Origin: a virus | Virus record (IMG/VR): IMGVR_UViG_3300035145_004312 | Coordinates: 1 to 35,405 of that record | Reading direction: 5' to 3' (one strand) | DNA: 35,405 nucleotides | In this document: in pieces, positions 1-35,405 of the stretch | How positions within the stretch are numbered: the first letter of the stretch is position 1 | How the letters are laid out: the number at the start of each line of letters is the position of its first letter | Notes under the pieces: model-generated | Databases searched by the model: none | What the model was told of the DNA's origin: nothing | What the model saw: only the letters and a program-made list of their open reading frames with translations | Made by a program: the position numbers and the translations under genes

Positions 1-25
1 CTTTTAGAATATAATATTCTAAAAG
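1..25. repeat. Perfect inverted repeat with TATAAT core ahead of the first gene
   Basis: Two perfect 11-base arms, CTTTTAGAATA and TATTCTAAAAG, flank a TAA spacer. The ATG of the sulfotransferase gene begins six bases after the right arm. The centre contains TATAAT (10-15), so the site could be a promoter overlapped by a dyad operator. It could also be an AT-only hairpin ending an upstream transcript. The window starts exactly here, so the upstream context is missing and the choice cannot be made. Confidence 0.55.
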
Positions 26-30
26 TTATT

Positions 31-573
31 ATGATCTGTCATTCAAAAAAATTTATTTTCTGCCATCACGGTAAATGTGCTGGTACATCAATTAAAAACG
101 CTATAAGAGCTGCAGAACCTTCTCTTAGGAAAGAATTAAGAGAGACTATATCAGGACATATGTCTCTAGCTCAAATGGAGGAAAAGATTAAGGAAGCGGG
201 AGGAAATCCAGACGAGTATTTTAAGTTCACTGTGGTCAGGAATCCTTGGGACAGAGTAGTTTCCTGGTGGTTTCATTGGCAAAAAATTGAAAACACTAAA
301 ATTGATTTTAGTGACTTTGTAATGCAGAGAAGGATGTTATATAGAGATCTTGACAAAATGGATTTTATATTAAAGTTTGAAAATCTAGATGAAGACTTTA
401 AAAAATTATGTAATATAATAGATATTAAACATGTAAATCTTCCTCATGTTCAGTATGGAACCAATAGACCAGATAAAAACTACAGGAGGTATTATAAGGA
501 CAACAGAGAAGCTAAAAAAGCAGTATTAAGGGTTCATAGGAAAACTATAGAAAAATTTGATTATAAATTTTAA
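31..573 (+). CDS. Sulfotransferase-family protein (PAPS-dependent, Sulfotransfer_2-like)
   Basis: The 180-residue product has the two PAPS-binding signatures of Golgi-type carbohydrate sulfotransferases. The 5'-phosphosulfate loop is HGKCAGTS with Lys15, and the 3'-phosphate motif is VVRNPWDR with Arg70, followed by a Ser. SGHMS (His43) lies where this family keeps a GH motif between the two. Members of the family transfer sulfate from PAPS to a sugar hydroxyl; the acceptor cannot be read from sequence. At 180 residues it is a minimal domain, with no signal peptide or membrane segment, so it should be cytoplasmic. The start at 31 has only an A/T leader (TAAAAGTTATT) and no Shine-Dalgarno. It is one of three separate sulfotransferase-like genes in the window and lies just before the tmRNA gene on the same strand. 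Confidence 0.85.
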   Translation: MICHSKKFIFCHHGKCAGTSIKNAIRAAEPSLRKELRETISGHMSLAQMEEKIKEAGGNPDEYFKFTVVRNPWDRVVSWWFHWQKIENTKIDFSDFVMQRRMLYRDLDKMDFILKFENLDEDFKKLCNIIDIKHVNLPHVQYGTNRPDKNYRRYYKDNREAKKAVLRVHRKTIEKFDYKF

Positions 574-592
574 CTGTTCTTTAAAATTTTAT

Positions 593-1035
593 GGGGGTGT
601 TCTGGATTTGACTGATGTTGGATTCTCGCACTGCAAGTCGGAGATGTGTCAGGCTCCGATATCAAGACACAAAGCTGTACATGGCGAAGGTTATTATAGC
701 ATTGAAGAGCTTCTTGAAGCTGCTCGCGAAGAGTACGACAACCTCGTACAATTCGAGCAAGCTGAAGAGCTTGAGATGGTAGCTTGAGGGCTACCCCCTC
801 GCAACTTTTGACGCAGATATTAAGATTGCGGGGTCACCAATCTGCAAAAACAGACAAAAGTTTATCTGTTTCAAAAACTGTACCACTGAGTATTCGGGGG
901 CCTCAAGTTTGAGTGAATAATTGAAACAGTTAGTTGGATGTTTATATCATAACTCTAAAAAAAATAAACTAAACTTGTAGATGTGCTTGCTTGAAAGCAC
1001 TCAGGACGCGGGTTCAACTCCCGCCACCTCCACCA
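593..1035 (+). ncRNA. ssrA: Transfer-messenger RNA (tmRNA)
   Basis: This is a complete one-piece tmRNA of about 443 nt. The 5' end GGGGGTG pairs with CACCTCC just before the encoded ACCA at 1032-1035, giving a seven-pair acceptor stem with one G-U. The T arm GCGGG-TTCAACT-CCCGC is near the 3' end, preceded by the near-invariant GGAC. Helix 2 forms between 628-638 and about 972-985. Pseudoknot PK1 is explicit: TCGGAG (638-643) pairs CTCCGA (654-659), and GTGTC (646-650) pairs GACAC (666-670). Helix 5 is GGTAGC/GCTACC (778-783/790-795) with the tag stop TGA in its loop, the usual tmRNA arrangement. The role is rescue of stalled ribosomes and tagging of the incomplete protein for proteolysis. 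It lies among phage genes, with a hairpin terminator 12 nt downstream, so it looks like a working phage gene rather than a fragment left by integration. Confidence 0.95.
683..787 (+). other. tmRNA tag-peptide reading frame (34 codons)
   Basis: The resume codon is inferred as GGC at 683-685, 12 nt after the end of pseudoknot PK1, which is close to the spacing in known tmRNAs. From there the frame runs 34 codons to TGA at 785-787 inside the helix 5 loop. The peptide begins Gly-Glu-Gly-Tyr-Tyr, is strongly acidic (10 Glu and 1 Asp), and ends Glu-Met-Val-Ala. With the Ala delivered by the charged tmRNA, the start resembles Bacteroidota tags of the GENNYALAA/GETNYALAA kind. Typical bacterial tags have about 8 to 20 codons, so this one is unusually long. 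The exact resume codon is an inference. Confidence 0.7.
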
Positions 1036-1046
1036 ATTTAAAATAA

Positions 1047-1070
1047 TAAAGCCCTCGATAGAGGGCTTTA
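1047..1070. terminator. Bidirectional hairpin terminator between tmRNA and hsp20
   Basis: A perfect 10-bp stem, TAAAGCCCTC and GAGGGCTTTA, closes a GATA tetraloop. It lies 12 nt after the tmRNA CCA end and 5 nt beyond the stop of the leftward Hsp20 gene. Only short T-rich tracts follow on either strand, but the position between converging transcripts fits a shared terminator. Confidence 0.75.
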
Positions 1071-1074
1071 TGTT

Positions 1075-1551
1075 TTATAATATTTTAATTTTCTTAGGTT
1101 TCTCTGGTTCCCTTTTTGGCACATCAATAAATAAAATACCATCTTTAAAATCGGCTTTTATTTTATCGTGTCGAAACGAATCGTTAATTTTAAACGAACG
1201 TTTAAAGCTTGATCTTTTAAGTTCTCTTCTAATATACTTTTTTTCAGAACTTTTTGAATCTTCTCTTTTGGTTCCAGATATAGATAGAATTCCTTCTTGA
1301 AAATCTACAGAAACTTCATCTTTAGATAATCCAGGTATTTCTGCTTCTATTTTAATCTTGTCTTGGTGGTCAGTTACATCTACTTTGGGATAACTATTGT
1401 TACCAAAGAAACTAACCCCAAACTCTTCAGAAAAAGAAGGTATAGTTTTCTGTATAATACTGTCGAACATAGCGTCGAATGGCGTGAAAAACTCTTCCCT
1501 GGTAATTAAGTTCCCAGAGGGAAGATTGCTTGTAATGTGTAGTTTTGTCAT
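1075..1551 (-). CDS. Hsp20 / alpha-crystallin family small heat shock protein
   Basis: The 158-residue protein has a full alpha-crystallin domain from about residue 55 to 148. Visible parts are the entry strand YPKVDVTD, the segment AEIPGLSKDEVSVDF, the GILSISG turn and the closing GILFIDVPK strand. The C-terminal tail ends in an I-x-I motif (KKIKIL), which docks into neighbouring subunits in family members. Small heat shock proteins are ATP-independent holdases. They recur in large aquatic myoviruses, where a role in virion protein folding is suspected. The gene is alone on the minus strand, converging on tmRNA through the shared hairpin. The leader before ATG is A/T only, and the region back to about 1630 holds its presumed promoter. 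Confidence 0.93.
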   Translation of the reverse strand: MTKLHITSNLPSGNLITREEFFTPFDAMFDSIIQKTIPSFSEEFGVSFFGNNSYPKVDVTDHQDKIKIEAEIPGLSKDEVSVDFQEGILSISGTKREDSKSSEKKYIRRELKRSSFKRSFKINDSFRHDKIKADFKDGILFIDVPKREPEKPKKIKIL

Positions 1552-1648
1552 TGTTATTTTTATTATTGTATGTTAAGTGGGACATGCTGTCTCCACGAAG
1601 CCTCTTTTTGAGCACTTCTATATAAATATTATCATTTTGTGCGCCAGA

Positions 1649-1657
1649 GTGTATACA
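1649..1657 (+). promoter_or_regulatory. GTGTA-type promoter-like motif before the small membrane protein
   Basis: AGAGTGTATA at 1646-1655 matches the ten bases found before the portal gene at 24951-24960. The core GTGTATACA begins 14 nt before the ATG at 1663. If TATACA is a -10 element, transcription would start almost at the start codon, giving a leaderless message. A T4-late-like TATAAATA lies further upstream at 1621-1628. Confidence 0.45.
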
Positions 1658-1662
1658 TAAGT

Positions 1663-1869
1663 ATGGACACTAATAAAGAAAGACTACTTCATTTCACTAT
1701 TTTTATTTGTTTTTGTTTGGTTGTTTGGTGTTACAAACTTAACGAAGAAAATGCAAAAGCTAAAGATCTATTATTTGAAGCCGAAAAGACTATAATCAAT
1801 CAATCAAATATTATACAAAACCAAACATCATATATAAATATGATGCATAAAATCACATCTCTAAGGTAG
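1663..1869 (+). CDS. Small single-pass membrane protein with helical tail
   Basis: The 68-residue product has a short charged N-terminus (MDTNKER), one hydrophobic helix at about residues 10-26 (FTIFICFCLVVW) and then a polar segment likely to form a helix or coiled coil rich in Glu, Lys, Gln and Asn. I place the start at the ATG at 1663 because the promoter-like motif ends just before it. An in-frame GTG at 1639 would put coding sequence across that motif. The stop overlaps the end of the converging glycosyltransferase-like gene by nine bases. The layout of a short cytoplasmic end, one membrane helix and a coiled tail is that of an inner-membrane spanin, but many small phage membrane proteins look like this. 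No function is assigned. Confidence 0.55.
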   Translation: MDTNKERLLHFTIFICFCLVVWCYKLNEENAKAKDLLFEAEKTIINQSNIIQNQTSYINMMHKITSLR

Positions 1870-2502
1870 TTTAGACCTAAGAACCGAAGCCAATTCCCCA
1901 AATCCCCCGCTATCTATTATTGCATTTTTGCAATGAATTAATTTCAAGAAATGGTCGTCAATAAAATTAATATCATCAAAATCTGATTTTAAAATATTTA
2001 TTTTGAAATTAAATTTTTGACTCAAAGACTCGAATAAATTATTTAACAGTAAAATATTTGTAGAATAATTTTCTTCAGTAAAAAAATATTTATTATTTTT
2101 ATCATTAGATCCATAGTGCATAGCAGCGATTATATTTATTGATTTATAGTCATTGTTTAAGGAAACTAAATCTAGAAGTTTATTTTGATTGAAAATAAAA
2201 CAATCTTTATGAAATTCGTTATCAGTAGCTATATCTCCGCACCTTATATAGATGTATAAATCTTCGTCTACAGGGGCATTGTACTCTTTTACTATATCCA
2301 ACAACGAGTCCCAATTAATAAAACTGGGGTCAAAAATATTTATAGTATTTAAATATTTGAACAAAATACTACCTTTGTAAATTGGGTTTGATAATATTGT
2401 TTTTCGATCATCTAGCCAACGAATCCCTCTACAAAATACTAAGTCTGCAATTCTGTAAACACTATTGCGCTTAAGAATTCTAATTTCTTTTGCTGTAGAC
2501 AT
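1861..2502 (-). CDS. Putative glycosyltransferase, fucosyltransferase-like (GT11/O-FucT-type fold)
   Basis: Two motifs suggest a GT-B fucosyltransferase-type enzyme. YIYIRCGDI, about residues 83-91, resembles the HxRRGD motif that binds GDP-sugar in GT11 and related families. HCKNAIIDSGGFGELASVL near the C-terminus resembles the late GT11 block where a short Cys-Lys-x-x-I strand leads into a Ser-rich turn and an Ala/Leu helix. The second Arg of HxRRGD is Cys here. At 213 residues it is shorter than typical GT11 proteins (about 290), so it may be a reduced relative. It is the last gene of the leftward array, six bases after the sulfotransferase gene, which supports a shared role in glycan modification. 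Confidence is high that it is a gene and modest for the family. Confidence 0.5.
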   Translation of the reverse strand: MSTAKEIRILKRNSVYRIADLVFCRGIRWLDDRKTILSNPIYKGSILFKYLNTINIFDPSFINWDSLLDIVKEYNAPVDEDLYIYIRCGDIATDNEFHKDCFIFNQNKLLDLVSLNNDYKSINIIAAMHYGSNDKNNKYFFTEENYSTNILLLNNLFESLSQKFNFKINILKSDFDDINFIDDHFLKLIHCKNAIIDSGGFGELASVLRSKLP

Positions 2503-2507
2503 TTTAA

Positions 2508-3104
2508 TTAAAAACTATACTGAAATCTTTCAATATCTTCTTTATACAAATGTTCAACTATTTTTTTTGAACGACTTGTGTAAAATTGTCTGTAAAGTTT
2601 TTTTGAAAAATCTTTTACAGTATCGAGCTTCGCACTTTTAAAAACACTAGGCAGCATAGTTATATCTAAATGTAAATTTTCTATTTTACCTATAAAATCT
2701 AAAGGTCTATCTAGAAAAAAAGATTGAGGTAAAAAATGTAAAACCTGTAACTTTGATAAAGCAAGGCCGTCTCTCAAAACAAAATCATTAAAATTTTCAT
2801 AATGAGAAATGTTATCGTAATTAGTGTGGGTGTCATATTGGTTTCCACAACCCCCTTTAGATAAGTAATTATATGCGCTCAGTGCTCTATCCCAAGGATT
2901 TCTGACGAAAGATATAGAAAATAGAGATTGATAAATTTGAATTGGTATATCGCTGCACTTAAGATGAGAGTCTCCCCTGAATCCACCAATACATTTTTTA
3001 ATGTAAGTTCCTCCACATTTTGGAACATGTATATAAACTAATTTTTTGTCAAAATTTATATTAGATGGGTAGGTTCTATTTAAAGTTATTTGATATGGGT
3101 TCAT
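2508..3104 (-). CDS. Sulfotransferase-family protein (PAPS-dependent, Sulfotransfer_2-like)
   Basis: This 198-residue protein has a clear 5'-phosphosulfate loop, IHVPKCGGTY with Lys29, a candidate His47 in GDSHLK, and the 3'-phosphate motif FVRNPWDRALS with Arg68. These are hallmarks of carbohydrate sulfotransferases using PAPS. The C-terminal region YRQFYTSRSKKIVEHLYKEDIERFQYSF is the typical end of the family, where a helix precedes a Tyr/Phe-rich tail. The start overlaps the terminase stop by four bases, so it is translationally coupled to the packaging operon. It is distinct from the protein at 31-573 (PKCGGT against GKCAGT loops) and is followed by the fucosyltransferase-like gene. The acceptor is unknown. 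Confidence 0.87.
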   Translation of the reverse strand: MNPYQITLNRTYPSNINFDKKLVYIHVPKCGGTYIKKCIGGFRGDSHLKCSDIPIQIYQSLFSISFVRNPWDRALSAYNYLSKGGCGNQYDTHTNYDNISHYENFNDFVLRDGLALSKLQVLHFLPQSFFLDRPLDFIGKIENLHLDITMLPSVFKSAKLDTVKDFSKKLYRQFYTSRSKKIVEHLYKEDIERFQYSF

Positions 3105-4975
3105 TTTATAAACATAGGAGTAAAACTTTGAAAAGATTGGTTTTCAATTTTATACCCCATTATATCATAATATATTTTAACCATCCAATTCCCAAGAACT
3201 AAAGATGAGTAGCAGTCTTTCCTGGCTTTATTAGGCCCTGTAGTTCTTTTTAATGTATCTGGTAGGTCAAATGTTTGAGTGCCCTGTGCTGTAGTTTTTA
3301 TTTGTATTAAAGCGCATTGGGCTTTAGTCATATTTATCATATCATGTTGATGTTCTATAAAATCAATCATTTTAGCCCCTCCACCTACAGATAAATCTCC
3401 TTCGGAAGTGTTTAGATATTTTAAAGAATCTATAGGTATTTTTTTTGATATTTGTGTCGTGTAAGAATCATCCATAGCCCTCGAACCAAACCATATTTTT
3501 TTATGATCAAAGCTTGCTTGCAGAAGTTCATTTGCATTTCTTATCCAATTACTAGTGGGCTTTCTTAAAATACAATACTTCTTATCTTCGATACTGTATT
3601 CGCTTTTTGCTAACCTTAGATCTTCTTGGTAATTTTCAGGCTTATCAAAATCACTGGTTAACATTTTTATATTTATTTTTGATTTCGAAAATAAGGAACT
3701 TTCATTGCATGCATTTATGAATTGGACTCCACCATTGTAGTCGCCCACGATAGCAATAACATTAAAATGAGTTAAAAGATAATGAAAATATTGTATGTGA
3801 TGCTTTAAATTAGTTCCAGCTAAACCGTAGCCATGAACAACTGTCCCCTGCTTTGTTTCATCATTAATTTTTAAAAGATGCATAGCGAAGTCATCAGAAC
3901 TTTCTGACTCGGCCCAACTCGGGTCAAAGGAAAGAATATATTTAGACGATGGATCCCCACAAATCTCAACCGAAGGAGAATCTCCATCTGGAATTGTACA
4001 TGCGGCCATTCTTGATGTTTTGAAATATCCTGAGCTATCATCTGTAAATATAGCTCCAAATTCTCGATCAAATTGAGACTGGCTCATTGTTGCTCTAGAT
4101 TGCAAAATCAAATTTTCATCATAAAGTTTTCTGGGAGCACAATCATAACTAAATTGCATAATGCACCTAGTAGCGTCTCCGTCTTCTTTTATTGTTCCAT
4201 TTATCAAATGCTCGAACTGTTCGTACAATTTGTATAAATATTCAAACTTATAAGATGCGGATGATAATGCTATAAGTTTATTGTTTGGCCATTTATACCT
4301 ATCTTCTTCTGACATTTTACCTTGCTCTATTAATTTTGATTCAGCTTGGTGCATTCTTTCTCTTTCTACTGGATTTTCCACAACTGACAAGAATGGCACT
4401 ATGACTTCGTTATATATCCTTTCGGGCATAAGCAAAAACTCATCTATAATAATTCTATGAAACCTAAAACCTCTAAGTTTTGATCCGTCACCAAGAGGCA
4501 AAGCTCTTATTCTAGAACTGCCAATTTCCATCAACCACTCGTCATTACTTTTTGATTTATGGGTGATACATTGCGATAACAACTTAGCTTCGGGTTTGGC
4601 TGCGATATCTTCAATTTTTTTGAAAATCATTTTTGATTGCCTAAATGATTTAGACAATATACCTATTTCGACACCTTGATTCATTATAGCATCCAAAAAA
4701 GCATAAATTCCAGTGGTAAAAGATTTTGACATACCTCTAGACCAAACCCCTAAAGTATAATCGGTCTCAAACATGGCTTTTATGGCCATATGTTGAAATG
4801 GAAAAAGCTCAACTCCAGACAATAAACTTGTAGTAAAAGTAATATTTTCTCTTAAAAATTTATATAGTAAAATTTTAGCTTCTTCTTCGTCTTCTATATA
4901 GCCATCTAAATTTAATAAAAATTCATTAAAATCTTCTTTCGAAGATCTTTTTTGTTTTCCTGGTTCCCAAGCCAT
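3101..4975 (-). CDS. Terminase large subunit (TerL), packaging ATPase and nuclease
   Basis: The 624-residue protein has the two-domain layout of large terminases. The N-terminal ATPase shows a Walker A-like loop WSRGMSKSFT (Lys84, Ser85) and a Walker B strand RIIIDEF with Asp178 and Glu179. The C-terminal RNase H-like nuclease shows ILSFDPSWA (Asp351), an Asp361-Asp362 pair and IVGDYNGG (Asp412), which supply metal-binding acids. It drives DNA into the prohead and cuts the concatemer. Length is typical. The start is supported by a Shine-Dalgarno AGGGAG four bases before ATG, one of the few in this window. It follows the SpeD-like gene after one base and overlaps the downstream sulfotransferase start by four. 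Confidence 0.95.
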   Translation of the reverse strand: MAWEPGKQKRSSKEDFNEFLLNLDGYIEDEEEAKILLYKFLRENITFTTSLLSGVELFPFQHMAIKAMFETDYTLGVWSRGMSKSFTTGIYAFLDAIMNQGVEIGILSKSFRQSKMIFKKIEDIAAKPEAKLLSQCITHKSKSNDEWLMEIGSSRIRALPLGDGSKLRGFRFHRIIIDEFLLMPERIYNEVIVPFLSVVENPVERERMHQAESKLIEQGKMSEEDRYKWPNNKLIALSSASYKFEYLYKLYEQFEHLINGTIKEDGDATRCIMQFSYDCAPRKLYDENLILQSRATMSQSQFDREFGAIFTDDSSGYFKTSRMAACTIPDGDSPSVEICGDPSSKYILSFDPSWAESESSDDFAMHLLKINDETKQGTVVHGYGLAGTNLKHHIQYFHYLLTHFNVIAIVGDYNGGVQFINACNESSLFSKSKINIKMLTSDFDKPENYQEDLRLAKSEYSIEDKKYCILRKPTSNWIRNANELLQASFDHKKIWFGSRAMDDSYTTQISKKIPIDSLKYLNTSEGDLSVGGGAKMIDFIEHQHDMINMTKAQCALIQIKTTAQGTQTFDLPDTLKRTTGPNKARKDCYSSLVLGNWMVKIYYDIMGYKIENQSFQSFTPMFIK

Positions 4976-4976
4976 A

Positions 4977-5342
4977 CTACTCCCTGAAAACTTTTTGGCA
5001 CGAGTAGGACTCGGGATCGAGTTCTTTTGATACTATTTCAATAATTTCGCTAGGTCTATAACCAGCACAAGAATGTATGTTAAGAAAAAAGTTTTTATTT
5101 TTACTTACAATATGGCCAGTTATCAAGCAGTTTTGTGTTTCATGAATAACTCTTAACCCTTTCATATTTTCATCGTGATCTCCAAAATTATTTACTATTC
5201 CTATAATTTCTCCCTTGGGATCTATTTTGTTGCCAATTTTTTGGCAGAAGTTTTTAATAAAAGAGTCGTCAAGCTCTAAAGATCTACAATTGTGTAGATT
5301 TAACATTAAATCAAGTGACCAGATTATTTTTTCGTTTTTCAT
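4977..5342 (-). CDS. SpeD-like protein (AdoMet decarboxylase fold) with Cys at the pyruvoyl position
   Basis: The 121-residue size and the C-terminal half match bacterial S-adenosylmethionine decarboxylase. In the Thermotoga enzyme the pyruvoyl-forming Ser63, His68 and Cys83 are spaced 5 and 15 residues apart. Here Cys72, His77 (LITGH) and Cys92 (IHSCAGY) have exactly the same spacing. The fold strands around GLRVIHE and FFLNIHS also fit. The self-cleaving Glu-Ser pair is replaced by Asn71-Cys72. The protein may therefore not make a normal pyruvoyl group, may use Cys, or may have another function. Phage SpeD relatives with ornithine or arginine decarboxylase activity have been described, so substrate cannot be assumed. 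The gene overlaps the upstream nuclease by 32 nt and precedes terL by one base. Confidence 0.6.
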   Translation of the reverse strand: MKNEKIIWSLDLMLNLHNCRSLELDDSFIKNFCQKIGNKIDPKGEIIGIVNNFGDHDENMKGLRVIHETQNCLITGHIVSKNKNFFLNIHSCAGYRPSEIIEIVSKELDPESYSCQKVFRE

Positions 5343-6285
5343 TTATTTTAATATTTAAAAAATATTGCAAGTCAACATTCCACAAAGACTTACCATATAA
5401 TAATATTTTAGGAATTAACTTTTTCAACCCATTTCTGTTTCCAGCAAAAACAAACTGGCAACAATCTTTGTATTCTTGACTTATTGTTTTTAAATTATGC
5501 CATATGTAAGGAAGCTTAGATCTGTGAGATGAAAGTTCGTTATTTTCTATAATTTTTTGAATACTGCTTTCAACTAAAACAAAAACATAAGAGTTGAATT
5601 CCCTAGCTCTATCTAATTCCCTTCTGAACCTTTCGTAATTTTGGCCAGACAGAGTTGATTTTAAATCCCCTTCACTTTTTCTATCTATGTATGTATAATC
5701 ATAATAACTGCCAGCAGCTGTGTAGTCCCCAAAATCCAGCTTCATTAACTCTGAGTTCATAAAATTTATAGGCTTTTGCTCTCTAGTGTCAACAAAAATC
5801 TTCATTTTTTCTGGGTTTAAATGTGGGTTTTCTTCAAAATCAAAAAAGCCAGAAGGAATGTTTTTATTTAATGAATTACTTAAACCTAGCTCTTTACATA
5901 AAGAAGAATAGCTTCCGAATATATATTTATAAGACTCTATATCTGGAAACTCGCAAAGCTCTAATTCAATTTCACTCAAAGAATGTTTTATTGATTTTGA
6001 TTCTATTCTATTTTTTAAAAGATTTTTTATATATTTAGATGCAATGTCTTTATTTTCACAATAACACCATTTTATTAATTCTTCTCTGTTAATAAAATCT
6101 TGTGATAAATATTGATTATAGTTTTTAAAGCGAATTTTTTCTTTAAAAAGTTTGCTTTTTTTGGGGTGAAACTCTTCGTAGTAATCTGATAAAGATTTTT
6201 CGTGAGATTTACTTATATGTAAGTGCTTACCCTTTATTTTATCAAATTGCTTTCCACATATATTGCATTTTAAAAAATCTTTCAC
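5311..6285 (-). CDS. ERCC4-type nuclease with N-terminal zinc finger
   Basis: Residues 7-28 form a C2H2-like finger (Cys7, Cys10, His23, His28) of the type found at the front of many phage DNA-binding proteins. The C-terminal half from about residue 162 carries the ERCC4/XPF nuclease core: IFVDTREQKP, LDFGDYT, YIDRKSEGDL and RFRRELDRA, followed by VFVLVE. The VDTREQ, GDYT and DRK acids and Lys are the metal-dependent active site. It should cut branched or structured DNA, plausibly during recombination or before packaging. The start is GTG at 6283-6285, supported by AGGAG eight bases upstream. It is 11 nt after the SNase stop and overlaps the SpeD-like gene. The 324-residue length includes a linker (60-160) of unknown role. 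Confidence 0.85.
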   Translation of the reverse strand: MKDFLKCNICGKQFDKIKGKHLHISKSHEKSLSDYYEEFHPKKSKLFKEKIRFKNYNQYLSQDFINREELIKWCYCENKDIASKYIKNLLKNRIESKSIKHSLSEIELELCEFPDIESYKYIFGSYSSLCKELGLSNSLNKNIPSGFFDFEENPHLNPEKMKIFVDTREQKPINFMNSELMKLDFGDYTAAGSYYDYTYIDRKSEGDLKSTLSGQNYERFRRELDRAREFNSYVFVLVESSIQKIIENNELSSHRSKLPYIWHNLKTISQEYKDCCQFVFAGNRNGLKKLIPKILLYGKSLWNVDLQYFLNIKINEKRKNNLVT

Positions 6286-6296
6286 CCAATATTCTC

Positions 6297-6644
6297 CTAA
6301 TATTTTTTTGCATGGCCTTCTGCTAACAATATATCGTTTAACACTTCTCCATTTTTAATCAATTCACCAAGCACTCTTCCATACTTTCCAGTGCCATAAG
6401 ACTTTAATATAAGCGACTCATTATTTGAAAGTTCACACAGCTCTTCGAGTCGAGACTTTGCAGCCAGACCTTTCTCTTTCTCTTCTAAGTCGCGTGTTCT
6501 TGTTTCTGGGGTATTAATACCGTAAAGCCTAATTCTTTTTTCAATATATGTATCAAAACCTAAATCAATCAATAGGTCAACAGTATCTCCGTCTACAATT
6601 TTTATAATACCTTTAATTTTGTATACATAGGGCTCGTATTTCAT
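6297..6644 (-). CDS. Thermonuclease / SNase-like nuclease
   Basis: The 115-residue product covers the staphylococcal nuclease domain. KIVDGDTVDLLIDLGF gives the metal-binding Asp region, RIRLYGINTPETR gives the catalytic Arg and Glu, and KYGRVLGEL gives the second catalytic Arg. Asn stands where many members have Asp in the GIDTPE motif; GINTPE variants are common in phages. No signal peptide is present, so it should act inside the cell or virion. An ATG at 6656 would lie directly against the strong Shine-Dalgarno GAAGGAGG (6657-6664) with no spacer. The ATG at 6644 has a workable 12-nt spacing and is chosen. It follows the unknown 354-residue gene and precedes the ERCC4-type nuclease, forming a nuclease pair beside terL. 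Confidence 0.88.
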   Translation of the reverse strand: MKYEPYVYKIKGIIKIVDGDTVDLLIDLGFDTYIEKRIRLYGINTPETRTRDLEEKEKGLAAKSRLEELCELSNNESLILKSYGTGKYGRVLGELIKNGEVLNDILLAEGHAKKY

Positions 6645-6645
6645 A

Positions 6646-7710
6646 TTATAATACATCCTCCTTCCTTAAGCCTAAAATCCTAGATTTCCAAGCGTCCATA
6701 CTTTCTAAATTGTCTATTTCTTCTGATACCGCCAGCTTTTGTTTTTCTGCGATTTCTATCATCCTGTCTCTTTCTTCTTTTTGCTGAAATGATTGCACTA
6801 AATTCAAAACGGAAGCGAAATCATTCTCTCTGTTTTTCATTCTTACTGATCTGTCTCCATTTAGTTTTTTTATCAAAGACTCTTGTCTTTGCTCACACTG
6901 ATGGTATTCAGAGCTTTTTGCTTTTAATATTTCGGCAAGTTTTACAGACATTTCGGTTTGATCTTCGCATTCATCAAACATTCTATTTAACTTTTCCATA
7001 TTTCTCTGTATGGTTTTTAAATTGACATAATCAACGCATACATTTATGTAAAGATTTAACTCGTCAGAGGTAAGATCTGGTTTATCCCATACGGCTCTTA
7101 CATATTCAGCTTCAAATAAAAATCCATCTTGTTCTGTGTACGTATTTAGAATCTGAATAAATCTAGGAGAGGCTAGGCTGTTCATTAGGTTTTGAACACA
7201 GTCTTTATCTTGTTTTTTTAAAGAATTAAAGCTTTCAGGCAGGTTTGCACTAGTAAACTTGTTTATTTTCTCTATGCATTCTTCGTGTGTTTTTGGGGGA
7301 TCATATACAGAGCAATTTTTTTTATCTTCTATTGGTCTCAAAAAATCACCCGAATGAGTTTTTAAGAAGTCCGACACTACCCTTTGTTCTTTGCTTAAAT
7401 TCTTAACTTCTCTATCTTGAAAAATCATTTGTGCAATTTGTAAGCTATTTAATTTATCATCGTTATGATATTCTAGTATCAGGTTTTTTTGATCTTCTGT
7501 TAAAGTTATTTTTTTTGCTTTTTTGTGAGATCTCGTCTTGTAACCATAACCTCTTTCAATCATATAAGCCGCAACAAGCTTACCCTCTTTATTCCTGCCA
7601 TCTAGTTTATCATTATTAAATAATGTTTTAGTTAATTGATCTACATCGGGTATTTGTATGTAATTTTTATCAATAAATTTTTTCTGTTCTTCTGAGAGTT
7701 TTTCAATCAT
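6646..7710 (-). CDS. Unknown coiled-coil protein of the packaging operon (possible small terminase)
   Basis: I do not recognise the 354-residue product. Residues 1-100 contain two similar helical blocks, each beginning with a short acidic 'xLxEEQK / LTEDQK' turn, that could be helix-turn-helix-like DNA-binding units. Residues 170-240 are mixed helical. Residues 245-345 are rich in Glu, Lys and Gln with heptad-like spacing and probably form a long coiled coil. A DNA-binding front and a coiled-coil oligomerisation region are typical of small terminase subunits, and the gene lies in the packaging operon upstream of terL. That is the basis for the suggestion. Size is large for TerS (usually 130-220 residues). 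It starts with a TAATG overlap on the sigma-factor stop. Confidence 0.6.
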   Translation of the reverse strand: MIEKLSEEQKKFIDKNYIQIPDVDQLTKTLFNNDKLDGRNKEGKLVAAYMIERGYGYKTRSHKKAKKITLTEDQKNLILEYHNDDKLNSLQIAQMIFQDREVKNLSKEQRVVSDFLKTHSGDFLRPIEDKKNCSVYDPPKTHEECIEKINKFTSANLPESFNSLKKQDKDCVQNLMNSLASPRFIQILNTYTEQDGFLFEAEYVRAVWDKPDLTSDELNLYINVCVDYVNLKTIQRNMEKLNRMFDECEDQTEMSVKLAEILKAKSSEYHQCEQRQESLIKKLNGDRSVRMKNRENDFASVLNLVQSFQQKEERDRMIEIAEKQKLAVSEEIDNLESMDAWKSRILGLRKEDVL

Positions 7711-8474
7711 TATAAAATATCTTTGGTTTGCAATAATTTCACTACAATTTTTTTATACTTTAATTTTAAATTTTTAATTTGTTTGTAGCCAGCTTTTCTC
7801 CCTTTTTCGCTAGTCTTGTAACCTAATTCTTCCGCTATTTCTTCTTCTGATTTTTTATCTATAAACAACATTTGATATATATAATATTGTTTTTCAGGAA
7901 GAGTTTCTTTTAATAATTTATTAATTTTATCTATAGTTAAGTTTATATTTAATAAATTGTTTTCTGTATCTTCAAAATTTGCCCTTGGCAAAGTTTCTAT
8001 AGATACTGGAATTTTAACGCCATAAGCATGTTTTTTGGATTTATTCCATTTTTTGTAAAGGGGGCATGTGATATCTTGTTGTTTTGATTTGGTCCATTCG
8101 CACGAAGAATCATCATCTGCGATATTTGGATTAAATGGACAACCAACACATGGCTTCACAAAACTTTGATAATGATTCCTTATTAAGTTTTTAAGTTGAT
8201 TTGAGATGATTTTATTAATCCAGGGCAACAAAGGTCTAGCTTGATCCCATTGATCCCATTTTTTAAAAATATGAAATCTAATTATTTGAGATACATCTTC
8301 ATAATCTAACCATGTGATAGATGTGAGCCTCCATTTTGTTTTTCTTTTTCTGATTTCATTATCTATTTCATCAGAAAAAAATGAATAAGGCTTATTTAGA
8401 TCCTCTTCTTGGTTTTCTTCCTCTTGTGGATCTTTCACTCTTATTACTATTTGTTGTCGATTGATCTTTTTCAT
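7710..8474 (-). CDS. Phage RNA polymerase sigma-70-family factor with zinc-cluster insertion
   Basis: Residues 40-105 resemble sigma region 2 (DYEDVSQIIRFHIFKKWDQWD, then LPWINKIISNQLKNLIRN). Residues 185-245 resemble region 4, with LPEKQYYIYQMLFIDKKSEEEIAEELGY as the helix-turn-helix entry. Between them lies a cysteine insertion, Cys109, Cys112, Cys125 and Cys137, probably binding zinc. The protein would recruit host RNA polymerase to phage promoters, and the GTGTA motif in this window is a candidate target. The ATG at 8474 lies 83 nt inside the end of the zinc ribbon gene. An internal GTG at residue 13 (VKDP) is the only near alternative, so a long overlap exists either way. The last base overlaps the next start (TAATG). 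Confidence 0.72.
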   Translation of the reverse strand: MKKINRQQIVIRVKDPQEEENQEEDLNKPYSFFSDEIDNEIRKRKTKWRLTSITWLDYEDVSQIIRFHIFKKWDQWDQARPLLPWINKIISNQLKNLIRNHYQSFVKPCVGCPFNPNIADDDSSCEWTKSKQQDITCPLYKKWNKSKKHAYGVKIPVSIETLPRANFEDTENNLLNINLTIDKINKLLKETLPEKQYYIYQMLFIDKKSEEEIAEELGYKTSEKGRKAGYKQIKNLKLKYKKIVVKLLQTKDIL

Positions 8475-8736
8475 CTCTTACCAAATCTGATCCCTTATAT
8501 GTCTTGGCTAAGCCTTCGTAAGAAACATCAAAATCTAAATTTACGATATCTGGAATAGAAGTGACATCTGACCCTTCTTCGTCTAAGTTTTCTGGGTTTA
8601 TGTTAGCTTTAGATTGTTGATTAGATTTAGTAGTCAAATTTGGAGAGAATGGCTCTCCACAAGAATTACAAAATTTAGGTCTACTTACAGAATAGATATT
8701 TTTATGTCCGCAAGATGGGCAATATACACTAGGCAT
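8392..8736 (-). CDS. Zinc ribbon protein with basic AT-hook-like tail
   Basis: The 114-residue product begins with a zinc ribbon, YCPSCGHKNI followed by KFCNSCGEPF, giving two Cys-x2-Cys pairs at about residues 6-26. A long polar, probably disordered middle follows. The end is a basic tail with RGRKPRRGSK, which contains an AT-hook-like core. It is likely to bind nucleic acid or RNA polymerase, but no function is established. The start has a Shine-Dalgarno-like AGGAAA seven bases before ATG. Its last 83 nt overlap the sigma-factor start region, which links the two in translation and perhaps in function. It overlaps the upstream membrane protein gene by eight bases. Confidence 0.75.
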   Translation of the reverse strand: MPSVYCPSCGHKNIYSVSRPKFCNSCGEPFSPNLTTKSNQQSKANINPENLDEEGSDVTSIPDIVNLDFDVSYEGLAKTYKGSDLVRDEKDQSTTNSNKSERSTRGRKPRRGSK

Positions 8737-9061
8737 TTTTATTTCCTTTCGATATGTTTAATTGTTCGGTTATACATTCTATTTCTTTATTATGAAGAGA
8801 GCATCCTCTTTCTAGTAAAACTTCTATATTCATGTCATTATTTTTTATTGTTTGTAAAGATGATTCAGATTTAAAACTATTATCTCTATCTACGAAAATT
8901 TTAATTTCTTTAATTTTTTCATCTGCAATTAAATTAAGAAAATCTTTGTTGATTTTGTTTTTATTGGTTTTTAATTTTAACCAAAAACAAAATATTGTAG
9001 CCGAACAAGTAAATGCACAACTTATAACAGTTAATATGATTTGATTTACATCCATTAACAT
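8729..9061 (-). CDS. Small membrane-anchored protein of unknown function
   Basis: The 110-residue product has a single hydrophobic segment at residues 8-28 (IILTVISCAFTCSATIFCFWL) followed by a Lys-rich stop (KLKTNKNK). The rest is a polar, mixed-charge domain with three Cys in all in the soluble end region and membrane helix border. The positive residues after the helix suggest that the C-terminal domain faces the cytoplasm. I do not recognise the domain. The gene lies between the subtilase and the zinc ribbon gene, overlapping the latter by eight bases. It starts within a leader that has no Shine-Dalgarno; a second Met at residue 3 is an equally good start. Confidence 0.6.
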   Translation of the reverse strand: MLMDVNQIILTVISCAFTCSATIFCFWLKLKTNKNKINKDFLNLIADEKIKEIKIFVDRDNSFKSESSLQTIKNNDMNIEVLLERGCSLHNKEIECITEQLNISKGNKNA

Positions 9062-9093
9062 ATACTAATGGATAGTTTAAAATATTCCACAAA

Positions 9094-10353
9094 TTATTTT
9101 TTTTGTGTACTCATTTTTTCAATTTCATACTTAAGATCCCAGTCAACATTTCCATTCTCATCAATATAAGGTTCCGAATTTGAGTCAGCAGAACATTTAG
9201 AAAAAATAAAAAAACAACAGGCTGTAAGTAAGAATAAAGAAAAACATATCCATGCTATATTTTTTTTCCAAAACACTGGTTCGGGCTCAGGCTCTGGTTC
9301 GGGCTCTGGCTCTGGTTTGGGCTCTGGCTCTGGTTCGGGCTCAGGCTCTGGTTCGGGCTCAGGCTCTGGTTCGGGCTCAGGCTCTGGTTCGGGCTCAGGC
9401 TCTGGTTCGGGCTCAGGCTCTGGTTCGGGCTCAGGCTCTGGTTCGGGCTCTGGATCAGGAGTATTTAAGATGATAGAGTCAGCGTCAATTATTCCGTACC
9501 CCCAATCGAAATCTCTGCCAACTTTCCCCATGTCATCGGCAGTTTCTTTCAGTAACTCTCTAATTTCATCTACTGTATATTTTTCATTATTTTTTTTCTT
9601 TTTAGAAATCAGCAAAGCAACCACACCCGCAACAAAAGGGCAAGCCATTGAAGTACCGCTAAGTTTGGCATATGTTTTATTTTTATAAGTGCTGAATATC
9701 TTAACTCCTGGAGCCGCTATTTCAACCTGCTTTCCCCTAGATGAAAAAGAAGCAATTCTATTATCTTTAGAAAACGCTGCTACTGCTATACATTCCTCAA
9801 ATGCAGCGGGATAATTAACCCCAGATATGCCGCTATTTCCTGCGGCACAAATAACTGGAATGTTTTTAAGATAAGCTTTTCGGACAGATGATTGTATTTC
9901 GGGACTAGGCTGAGAGGCTCCTAGGGACATACTAATTAAATCAACACCTTTATCTATGCAATAATCTATTGCTTTAGCTATACCTTTGCTGGAGCCACTG
10001 CCCGAATTGCTTAAACCTTTCACGCATAAACATTTTGATTTAGGAGCTACACCAACTGATCCAATTTGGTTGTTCTGAGCGCAAATAATACCCACACAGT
10101 GAGTTTGATGACCGTGCTTATCTTCAATAGATTCATTTCTAATGAAACTTTTGCCTTTAATAGCGTTATCGCCTATATCTGGATGATCAGGCCACCCAGT
10201 GTCTATAACTCCAATAATGACATTCTCGCCCTGTGTGGATTTCCATAGTTTAGGTATTTCTAATTTATCGACACTCCAGTCTTTTGTTTGAGATAATGAG
10301 GTATAGGATTCTTCTAGTTCAAAAGGAGGTAATGTGTAGTCATCTTTTTTCAT
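9094..10353 (-). CDS. Subtilisin-family serine protease with Pro-Glu stalk and C-terminal membrane anchor
   Basis: The catalytic domain occupies residues 25-300. The triad is Asp51 (VIDTG), His82 (GHQTHCVG) and Ser235 (GTSMACP), with Asn173 (AAGNSG) for the oxyanion hole. All core S8 motifs are intact, so activity is expected. No signal peptide precedes it, and only about 25 residues come before the domain, so a classical propeptide is absent. A stalk of about 60 residues of Pro-Glu dipeptides with one Lys exception follows. Next come a hydrophobic helix ([17 protein letters not shown]) and a 33-residue tail. The anchor implies a membrane- or virion-tethered protease, with the catalytic side probably cytoplasmic unless it is inserted unusually. 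It overlaps the PhoH stop by 14 nt. Subtilases are rare in phages, and the substrate is unknown. Confidence 0.92.
9277..9460. repeat. Tandem 18-bp repeat encoding the Pro-Glu stalk
   Basis: On the plus strand the unit GGTTCGGGCTCAGGCTCT recurs head to tail about ten times with small changes (T for C in GGTTTGGGC, TCT for TCA). Read on the minus strand it encodes Pro-Glu pairs in the subtilase linker. The near identity of the units suggests recent expansion by slippage, so copy number probably varies between relatives. Open frames on the opposite strand through it (Gly-Ser and Val-Arg-Ala repeats) are by-products of the repeat. Confidence 0.9.
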
Positions 10354-11071
10354 TTTTAGTTTTGTTTAATTTTCCAATTATAAATTTTAAAATTTCACTT
10401 CTTTTAATGTCAGATTCGTTAAAAGTAAAACAATTTATACCTTGGCTTTGACTTTCGGAATCATTAAATATTTTTATCATGTCTCCAAATCCACTCCTAC
10501 CATTAATATCGCTTTGCATGAGATCTCCACAAATAAAGACCTTACAGTTTTCGCCTATTCTAGTTATAAAGGTAGTTAACTCTTTAAATGTTGCATTCTG
10601 GGCTTCATCTAATATGACTATTTTATCTTTCCAGCTAACCCCTCTTAAGAAATTTATAGGCATAGCTTCGATTCTACCACTATCTATTAAATCATTTTTA
10701 CTTGTATTACTTTCTGGTAATATTTCGTTTAACTTTTCAATCAGTGGAATCATGTATGGATTAAATTTTTCATTAAGATCACCAGGTAAGGCACCGAGCC
10801 CTTTTTCGGCACTTTCTATTATGGTTCTAACATAAATTAAATCTAAATCTCTATCTTGAGACAACAACCTTAAGGCAGTATATACTGAAATAAAAGTCTT
10901 AGAGCTGCCAGCTGGGCCAGATACAAAAGTTATCTTAGATTCTTTTTTGTTGCAAAGAGAAAAGAATTTTTTCTGTTTCTCTGTGAAACTTACGTTATTT
11001 AATCTAAAATTATCCAAATGCTGCTGCATAGATAAAACTTGATTATTTTTATTTTTTTTTCTTGATGTCAT
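10340..11071 (-). CDS. phoH: PhoH-family P-loop ATPase
   Basis: The 243-residue protein has a Walker A loop GPAGSSKT (residues 52-59) and a Walker B strand [11 protein letters not shown]. It also has the family motif that includes [17 protein letters not shown] and [10 protein letters not shown]. This is the single PhoH core without an N-terminal PIN domain, the form usual in marine phages. PhoH-like proteins are ATPases with proposed RNA-related roles, and their phage function is not settled. Walker A has Ser-Ser where most relatives have Thr-Gly before the Lys. The gene follows the J-domain gene after four bases and overlaps the subtilase start by 14. The leader is A/T only. Confidence 0.95.
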
Positions 11072-11075
11072 TATG

Positions 11076-11627
11076 TTATTTATTTTTTAGGTTTTCTAAA
11101 ATGCTTTTCATTATAAATGATCTTCCTGAGCTTGGCTCATAATACCATTTAAAATAAATAGAATTTAAAATATTCTCTATATCTAATTTAATTTTGCCCA
11201 ACTCTTCTTCTAATTTTATTATTTCAGAAAAAGATATTTCACCTTTGTTAATTTTATTTTTATTTAATTCTTCGTAAAATTCATTTAAACAACCTTTGTT
11301 CTTTGCTTTTGATATTTTCTGAAAGGAGTTGTTTACAGGATTACATGATAAATCTGGATGTGTTAATTTAGCTGCATTTCTGTACTTTTCTTTCATCTCG
11401 TCAGACTCAAAGAAGGAACTCTTTTCTTTTTTTTTATTGGAATTAAGTTCTGAAAAAGGGTCTTTTATATTTTCATCAATACATGCTTTTTGGAAAGCGG
11501 GGTAAAATTCTATCCATACACAATCAAACAAATCATTTAATTCTTTTAATTCTTTTGTTAGAGATCTCCATTTGGATCTAAGTCTATTAAATTCTCGATT
11601 AATAGAAGGGTTAGTTTTTAAATTCAT
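11076..11627 (-). CDS. J-domain (DnaJ-like) protein
   Basis: Residues 74-125 carry a J-domain core: EMKEKYRNAAKLTHPDL with His90-Pro91-Asp92, the motif that stimulates DnaK ATPase, followed by FQKISKAKN in the expected helix. The N-terminal 70 residues are a helical, charged region. The C-terminus (EEELGKIKLDIENILNSIYFKWYYEP) is a second helical region. No Gly/Phe or zinc-finger regions are present, so it is a stand-alone J protein that would bring host DnaK to phage clients. It is the first gene of the long leftward array, with its promoter expected in the 54-nt divergent gap to the GT61 gene. Confidence 0.82.
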   Translation of the reverse strand: MNLKTNPSINREFNRLRSKWRSLTKELKELNDLFDCVWIEFYPAFQKACIDENIKDPFSELNSNKKKEKSSFFESDEMKEKYRNAAKLTHPDLSCNPVNNSFQKISKAKNKGCLNEFYEELNKNKINKGEISFSEIIKLEEELGKIKLDIENILNSIYFKWYYEPSSGRSFIMKSILENLKNK

Positions 11628-11658
11628 TAAAAATAATATAAATATATTTATTCTATTT

Positions 11659-11676
11659 TATAATAATAAATTACAC
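11659..11676. promoter_or_regulatory. Divergent promoter region between J-domain and GT61 genes
   Basis: The gap 11628-11681 is pure A/T apart from three bases. On the minus strand GTGTAATTT (11676 down to 11668) is identical to the motif before the gene at 17316 and could start the leftward array, with a leader of about 40 nt. On the plus strand TATAAT at 11659-11664 could serve the rightward gene at 11682. Both assignments are inferred from position and sequence only. Confidence 0.4.
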
Positions 11677-11681
11677 AATAA

Positions 11682-12725
11682 ATGAAAATTATAAGTAAAA
11701 ATAAAGATGATTTAATAGAAAAAAATCAATGTAAATCTTCATCAATAGCCATGAAGAAATGGCCTCCCTCCTTAGACTGTATAGATATCCCAGATGGAAC
11801 TGCTATCGAAGCTTTTAATTTTAAAGGAAGAGAAGGCCCAGCCGTTACGTTTAATGTGGCCAATAAATTTTCAACAAAAAACAGAAAGGGTATAGAATAT
11901 GCCTTTGAGGTTGAAAAAGTTTATATACATAATATGTCTTTTTCGGACACTCATTGTCACTGTTTAATTGATATATTGCCCAAAATACATGAAATTGATG
12001 AAAGCGGAGAGTACGACAAAATCATTTTAGCCACCAGCGATATTATGATGAGAATCATAAGATCTTTTAAGATAGAATTTAAGAATGTAATTTTTTTACA
12101 AAAAAGAAGCCTAATATTTAGTGCAAAAAAAATATATTTTGCCAATGGAGTTCTTAGTCTTTACAGAAAAAAAGAAAATACTTTGTGGATGAAAAAACAA
12201 ATAGATATTTTTTTAAAAAACAGGCCAATTCCATCTAGAAAAAAGTTTATTTATTGCACTAGGAATTCTGGGGGAGGAGCTTCTCACGGAAGGAAATTAA
12301 GCAACAAAGATGAACAATCAATACAGAATATTTCAAGAAAATTTTGTATGGATAACGATCTAGAATTTGTAGTGTTTGACGGAACTAGAAACGATGGAGA
12401 AAGAATGAACCCAGCTCAGCAAGCTTTTTTATTCCACTCGGCAAAAGTAGTAGTTGGTATTCATGGGGGGGCTATGGTTAATGTAATTAATATACCTGAG
12501 GGAAACAAGGCCTCTGTCTGCGAATTCACAAGCGGAAACGGAACTAATGTTCAAGGAGTTAGTGGGTTTGGCAAAAATTACAATAAGTTATTAGCATATG
12601 TCCCAGAAGATAATTTAGACTATTACTTAATTCCTTACGAAGAGGGCTCTGACAATAAAATTATTAAAATAAATTTTGAAAACTACAAAGAATTTCTAAA
12701 AAAGATTGAAACCTCTATAAACTAG
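11682..12725 (+). CDS. Glycosyltransferase family 61 (DUF563/EOGT-like)
   Basis: The 347-residue protein shows the two features that mark GT61. A middle motif, SDTHCHCLIDILPKI, matches the family pattern of a His/aromatic turn before Asp-x-x-Pro. A late motif, VVGIHGGAMVNVINIPEG, matches GxHGAxLxNxxFxPxG. GT61 enzymes include plant xylosyl/arabinosyl transferases and animal EOGT and transfer sugars to glycans or proteins; the donor is not predictable here. No signal or membrane helix is visible, so action in the host cytoplasm is expected. It opens the rightward glycan cassette and is followed directly by a small gene. The start follows ACACAATAA with no Shine-Dalgarno. Confidence 0.88.
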   Translation: MKIISKNKDDLIEKNQCKSSSIAMKKWPPSLDCIDIPDGTAIEAFNFKGREGPAVTFNVANKFSTKNRKGIEYAFEVEKVYIHNMSFSDTHCHCLIDILPKIHEIDESGEYDKIILATSDIMMRIIRSFKIEFKNVIFLQKRSLIFSAKKIYFANGVLSLYRKKENTLWMKKQIDIFLKNRPIPSRKKFIYCTRNSGGGASHGRKLSNKDEQSIQNISRKFCMDNDLEFVVFDGTRNDGERMNPAQQAFLFHSAKVVVGIHGGAMVNVINIPEGNKASVCEFTSGNGTNVQGVSGFGKNYNKLLAYVPEDNLDYYLIPYEEGSDNKIIKINFENYKEFLKKIETSIN

Positions 12726-12929
12726 ATGAAGAACTGTGGGGATATTAAAGATATATGCGAGGAGTACTGTGAAGATTGTGTTATTAGGTCCTCAAAGGAG
12801 GTTGCGGCACTTATAGAGTGTAAGTACTTAGAAGATTTAGAAAAAAGACTGAACGCTCATTTCTGGATATTAACAAAAAAGAAAAAGAAGTACTTTTTAT
12901 GCTATGTTGTTTTTTCTAGCCTTTTTTGA
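12726..12929 (+). CDS. Small Cys-rich hypothetical protein
   Basis: The 67-residue frame begins with ATG immediately after the TAG of the GT61 gene, so it would be read by coupled re-initiation. The first 33 residues hold five Cys (at positions 4, 11, 15, 18 and 33), possibly a small metal-binding or disulfide unit. Next come a helical stretch (CKYLEDLEKRLNAHFWIL), a Lys-rich patch and a hydrophobic end (FLCYVVFSSLF). The last 33 nt overlap the converging lipoprotein gene. The overlap and short length leave doubt about the C-terminal part. No function is recognised. Confidence 0.45.
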   Translation: MKNCGDIKDICEEYCEDCVIRSSKEVAALIECKYLEDLEKRLNAHFWILTKKKKKYFLCYVVFSSLF

Positions 12930-13157
12930 AGAAAGGAAAAGAATCAATAAACATACAAGTAAAGTCGAGCCAATAATACCAACGAAAGCATAAGAAGTTG
13001 AATTTGAATAAACGGTAGGTGGCTCATCTATTACATTAGCTTTGTCAGCGACGATAGACATAGAAATAGGATCCCTGTCCTTAATTTGACTGCTTTTAGG
13101 TTTTACAGAACATGAGCACAAAAAAAAGAATAAAAAAAATATTGTTAAAGATTTCAT
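12897..13157 (-). CDS. Small lipoprotein with C-terminal membrane helix (candidate unimolecular spanin)
   Basis: The 86-residue product has a lipoprotein signal: Lys2, a Phe/Leu-rich core, and lipobox Leu13-Cys14-Ser15-Cys16. Ser at +2 predicts outer-membrane sorting. After a polar stretch of about 40 residues comes a membrane helix at residues 57-76 and a basic cytoplasmic tail (KKARKNN). A lipid anchor at one end and a membrane helix at the other is the architecture of u-spanins such as T1 gp11, which fuse inner and outer membranes at lysis. The linker is short for spanning the periplasm, which is a weakness of this call. The gene is alone on the minus strand, with TATAAT in its leader and rightward genes on both sides. 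Confidence 0.6.
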   Translation of the reverse strand: MKSLTIFFLFFFLCSCSVKPKSSQIKDRDPISMSIVADKANVIDEPPTVYSNSTSYAFVGIIGSTLLVCLLILFLSSKKARKNNIA

Positions 13158-13193
13158 TGATAGTATTATAGATAATAATTAATAAAAATCAAT

Positions 13194-15824
13194 ATGGCTA
13201 GACTAAAATCTCAAAACGACCTTTGCATCTTCTTTGTTGTAACCGAAGATGAAATCAATAAAGGGCAATTTGAGGCATGCATGTATAAATATTTAGATAT
13301 TTTGCCTTCAAAAGAATATAAATGTGATTTTTTTATTTTTATAAACAAAATGTTCTCTAGAAAAAAAATAGACCGAATAAACGAATGGTTAACTAGAGAA
13401 AGGTTTGTGAAATCGGTATCTTTTATAAATTTATCCCTAACCGAGGAAGAAGATTGCTTTTGGTATCCATGGGCTTTTAGCGAAAAAATAAAACCTTTGA
13501 AAAAACCAGATATGGGTTATACAGCAGGCGCCAATCTATTGTTTTATAGGGCAATCGACACAATGCTAGAAAGTAGCTACAAAAACTTTTTGATGCTAGA
13601 GTGCGACACTAGACCTCTTAAGAAATATTGGTTTGATGAAATTAGAAACTTTTCTATAAAAGAAAAATTCGAAATAGCTGGCAGCACCTACAAGGGGTCC
13701 GCATCTTGGCATTCAGATTCGGAATACAAAGATCACATAAACGGAGTTGCTATATACAAAAACTCAAAAAGAACAAAAATTTTAATAAACTCAAGCTCCA
13801 GAGCGGTAGTTGAGTGTTGCAAAAAAGAGGACTACTTAAATTTTGATGTCGCTAATTTAATAGCAAAGAATCAGTCAAGGAGGAAAGATCCTTATATATT
13901 AAAAGATTCTGGGTTTATTGTAAATTACAGCGATCCAGCAGATTTAGAAATACAAGACAAAGAAATTTTAAATAAACACAAAAATGCAGTTATAGTACAT
14001 CAAAAAAATAAAAAATACATACCTATATTAGACCCAGCTATATTCGATAAAGATTACGAAAAGAGTATTCCTGTGTTTTTTTGTAAGCCAAAGTGCGCTA
14101 CAGAATATACCATATCAGCCAATAAAATGTTCCTGGATTCGTACTGTTCAAAGACAAAAAATAATCCAGCGGTTTTAAAATGCATAACAAGCGAAGGTTC
14201 TAAATTAATTCTTTTTTGCGAAGCTATTAAGCAATTTAATTCTTTGCCAAAAACTTTATTTAAAGAAACTATCGGTGATAATTATTATTTAGATCCACCG
14301 ATATTACATAACTTAATTTTAAATAATTATGTAAATGTATTTAGTATGTGTATTGATTTTAGATTTAGTGTTAATAATGTAGACGAATCTCTTTTTTATA
14401 TATTTAATTCAATCCTAGATAGGTTAAAGGTGAATCCTTTTATTTACTCTTTCAATAGGGATCCATTCTGTATACTGAAATCAAGTTTTCCCGCTTGGGA
14501 AATCGTAAACTTTAAAGATATAAAATGTGACCCCCAGGAAAAAAGAAGAAGATTCAATTTATTTAGCACTTTATTTCCGTCTTCATTTTTTCAGAAAAAA
14601 TTAATTGGATCCAATTATTCAGGGAAAGAAGATCAAAAAAACCATTTTTTTACATTAATGGAAACATTTAATATATTTGACGTTTCTTTGGTCGATGAGA
14701 GTTTAGATAAAATTTTTAATCATTTTTATAATTTATCTATATGGGAACTGCCGAATATAAATCAAAACATTAACCCTACAAAAAATATATATAACATAGA
14801 TAAAACCACTTTTTTAAAAGCTAAAGTGGTTCAAGATGTATGGGTGCAAAGATCAAAAGAAGACCTCCAAATATATAAAGAATTTACTGTAAACTCAATA
14901 GAAAGCGACATGGATAAAATGAAGAAGATGGCAAAAAAAATAAATTATTCAAACAAAAATATCCCAGTATTTTTTCATATACCTAAAAATGCTGGAACTT
15001 TTGTAATAGCTACCATGAATAAATATTTCATGAGAACATTGGGAGTAAAACAAGAAGACTTTAATTTACAAAGATTAGGTGTGAGAACGACAACGGGTCA
15101 TGAAATTAAAATTTTTGTTTACTTTAAGGACGAGTCGTGGAAAAAGGATAAGGATATTCATGTGTTAGATAAATTTGGGCCAATGGTAAGAGCTAGAAAC
15201 TGTAGCCTAGAAACTTTTTCAAGATATTTATATAGAGATCAAATTAAATTATTAGCCTGTGTGGTAGAGCCTGTAGGTGATGTATTAGACTTGAGGCCAT
15301 CTTTTAATGCATTATGGGATATTTTAGAAAAAGCAGAAAGAAACCCAGTAAATTTCTGTTTAGTTCGAAACCCTTACGATAGAGCTTCTTCTATTTACAA
15401 TTATCTTTCTTCAGAAGAATCTTCTCATGAAAAAACTCATGGAGCATTTGATCATCTTAAAGATTTTAGGGAATTTATTAAATCCCCCCAAATGGAAGAC
15501 AGTTGGTTAATTAGAGCTCTAACGGGAGCTCCATCAGGGAATCAATTAAACCGCAGATGGACCGAAAATGCTAAAGATTTTTTAGAAAAAAATAATTTCT
15601 TAATAGAAGATATTAAAAACTCAAAATCTTTATTGGCTGAAGTTTTGTCTTATTGCTTTGAAAACGAGTTAATGGATATAGACGCAAAAAATATAAACGC
15701 CAATAAGAGCGAATATAAAAAAGAGAAGGTTAAATTTTCTGACTTAAAAATAGAAGAAAGAGATTGTTTTAGGGACAGAGCAAAATGGGATATTAAATTA
15801 TATCAAGATTTGGTTGAATTTTAA
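13194..15824 (+). CDS. Glycosyltransferase-sulfotransferase fusion with two sulfotransferase-like domains
   Basis: The 876-residue protein has three parts. Residues 1-290 look like a GT-A-type glycosyltransferase, with FLMLECDTRPLKKYW near residue 135 as the DxD-like metal/nucleotide site and a following His-rich acceptor region. Residues 590-876 are a sulfotransferase: FFHIPKNAGTF (Lys about 597), a TTTGHE motif, and CLVRNPYDRASS (Arg about 724). The end DIKLYQDLVEF is usual for the family. Residues 295-560 look like a second, diverged copy: IPVFFCKPKCATEY in place of IPVFFHIPKNAGTF, SFNRDPFCILKS in place of LVRNPYDRASS, and a matching end DLQIYKEF. The single chain could add a sugar and sulfate it. 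It is followed after 24 nt by two more glycosyltransferase-like genes. Confidence 0.75.
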   Translation: MARLKSQNDLCIFFVVTEDEINKGQFEACMYKYLDILPSKEYKCDFFIFINKMFSRKKIDRINEWLTRERFVKSVSFINLSLTEEEDCFWYPWAFSEKIKPLKKPDMGYTAGANLLFYRAIDTMLESSYKNFLMLECDTRPLKKYWFDEIRNFSIKEKFEIAGSTYKGSASWHSDSEYKDHINGVAIYKNSKRTKILINSSSRAVVECCKKEDYLNFDVANLIAKNQSRRKDPYILKDSGFIVNYSDPADLEIQDKEILNKHKNAVIVHQKNKKYIPILDPAIFDKDYEKSIPVFFCKPKCATEYTISANKMFLDSYCSKTKNNPAVLKCITSEGSKLILFCEAIKQFNSLPKTLFKETIGDNYYLDPPILHNLILNNYVNVFSMCIDFRFSVNNVDESLFYIFNSILDRLKVNPFIYSFNRDPFCILKSSFPAWEIVNFKDIKCDPQEKRRRFNLFSTLFPSSFFQKKLIGSNYSGKEDQKNHFFTLMETFNIFDVSLVDESLDKIFNHFYNLSIWELPNINQNINPTKNIYNIDKTTFLKAKVVQDVWVQRSKEDLQIYKEFTVNSIESDMDKMKKMAKKINYSNKNIPVFFHIPKNAGTFVIATMNKYFMRTLGVKQEDFNLQRLGVRTTTGHEIKIFVYFKDESWKKDKDIHVLDKFGPMVRARNCSLETFSRYLYRDQIKLLACVVEPVGDVLDLRPSFNALWDILEKAERNPVNFCLVRNPYDRASSIYNYLSSEESSHEKTHGAFDHLKDFREFIKSPQMEDSWLIRALTGAPSGNQLNRRWTENAKDFLEKNNFLIEDIKNSKSLLAEVLSYCFENELMDIDAKNINANKSEYKKEKVKFSDLKIEERDCFRDRAKWDIKLYQDLVEF

Positions 15825-15848
15825 AAAAATAAAAATATATTATAAGTA

Positions 15849-16511
15849 ATGAAAGTTATACATTATTATCCATCAGTATATACAATGTTCAAGCAAATGG
15901 CTGAAAAAAGCCTAACTGACTCAAGTTTCATATTGCAATCTAAAGAATTAGAGGATTACGAAAAAACCAAAGGGGGAAAAGTAGAATTAGACCCAGAAAT
16001 AAAATTATCACAATTGGTTTTGGATATAGAAAAAAACATAGGAAGCAACATAATCTACATAGACCCAAGTGTATTCATAAACCCTGGGAATGTTAGAGGT
16101 TTTTATAAATACATGTTAAACTTTAAGGATGTTGATCTATGCATGGCTACTCATATAAAGAGAAAAGGTTACTCTACCGCATTAATGAAAATTAAATGCA
16201 CAAAGAAAACACTAGCTTTCTTTGATCATGCACTATCAAGAGTACAGAAAAATTCTGCAGAATCTGAAGAGCCAGTTTTCAATAATATGTTGAAAGAATG
16301 GGAGGGTAGAATTACTTTTGAAGGTTTAAACTCAAAGGTGTGCTGCACTCCATTTATAACAAGCGATGCTATACGAACAAATTATTATGCATGGCATGTA
16401 ATGTCAAGAGCGGAAGGGTTTACTACTACTAAATTATACGATAGTAAAGTAAAAATAGTATTCGACCATAGATTTATAAATAGAGAAGATTACAATTATT
16501 ATAAATTGTAA
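15849..16511 (+). CDS. Putative glycosyltransferase (GT-A-like)
   Basis: The 220-residue protein has NIIYIDPSVFINPGN at about residues 69-83. This resembles the strand-Asp-x-x turn (IxYxDxDxxI) that holds the metal-nucleotide sugar in GT-A enzymes, but the second Asp is Ser. Downstream, DLCMATHIKRKGYSTALMKIKCTKKTLAFFDHAL follows the order seen in many small glycosyltransferases, with an acceptor segment and then a helix. EPVFNNML resembles the later DQ(D/E)-type block. The family is not certain. The leader ATTATAAGTA has no Shine-Dalgarno. Context supports the call: it lies between the GT-sulfotransferase fusion and another glycosyltransferase-like gene, three bases before the latter. Confidence 0.5.
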   Translation: MKVIHYYPSVYTMFKQMAEKSLTDSSFILQSKELEDYEKTKGGKVELDPEIKLSQLVLDIEKNIGSNIIYIDPSVFINPGNVRGFYKYMLNFKDVDLCMATHIKRKGYSTALMKIKCTKKTLAFFDHALSRVQKNSAESEEPVFNNMLKEWEGRITFEGLNSKVCCTPFITSDAIRTNYYAWHVMSRAEGFTTTKLYDSKVKIVFDHRFINREDYNYYKL

Positions 16512-16514
16512 AAA

Positions 16515-17288
16515 ATGAAAATATATACATTTTTCGAGCCTTCAGAGTCCACACATAGCAAAGAAAACCAGTTAAGGCTCCTTTCTTTATGGAGAGACAA
16601 CTGGGTGGACAAAGGTTGGGAGCCTGTTGTATTAAATAACGATTATGCTGAAGCTCACCCTTTTTACGAAGAATTTGTAAAGAGGATGAAGTCTTTACAT
16701 GTTTTATTCACAGGTCAAAAGTTAAAAGATTACGGCATTTATTGTTATACTAGGTGGCTTGCATATGCAATGCTAGAATCAAGTGAAACAATTTATACAT
16801 GCGATTATGATTTAATCAATAATAATTTGAAACCTACTATGGTTAAAAGCAATCCAGGAATACATTTAATGTCAGAATATTGCCCATGTTTTGTATCTGG
16901 AACATCTTCAGAGTTCCTAGCTTTTGCGAAATTCTTTTTATATATTTCAGAGTTAAGATATCCTTTTTTGAGGGGTAATATAAAAACAATATCAGGTATG
17001 GCGTCTCCAATATATCATGACCAAGATGTTCTAGTTAATAACTTATCTAATATGTATTCCCCAAGCGGACCAATGCTGGCAGTAGATTTAAACTTCAGAT
17101 TGTCAACAAATTTAGTTGGACAGATGGCCAGCAAAAGAATTTACGAAGATTTTGTTTTCAAGAAAAAACTTCCAAAAACCCTTCACTTTTCAAGAAACAG
17201 CATGGTAAGGTTTAAAAAAGATCTGTCTGCTGGAAACATGGATGATGATGTTTTAAGATGTAATATCATTGAAGAAAAATTTAGATAA
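16515..17288 (+). CDS. Putative glycosyltransferase (GT-A-like, DxD motif)
   Basis: The 257-residue protein begins MKIYTFFEP, then a segment (LLSLWRDNWVDKGWEPVVLNNDYA) typical of glycosyltransferases that address a list of sugars or residues. YTCDYDLINN at about residue 95 is the DxD site after the helix RWLAYAMLE, an arrangement common in small bacterial and viral GT-A enzymes. HDQDVLVNNL at about residue 173 resembles the later Asp-Gln-Asp block. LHFSRNSM near the end fits the final His/Ser turn. Sugar and acceptor are unknown. It is the last gene of the glycan cassette. A gap of 27 nt containing the GTGTA motif separates it from the first giant adhesin gene. Confidence 0.65.
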   Translation: MKIYTFFEPSESTHSKENQLRLLSLWRDNWVDKGWEPVVLNNDYAEAHPFYEEFVKRMKSLHVLFTGQKLKDYGIYCYTRWLAYAMLESSETIYTCDYDLINNNLKPTMVKSNPGIHLMSEYCPCFVSGTSSEFLAFAKFFLYISELRYPFLRGNIKTISGMASPIYHDQDVLVNNLSNMYSPSGPMLAVDLNFRLSTNLVGQMASKRIYEDFVFKKKLPKTLHFSRNSMVRFKKDLSAGNMDDDVLRCNIIEEKFR

Positions 17289-17301
17289 ATTAAATTTGCT
17301 T

Positions 17302-17310
17302 GTGTAATTT
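17302..17310 (+). promoter_or_regulatory. GTGTAATTT promoter-like motif before the first adhesin gene
   Basis: GTGTAATTT starts 14 nt before the ATG at 17316, inside a 27-nt gap, and is preceded by AAATTT. The same nine bases occur on the minus strand before the J-domain gene. If TAATTT is a -10 element the transcript would begin near the start codon. Confidence 0.45.
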
Positions 17311-17315
17311 AATAC

Positions 17316-19892
17316 ATGGCAGAAATTAGAACAAATTCAGAGTTCACAATAAAAACAGTAGCTGATACTGAATATGTAGCTATACCTTTGGGGAAACCAG
17401 AGTATTTTGGAGACATAAAGAGATTCAGGATTCAAGTGGAATGGGGTGATGGCTCCACAGATTATCTTGTGAACGATTATGATAACAAAGCCATAGCTTG
17501 GGATAGAAATCCATCATCGTCTGGCGAGCCTCAAAACGATGCTCCAGTTTCGGATTTCCCAGTAATACCAAGGCATCATTATTCTTCGCCAGGACAATAT
17601 ACAATAAAAATAAAAGGAGGCTTTGGAGACTCTTGGGGCAGGGCAGATAATAGAGACATGCGCAGCTTGAAGTTTGCGTTTGCAAAATCGGATGACAGGC
17701 TTTGCTTAGGTACACCAGATAGATTTGAAGAAATTTCAGGAGGGGACATACTTGTTCATGGCCAAGGAGATTTTGAAGATTGGGAAAATCTAAAAGCAAT
17801 AAATGCAAACCTAATAAGGTTGACTTCTTTAAATCCAATAAATAATTTATTGTACGACACGACTGCTGAGGCGAAATTAGCTTTTATAAATACTTTTAAA
17901 AATTGCAAAAATTTAAAACAGGTAAAAGGCGATGCAATAAAATATTTAGCTAATGACGGCGGAAGAACGGATCCTGCCGTAGAGAGGCTTATATCGGCAG
18001 AAGGATGTTTTGATAATTGCGGTTACGAAGGGGATATAAAATGGAATTTTAACGCAGTTACAAGCTATAAAAATACATTCAGAAAATCAAAAATAAAATA
18101 TCCAATAAATTTAAATTTTAATAATGTTACTAATCTAGACTATGCATTTGAAGATTCTCTTATTGGGACAGCTATAACTACAAAACAGGAAGTTCAAACT
18201 CAAATATTAGACACTTGGGCTTATTGGAAATTTGTTTTAGTAAACTCAGCCAGTCAAGTCTTGTGGAGTAATGACGGGAGCTTGGAGGTAGGAGCTAGCT
18301 TATCTGAACCCCAATCGTCCACACAAGTAAAAACTTCAGCGGAGGGATTATTATCGGCTCCTTTAGGAAATACAGCTAGACCTTTTTACATGAACCCATT
18401 AAGTCTTGATGATGTCATCGATAAAGAAAATCATGAAAATAACTTTGTAACAGGAATCAAGTTAATTACTTATCATTCGGCAACCGCAGGTGGAACTTTT
18501 ACTAAAATTGACGAAAAAAATATTAATCTTGATAATTTCTTACCCCTACAAAAGTTTACAAGATGGGATCATGCTGTCACAGCAGTAGGAGCGTTTAAAG
18601 ATCATAAGGCCCTAACAATACCGATAGCTCAATCAATTTTTGCGCAGAAAAGAGGTAGGAATGTACCGCTAAGCCCAATCAAAAATTTAGATGCTTTATT
18701 TGAGGGAGTTAGATTTTTAAAGACAGACACTGCTGATATCATTAAAATCGCTCATGTAAGACCAACTTCTACATCTAGATTCTTAAGGGGAGCCAAGAAT
18801 ACAAAAGAATTGATAATGAATGTCACAGAGACCATAAATGCATCTTCTATGTTTGAGGATAGTGACTACTCATATAAAATGCCAATTAGAGGAGGGTGGA
18901 GCTTTCTGAAATGTACCGATGCATCATATATGTTTGCTGGATGCACCAAATCTCCAGGAATAACTTCATTATGGTATAAAACCTCAAGAAGTGATAATAG
19001 AGATTTTTCGCCAGTTAATGTGGAAGGAATGTTTGCAAGAAGTACTGGATGGGCGGCGGACTTAAATTTGGACTGGCGACATTTAAAGCCAACTAATATG
19101 AAAGCTATGTTTAAAAATAGCACTTTTAATGGTTCGCTCAAATTAGGCACAACAGAAAATTGTACAGATATTTCTTATATTTTTTATGAGTCAAGTTTTG
19201 TCAATACAGATTCAAACATAGAAAACTGGAAATTAAACAATGTGGTAGATGCCAGTTATGCTTTTTATGGTTCAAATGCTCCTTTCAAATTAAACCTCTG
19301 GTTCGCTCCTCGCACTGGCATAGATTTTAAAATAAAAATCATAGATGGAATGTTTTCAGAATCAACAATGGTACCAACACTTGAATCTAGAAGTGGAAGT
19401 TGGCGAAAAACCGTGATTAAAACCGTAACTAGCGCAAAAGCTGTATTTAAAGGAAATAAGTCAATAAATCCCAAGGCATATTCAAGCTTATTTCAGAATA
19501 ATATAATTGAAGGAAATTACCAACATGGAGAGCCTGTTCTAGAAAACATAGATGAGTTTTTTATGAACACAAATTTTCCTGTAGATCAGCATAAGGGCAG
19601 GGAAATGGAAAGATTTAAAGAATGGGCTCTACATCCTTCGATAGAATGCGGAAATCAAGTGAATGTTTTCAAGGGTACTCCGTTTGACAGAGAATTCACC
19701 AACAAGCTTTGCAGGCCTCAAAGTTGTTTGTCTGACGAGGATGTAACATCGCCCCCAGAGATTGAAACAAGCTCAACATATTCCGCAAGCGAAGATACAT
19801 ATTTATGCGCTCCAGAGGAAGAGGAAGGCGAAAACGAAGAAGAACCTGAAATCGGAACTGGCGAATTTGATACAGTCTATATATCAGTTTAA
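17316..19892 (+). CDS. Large surface/fibre protein with PKD-like and BspA/DUF285-type repeats
   Basis: The 858-residue protein starts with a PKD-like beta domain: VEWGDGSTDYL at about residue 42, closed by HHYSSPGQYTIKIKG at about residue 95. From about residue 180 to 770 there are degenerate repeats of the BspA/DUF285 leucine-rich type, each with a short helix such as ASSMFEDS, ASYMFAGC, VEGMFARS, MKAMFKNS, ASYAFYGS or IDGMFSES, followed by a strand. The end is acidic and low in complexity (EEEEGENEEEPEIG). These modules are typical of adhesins, and in phages of fibres or virion decorations that bind host glycans. No signal peptide is present, as expected for a virion protein. It shares its architecture with the next gene, three bases away, and follows the glycan cassette. 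Confidence 0.75.
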   Translation: MAEIRTNSEFTIKTVADTEYVAIPLGKPEYFGDIKRFRIQVEWGDGSTDYLVNDYDNKAIAWDRNPSSSGEPQNDAPVSDFPVIPRHHYSSPGQYTIKIKGGFGDSWGRADNRDMRSLKFAFAKSDDRLCLGTPDRFEEISGGDILVHGQGDFEDWENLKAINANLIRLTSLNPINNLLYDTTAEAKLAFINTFKNCKNLKQVKGDAIKYLANDGGRTDPAVERLISAEGCFDNCGYEGDIKWNFNAVTSYKNTFRKSKIKYPINLNFNNVTNLDYAFEDSLIGTAITTKQEVQTQILDTWAYWKFVLVNSASQVLWSNDGSLEVGASLSEPQSSTQVKTSAEGLLSAPLGNTARPFYMNPLSLDDVIDKENHENNFVTGIKLITYHSATAGGTFTKIDEKNINLDNFLPLQKFTRWDHAVTAVGAFKDHKALTIPIAQSIFAQKRGRNVPLSPIKNLDALFEGVRFLKTDTADIIKIAHVRPTSTSRFLRGAKNTKELIMNVTETINASSMFEDSDYSYKMPIRGGWSFLKCTDASYMFAGCTKSPGITSLWYKTSRSDNRDFSPVNVEGMFARSTGWAADLNLDWRHLKPTNMKAMFKNSTFNGSLKLGTTENCTDISYIFYESSFVNTDSNIENWKLNNVVDASYAFYGSNAPFKLNLWFAPRTGIDFKIKIIDGMFSESTMVPTLESRSGSWRKTVIKTVTSAKAVFKGNKSINPKAYSSLFQNNIIEGNYQHGEPVLENIDEFFMNTNFPVDQHKGREMERFKEWALHPSIECGNQVNVFKGTPFDREFTNKLCRPQSCLSDEDVTSPPEIETSSTYSASEDTYLCAPEEEEGENEEEPEIGTGEFDTVYISV

Positions 19893-19895
19893 AAC

Positions 19896-22800
19896 ATGAA
19901 TCACGAAAATATATTAAATCAAGCCTCTAAATTATTAAAGGGGTTTAACTTCAAATCAATGTCTTTGGGAAAAGGAATAAACCAAGAAACAGGAGAAGAA
20001 AAAACTACAATCTGTGTTTCTGTTGAAAAGTTATACAAAGATCTCCCAAACACAATAGAAATCGAAGGAGAAGAATATCCCATAGATCAAAGGGTATCAA
20101 AATTCCAGTTTTTAAATGGAGAAATGTCATGGCCTACTAGCAAGCCCGAAGGAGAGCGGTTGCAAAAATGGAGAACCATACCCGCAGGCCTAAGGGGAAT
20201 GATTTTTGAAAACGATTGTGCTCAAGACGATGGTTCGGCAAATAGAGAAAAAATAAGACCAATAAAATGTGGAAGTGCTATCACCACCGACAAAGAGAAC
20301 TACGGAACTTTAGGGTGTTTGGCTATAGATAAGCAAGATGGAAAACTAGTGGGTGTTACTAATGCACACGTAGTTGCTAAAAATTTCTTGATTTCTTCTG
20401 AATTGAATGACAAGATTTCACCAAGTTCTGTTGCTGATACTCCAGTTTACCAGGGAAATATAGAAAACATTGCAACCCTAGGAAGCGATGATGTCATAGG
20501 AACCGTAAAAAGGTATTTCCCAATTGGAGTCCCATATAAAACCAATCATTGGCACTCAGTGGATAAAGATCAATTTCAAATTGATGCAGCTTTAATAGCT
20601 TTAAGTAAAGATGTTGTTGATGCTAATTCTTGGCAATTGGTAGGCATAGATAATTCAACTTTTAACTCTCCCGTAACTTCATATTTGGATTACGAACAAT
20701 TTTTAAGCTGGTTATACGATAGCTATTGGGGTTCTTATGGCTCTGAAGTAGGCGGTGGTAAGGATGAATTTGGGACACCCCAAGAATCTTTAATGCTAAC
20801 CTCTGGAGCTAGAACAGGAGCTAAAGATGGAGACAAAGAATTAGGAGATAAAAGCTGGAGGTGGAGAATAATTGGACCTTACAAATTCCAGGAAGTTGGT
20901 TTTGACGATGGAGCAGGAAATCCAATAATTAAATTGGCGAGAGAGAATGTAGCAATTGCAAGACAAGAAAATGTCGATAGGTACAAAGGAGTTGATGGTG
21001 CCGTAGCAAGGGGAGATTGGTATTGTGCAAATAGTACTGGGCCTGGTGATTCTGGGTCTGTATTATATTCTTATTTTAACAATAAATGGTCTATAGTTGG
21101 TATTATATACGCAGCTCAAACTGCCGATAATGGAATTGCTCAAGAAGCTCTACTAATTCCATTTTACTTAGTTGCAGAAATAATGGGTATAGAGCCATGG
21201 GATGGAACAATATCAGATGATATTTTTTATGAAGAAGAAAATGGCAGACCCAAGTGCGAATTAATTTATACCAGAGGCAAAAATCCAACATACAAGCACA
21301 CAAAAAGTACAGACGGAGGTAACAAATATTTCTATCAAGCGGGTACTGTAGAAAGACAGGGAAATAGGGTTTACGAAGAAGTTCAAGAATCTTTTCTGCA
21401 AGGTGGAGATACGATCATCCCAGTAAATGCAAATATATCTAGTTTTGTTTCTTATGATGATATCAATATAGATATACCTACAGAAGGATCATGGGACCCC
21501 AGCATTACAGACTATGACTCTGATCCAATTTGGTTTAACTTCAAAAATCTAAATATATTAAACGACAATTTGCCAAATGATGTAAAAAATCCTCAAGGTG
21601 ATGTCGCTATGACTTTAGATATAGCAGTAGTTGCTGGAGAACAATTCGGTGAATTAGATGGATTTTATTTTGACAAGGAAAATAGATCTAAATATATTTA
21701 TGCATCAAAACCTATAGTTGAATTTTACGGTAACGGAGTCTCTGACTCTTCATCGAGAGCAGAGACTAATGCATTATCAAAAATAAAGAGCTTACTGGGC
21801 GGTGGTAAAGGAGGTTCGGCAAACGGGCTTAAGTTTGCTGATTTGAGTAAGACTAGGTTTAAAAGAGGGGCAAAAGGTTCCGTTTTGCCAATAATAGGCT
21901 CAGAAATAAATATTAATAATGCAAACTGTTTTACCGAATATATACCCTGGGAAACTATCGATGGATTTACAAAAGGAGCAGCAAAAACAAATCCACCATC
22001 TTTAGAAGAATGGATTAAGACGGGAGCTAAACTTTGTTTAGTTTTAACTTACATAGGTAAGGACAACGAATATGTTATAGACAAATTGGCAGTAAAAGAT
22101 TTGACTGCAGGAGGGTTAGGTCAATTTCCACTCCTGGAAGATGAGGCAGTTGATGATGATGTCGTTGGAGATCCAATTTTTAAATTCGGAATAGACACAA
22201 ACCTATCAGCCACACTAGACTCTTTTGGGGGGCACGATTTTCTTGAAGCTGGTGGAATGAGCGTATTAACAGGCTTTGATGATTTATTTAAATCAGACAT
22301 ATATAAAAGAACTATTGTTTTACCAATTTTAGAAACTGGAGAATCTCCAGTGACTATAGACTGGGGAGACGGAAGCCCTGTAACGACAATACCAGCTAAC
22401 TTTAATTTTAATAATTCGTCTCAAAACTCTGACGGAGGATCCATAGAAATGCTGAGGATTTTTAGGAAAGTGATTGCTTATTTGGAGGGATATAACGATC
22501 CTGAGACCTATTTTGATTACGAAAACGAGCCGACTTTAGCCTTAGCGCACAGGTATGCAGCTCAAGGAGCAAAAACGATAACTATAAGTGGTCCAGTAAA
22601 AAAGTTTGGGCACCTTGGCATGTACGATAGATACATTAAAGATGGAGTAGATGTGCATAGAAGAAATAGGACTACTTCTGGGCATTTTGGAAATTACTTT
22701 CGAGAAGGAGGGTTGGATCATGGCAACTTCGTGTTGTATTCAATGTTATTTTCCTCTAAAGTCAGGAGGATAGATAAATTTCCAACATGGCCTAAATGCG

Positions 22801-24899
22801 AATGGTACTATGCATTTATACTTTCAAATATTCAGTTTTGGAACACAAAAAGCAAATTTGCTGGTTTTAAATGTATTGGGGCATTTGTTTCTCATATTAA
22901 AAACCAAAGAACTAGGCAGTGGGTGTCCGCAGGATTTTCTTCATGGTTTTGTAAAGCTGGGCCATTTGATAATTGGGAGTTTCCCAATTTCTATGATGAA
23001 GATTTGCCCCATGCAAAAGGTAGAAAATACAATAATACGGATGGGGGGCTTGAGGTTTTCACCAGAACACAATCTCTTTATGATGATTTTAAAGGTGTTT
23101 GGATTCCAGGGCTAACAGAAGGATCAGGTATAGATAATATCTGGGGAGATTATTGGCGGAACAACACGTTCTCTTTGCCAGATACTTTTTTTAATGAGCA
23201 TGGTCCTGCTCGGATGTGGGTAGCTTACGATGGTGGTGCTAACACTCACCAATTAGATCCTTTGACTGATAATAGGGGTTTTATAGAGTACTATACAATT
23301 TCTCAAATACTTTTTAATGATGATGTTGTTTTTAATGCTGATCCAACAAGTTCTGCAAAAATAACTCAAGACCGATTTTATCAGAAAATTTATGATAGTG
23401 TTAAAGAGAATGGTCATAAAATGATTCTTAAAAATTCTGTAGACTTGTCTAGTCTTGAGACTACAAAATTCGATTTCTATAAAATGACCCCTTATTCGAA
23501 TGAAATTACACAAAGAACACTGCAATGGATTTCTGGAGATAGCACTATTGTTGACAGTTCTGCGACTGTAACTATAGGAGCTAAATATCTAGATAATTAC
23601 AAGGCAATAAAAAAGATAGTTGATTCGGGGGCTAAAGTAGCAATAACAGAAGCTATAGAATCATTAGATGACTTTTTTAGAGATGAAGTTGTATCCTCAA
23701 AAGATATAAATTTTTTGAAAAATAATGTAAAATTGGCTAATACATGCTCTTTTAATAGAACATTTATGGGCGCAGAACTTCGAGGAGATATTGATATATC
23801 TCAATTAGTTTTAGCTGGCGGAAAATTAAGGGAAATGTTTAGGGATGTAAAAGGGTCGAACTCAACAATAACCATTGGCGAAATAGTAAACCCAATATCA
23901 GTAGAGTCTTTCTTACAAAACGCAAGCATTAAGAATATATCAGGAATTGATAAATTAACTCTTTCAGAAACTTCTGTTTTTAACAACTTATTTTACAATG
24001 CTAATATAGGAACCTCCTTAACTAATATAGGATTATGGAACATATCAGAATCAAGTATTTTTACTTTAATATCCGAAAAAGCATTGAACCTTAAAAATGG
24101 ATCCGAAAACAGGCCTAATGCATTTTTACTTGCAAGCTCTTCGGTGGGAGAAATAACCTTACCTGAAAACTTGTCTTTTATAGATGAGATCGTTGATTAT
24201 TTTAGGGTCCATGCTAGGTTGAGGCACGAGCATAACGATAGTCCATGGGGAGTGAGATTTGGGAAAGGAGTGAGCTATCAAAGTCAATTTGCTAGATCCG
24301 ACGAATACGACGATCATCATATCACTAACCCCGATTTCTCCAAACCAGGAAAGTATGCTTTTTTAATCGATAGCGGCGACCACCTCCAATATAAATTGGA
24401 TAATCTTAATGGAATGTGGAAATATTCTGATTGGCATATGGAATATGATTTAGGCTTGTACGAATCTGATAGCGGTTGGTTTAGCAAAACTAAATATAAT
24501 GAAGAGACAGGGTTGACTGATCATACCGAAGTAACGGACCCAAATTTATTCAAAAAATATCGAGTAGGCTATGGGAAATATGACTGGACATTAAATGCCG
24601 TCAACAGTGTTTACCCAGATCAACTTAAGCAATGGTGGAGGAACACGTCTATAGGTGTAGCATCGGGAATAGGTTTAGGGACTAGTTACTGGGCTATAAT
24701 AGATATAAACAAAGAAAAATACACATCCACAGATATCCATATAAAATTCAAACCCGATCCTTATATTACAAACAGACACGGGCTTGAAACAAAAGCTGAG
24801 ATGCCAGATAAGATTGAAGCATTCCTTTGGTTTCCTAATTGGAACGGCGGATACGATTGGGCTCCTAGGGGTTTATTGTGGCAACAAAAGAATCCGTAG
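19896..24899 (+). CDS. Giant surface/fibre protein with trypsin-like protease domain, PKD-like and DUF285-type repeats
   Basis: The 1667-residue protein is the largest in the window. Residues 110-430 form a chymotrypsin-fold protease with His158 (TNAHVV), Asp230 (QIDAALIAL) and Ser386 (GPGDSGS), followed by WSIVGIIYAAQ as the S1 site strand. Residues 430-800 are beta-rich and unrecognised. TIDWGDGSPVTTI at about residue 825 starts a PKD-like domain, closed by LAHRYAAQGAKTITISG. Diverged DUF285-type repeats follow from about 950 to 1440 (TCSFNRTFMGAE, GGKLREMFRDV). The last 200 residues are rich in Trp, Tyr and His and may form a terminal binding domain. The protease could mature virion proteins or cut host surface proteins on entry. 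The start follows GTTTAAAAC without a Shine-Dalgarno and is coupled to the previous gene. Confidence 0.8.
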   Translation: MNHENILNQASKLLKGFNFKSMSLGKGINQETGEEKTTICVSVEKLYKDLPNTIEIEGEEYPIDQRVSKFQFLNGEMSWPTSKPEGERLQKWRTIPAGLRGMIFENDCAQDDGSANREKIRPIKCGSAITTDKENYGTLGCLAIDKQDGKLVGVTNAHVVAKNFLISSELNDKISPSSVADTPVYQGNIENIATLGSDDVIGTVKRYFPIGVPYKTNHWHSVDKDQFQIDAALIALSKDVVDANSWQLVGIDNSTFNSPVTSYLDYEQFLSWLYDSYWGSYGSEVGGGKDEFGTPQESLMLTSGARTGAKDGDKELGDKSWRWRIIGPYKFQEVGFDDGAGNPIIKLARENVAIARQENVDRYKGVDGAVARGDWYCANSTGPGDSGSVLYSYFNNKWSIVGIIYAAQTADNGIAQEALLIPFYLVAEIMGIEPWDGTISDDIFYEEENGRPKCELIYTRGKNPTYKHTKSTDGGNKYFYQAGTVERQGNRVYEEVQESFLQGGDTIIPVNANISSFVSYDDINIDIPTEGSWDPSITDYDSDPIWFNFKNLNILNDNLPNDVKNPQGDVAMTLDIAVVAGEQFGELDGFYFDKENRSKYIYASKPIVEFYGNGVSDSSSRAETNALSKIKSLLGGGKGGSANGLKFADLSKTRFKRGAKGSVLPIIGSEININNANCFTEYIPWETIDGFTKGAAKTNPPSLEEWIKTGAKLCLVLTYIGKDNEYVIDKLAVKDLTAGGLGQFPLLEDEAVDDDVVGDPIFKFGIDTNLSATLDSFGGHDFLEAGGMSVLTGFDDLFKSDIYKRTIVLPILETGESPVTIDWGDGSPVTTIPANFNFNNSSQNSDGGSIEMLRIFRKVIAYLEGYNDPETYFDYENEPTLALAHRYAAQGAKTITISGPVKKFGHLGMYDRYIKDGVDVHRRNRTTSGHFGNYFREGGLDHGNFVLYSMLFSSKVRRIDKFPTWPKCEWYYAFILSNIQFWNTKSKFAGFKCIGAFVSHIKNQRTRQWVSAGFSSWFCKAGPFDNWEFPNFYDEDLPHAKGRKYNNTDGGLEVFTRTQSLYDDFKGVWIPGLTEGSGIDNIWGDYWRNNTFSLPDTFFNEHGPARMWVAYDGGANTHQLDPLTDNRGFIEYYTISQILFNDDVVFNADPTSSAKITQDRFYQKIYDSVKENGHKMILKNSVDLSSLETTKFDFYKMTPYSNEITQRTLQWISGDSTIVDSSATVTIGAKYLDNYKAIKKIVDSGAKVAITEAIESLDDFFRDEVVSSKDINFLKNNVKLANTCSFNRTFMGAELRGDIDISQLVLAGGKLREMFRDVKGSNSTITIGEIVNPISVESFLQNASIKNISGIDKLTLSETSVFNNLFYNANIGTSLTNIGLWNISESSIFTLISEKALNLKNGSENRPNAFLLASSSVGEITLPENLSFIDEIVDYFRVHARLRHEHNDSPWGVRFGKGVSYQSQFARSDEYDDHHITNPDFSKPGKYAFLIDSGDHLQYKLDNLNGMWKYSDWHMEYDLGLYESDSGWFSKTKYNEETGLTDHTEVTDPNLFKKYRVGYGKYDWTLNAVNSVYPDQLKQWWRNTSIGVASGIGLGTSYWAIIDINKEKYTSTDIHIKFKPDPYITNRHGLETKAEMPDKIEAFLWFPNWNGGYDWAPRGLLWQQKNP

Positions 24900-24922
24900 C
24901 CAAAAGTTAAAAGTAGACTTTG

Positions 24923-24961
24923 AAAGTTAACTTTAGACTTTTTAAGTTTAGAGTGTATAAT
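24923..24961 (+). promoter_or_regulatory. Palindrome and GTGTATAAT promoter motif before the portal gene
   Basis: The 69-nt gap holds a perfect palindrome AAAGTTAACTTT (24923-24934) flanked by two copies of TAGACTTT. AAGTTTAGAGTGTATAATA ends 8 nt before the start codon. GTGTATAAT (24953-24961) is the best match to a canonical -10 in the window and begins 16 nt before the GTG start. The palindrome could bind a regulator or end the upstream transcript weakly. It has no GC-rich stem, so it is a poor intrinsic terminator. Confidence 0.5.
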
Positions 24962-24968
24962 ATATGCA

Positions 24969-26999
24969 GTGAGCAAAAGAAAATATACAAAAAAATCTGC
25001 ATATTGGAATAAATTCTCTTCAATTGGAAAATCAAAACAAGATACGTCTGTCAGTAAAGATATAGATATAAAACCAGCATTTGCTGGAGATAATTATTAT
25101 GTAGCTAATGCATCTTCATTAGGAGGCTCTAATTCAGTGAGCACAAAAAGAAGAGGAAACTCGATATCTTTTTCTCCTAAAAACAATAGATTTTCTAACA
25201 TTAGACAAGGCACACTTCCTTATACACCAGGTGCAGACGGAGTTAATGTAAGAGATGCCATAGAGCTCTGCCAGAAAGCTTATGCCAATGTTCCTATATT
25301 CAGAAACGCTATAGATATAATGGCAGAATTGGCTAATTCTAATATATGTGTAGAGGGAGGGAATGATGTTTCCAAGAAATTTATAGAAAAATGGTTTTCT
25401 AAAATAAATTTATGGGCCTTAAAAGATCAATTTTTCAGAGAATATTACAGAAGCGGAAATGTTTTCATGTATAGACTCGATGGAAAATTTTCAGCAGAAG
25501 ATTTTGCTAAACTAAATAAAATTTATGGATCCGATAATATAAAAGAAGGCTATATACCCATTAGATACGTACTGCTTAATCCATATGATATTGTTGCAAA
25601 TAGAGCTACATCTTTTAGAGGAAATGCTTATAAAAAAATATTATCAGAGTATGAGTTGGAAAAATTACAGAACCCAAAAACTCAAGAAGATAAAGAAATA
25701 TTTAATTCTTTACCCGAAGATGTTAAAAAAAAGATAAAAACAGGCGGTTGGAGTGGAGATGGAGTTTCGATGGATTTGGACTCCTCTAAATTGATACATG
25801 CATTTTATAAAAAACAAGACTACGAACCTTTTGCTATACCGTTCGGGTTTCCAGTTTTAGACGACATTAACTGGAAGATGGAACTTAAAAAAGTAGACCA
25901 AGCAATAAGCAGAACTATAGAAAATGTTATTTTATTAATAACTATGGGGACTGATCCCGATAAAGGCGGTATAAATCCTAATAATTTGAATGCAATGCAA
26001 TCTCTTTTTCAGAACGAAAGTGTTGGAAGAGTTTTAGTTTCTGATTACACAACAAAAGCAGAATTTATATTACCAGATATAAGCAAAGTAATTGGCCCAG
26101 AAAAATATAAGATAGTAAATGAAGACATAACTCAGGGGTTGCAAAATGTTATTGTCGGAGATGAAAAATACAAGAACACACAAGTTAAAGCAGAAATTTT
26201 CCTAGAAAGATTAAAGGAAGCTAGACAATCTTTTATGCATAATTTTCTTCAGCCTCAGATTAAAGCAGTATGTAGATCTATGGGTTTCAAAGTCTATCCA
26301 ACTGCAAAATTTGAAGAGATAGATATTAAAGATGAAGTTCAGTTACAAAGAGTAGTCACTAGACTAATAGAAATGGGAATATTAACTCCAGAACAAGGTG
26401 TTAAGGCAATCAAAACTGGAATATATCCCGAAGAGTCTGAAATAGAAAAGGCTCAAACTCATTATATAGAAAAAAGAAAAGAGGGTATGTATAACCCATT
26501 AGTAGGAGGATTACCTATGGTTGATGTAGATGGAGATGGACAAGTTGATACTGTTCCCAGTTCAAGTGAAGAAGAAAGTTCTCCAAAACCTTCAAGCAAA
26601 ACTCCGACACCAAAAGGCTCAGGAAGACCAGTGGGAAGACCCAGAGGAACTACTGGAATACCAAGAACAGTAAATGCTGTCGAACAGGAAATATACTCAA
26701 GGAAAGATATACAGAAAATAATATACAAAACTCAAGAACTAGAAGATCATATTAAAAAATCTTTCGCCAAAAAAATAAATAAAGATTTAAATGAAAGCCA
26801 TTTAGCTATTTGTGAAGAGCTGACTAAAAGTATAGTTTTAGCAAAAGAATCGAATCAGTGGAAAAGATGCGCTAATTCTTGTATTAAAGATCATTCAAAG
26901 ATAGAAAATTTACCTGTGCTAAAAGATATATTAGATATTTCACAGGAAAAAGAGCTGGAAATTTATCCAGCCTCACTACTTTATCACAGCAAAAAATAA
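24969..26999 (+). CDS. Portal protein
   Basis: The 676-residue protein fits the portal family. RDAIELCQKAYANVPIFRNAIDIMAELANS is the usual clip/stem entry with a conserved helix, followed by FFREYYRSGNVFMYR, and later a long helix region (VDQAISRTIENVILL). The portal ring at one capsid vertex is the DNA channel, the terminase dock and the neck attachment site. The C-terminal tail after residue 510 carries a Ca-binding-type loop VDVDGDGQVDT, a Ser/Pro/Lys-rich linker and an AT-hook-like GRPVGRPRG. The start is GTG at 24969-24971. An ATG at 24964 is out of frame and stops at once. It stands behind the promoter motif and before the protease gene, the standard head-gene order. Confidence 0.9.
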   Translation: MSKRKYTKKSAYWNKFSSIGKSKQDTSVSKDIDIKPAFAGDNYYVANASSLGGSNSVSTKRRGNSISFSPKNNRFSNIRQGTLPYTPGADGVNVRDAIELCQKAYANVPIFRNAIDIMAELANSNICVEGGNDVSKKFIEKWFSKINLWALKDQFFREYYRSGNVFMYRLDGKFSAEDFAKLNKIYGSDNIKEGYIPIRYVLLNPYDIVANRATSFRGNAYKKILSEYELEKLQNPKTQEDKEIFNSLPEDVKKKIKTGGWSGDGVSMDLDSSKLIHAFYKKQDYEPFAIPFGFPVLDDINWKMELKKVDQAISRTIENVILLITMGTDPDKGGINPNNLNAMQSLFQNESVGRVLVSDYTTKAEFILPDISKVIGPEKYKIVNEDITQGLQNVIVGDEKYKNTQVKAEIFLERLKEARQSFMHNFLQPQIKAVCRSMGFKVYPTAKFEEIDIKDEVQLQRVVTRLIEMGILTPEQGVKAIKTGIYPEESEIEKAQTHYIEKRKEGMYNPLVGGLPMVDVDGDGQVDTVPSSSEEESSPKPSSKTPTPKGSGRPVGRPRGTTGIPRTVNAVEQEIYSRKDIQKIIYKTQELEDHIKKSFAKKINKDLNESHLAICEELTKSIVLAKESNQWKRCANSCIKDHSKIENLPVLKDILDISQEKELEIYPASLLYHSKK

Positions 27000-27015
27000 A
27001 CTTTAAGTTTTTTTT

Positions 27016-27024
27016 GTGTAATAT
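27016..27024 (+). promoter_or_regulatory. GTGTAATAT promoter-like motif before the prohead protease gene
   Basis: GTGTAATAT lies in the 51-nt gap after the portal gene, preceded by CTTTAAGTTTTTTTT, which resembles the TTTAAGTTT stretch before the portal motif. It begins 35 nt before the ATG at 27051, so here a short leader of roughly 20 nt would be made. Confidence 0.45.
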
Positions 27025-27050
27025 GCTTTGTACCAGTATTTTCAATAACT

Positions 27051-28685
27051 ATGTATAAATATAAAACAATTTTTTCTAGCGAAATAAAGGCATCTAACTT
27101 ATCGAAAGATAGTGGTAGTAATATATCAAAAGCTTCTCTTGAGTCATTAAAGTCTTTAATGCCAAAAAACATAGATCTTGAAGAGAATATTGATTTAATA
27201 GCTGTAGCTTTTAATGCTGCGGTTGTTAATGTTTTTAATAAAAATCATGATGGAATAAACACTGAGACAGCAAAAGCCGTCTCTAAATATTTTATCCACA
27301 AGCCAACTAACATAGAGCATAAAAAACAAAAAGTGGTAGGTCATATAATATCTTCTGGATATTCTAAGTTTGGTACAAATGAAATACTACAGGAAGAAGA
27401 TATAGTAGACTCTTACGATCCTTTTAATATAGCACTATCTGCGTTAGTATATAAAACCGTTAATCCAGATTTCGCTGAGCTAATAGAAAAATCCTCAAAT
27501 CCTAAAGACGGAATGTATAATACAATATCCGCAAGTTGGGAGATAGGTTTTAATGATTATGCTATAGCTATAGGTAGTAAAAACTTAAAAGATGCAGAAA
27601 TAATAACTAGCGAATCGCACAAAGAAGAGCTTAAGAAATATTTAAAAGCTTTTGATGGCGAAGGTTTGATGGAGGATGGAACAGAAATATACAGACTAGT
27701 AGCTGGGGATGTGTACCCATTAGGTATTGGATTCACTACTAATCCAGCCGCAAATGTAAAGGGTTTAATTAATATAGATAAAAAAAAAGAAGAGGAACCT
27801 GAAGAGTCAGAAGCTCAAGAAAAAGAAGAAAAAATAGAAATTGACTTTGATGATTTTTTAAAAAAAATAATAAATATTAAAAAAAATTCTTCCCATGCAG
27901 AAAAAATGCATGTAATTTTAGACAAACCGAATTTAAACAATAACGTTCAAAACATGGAAACAAAAGAACTAATCGATCAACTCAAGGAAACAATCGTTGC
28001 TTCAAGCTCTGATAAGTTTTCTGAAGAAGCCGTAGCTAACATCGTTAAAGTAGTATCTGATGCAATCAGAGAAAAAAGCGATGTATATGTTCAAGAGAAG
28101 GCTGAATTGGAAAATCAAAAGCAAGAAGCTGAAGCAGCAAAAATGGAGTCTGAAACTAAACTCCAAGAACTTGAGCAAAAATTAACCGCATCTGAAGAAG
28201 CTTTATCAAAAATTCAAGCAGAGCAAGAAGAAGCAAAGAAGCTTCAAATCTTCAATGATAGAATGAGTTCTATTGACGAAGAGTTTGAACTCTCTGATGA
28301 AGATAGAAAAATTATCGCTTCTGAAATTAAAGATTTAGACATTGAAGACGAAGCTTTCGCTGCATACAACGAAAAGCTTCAAGTCATCTTCAAGCATAAA
28401 AGCAAATCGTTCATCGAAGAACAAGAAAAAGCTTTTAATGAAAAAGTTCTCGCAGAAGTTGAGAAAAGAATGTCATCCACATCTGAAGCATCTGAAGTTC
28501 AGACCGAAGTTGCCGAAGAAGCTCAGTCCGCCGATCAAGTCGATCAAGTCGAACAAGTTCTTGAAAGTATTGAGTCTAGCGAAGACATTTCTTCCAACAA
28601 CGGAGAATCAACAGAAAAAGAATTATCACTAGCTGACAAATTTAAATCAGCATTCACAAAAGAATCTATAACAATCAAATACTAA
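27051..28685 (+). CDS. Prohead maturation protease fused to scaffold domain
   Basis: Residues 1-250 look like a phage head maturation protease. FIHKPTNIEHKKQKVVGH holds His83, His90 and His98, and YNTISASWEIGF holds Ser160 and Ser162, in the order seen in prohead protease families. YRLVAGDVYPLGIGFTTNPA is the usual closing segment. Residues 255-300 are an acidic/basic linker. Residues 302-544 are a scaffold-like region with a long coiled coil (about 350-400, repeated Glu-Lys-Gln heptads), then an acidic tail and a short basic C-terminus (LADKFKSAFTKES). In family members the scaffold guides shell assembly and is then digested. It lies between the portal and the decoration and capsid genes. 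A nested start for the scaffold is described separately. Confidence 0.82.
   Translation: MYKYKTIFSSEIKASNLSKDSGSNISKASLESLKSLMPKNIDLEENIDLIAVAFNAAVVNVFNKNHDGINTETAKAVSKYFIHKPTNIEHKKQKVVGHIISSGYSKFGTNEILQEEDIVDSYDPFNIALSALVYKTVNPDFAELIEKSSNPKDGMYNTISASWEIGFNDYAIAIGSKNLKDAEIITSESHKEELKKYLKAFDGEGLMEDGTEIYRLVAGDVYPLGIGFTTNPAANVKGLINIDKKKEEEPEESEAQEKEEKIEIDFDDFLKKIINIKKNSSHAEKMHVILDKPNLNNNVQNMETKELIDQLKETIVASSSDKFSEEAVANIVKVVSDAIREKSDVYVQEKAELENQKQEAEAAKMESETKLQELEQKLTASEEALSKIQAEQEEAKKLQIFNDRMSSIDEEFELSDEDRKIIASEIKDLDIEDEAFAAYNEKLQVIFKHKSKSFIEEQEKAFNEKVLAEVEKRMSSTSEASEVQTEVAEEAQSADQVDQVEQVLESIESSEDISSNNGESTEKELSLADKFKSAFTKESITIKY
27954..28685 (+). CDS. Possible nested scaffold protein from an internal start
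   Basis: An in-frame ATG at codon 302 of the protease gene (Met-Glu-Thr-Lys-Glu-Leu) follows an A-rich stretch (TAACGTTCAAAAC) much like the leaders of other genes here. It would make a 243-residue scaffold without the protease. Codon use changes at this point: C-ending codons such as ATC, AAG, CTC and TTC become common downstream, as in the decoration and major capsid genes. The first 300 codons use mostly A/T-ending codons. Such nested scaffolds are known, for example lambda Nu3 within C. Expression here is inferred. Confidence 0.45.
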   Translation: METKELIDQLKETIVASSSDKFSEEAVANIVKVVSDAIREKSDVYVQEKAELENQKQEAEAAKMESETKLQELEQKLTASEEALSKIQAEQEEAKKLQIFNDRMSSIDEEFELSDEDRKIIASEIKDLDIEDEAFAAYNEKLQVIFKHKSKSFIEEQEKAFNEKVLAEVEKRMSSTSEASEVQTEVAEEAQSADQVDQVEQVLESIESSEDISSNNGESTEKELSLADKFKSAFTKESITIKY

Positions 28686-28691
28686 TTAATC

Positions 28692-29378
28692 ATGGCACAC
28701 AGACTATTACCTTTTAGACAGTACGACGAGAATGACGTAGTCAATCTCTTCTCCCTGGATGCAGATACCCTCGCAGTTGACTTGAGGAACATGAAGCCAG
28801 GAACTGACGGCATTAACGCAGACGGAGTTTTGGTTACCGTATCTAACGGAAATATGACCGAAAACGACGTTATTAAAGTGGGGGAAGATAGCAGATTTGC
28901 AAATAACTATAGCTCTCCAGTAGGCCGCAATCCTTATCCAACCAATCCTCTCAAAGTTGCTCCTGCAGCTTCTGGAGTAAAACCATTAGGAGTTACTCTT
29001 AATCAAACTCTCGCGACTGATGAGAATGGAGAAAGCTTGCTTTTTAATCCAGTAAAGAAAGACGAGCTTCAAGCTGTTCTTTCTGGTCAAACTGTTCCAG
29101 TTTTGGGCAAAGGAATCATTACGGTCCATGAAAAAGCCGTAGAATACCAAGCGCAAGGAGACTACGGTTTACCTCAGGTAGGAGATAAACTTATCTCAGC
29201 TGGAGGTGGAAAATTCGCAGCTTTGGCTCCAAATGCTCAACCTGGGGTTGCTGCTAACCAAGGAATTGGTCAAGTTTTAGCTACTGGAGACAGGGGCGGA
29301 CCTACTGAGTATAGATCACCTGGCCATCTTGCTGATTTCCAGAGTGGAAGATATTATGTAATTAAGCTCGATTGCTAA
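28692..29378 (+). CDS. Head decoration-like protein
   Basis: The 228-residue product is rich in Gly, Val, Pro and Asn and looks all-beta, without catalytic motifs or membrane helices. VSNGNMTENDVIKVG, TVPVLGKGIITVHEK and QVGDKLISAGGGKFAAL resemble the strand-and-turn pattern of capsid decoration and lambda gpD/head-fibre-like proteins. Its place between scaffold and major capsid gene, with strong codon bias, fits a virion protein made in many copies. The start is ATG six bases after the protease stop, with no Shine-Dalgarno. The exact family is not recognised, so the call rests on position and composition. Confidence 0.65.
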   Translation: MAHRLLPFRQYDENDVVNLFSLDADTLAVDLRNMKPGTDGINADGVLVTVSNGNMTENDVIKVGEDSRFANNYSSPVGRNPYPTNPLKVAPAASGVKPLGVTLNQTLATDENGESLLFNPVKKDELQAVLSGQTVPVLGKGIITVHEKAVEYQAQGDYGLPQVGDKLISAGGGKFAALAPNAQPGVAANQGIGQVLATGDRGGPTEYRSPGHLADFQSGRYYVIKLDC

Positions 29379-29412
29379 GACAGATTAACATTTAACATAG
29401 AAGTTTAAAAAA

Positions 29413-30459
29413 ATGAATATTACACTAAAGAGAACCGACGAGCAAATCGAACTGGTAAAAGCTATGGCATCTAAGGACAGAAGTGTCGCTTACGAAGCTC
29501 AACAAGCTCTTGCTGCATTCATCGGACCAGTGCTGGCCGAGGTTGTAGATAATGCTCCTACTTTAAGTAACCTGTTTTCCGCTTTTCAATTTGCAGCTGA
29601 TGACAATCCAAGTATTCCACTTGATCTTTATCACGATGTAACTGACGACGAGTACATCAAGGTTTACACTTCCAACACTGCTGGTGGTCTTCCTTCCAGT
29701 CATGTTACTCCTACCCACAGCGAGTTGAAGCTTGCTACTTACAGGTTGGAGAGTGCTATCGACTTTGATAAGCGTTATGCTTCTCGCTCGAGACTTGATG
29801 TTGTAAGCAAAAGCATGAGCAGACTCGCTCAGGAAATTATGCTTCAACAAGAAGCCGCTTCCGCAAGCTTGATCATGGGCACCATCGCTGACAACCAGAA
29901 AAAGTGCTATACCACCGTTGAAAATGGTGGCACTCTTGATATGGACGACTTTAATGCCCTTCTTACCAAGGCCAAAAGAAACAATCCTGCATGGAATGCT
30001 GGTACTCCTGAGCGTAGCCGTGGAATTACCGATCTTATTGTTTCTCCAGAGGTTGTTCAACAATTGAGAGCTTTTGCTTACAATCCAATTTCAACTGATG
30101 GACAGTTCATTCCTGCTAGCGATGCTACAAGAAACACCTTGTTCTCACAAGCTGGAATGACTGAGTTCTTTGGAATTTCCATCATGGAGATTTATGAGTT
30201 AGGACCAAACCAAAAATACCAACAAGTAGCTAAAAAGCTAATCAGCGGTCACAGTTCCGACGATTTCGCTCTTGCTCTTGACAGAAGTCGTGAGTCTATG
30301 CTTCGTGCAGTTGCTGTTGATGCTGAATCAGGCACTTCTTTGAGTGTTAATGCTGACGATCAGTATGTTACCAGACAAAAGAAGATCGGTTACTATACCG
30401 AGCTTGAAGAAGGTCGTACTATCATCAACGATAGCGCAATCATCGGTTTGGGTATCTAA
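29413..30459 (+). CDS. Major capsid protein (HK97-fold candidate)
   Basis: The 348-residue protein occupies the major capsid position after portal, protease-scaffold and decoration genes, ahead of a strong terminator. Its order fits an HK97-type capsid. The N-terminal arm and helix come first (about 1-50). The spine-helix region YRLESAIDFDKRYASRSRLDVVSKSMSRLAQEIMLQQEAASASLI is at about residues 113-156. Strands around GITDLIVSPEVVQQLRAFAYN and FFGISIMEIYELGPNQKYQQVAKKL are typical of the A and P domains. Codon choice is the most biased in the window, with many C-ending codons, as expected for the most abundant product. An ATG preceded by GTTTAAAAAA with no Shine-Dalgarno starts it. Confident as capsid; fold by inference. 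Confidence 0.85.
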   Translation: MNITLKRTDEQIELVKAMASKDRSVAYEAQQALAAFIGPVLAEVVDNAPTLSNLFSAFQFAADDNPSIPLDLYHDVTDDEYIKVYTSNTAGGLPSSHVTPTHSELKLATYRLESAIDFDKRYASRSRLDVVSKSMSRLAQEIMLQQEAASASLIMGTIADNQKKCYTTVENGGTLDMDDFNALLTKAKRNNPAWNAGTPERSRGITDLIVSPEVVQQLRAFAYNPISTDGQFIPASDATRNTLFSQAGMTEFFGISIMEIYELGPNQKYQQVAKKLISGHSSDDFALALDRSRESMLRAVAVDAESGTSLSVNADDQYVTRQKKIGYYTELEEGRTIINDSAIIGLGI

Positions 30460-30479
30460 AAATACTCAATTGATTTTAG

Positions 30480-30515
30480 AAAACGCGGTAGCTTTCGAGT
30501 TGCCGCGTTTTTTTT
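30480..30515 (+). terminator. Strong intrinsic terminator after the major capsid gene
   Basis: A 14-bp stem (30480-30493 with 30498-30511, two G-U wobbles) closes a TTCG tetraloop and runs straight into a T tract. The core pairs CGCGG with CCGCG. It lies 20 nt past the capsid stop and is the clearest rho-independent terminator in the window. It probably protects and sets the level of the capsid message. Confidence 0.93.
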
Positions 30516-30536
30516 GGATTTTTTTAAATCCCAAGT

Positions 30537-30554
30537 TATAATATATTGTGTAAG
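30537..30554 (+). promoter_or_regulatory. Promoter-like region before the SAP-domain gene
   Basis: Just after the capsid terminator, TATAAT (30537-30542) and GTGTAAG (30548-30554) follow each other, and the ATG is at 30587. Either could be the active -10. The position after a terminator and before a new gene set supports a promoter here. An ATG at 30566 is in frame but meets TAA after three codons. Confidence 0.45.
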
Positions 30555-30586
30555 TATATTGTACACATGCCAACCAAATAATTACT

Positions 30587-30982
30587 ATGCCTAGAAAAAA
30601 AACAACTCCAATAAAATCAAAGAAAGCTAATAAAGAAATAGAATTTGTAGATGGAAAAGTCGAAGATGAAAAGCATGCTTTATCTAAATCAATAGAAGAA
30701 ATACTAATGCCCAAAAACAATCCTTTTGGCACCAATTCAGAAGCTGAGTTAGATGAAAGTCTAGAAGGAATGAACCTTAGACAAATGCAAGAGCTAGCTG
30801 TAAAAGCCAGCGTTTTCCCATCTGGAAACAAAACAAGTTTAAAAAAGAAAATCAAGAAAGAGTTCTCCATAAAATACGGAACTAAAGACGGTTCAAGGAA
30901 ATACAATGCCCCTACAGAGTCCCCAATCATTGCGGATGCAGAATTAGCGAAAGACGTATTATCTATTTTAAATAAAAGATGA
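30587..30982 (+). CDS. SAP-like DNA-binding domain protein
   Basis: The 131-residue product has a basic N-terminus (PRKKTTPIKSKKANK). A helix-turn-helix stretch at about residues 61-86, MNLRQMQELAVKASVFPSGNKTSLKKKI, matches the SAP-like pattern of two helices with Leu, then Gly-Asn-Lys, then Leu-Ile in the second helix. Such domains occur in phage DNA-binding and head-completion proteins. The C-terminus (IADAELAKDVLSILNKR) is helical. It overlaps the next start by four bases and follows the capsid terminator. Its role is unknown; a connector or DNA-organising function next to the head module is a guess. Confidence 0.6.
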   Translation: MPRKKTTPIKSKKANKEIEFVDGKVEDEKHALSKSIEEILMPKNNPFGTNSEAELDESLEGMNLRQMQELAVKASVFPSGNKTSLKKKIKKEFSIKYGTKDGSRKYNAPTESPIIADAELAKDVLSILNKR

Positions 30983-31503
30983 GCTATAACTTTGACTCTT
31001 CAGTCAACGAAATAGGAAATCTAGCATCAGGTATATACAAATTTGATTTTGACGAAAATAAAAATTTCGTAAATCCTAGCTTTGTTTCTGGTTGGTTGCA
31101 AAATAATATAGGTGAATTAAATGTTTTAATTCACTCGTGTTACAGTGGAGAAAACCCAGGAATGGGAGATGAGGAGCAAAGTATATATAGGCAAATATTT
31201 CTAAGAGACTACTATAAAAAATTAGGAAGATCTTCTTTAATGGGGGTTTCTTATATTGAAAGCCAACCAGAATCATCTTCATCGTCAAGTATAGTAACAT
31301 CAGACTGGACAGAACTAAGAGACGGAGATAGTATGATAAAAAGAAAGGCTATGCTAGCTAGTCCATCAGAGAAGATAACAGCATCTAGGCAATACTCTCA
31401 ATTCTCTAATGACGCTCAAGGCGAGCTAGATAAACTTCTTTACAAATATAATATATCTAAGGGCTCTCCAAGGCAAGTGGCTGGAAACGATTCGCCAGCT
31501 TAA
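30979..31503 (+). CDS. Putative head-tail connector/virion protein
   Basis: The 174-residue product is not recognised with certainty. Residues 1-95 look helical with several aromatic residues (SGWLQNNIGELNVLIHSC, YRQIFLRDYYKKLG). A Ser-rich turn follows (PESSSSSSIV), then SDWTELRDGDSMIKR at about 109-123, a segment that resembles connector-type phage proteins following the capsid gene. The end is polar and Gly/Ser/Pro-rich. The ATG at 30979 overlaps the previous stop (ATGA). Its TAA shares the TTAA with the stop of the converging gene. It is probably part of the neck set by position. Confidence 0.5.
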   Translation: MSYNFDSSVNEIGNLASGIYKFDFDENKNFVNPSFVSGWLQNNIGELNVLIHSCYSGENPGMGDEEQSIYRQIFLRDYYKKLGRSSLMGVSYIESQPESSSSSSIVTSDWTELRDGDSMIKRKAMLASPSEKITASRQYSQFSNDAQGELDKLLYKYNISKGSPRQVAGNDSPA

Positions 31504-32489
31504 CTCATATTCATTAAGTCTTGCATATTGAGACTGCCTCCTTTTTTCTTAGCAGCAGTATTTAAGGAATTGCTTTTTTGTATTGAAGATTGATCTATAC
31601 CCATATATTCATAGTCTTCTGCTGTAGCTCCAAAAACCGTAGAAGCTCCATCTTTTGAAAGATGCTCTTTCATTTTTTCTTTGCTTTTGCTTTTGCTCGC
31701 ATATTCCATCAATGCTGAAGGATTTTTTCTTATTTTATCTGGTATATCTTGATTATTATCAAAAATATTTTTAAAAATCTTTAAATAGGTTAAAATGGTC
31801 AATTGATTATTTGTTAATTCGCAGGCAGGTTTGCCAAAAAGATCTAAAGGTCCTTGTACGGAATACATAAAAGGGAAAAAGAAATCTTCTAAAATTACTT
31901 TTTGTATATTTTCTTCTGTAAAACAGGTTACCATGCTATTGCTTAAATCTATGTATGATTTTATTTCAGAATAAGATAAGTTATCAAACATATCGTCTGT
32001 AAGGTGTTTTGTTCGCAAACCTTCATCACTATAAAAGCTATTGACTATAAAAAAATCGTTAGCCTGTTTTGAGGCATATGCTTCAGCTGTATTGCCTAAT
32101 AAATTATTTCTTTCTAACTTTTTTTTGTTTAACTTTTCTTGCTCTTCGTCAATAATTTTTTGGTGAGCATCTCTTTCTGATTTTAGATTTAGATTATCCT
32201 TAGTTTTTAGCAAGTTTTTAATGAAAATTGACTGGGAGTCAATAAAGTTTTCGTCTTCTTCTGTCCAGATTCCATCTTTGAAAATTTGAGCCAATGCCTC
32301 TTTTTCTTCGGGAATTCCTCTTTTTTTTGCTTTTTCAAGAAAAAACTTTTCTTTTTCATTTACATGTATATAATCATTTGCATGCAAATGTTTTAAGTAT
32401 AAAATTTCTTTTTTTAGATTTAATTTAGAATAACCTAGGCATACATCCCTGAATATTTTCCTATACAAAAAATCATCTTCATCATACAT
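31500..32489 (-). CDS. Unknown phage protein of a leftward three-gene island
   Basis: The 329-residue product looks soluble and mainly helical. It has an early motif KAKKRGIPEEKEALAQIFKDGIWTEEDENFID (about 52-83), a charged coiled-coil stretch (KIIDEEQEKLNKKKLERNNLL), then TAEAYASKQANDFFIVNSFY. Proteins with this 'G-x-W-T/S-x-x-x-E' pattern recur in marine phages near structural genes, but I know no function. A tail-assembly or tape-measure-associated role is only a guess from context. It ends with a Lys/Gly tail and NMQDLMNMS. The start overlaps the upstream gene by eight bases (ATGTATGA), so the two are translationally coupled. Confidence 0.5.
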   Translation of the reverse strand: MYDEDDFLYRKIFRDVCLGYSKLNLKKEILYLKHLHANDYIHVNEKEKFFLEKAKKRGIPEEKEALAQIFKDGIWTEEDENFIDSQSIFIKNLLKTKDNLNLKSERDAHQKIIDEEQEKLNKKKLERNNLLGNTAEAYASKQANDFFIVNSFYSDEGLRTKHLTDDMFDNLSYSEIKSYIDLSNSMVTCFTEENIQKVILEDFFFPFMYSVQGPLDLFGKPACELTNNQLTILTYLKIFKNIFDNNQDIPDKIRKNPSALMEYASKSKSKEKMKEHLSKDGASTVFGATAEDYEYMGIDQSSIQKSNSLNTAAKKKGGSLNMQDLMNMS

Positions 32490-33243
32490 TGCCAGAATCT
32501 ATGTCATCATTTAGGGCATCAAAATCATCTTTGGACGCATTAGCACTAAAGTACCAAAAACTAAGTATAGACAAGATTTTATCTTTAACCAAGTCGAATA
32601 TTTCATGCCCATTCTCATCAATATCATAATATTGATCTATCTTGTCTTCAGAATCTTCCCCAGTAAAAAAAGATTTAATTTCTGATTCTTCATTTTCTTG
32701 GTAGTGAGAAAGGTGCACCAGATACCATAATATAACCTTGCTCTGAGCTTTACTATCTGCGGTGTGATTAAATAAAGATGAGTAAGAAGTTTCCATATCA
32801 ACAATGTCTCTTCTTTTTTCAGTCATCTCGCCAAGTAATGAAGTTAATTTTTCTTCATCTTGCTTGCTCTTTTTTGGTTTGGAGGAAAGTCTGCTGTATT
32901 TATTTTGTAGATCTCCTAATTCTCCATAACTCCTTGTTAATGTTTTTGCGTCATCTTCAGTGAGCAGACCTCCAGTATCACTATATTTTTTTGCCAACAT
33001 CGCTTTCGTTAGAATGCCTTTTTTTATACACTTACTCATTTCGATACTGTATTCAATATCAGCTTCTTCGAGCTCTCTTCTGCTTGGCTCTTTTATTATA
33101 ATTTTTACTGGTACTGGTTTTTTAGAAGTTTCTTCTACTGAATACTCTTCCATTTTACCAGTATCTTTATTTTTTCTTTTCTTTGTAACGGTTTCTGTTA
33201 CATCTCTTTCGACATCTACATTAAAGCTATAAATTTCTTTCAT
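32482..33243 (-). CDS. Unknown phage protein, middle gene of the leftward island
   Basis: The 253-residue product starts with a beta-like charged segment (VDVERDVTETVTKKRKNKDTG, then PVPVKIIIKEPSRRELEEAD). A helical region of about 130 residues rich in Lys, Glu and Ser follows, then DSKAQSKVILWYLVHLSHYQE and a strongly acidic end (GEDSEDKIDQYYDIDENG, DDFDALNDDIDSG). The front segment is similar to phage tail-assembly-type proteins that bind basic peptides, but no family is certain. It is 11 nt after the 102-residue gene and overlaps the next by eight bases. The leader (AATAAAA) has no Shine-Dalgarno. Confidence 0.5.
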   Translation of the reverse strand: MKEIYSFNVDVERDVTETVTKKRKNKDTGKMEEYSVEETSKKPVPVKIIIKEPSRRELEEADIEYSIEMSKCIKKGILTKAMLAKKYSDTGGLLTEDDAKTLTRSYGELGDLQNKYSRLSSKPKKSKQDEEKLTSLLGEMTEKRRDIVDMETSYSSLFNHTADSKAQSKVILWYLVHLSHYQENEESEIKSFFTGEDSEDKIDQYYDIDENGHEIFDLVKDKILSILSFWYFSANASKDDFDALNDDIDSGNV

Positions 33244-33254
33244 TTTTATTTTGT

Positions 33255-33563
33255 TTATTGATTATAATAATTTTCGAATTTAAAATGTACAGTAAATTTT
33301 TCAAGATCTTCATTTTGATTCCTAAGGGAATCATTACCTAAATCTAAAACTTTTTTTCTAAGATACTTCATCTTGCTTTCGTCAAAGTAATTAGCTTGAT
33401 CTATTAAGGAATGATATTTATCAGGCAGGGCTCTTTTAAGCTTAGCGAAATGTATTGTGTGTTCTTCATTTAGATCTTCAAGCAAATACAAAAAACACTT
33501 AAATAAATTTTTGATATGCTTTTCATATCTTTCTTGTAAAATTTCCTTATCAGCTTCGCTCAT
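33255..33563 (-). CDS. Small helical hypothetical protein, first gene of the leftward island
   Basis: The 102-residue product is charged and probably all helical (EADKEILQERYEKHIKNLFKCFLYLLEDL, then YFDESKMKYLRKKVLDLG), with a Phe/Tyr-rich end (KFTVHFKFENYYNQ). There is no signal, membrane segment or recognised motif. It starts the leftward island; the 66-nt gap to the rightward gene at 33630 is A/T-rich, with TTATAATA upstream on this strand as a possible -10. No function is assigned. Confidence 0.5.
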   Translation of the reverse strand: MSEADKEILQERYEKHIKNLFKCFLYLLEDLNEEHTIHFAKLKRALPDKYHSLIDQANYFDESKMKYLRKKVLDLGNDSLRNQNEDLEKFTVHFKFENYYNQ

Positions 33564-33610
33564 TACTTAATAATTTATTATAAGTTTGAATATATTTTTT
33601 TCTATAAAAA

Positions 33611-33619
33611 GTGTAATAT
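33611..33619 (+). promoter_or_regulatory. GTGTAATAT promoter-like motif before the connector gene
   Basis: GTGTAATAT, identical to the motif at 27016, starts 19 nt before the ATG at 33630 in a divergent gap. It is preceded by A/T-only sequence. If used as a -10, the leader would be only a few nucleotides. Confidence 0.45.
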
Positions 33620-33629
33620 ATATTGGAAT

Positions 33630-34088
33630 ATGTCTAGCTTAATACCAGAATCAGAAAAAACATTACTACAAGAAGCTTTCAACGACTTGCATGATACTTT
33701 CGCTAGACCAGTATATTACTTTAAAGAATCAAAAAAAGTAATAATCCAAACTAACCCCTCCTACAATCCGATATACGGACAAGGACAGCAATTCACCGAA
33801 AGCATAAAGAATGTCATTGATTCTGGCAGTTTCAATGCAAGAATAACTTACGACACAGATAAAGCAAATTCATATATAAATGATCCAGAAATAGATTCTC
33901 AATTAAAACTTAGACTGCCAGACGGTTATGTTAGAATAAAAGTTGATGCTAGTGGATATAATGTAATAAAGAAAACTAAAAGGGTGGTTTTTGACGAAAG
34001 AACTTTTTCAATAGAAAGCGATGTGAGGCCGCATGGATTGTTTACTCCATCTCATTATACATTCTTTTTATTGCCTACAGAGAAATAA
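33630..34088 (+). CDS. Putative neck/head-completion protein
   Basis: The 152-residue product opens with a helix (SEKTLLQEAFNDLHDTFA) followed by beta strands. RPVYYFKESKKVIIQTNPSYNPIYG and later GYVRIKVDASGYNVIKKTKRVVFDERTFSIESDVRPHGLFTPSHYTFFLLPTEK form a compact beta-rich domain. This plan is common in head-completion and stopper proteins after the capsid gene. The context supports it: the next genes overlap or abut and look like tail-completion and virion proteins. No motif proves the family. Confidence 0.55.
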   Translation: MSSLIPESEKTLLQEAFNDLHDTFARPVYYFKESKKVIIQTNPSYNPIYGQGQQFTESIKNVIDSGSFNARITYDTDKANSYINDPEIDSQLKLRLPDGYVRIKVDASGYNVIKKTKRVVFDERTFSIESDVRPHGLFTPSHYTFFLLPTEK

Positions 34089-34089
34089 T

Positions 34090-34734
34090 ATGATATCACA
34101 AAGTGTTATAAGGTCTATAAATTCTCAGCTGCAAAGAGAGGCTGGTTCGAGAATAGAAAATATAGTGATAAAAGAATTCTCAGTAATAAAAGAGAAAATG
34201 ATGGAAGAATTTGAAAATCACCCAGTAACCATGGAGATAGAAGCTGGGCCATCTTCAGCTAATATTAGTACTACCCTTGGTGGTTATGGAAATTTATTTA
34301 CATTCATTGGGTTTCCAGAAGGAGATGACCCAATATCAGTGATAAGAAGAAGGCTGCAAGAAACAAGCATAAGGAAAACCTCATACAAAGGCGGAAAGTG
34401 GGAGTTCATAACAACAGAACCTACTAGAGAAGAAATTTTTGCAATAACACCGTTGCCATGGGCAAACGGGAGAAGTTGGGTTGACGGAATAGAAACTGGA
34501 TTGTCTGGCTTAGGTTATTATTTATATGAAAGCAGCAAAGATTTTAACAGCTCAAGGTCTGGACCCGCAATCCAGTTAAAAGGAGGAAAAAAAGGTGAAA
34601 AATCTTTCGGGGGAGGCACAGGAGGGGCAATTAAAAATCAAAGATCGAGATACAGAAGAACCTCTTATATTTCAAAAATCCTAAGGGATTTTAGAGCAAG
34701 AGCTTTGGCTTTAACAAAAAGAAGCATAAGATGA
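34090..34734 (+). CDS. Putative tail-completion/connector protein
   Basis: The 214-residue product begins MISQSVIRSINSQL. The ATG at 34090 lies one base after the previous stop. A frame that opens upstream at 34033 would overlap the previous gene by 56 nt and adds a hydrophobic, Cys/His-rich lead with no support. Residues 20-110 are a helix and then strands with ATLGGYGNLFTFIGFPEGDDP-like turns (positions 52-73). The last 60 residues are basic and Gly-rich (GGKKGEKSFGGGTGG, then QRSRYRRTSYISKILRDFRAR). Long basic tails of this kind are seen in tail-completion proteins that contact DNA. The family is not certain. Its stop overlaps the next ATG (ATGA). Confidence 0.55.
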   Translation: MISQSVIRSINSQLQREAGSRIENIVIKEFSVIKEKMMEEFENHPVTMEIEAGPSSANISTTLGGYGNLFTFIGFPEGDDPISVIRRRLQETSIRKTSYKGGKWEFITTEPTREEIFAITPLPWANGRSWVDGIETGLSGLGYYLYESSKDFNSSRSGPAIQLKGGKKGEKSFGGGTGGAIKNQRSRYRRTSYISKILRDFRARALALTKRSIR

Positions 34735-35405
34735 AACCGAATTTTGCACATGAAGCCACCACAAGTTTTTCAATGTGGTTCGAGCACCATCTAATTAAGC
34801 ATGGAGAAGCTTTTAGTAATAAAACTGGAAAGTTATATTACATAGAAGATGATAGACTTCCTTCTTCATTTTTTAGATACAGCAGTCCCTACAAACAATG
34901 GGTTACAGAAAGTGGGGCTGGAGGAGCATTTGTTCCTAATACAATATCTGGAAGTGCTGGAAAAGTGCAAAAAAACGATCCAAATAATGGTTATTATATT
35001 GATTTTGATAACGGCGGAGTTGTAGTTACTGGAAATTTAGCGTCTGATTCTTTGAATTTAAGCGGAGCTTTTTCTGTTAAAGAATTTAATATATATAATA
35101 CAAACGAATCAGAAGAAAACCTAGTTATAGAAAATAAATTTAATTCAAACAGTAGGTTTTCAATTCCAGAAAGTGGTATAGATCCGTATAAAATGGTAAC
35201 TCCTGCAATTTTTATAAACAATGAATATGTAGAAAATACTCCATTTGCATTTGGAGGAGAAGATAAAACTACATTAAATTTTAAGTCTGTAGTTTTAGCG
35301 GAAAACTTATATCAAATAGATGGTTTATTGTCTTTATTTGCTGACACAAGAAATATGGGATATCCACATTTAAGCTTTTCAGACCACCCTATAAATGAGT
35401 ATGGA
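34731..35405 (+). CDS. Virion structural protein, cut by the window end
   Basis: An uninterrupted frame of 225 codons starts at ATG 34731, overlapping the previous stop by four bases, and runs off the window without a stop. The visible part begins MKPNFAHEATTSFSMWFEHHLIKHGEAF. FRYSSPYKQWVTESGAGGAFVPNTISGS (about 48-75) is a pattern I associate with marine-phage virion proteins in which YSSPYKQWV is followed by a Gly/Ala turn and IPSG-type loop. The rest is beta-rich with Asn/Gly turns. It is probably a tail or neck structural protein; the length and C-terminus are unknown. Confidence 0.65.
   Translation, partial: MKPNFAHEATTSFSMWFEHHLIKHGEAFSNKTGKLYYIEDDRLPSSFFRYSSPYKQWVTESGAGGAFVPNTISGSAGKVQKNDPNNGYYIDFDNGGVVVTGNLASDSLNLSGAFSVKEFNIYNTNESEENLVIENKFNSNSRFSIPESGIDPYKMVTPAIFINNEYVENTPFAFGGEDKTTLNFKSVVLAENLYQIDGLLSLFADTRNMGYPHLSFSDHPINEYG

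Follow-up and report, generated by a model that had tools for sequence, protein, structure and literature searches.

A complete tmRNA gene in an uncultured virus

The DNA investigated here, in the following called the window, is an uncultured virus record of 35,405 bases, attributed to a large phage of marine type. It holds a complete gene for a one-piece tmRNA, located about 2 kb from a large terminase gene. The features assigned to this locus are:

593–1035, + strand: complete one-piece tmRNA (ssrA) gene with encoded CCA; Rfam RF00023 and ARAGORN, with identical ends
593–599, + strand: 5' strand of the acceptor stem, G3 paired with U at position 1029 of the window, invariant in 20 relatives; sequence and RF00023 alignment
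637–671, + strand: pseudoknot 1 (PK1), GTCGGAG/CTCCGAT and TGTGTC/GACACA; compensatory changes keep both helices in relatives
672–682, + strand: 11-nt linker AAGCUGUACAU with U-5 and A-4, the resume-codon signal; U86, A87 and U90 of the RNA invariant in 20 relatives
683–784, + strand: 34-codon tag GEGYYSIEELLEAAREEYDNLVQFEQAEELEMVA; covariance-model alignment, family comparison and third-position bias of substitutions
778–795, + strand: helix 5 (GGTAGCTT / GGGCTACC) with the stop codon TGA, 785–787, in its loop; covaries in 23 distinct tmRNAs
797–845, + strand: pseudoknot 2 (PK2), CCTCGCAA/TTGCGGGG and GCAGAT/ATCTGC; covarying in relatives, its pattern retrieved the family
1008–1024, + strand: T arm GCGGGTTCAACTCCCGC; RF00023 alignment
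1046–1071, + strand: terminator-like hairpin just 3' of the CCA end, 11-pair stem with short T tail; consensus match only
1075–1551, - strand: Hsp20 small heat-shock protein gene, convergent with the tmRNA; Pfam PF00011, E = 9.9e-22

The RF00023 model was covered from 1 to 374 with a score of 108.3 bits (gathering score 47, E = 1.1e-42), and the predicted mature tmRNA has a length of 443 nt (593–1035). Its fold outdoes those of 100 out of 100 shuffled sequences (z = -4.65). The acceptor stem and CCA end read GGGGGUG/CACCUCC-ACCA, as expected for an alanine-accepting RNA; the G3-U pair in the acceptor stem is the identity element for alanyl-tRNA synthetase. The model score, this acceptor end, a resume codon with A-4 following PK1 and a stop codon within helix 5, which has 8 bp in the window, together identify a tmRNA. 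Both PK1 helices and helix 6 of PK2 show compensatory changes among 23 distinct members, the window included. The preliminary description, which had recognized a phage tmRNA from its acceptor stem, T arm, PK1 and helix 5, is thus confirmed by both programs.

Matches to sigma-70-type promoters around position 593 are weak. The hairpin at 1046–1071 can also be read as a terminator for the Hsp20 gene on the - strand, and an Hsp20 gene is found near the tmRNA in one relative, too (L083, 76% identical). Sulfotransferase-like genes (PF03567) flank the tmRNA and Hsp20 genes at 1–570 (+) and 2508–3104 (-) of the window, and the relatives L002 and L003 have several such copies in a row. A subtilase-family protease (PF00082, E = 1e-53) is encoded at 9094–10353 (-), adjoining a PhoH-like gene.

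The tag starts at position 683

The tag frame runs from the resume codon GGC at 683 over 34 codons to the TGA at 785–787 and encodes a peptide with a net charge of -10. The two tools differ here: ARAGORN gives a 21-aa tag beginning AREEY at 722, whereas the covariance-model alignment, which the preliminary description had proposed as a check, sets the resume triplet on the GGC at 683 and not at about 720 or later. In E. coli, the frame depends on an A located four bases 5' of the resume codon; the linker from PK1 to the resume codon, AAAAAAUAGUC, measures 11 nt (PMC2481249). The window linker, followed by GGC, matches it in length and in the position of its UA. Furthermore, 20 aligned members with tags of 20–40 codons show no variation at U-5, A-4, U-1, G+1 and C+3. 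Across the roughly 24 relatives newly found, UACAU followed by GGC is nearly fixed, although their tags have as few as 19 or as many as 40 codons. In 23 of 23 distinct tmRNAs the loop of the covarying helix 5 contains the stop codon, with a stop-to-PK2 spacing of 19–21 nt across the family. Judged from the invariant resume context shared by tags of such different length, the covarying helix around the stop codon and the spacing to PK1, the start at 683 is secure.

It is very improbable, then, that the tag consists of the 21 residues AREEYDNLVQFEQAEELEMVA with a resume codon at 722, which is codon 14 of the longer frame. ARAGORN reports this form for the window and likewise for L083, L146 and L155, and an A is present at -4, but U-5 is missing, the other invariant anchors are absent and the distance to PK1 is about 50 nt instead of 11. 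In addition, conservation at the protein level between the 34- and the 40-aa forms extends over codons 1–13. The acidic 34-codon tag described before, from 683 to the TGA at 785, is therefore genuine according to the alignment and to the fixed resume context of the relatives. An open reading frame at 557–787 (76 aa, TTG start) was rejected as a gene, being the tag frame read further upstream.

ARAGORN misses the tmRNAs of L089, L125 and L102, and it shortens acidic tags to 16–21 aa. The same probably holds for pipelines built on it, therefore surveys of tags in viromes are likely biased.

A family of tmRNAs with tags of different length and charge

Relatives were gathered by a PK2 pattern and a pattern for the 5' end in viral contigs, and by searches of terminase relatives. 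This yielded 23 distinct full-length tmRNAs, the window counted, and further ones with short tags. The tmRNA of the window belongs to a family that occurs in uncultured phages, which are probably jumbo phages. The tags fall into the following classes:

19–21 aa: for example GNKSRVKAFAFKKRQLALAA
31–32 aa, strongly basic, net +10 to +11: GAKNRVRALGFKNRLAAKRFGFKSRKLALAA
34 aa, acidic, net -9 to -11: window, L083/L091, L102, L146, L155
40 aa, acidic, net -10: L103 and L164, GEGYNSIEELLEAAREEYAVSQLIEDATALYEAEELPMAA

The basic 31-aa tag (net +10) with a LALAA end was found in L089, L087, L092, L125, L127, L163 and others; its sequence resembles a duplication, within the tag, of the NRVRAxGFK unit that the 20-mer of related phages contains. 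The 40-codon acidic tags are located at L103 4550–4998 and L164 1777–2211, where ARAGORN gives the last 16 residues only. Published message regions of tmRNAs range from 48 to 126 nt (PMC1168896); a message of 102–120 nt is near the top of this range and not unheard of. Permuted (two-piece) tmRNAs were reported by ARAGORN in L082/L093 (L082 409–750, -) and L085/L094 (L085 8905–9250, -), with the tags GEHVEMAMAA and AKVINLFTPQLRVAA.

A similar tmRNA was not found by blastn in cultured phages beyond 3' pieces of attachment-site size. The family RNA also occurs in two contigs of metagenome-assembled genomes (MAGs), assigned to Halobacteriovorax (L163) and 'Proteobacteria' (L164). L164 has phage-style replication genes that are also present in the viral contig L146. 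In the Halobacteriovorax bin, a contig of about 1 Mb carries a further tmRNA, whose tag, ANNDFAPAMAA, is not that of the family RNA. Therefore, both contigs are probably phage DNA in these bins, which we discarded as pointers to a host.

The tags are under coding constraint. Variable columns are distributed over the three codon positions as 2/1/7 in the acidic 34-aa class (P = 0.02 versus an even spread) and as 7/6/21 in the 31-aa class (P = 6e-4), where the P values come from related sequences and serve as a guide only. The 34- and 40-aa tags have their first 18 residues (GEGYxSIEELLEAAREEY) in common; of the variable codons in this block, 5 differ synonymously and 3 non-synonymously. Within the acidic 34-aa class, the 3 non-synonymous sites are all located in codons 1–8. 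Their middle parts differ, and the end is common again (AEEL-x-M-[VA]-A). Since both ends are conserved and the middle is divergent, the sequences suggest two functional tag ends with a freer middle.

The C-termini vary with the class: LALAA in most relatives, PMAA in the acidic 40-aa sister and MVA in the window, which indeed lacks the LAA end, as noted earlier. LALAA is the classical ClpX signal, and LVA, to which -[L/M]VA is close, is an ssrA ending used as a destabilising variant. The likeness to Bacteroidota tags seen at the start of the tag could not be upheld: the nearest tmRNAs by sequence are phage members whose tags start with GNK, GAK or GKN, and a match as short as 'GE..Y' carries no weight. 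An assignment to the Bacteroidota type with its short, GENNYALAA-like tag was rejected in view of the 34 codons, the MVA end, and the tag families and tree of the relatives found.

A ClpC-type unfoldase gene lies close to the tmRNA in several relatives

A Clp protein of about 800–840 aa is encoded in 24 of 40 tmRNA-bearing records, which are fragments, so that an absence weighs little, and which include related genomes that are not independent observations. Its best match in the PDB is ClpC of B. subtilis (E = 1e-194), and an (I/V/L)GF loop occupies the site of the ClpP-docking loop in every copy whose loop could be aligned. In six genomes the tmRNA follows clpC directly in the same orientation, at these distances from the end of clpC:

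34 bp, G047; 47 bp, G045; about 47 bp, G057
61 bp, G030; 156 bp, G070; 166 bp, G066

In G059, G076, G079 and G080 it lies about 1.3–1.4 kb upstream, with one structural-protein-like reading frame between. Four of the five other viral records with acidic tags (G042, G048, G049 and G050, not G051) have clpC, as does the acidic-tag MAG contig L164. In the latter, clpC (2243–4732, -) ends about 34 bp before the tmRNA (1777–2211, -), and the next genes upstream code for a DnaE-like DNA polymerase and an exonuclease-like protein. The 35-kb fragment of the window is without clpC; where both positions are known in phages with acidic 34-aa tags, clpC is about 10 kb away from the tmRNA and not adjacent.

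As a control, terminase relatives were inspected. Twelve out of 40 carry clpC, most of them without a tmRNA on the fragment; hence clpC is a trait of the phage lineage and not specific to the tmRNA. A functional tie between the two genes would therefore have to be argued from their linkage and not from mere presence.

In a tree of the RNA bodies the five acidic 34-aa tmRNAs group together with full support, whereas the Clp proteins of three of these five are very divergent. This lets us suggest that tmRNA genes seem to move between divergent phages. The distribution of the tag classes disagrees with the Clp tree: acidic tags appear in two Clp clades, whose neighbours carry short or basic tags, and supported branches make 3 changes necessary for the acidic class. 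Co-evolution of tag and Clp was rejected on account of this incongruence, as was charge complementarity between the tag and the ClpC N-domain (Spearman -0.11, P = 0.61). Thus, a tight specificity between tag and ClpC is not supported by either comparison.

SmpB was not found in the 40 phage records of the tmRNA family, so that SmpB of the host would have to serve. Neither ClpS nor SspB was found in 25 checked records. ClpP was found, among the phage records of the family, in G073 only. In this record of 211 kb, ClpP and a ClpC-like unfoldase are encoded about 7 kb apart (162921–163409; 170240–170476), and its tag, ANNIVRFEDFTACGEELALAA, is cyanobacteria-like.

Possible role of the long tags

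We consider it likely that the RNA, if expressed, acts in trans-translation with the SmpB of the host and that its tag is a two-part degron handled by ClpP together with the phage ClpC and/or the host ClpX. A working phage tmRNA would engage in ordinary trans-translation with the AlaRS, EF-Tu, SmpB and ribosomes of the host, adding the Ala with which the RNA is charged, followed by the 34 residues of the tag frame. The N-terminal block GEGYxSIEELLEAAREEY may then dock on the N-domain of an unfoldase or on an adaptor, while the C-terminal end, which is short and hydrophobic (MVA here, MAA for the 40-aa sister and LALAA elsewhere), would enter the pore. Tagged fragments would finally reach ClpP, fed by a phage ClpC-type unfoldase, a gene for which most close relatives have, docked on the host ClpP or by the host ClpX. 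The trans-translation half of this scheme is well supported by the sequence; the degradation half we infer.

Host ClpXP could also degrade the tagged proteins alone, with the phage ClpC doing an unrelated job in virion assembly or host takeover and the extra tag length being neutral or serving for reach. The LALAA end of most relatives' tags, the lack of correspondence between tag class and Clp tree, and the presence of clpC in relatives whose fragment has no tmRNA are all in line with this. We regard it nevertheless as rather doubtful, as six genomes have clpC immediately upstream of the tmRNA and the long tags are conserved at the amino-acid level along their length, where neutral length predicts otherwise. 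It is improbable that the tag is no degron at all and that its acidic, helix-like tail instead makes rescued proteins more stable or more soluble, sends them elsewhere or labels them for some purpose of the phage. The high charge of opposite sign in sister phages (net -10, +10) and the MVA instead of LAA in the window would fit such a role, but all classes keep hydrophobic C-termini of small residues, and a ClpP-docking ClpC accompanies the tmRNA. For the same reason, the escape from host proteolysis considered in the preliminary description is less likely: the tags of relatives that share the RNA body end in LALAA, that of the 40-aa sister in PMAA, and -[L/M]VA is near LVA. Its other suggestion, redirection to another protease, gains from a ClpC with docking loop that is common in the family and sometimes directly upstream, but not from any link between ClpC and the tag of the window. 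Many temperate phages carry 3' ends of ssrA as attachment sites, and the matches in the phage collection are pieces of this size. A functionless remnant of a host ssrA or an integration-site copy is hardly conceivable here, however, for a full-length RNA with all helices intact and covarying, a tag under coding constraint and a spread throughout a phage family.

Within the favoured scheme of trans-translation followed by ClpP-dependent degradation, a phage-owned pathway is a more tentative possibility. Tags of 31–40 residues might direct rescue products to a phage ClpC docked on the host ClpP, so that these would be withdrawn from the host adaptors and destroyed under phage control, with tag cassettes swapping between divergent jumbo phages.

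Phage tmRNAs were already known, and their purpose has so far been a guess. A fixed RNA architecture with tags as different as basic 20-mers and acidic 40-mers, often near a phage ClpC, makes the choice of the fate of rescued proteins by the phage testable.

Comparison with known systems

For phage tags of 31–40 aa and for the linkage of clpC and tmRNA we found no earlier report in the open-access literature. The phage Clp protein aligns over its full length with B. subtilis ClpC (PDB 3j3s); Clp_N, both AAA domains and the docking loop with its GF are all covered. ClpA, ClpX, ClpP and ClpS have been noted in jumbo phages without a tmRNA (PMC7824862). Unlike B. subtilis ClpC and this jumbo-phage set, the protein found here is phage-encoded beside a tmRNA, with a phage ClpP in G073 only.

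The RNA resembles the bacterial one-piece tmRNA (RF00023, E. coli ssrA) in its tRNA-like domain with G3-U, PK1, 11-nt linker with U-5 and A-4, resume codon, stop codon in helix 5, and PK2. It differs from E. coli ssrA by an acidic tag of 34 instead of 10 codons, a single stop codon, a shortened and variable PK3/PK4 region, and a glycine resume codon, which is known elsewhere (PMC1168896).

Phage-encoded tmRNAs are described for the Bxz1 group of mycobacteriophages and Bacillus phage G (PMC4131195), for 402 of 18,146 phage genomes and, as a two-piece tmRNA, for the marine phage Melnitz (PMC9004378), and, together with SmpB, for huge phages (PMC7162821). With these the window shares a complete ssrA in a phage genome, presumably served by the host SmpB. 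In contrast to those tmRNAs, the RNA is one-piece and not permuted, and belongs to a family with tags of 19–40 codons and a linkage to clpC, which the relevant passages of these reports do not describe. The tmRNA tags of Mycoplasma, of about 26–27 aa and Lon-dependent, are likewise long, and their C-terminus is changed in a way that suits a different protease; the present family seems to have kept the ClpP route, and the tag sequences are unrelated.

Follow-up and report, generated by a model that had tools for sequence, protein, structure and literature searches.

The window, by which we mean the whole 35,405-nt stretch of DNA analysed here, is a 35 kb fragment from an uncultured siphovirus-like phage group whose members carry islands of glycosyltransferase (GT) and sulfotransferase (ST) genes beside the terminase genes. 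We tentatively propose, at somewhat less than even probability, that this lineage-wide island makes and sulfates glycans in the cytosol and most likely decorates virion proteins, with the adhesin-like proteins Ad1 and Ad2 as one plausible acceptor. The initial annotation had postulated a phage cassette for sulfated glycans directly upstream of these two proteins, acting on the phage's own fibres or on the host surface; its GT and sulfotransferase genes are real, but their dedication to the two adhesins is not borne out by the relatives.

The relatives were found via the portal (80 loci), Ad2 being too divergent as a query: used singly against IMG/VR, it retrieved no relative. Among 50,697 phage records, neither the portal nor Ad1, the GT61 enzyme or the fusion protein found a match. 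The portal itself is assigned by a weak match to PHROG 3753. MAG bins that hold the relatives span several phyla, and the host is therefore left without assignment. Moraphages (PMC12619734) were considered as members of the same lineage and rejected, since they have contractile tails, in contrast to the lambda-type tail module found here. Promoter and terminator scans revealed no enrichment over shuffled sequences.

Table 1. Features of the window, with strand and the evidence for each assignment
Feature	Coordinates	Strand	Evidence
ST1, stand-alone sulfotransferase	31..573	+	PF03567, 54.6 bits (cut-off 22); PHROG 3347, 5.8e-14
Putative fucosyltransferase-like enzyme	1861..2502	-	Homologues with RxGD and HFGDNE-type motifs
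ST2, stand-alone sulfotransferase adjoining TerL	2508..3104	-	PF03567, 44.9 bits (cut-off 22); PHROG 3347, 5.4e-16
Terminase block: TerL, ERCC4 nuclease, thermonuclease, sigma-like, subtilisin-like, PhoH, g11076	3101..11627	-	PHROG matches
GT61 glycosyltransferase	11682..12725	+	PF04577, 40.1 bits (cut-off 27)
Small conserved 67-aa protein	12726..12929	+	HMM members in 12 records, alignment, gene order
GT-ST-ST fusion, 876 aa	13194..15824	+	HMM, profile-profile and structure comparison, motifs
Putative nucleotide-diphospho-sugar transferase	15849..16511	+	PF03407, 21.1 bits (below cut-off 22)
Putative glycosyltransferase family, recurrent in glycan islands	16515..17288	+	Conserved DYD motif; homologues in relatives
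Ad1: N-terminal PKD-like stretch (by eye) and DUF285 repeats	17316..19892	+	PF03382, 1.1e-14
Ad2, N-terminal half: protease-like module	19896..22205	+	Separate 770-aa gene in G002; H158, D230, S386 (GDSGS) conserved
Ad2, C-terminal half: PKD-like (WGDGS) and repeat module	22206..24899	+	Separate 846-aa gene in G002
Head module: portal, protease/scaffold-like, 228-aa protein, major capsid protein	24969..30459	+	Mainly gene order and conservation

An unusual enzyme of the cassette was initially taken for a fusion of one GT and one sulfotransferase. It has three domains rather than two: a putative GT-A domain (residues 1 to ~285), a degenerate sulfotransferase-like domain (~285-580) and a C-terminal sulfotransferase domain (~585-876). 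The last is predicted, from profiles and a structural model, to be a sulfotransferase of the heparan-sulfate 2-O/6-O type. It has no Pfam match and does not reach the PF03567 cut-off, and two homologues match PF03567, both below the cut-off; however, it is matched at 3.8e-8 by an HMM of 38 stand-alone relatives, and profile-profile comparison with hhalign gives 98.3%, with the reversed control near 0. Residues 586-876 resemble heparan sulfate 2-O- and 6-O-sulfotransferases (Z 9.6 and 8.7), in a weak model (pLDDT 54) whose structural matches are usable only through their agreement with the independent profile evidence. In common with these enzymes the fusion has a 5'-PSB motif (HIPKNAGTF) and a 3'-PB motif (RNPYDRASSIY), which fit the PAPS-binding patterns PKxxG[T/S] and R...S, with K598, R725 and S733 invariant across five homologues. 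Unlike them, it is soluble, has no membrane anchor and carries in the same chain a putative GT-A domain and a second, degenerate sulfotransferase copy. Residues 1-273 give Z values of 7.6-8.7 with LARGE1, WbbM, a3GalT and GT6/GT8 enzymes, in a low-confidence model, and a Z near 8 can reflect a common arrangement; an LExD motif is conserved in this domain. The notion that loss of the adhesins accompanies loss of the sulfotransferase was rejected: the fusion homologue of G008 has lost the PAPS-binding residues, whereas that of G007, which has no adhesins, retains them.

The two further sulfotransferases noted elsewhere in the window are confirmed, both exceeding the PF03567 cut-off and both belonging to PHROG 3347 ('galactose-3-O-sulfotransferase'). 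ST1 has an orthologue in G002 (58% identity), and ST2, with motifs VPKCGGT and RNPWDRALS, has a homologue next to TerL in G002, G003, G004 and G007. At least two PF03567 matches are present in each clade record that spans the flanks of the terminase. As a source of PAPS we considered a fusion of APS-kinase-like and NMN-adenylyltransferase-like domains in G002, G013, G016 and G042 (PF01583, 42.4 bits vs 21.1), and rejected it as a PAPS synthase, since its NCBIfam apsK score misses the cut-off (37 vs 138.7), it is present in other phages too, and it fits NAD salvage equally well.

Among the GTs, the GT61 assignment holds, with homologues in G002 (two), G005, G016 and G018. The 67-aa gene lies between GT61 and the fusion, which corrects an earlier note, and precedes the GT-ST gene in seven of the eight genomes that have it. 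The two other GT-A-like enzymes proposed initially fared less well: the 15849 product (62% identical to its G002 counterpart) has only the sub-threshold PF03407 match, and the 16515 product has no profile match in Pfam, PHROG or NCBIfam, but recurs in G002, G008 (two close and two remote copies) and G009, in each case adjoining GT or ST genes. PDB sequence searches with profiles of the fusion, the 16515 product and Ad2 returned nothing significant. The fucosyltransferase-like gene likewise belongs to no Pfam, PHROG or NCBIfam family, but it recurs in two relatives, G002 and G005.

All cassette genes lie on one strand and lead into Ad1 and Ad2 (one ORF, 19896-24899); as first described, 27 nt separate the cassette from Ad1 and 3 nt separate Ad1 from Ad2. 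Of the two proposed giant surface proteins, Ad1 has DUF285/BspA-like repeats (PF03382, 54.7 bits vs cut-off 25); unlike BspA-type surface proteins, it is phage-encoded, lies beside the portal and has no secretion signal. Ad2, as judged from gene comparison, is a fusion of a protease-like and a repeat module, each of which has its own gene in the closest relative. Its N-terminal half, a putative chymotrypsin-like serine protease, has no Pfam match, but a His-Asp-Ser triad (NAHV, DAALI, GDSGS) is invariant in four sequences; an AlphaFold model of residues 1-770 was discarded (pLDDT 38). In L140 the C-terminal module is contained in a protein of 2801 aa. Neither a signal peptide nor a TM-like stretch was found in Ad1, and no signal peptide in Ad2; this, together with their position directly before the head genes, suggests that both may be virion proteins. 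The suggestion that they are the phage's own fibres is not supported, as they adjoin head genes, and in G002 the tail tape-measure and lambda-type tail-tip genes are located away from them.

The recognised enzymes of the islands have no membrane anchors. TM-like stretches occur in 5 of 124 island ORFs, none with an assigned function, compared to 9-11% genome-wide, and none was found in a recognised GT or ST. We propose a cytosolic scheme, in which soluble GTs (GT61 and GT-A types) and PAPS-dependent sulfotransferases, some combined in a single chain, would build short sulfated glycans in the infected cell. The most likely acceptors would be virion proteins synthesised there too, and these may differ by branch: the head-side Ad1 and Ad2 here, and another virion protein in relatives that lack them. 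A narrower version, in which the GT-ST-ST fusion and its satellite enzymes modify the giant virion proteins in the bacterial cytosol and the phage thus makes its own sulfated glycoprotein coat, we consider rather unlikely. Hydroxyproline-linked glycans, prompted by 2OG oxygenases adjoining the fusion in G007, were rejected as a general feature (1 of 27 records).

A serious rival, though less likely than decoration of virion proteins, is that the island changes a host surface polysaccharide (capsule, LPS or exopolysaccharide), e.g. by sulfation, and so blocks competing phages or the rebinding of progeny to debris. Phages are known to carry GTs that alter the serotype of the host (cited in PMC12619734), relatives' islands contain sugar-nucleotide enzymes (epimerase, GDP-mannose dehydratase), the islands persist without Ad1/Ad2, and cytosolic enzymes could act on lipid-linked or nucleotide intermediates. 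On the other hand, no membrane-anchored GT (GtrA/GtrB/Gtr), flippase or polymerase was found among the recognised enzymes, unlike in Gtr-type seroconversion cassettes, and the island adjoins head genes and giant proteins.

The linkage to the adhesins is itself open to another, though improbable, explanation, namely that variable accessory genes accumulate on either side of the terminase block, at two sites that tolerate them, one of which is brought beside the adhesins by the orientation of the terminase block, the enzymes and adhesins being functionally unrelated. The block is opposite to the portal in the window, G002-G005, G008 and G009, and collinear with it in G007, G013, G016 and G018; its orientation sets which glycan island faces the portal, and the immediate cassette-adhesin neighbourhood is in part its product. 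In all six adhesin-bearing genomes with upstream sequence, the closest gene that precedes the adhesins in the same direction encodes a GT or ST, and its class is constant though its identity changes (GT16515-type, GTST, ST or GT61), which argues against incidental linkage. However, the portal/protease/capsid tree suggests a single origin of the adhesins, so that the six linkages are not six independent events; possible descent from one ancestral event, like the PAPS-binding residues kept in adhesin-free G007, also counts against decoration of the virion. The expected co-occurrence recurs in position, but not as a dedicated coupling: as far as their sequence was analysed, G007, G008, G013, G016 and G018 lack Ad-type genes, yet their islands, comparable to or larger than that of the window, hold 2-7 stand-alone sulfotransferases. 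The enzymes are therefore not dedicated to Ad1/Ad2, which cannot be the sole acceptor. Island content is highly variable, as incidental gathering would predict, but it consists almost purely of glycan enzymes rather than random cargo, including in relatives GT90, GT47-like, GT4, Core-2 branching, PF03407, epimerase, GDP-mannose dehydratase and methyltransferase genes.

We know of no precedent for sulfated DNA, and modification of phage DNA bases for restriction escape, as in hypermodified T-even DNA, is very improbable, since GT61, GT90, GT47-like and PF03567 enzymes modify proteins or polysaccharides and nucleotide-hypermodification genes were not noticed beside the islands (without a systematic search), even though phages are well known to encode DNA-modifying GTs (Pyle et al. 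2024, cited in PMC12619734).

Decoration of virion proteins has established precedent in mycobacteriophages, whose GTs decorate capsid and tail proteins (Freeman et al. 2023, as cited in PMC12619734), and likewise here by our proposal. They are a different phage group. To our knowledge, no sulfation has been reported in mycobacteriophage virion glycosylation. In chlorovirus PBCV-1, a eukaryotic virus, virus-encoded soluble GTs and sugar enzymes modify a virion protein in the cytoplasm, which is the likeness we propose; we know of no sulfotransferases there. Coupled sulfation in a phage was initially called unusual, but sulfotransferases are already on record among the auxiliary genes of phages, their function having been called unclear (PMC10580990). 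Stenotrophomonas phage DLP6 has one annotated relative, a single gene between replication genes, and OM43 phages have a single Sulfotransfer_3 gene of a Pfam family other than PF03567. Against these lone genes, what is new is the density of sulfotransferases in multi-gene islands with GTs, and the GT-ST-ST fusion.

This clade thus sets many phage sulfotransferases in one context, that of multi-enzyme glycan islands with a three-domain fusion, and in one branch surface proteins adjoin such an island. Glycan and adhesin genes, pooled, diverge faster than the core (median identity 57% vs 78%, one-sided p 4e-5; Ad1 41% to its G002 counterpart), and fast-diverging glycans and surface proteins could serve particle shielding or the tuning of attachment. 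The substrate of phage sulfotransferases becomes directly testable by expressing a few genes. If the phages do make a sulfated glycoprotein coat, we know of no earlier case of a phage particle that bears a sulfated glycan. Such virions would be strongly negatively charged and similar to the sulfated polysaccharides of the sea, which would affect both attachment and shielding.

Where adhesin-type genes occur, they are genuinely linked to glycan enzymes, but the linkage is non-exclusive, since five genomes, the 180 kb record G016 among them, carry islands of glycosyltransferase (GT) and sulfotransferase (ST) genes and, in the sequence analysed, no relatives of the window's giant Ad1 and Ad2. Co-occurrence was the check that the initial annotation proposed, and the arrangement in which a glycan cassette leads into the adhesins does recur: wherever upstream sequence is available for an adhesin-bearing genome (6/6), the first co-directional gene upstream of the adhesins is a GT or an ST, namely GT16515 (the last, putative GT of the cassette) in two, the GT-ST-ST fusion in two, an ST in G009 and GT61 in G005, where the oppositely oriented g11076 lies between GT61 and the adhesins. 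As the portal/protease/capsid tree, several nodes of which are weakly supported, is consistent with one adhesin gain and losses in G007 and G008, these six linkages are not independent.

The window portal has no match among 50,697 phage records, but IMG/VR contains more than 150; nearest to the window is G002, a 163 kb record with 90% identity in the portal and 95% in the capsid. Throughout the close clade, glycan islands lie on both flanks of the terminase block (3101-11627 in the window), whose orientation relative to the head genes differs among closely related phages: block and portal point in opposite directions in the window, G002, G003, G004, G005, G008 and G009, and are collinear in G007, G013, G016 and G018, where therefore the other flank faces the portal. 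The islands contain up to seven stand-alone STs (G013), together with GT61, GT90, GT4, Core-2 branching, exostosin-like, PF03407 and sugar-nucleotide enzymes.

The ORF coordinates and intergenic gaps of the initial annotation match the sequence (35,405 bases, virus, completeness not given); its GT61 enzyme has a Pfam match above cut-off, and its two STs away from the cassette are both PF03567/PHROG 3347 members. TerL, PhoH, sigma-like and subtilisin-like genes were assigned by PHROG matches, and portal, protease and capsid chiefly from gene order and conservation. The antisense ORF (Table) resembles a unimolecular spanin; a gene of that kind would point to a diderm host. ARAGORN detects no tmRNA in G002, and in G016 one with a different tag.

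Features of the window and of related loci
Feature	Location	Strand	Remarks
tmRNA, phage-encoded	window 593-1035	+	Rfam RF00023, 108 bits; tag AREEYDNLVQFEQAEELEMVA
Subtilisin-like protease	window 9094-10353	-	PHROG 3677, 4e-74; long linker of PE-dipeptide repeats (tandem repeats of 18 nt) and TM stretch at the C-terminus; conserved in G002, G005, G013
67-aa conserved protein	window 12726-12929	+	precedes GT-ST gene in 7/8 genomes carrying it
Small antisense ORF	window 12897-13157	-	lipoprotein-type N-terminus (FFLCSCS), TM stretch at the C-terminus; conserved in G002, G003, G004, G009
BD-FAE/feruloyl-esterase-type carbohydrate esterase	L123 12832-13668 (G002)		between adhesins and portal
Exostosin-like GT47 gene and 2OG-Fe(II) (prolyl-4-hydroxylase-type) oxygenase	L108 13994-17506 (G007 island)		near GT-ST gene
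APS-kinase-like/NMN-adenylyltransferase (NMNAT)-like fusion	L091 14677-15480		LGFSPEDR as in human PAPSS1

At useful E-values, neither Pfam nor PHROG nor NCBIfam identifies the 876-aa fusion. Its C-terminal ~290 aa contain the two PAPS-binding motifs (HIPKNAGTF and RNPYDRASSIY), with K598, R725 and S733 invariant across five homologues aligned over full length, and an HMM of 38 stand-alone clade STs, built with the fusions left out, matches it at 3.8e-8. In profile-profile comparisons the C-terminal domain matched STs (98.3%, E 9e-14) and was itself matched by the middle domain, residues 285-580 (98.2%, E 3e-13), with controls (reversed sequences, GT domain) at about 0-3%. The usual motifs are gone from the middle domain, which may be an inactive copy. 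The AlphaFold model has low confidence (pLDDT 54), but structure comparison independently matches residues 586-876 to heparan sulfate STs, the 2-O type at Z 9.6 and the 6-O type at Z 8.7, and residues 1-273 to the GT-A enzymes LARGE1, WbbM and a3GalT (Z 8.5-8.7). GT-A/ST-type fusions with the same N-terminal domain occur in G000, G002, G003, G004, G005, G007, G008 and G009; that of G005 has a C-terminal domain of stand-alone type, and that of G008 has lost the PAPS residues from this domain. Lone phage STs and phage GTs are already known; the open-access literature yielded no prior description of ST-rich glycan islands or of a GT-ST-ST fusion, which, as far as our searches show, are the undescribed parts.

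The APS-kinase-like/NMNAT-like fusion, found in four related records (G002, G013, G016 and G042) and also in Stenotrophomonas/Xanthomonas phages, could be either a mini-PAPS synthase or an NAD salvage enzyme; for a phage contribution to PAPS synthesis it is a suggestive but ambiguous sign.

Ad1 contains DUF285 repeats, and neither Ad1 nor Ad2 shows a signal peptide or membrane segment. The counterpart of Ad2 in G002 is split between two adjacent genes: one encodes 770 aa with conserved motifs (NAHV, DAALI and GDSGS), the other an 846-aa protein of the PKD/repeat kind; Ad2-type proteins reach 2801 aa in L140 and, as an open frame, at least 4497 aa in G005. The portal follows the adhesins immediately or after a small gene, which in G002 is the esterase.

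TM-like stretches are absent from all recognised GTs and STs of the islands, so these enzymes should work in the cytosol, where they would use PAPS and sugar nucleotides; the simplest acceptors would be virion proteins folded there, a tentative reading to which we give somewhat less than an even chance. That host envelope glycans are modified through cytosolic intermediates seems to us a serious though less likely alternative, and that islands and adhesins form an incidental accessory hotspot is less likely still. The suggestion that the phage decorates its own fibres is not favoured as far as it takes the adhesins for tail fibres, because the tape measure, minor tail and tail-assembly genes of G002 lie downstream of the head genes.

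Between the window and G002, median identity is 78% for core proteins and 57% for glycan enzymes; Ad1 is 41% identical and the halves of Ad2 are 45% and 34% identical (rank test against core, glycan and adhesin genes pooled, p 4e-5). The data do not specify which interface is concerned; such faster divergence is as expected for interface genes under diversifying pressure.
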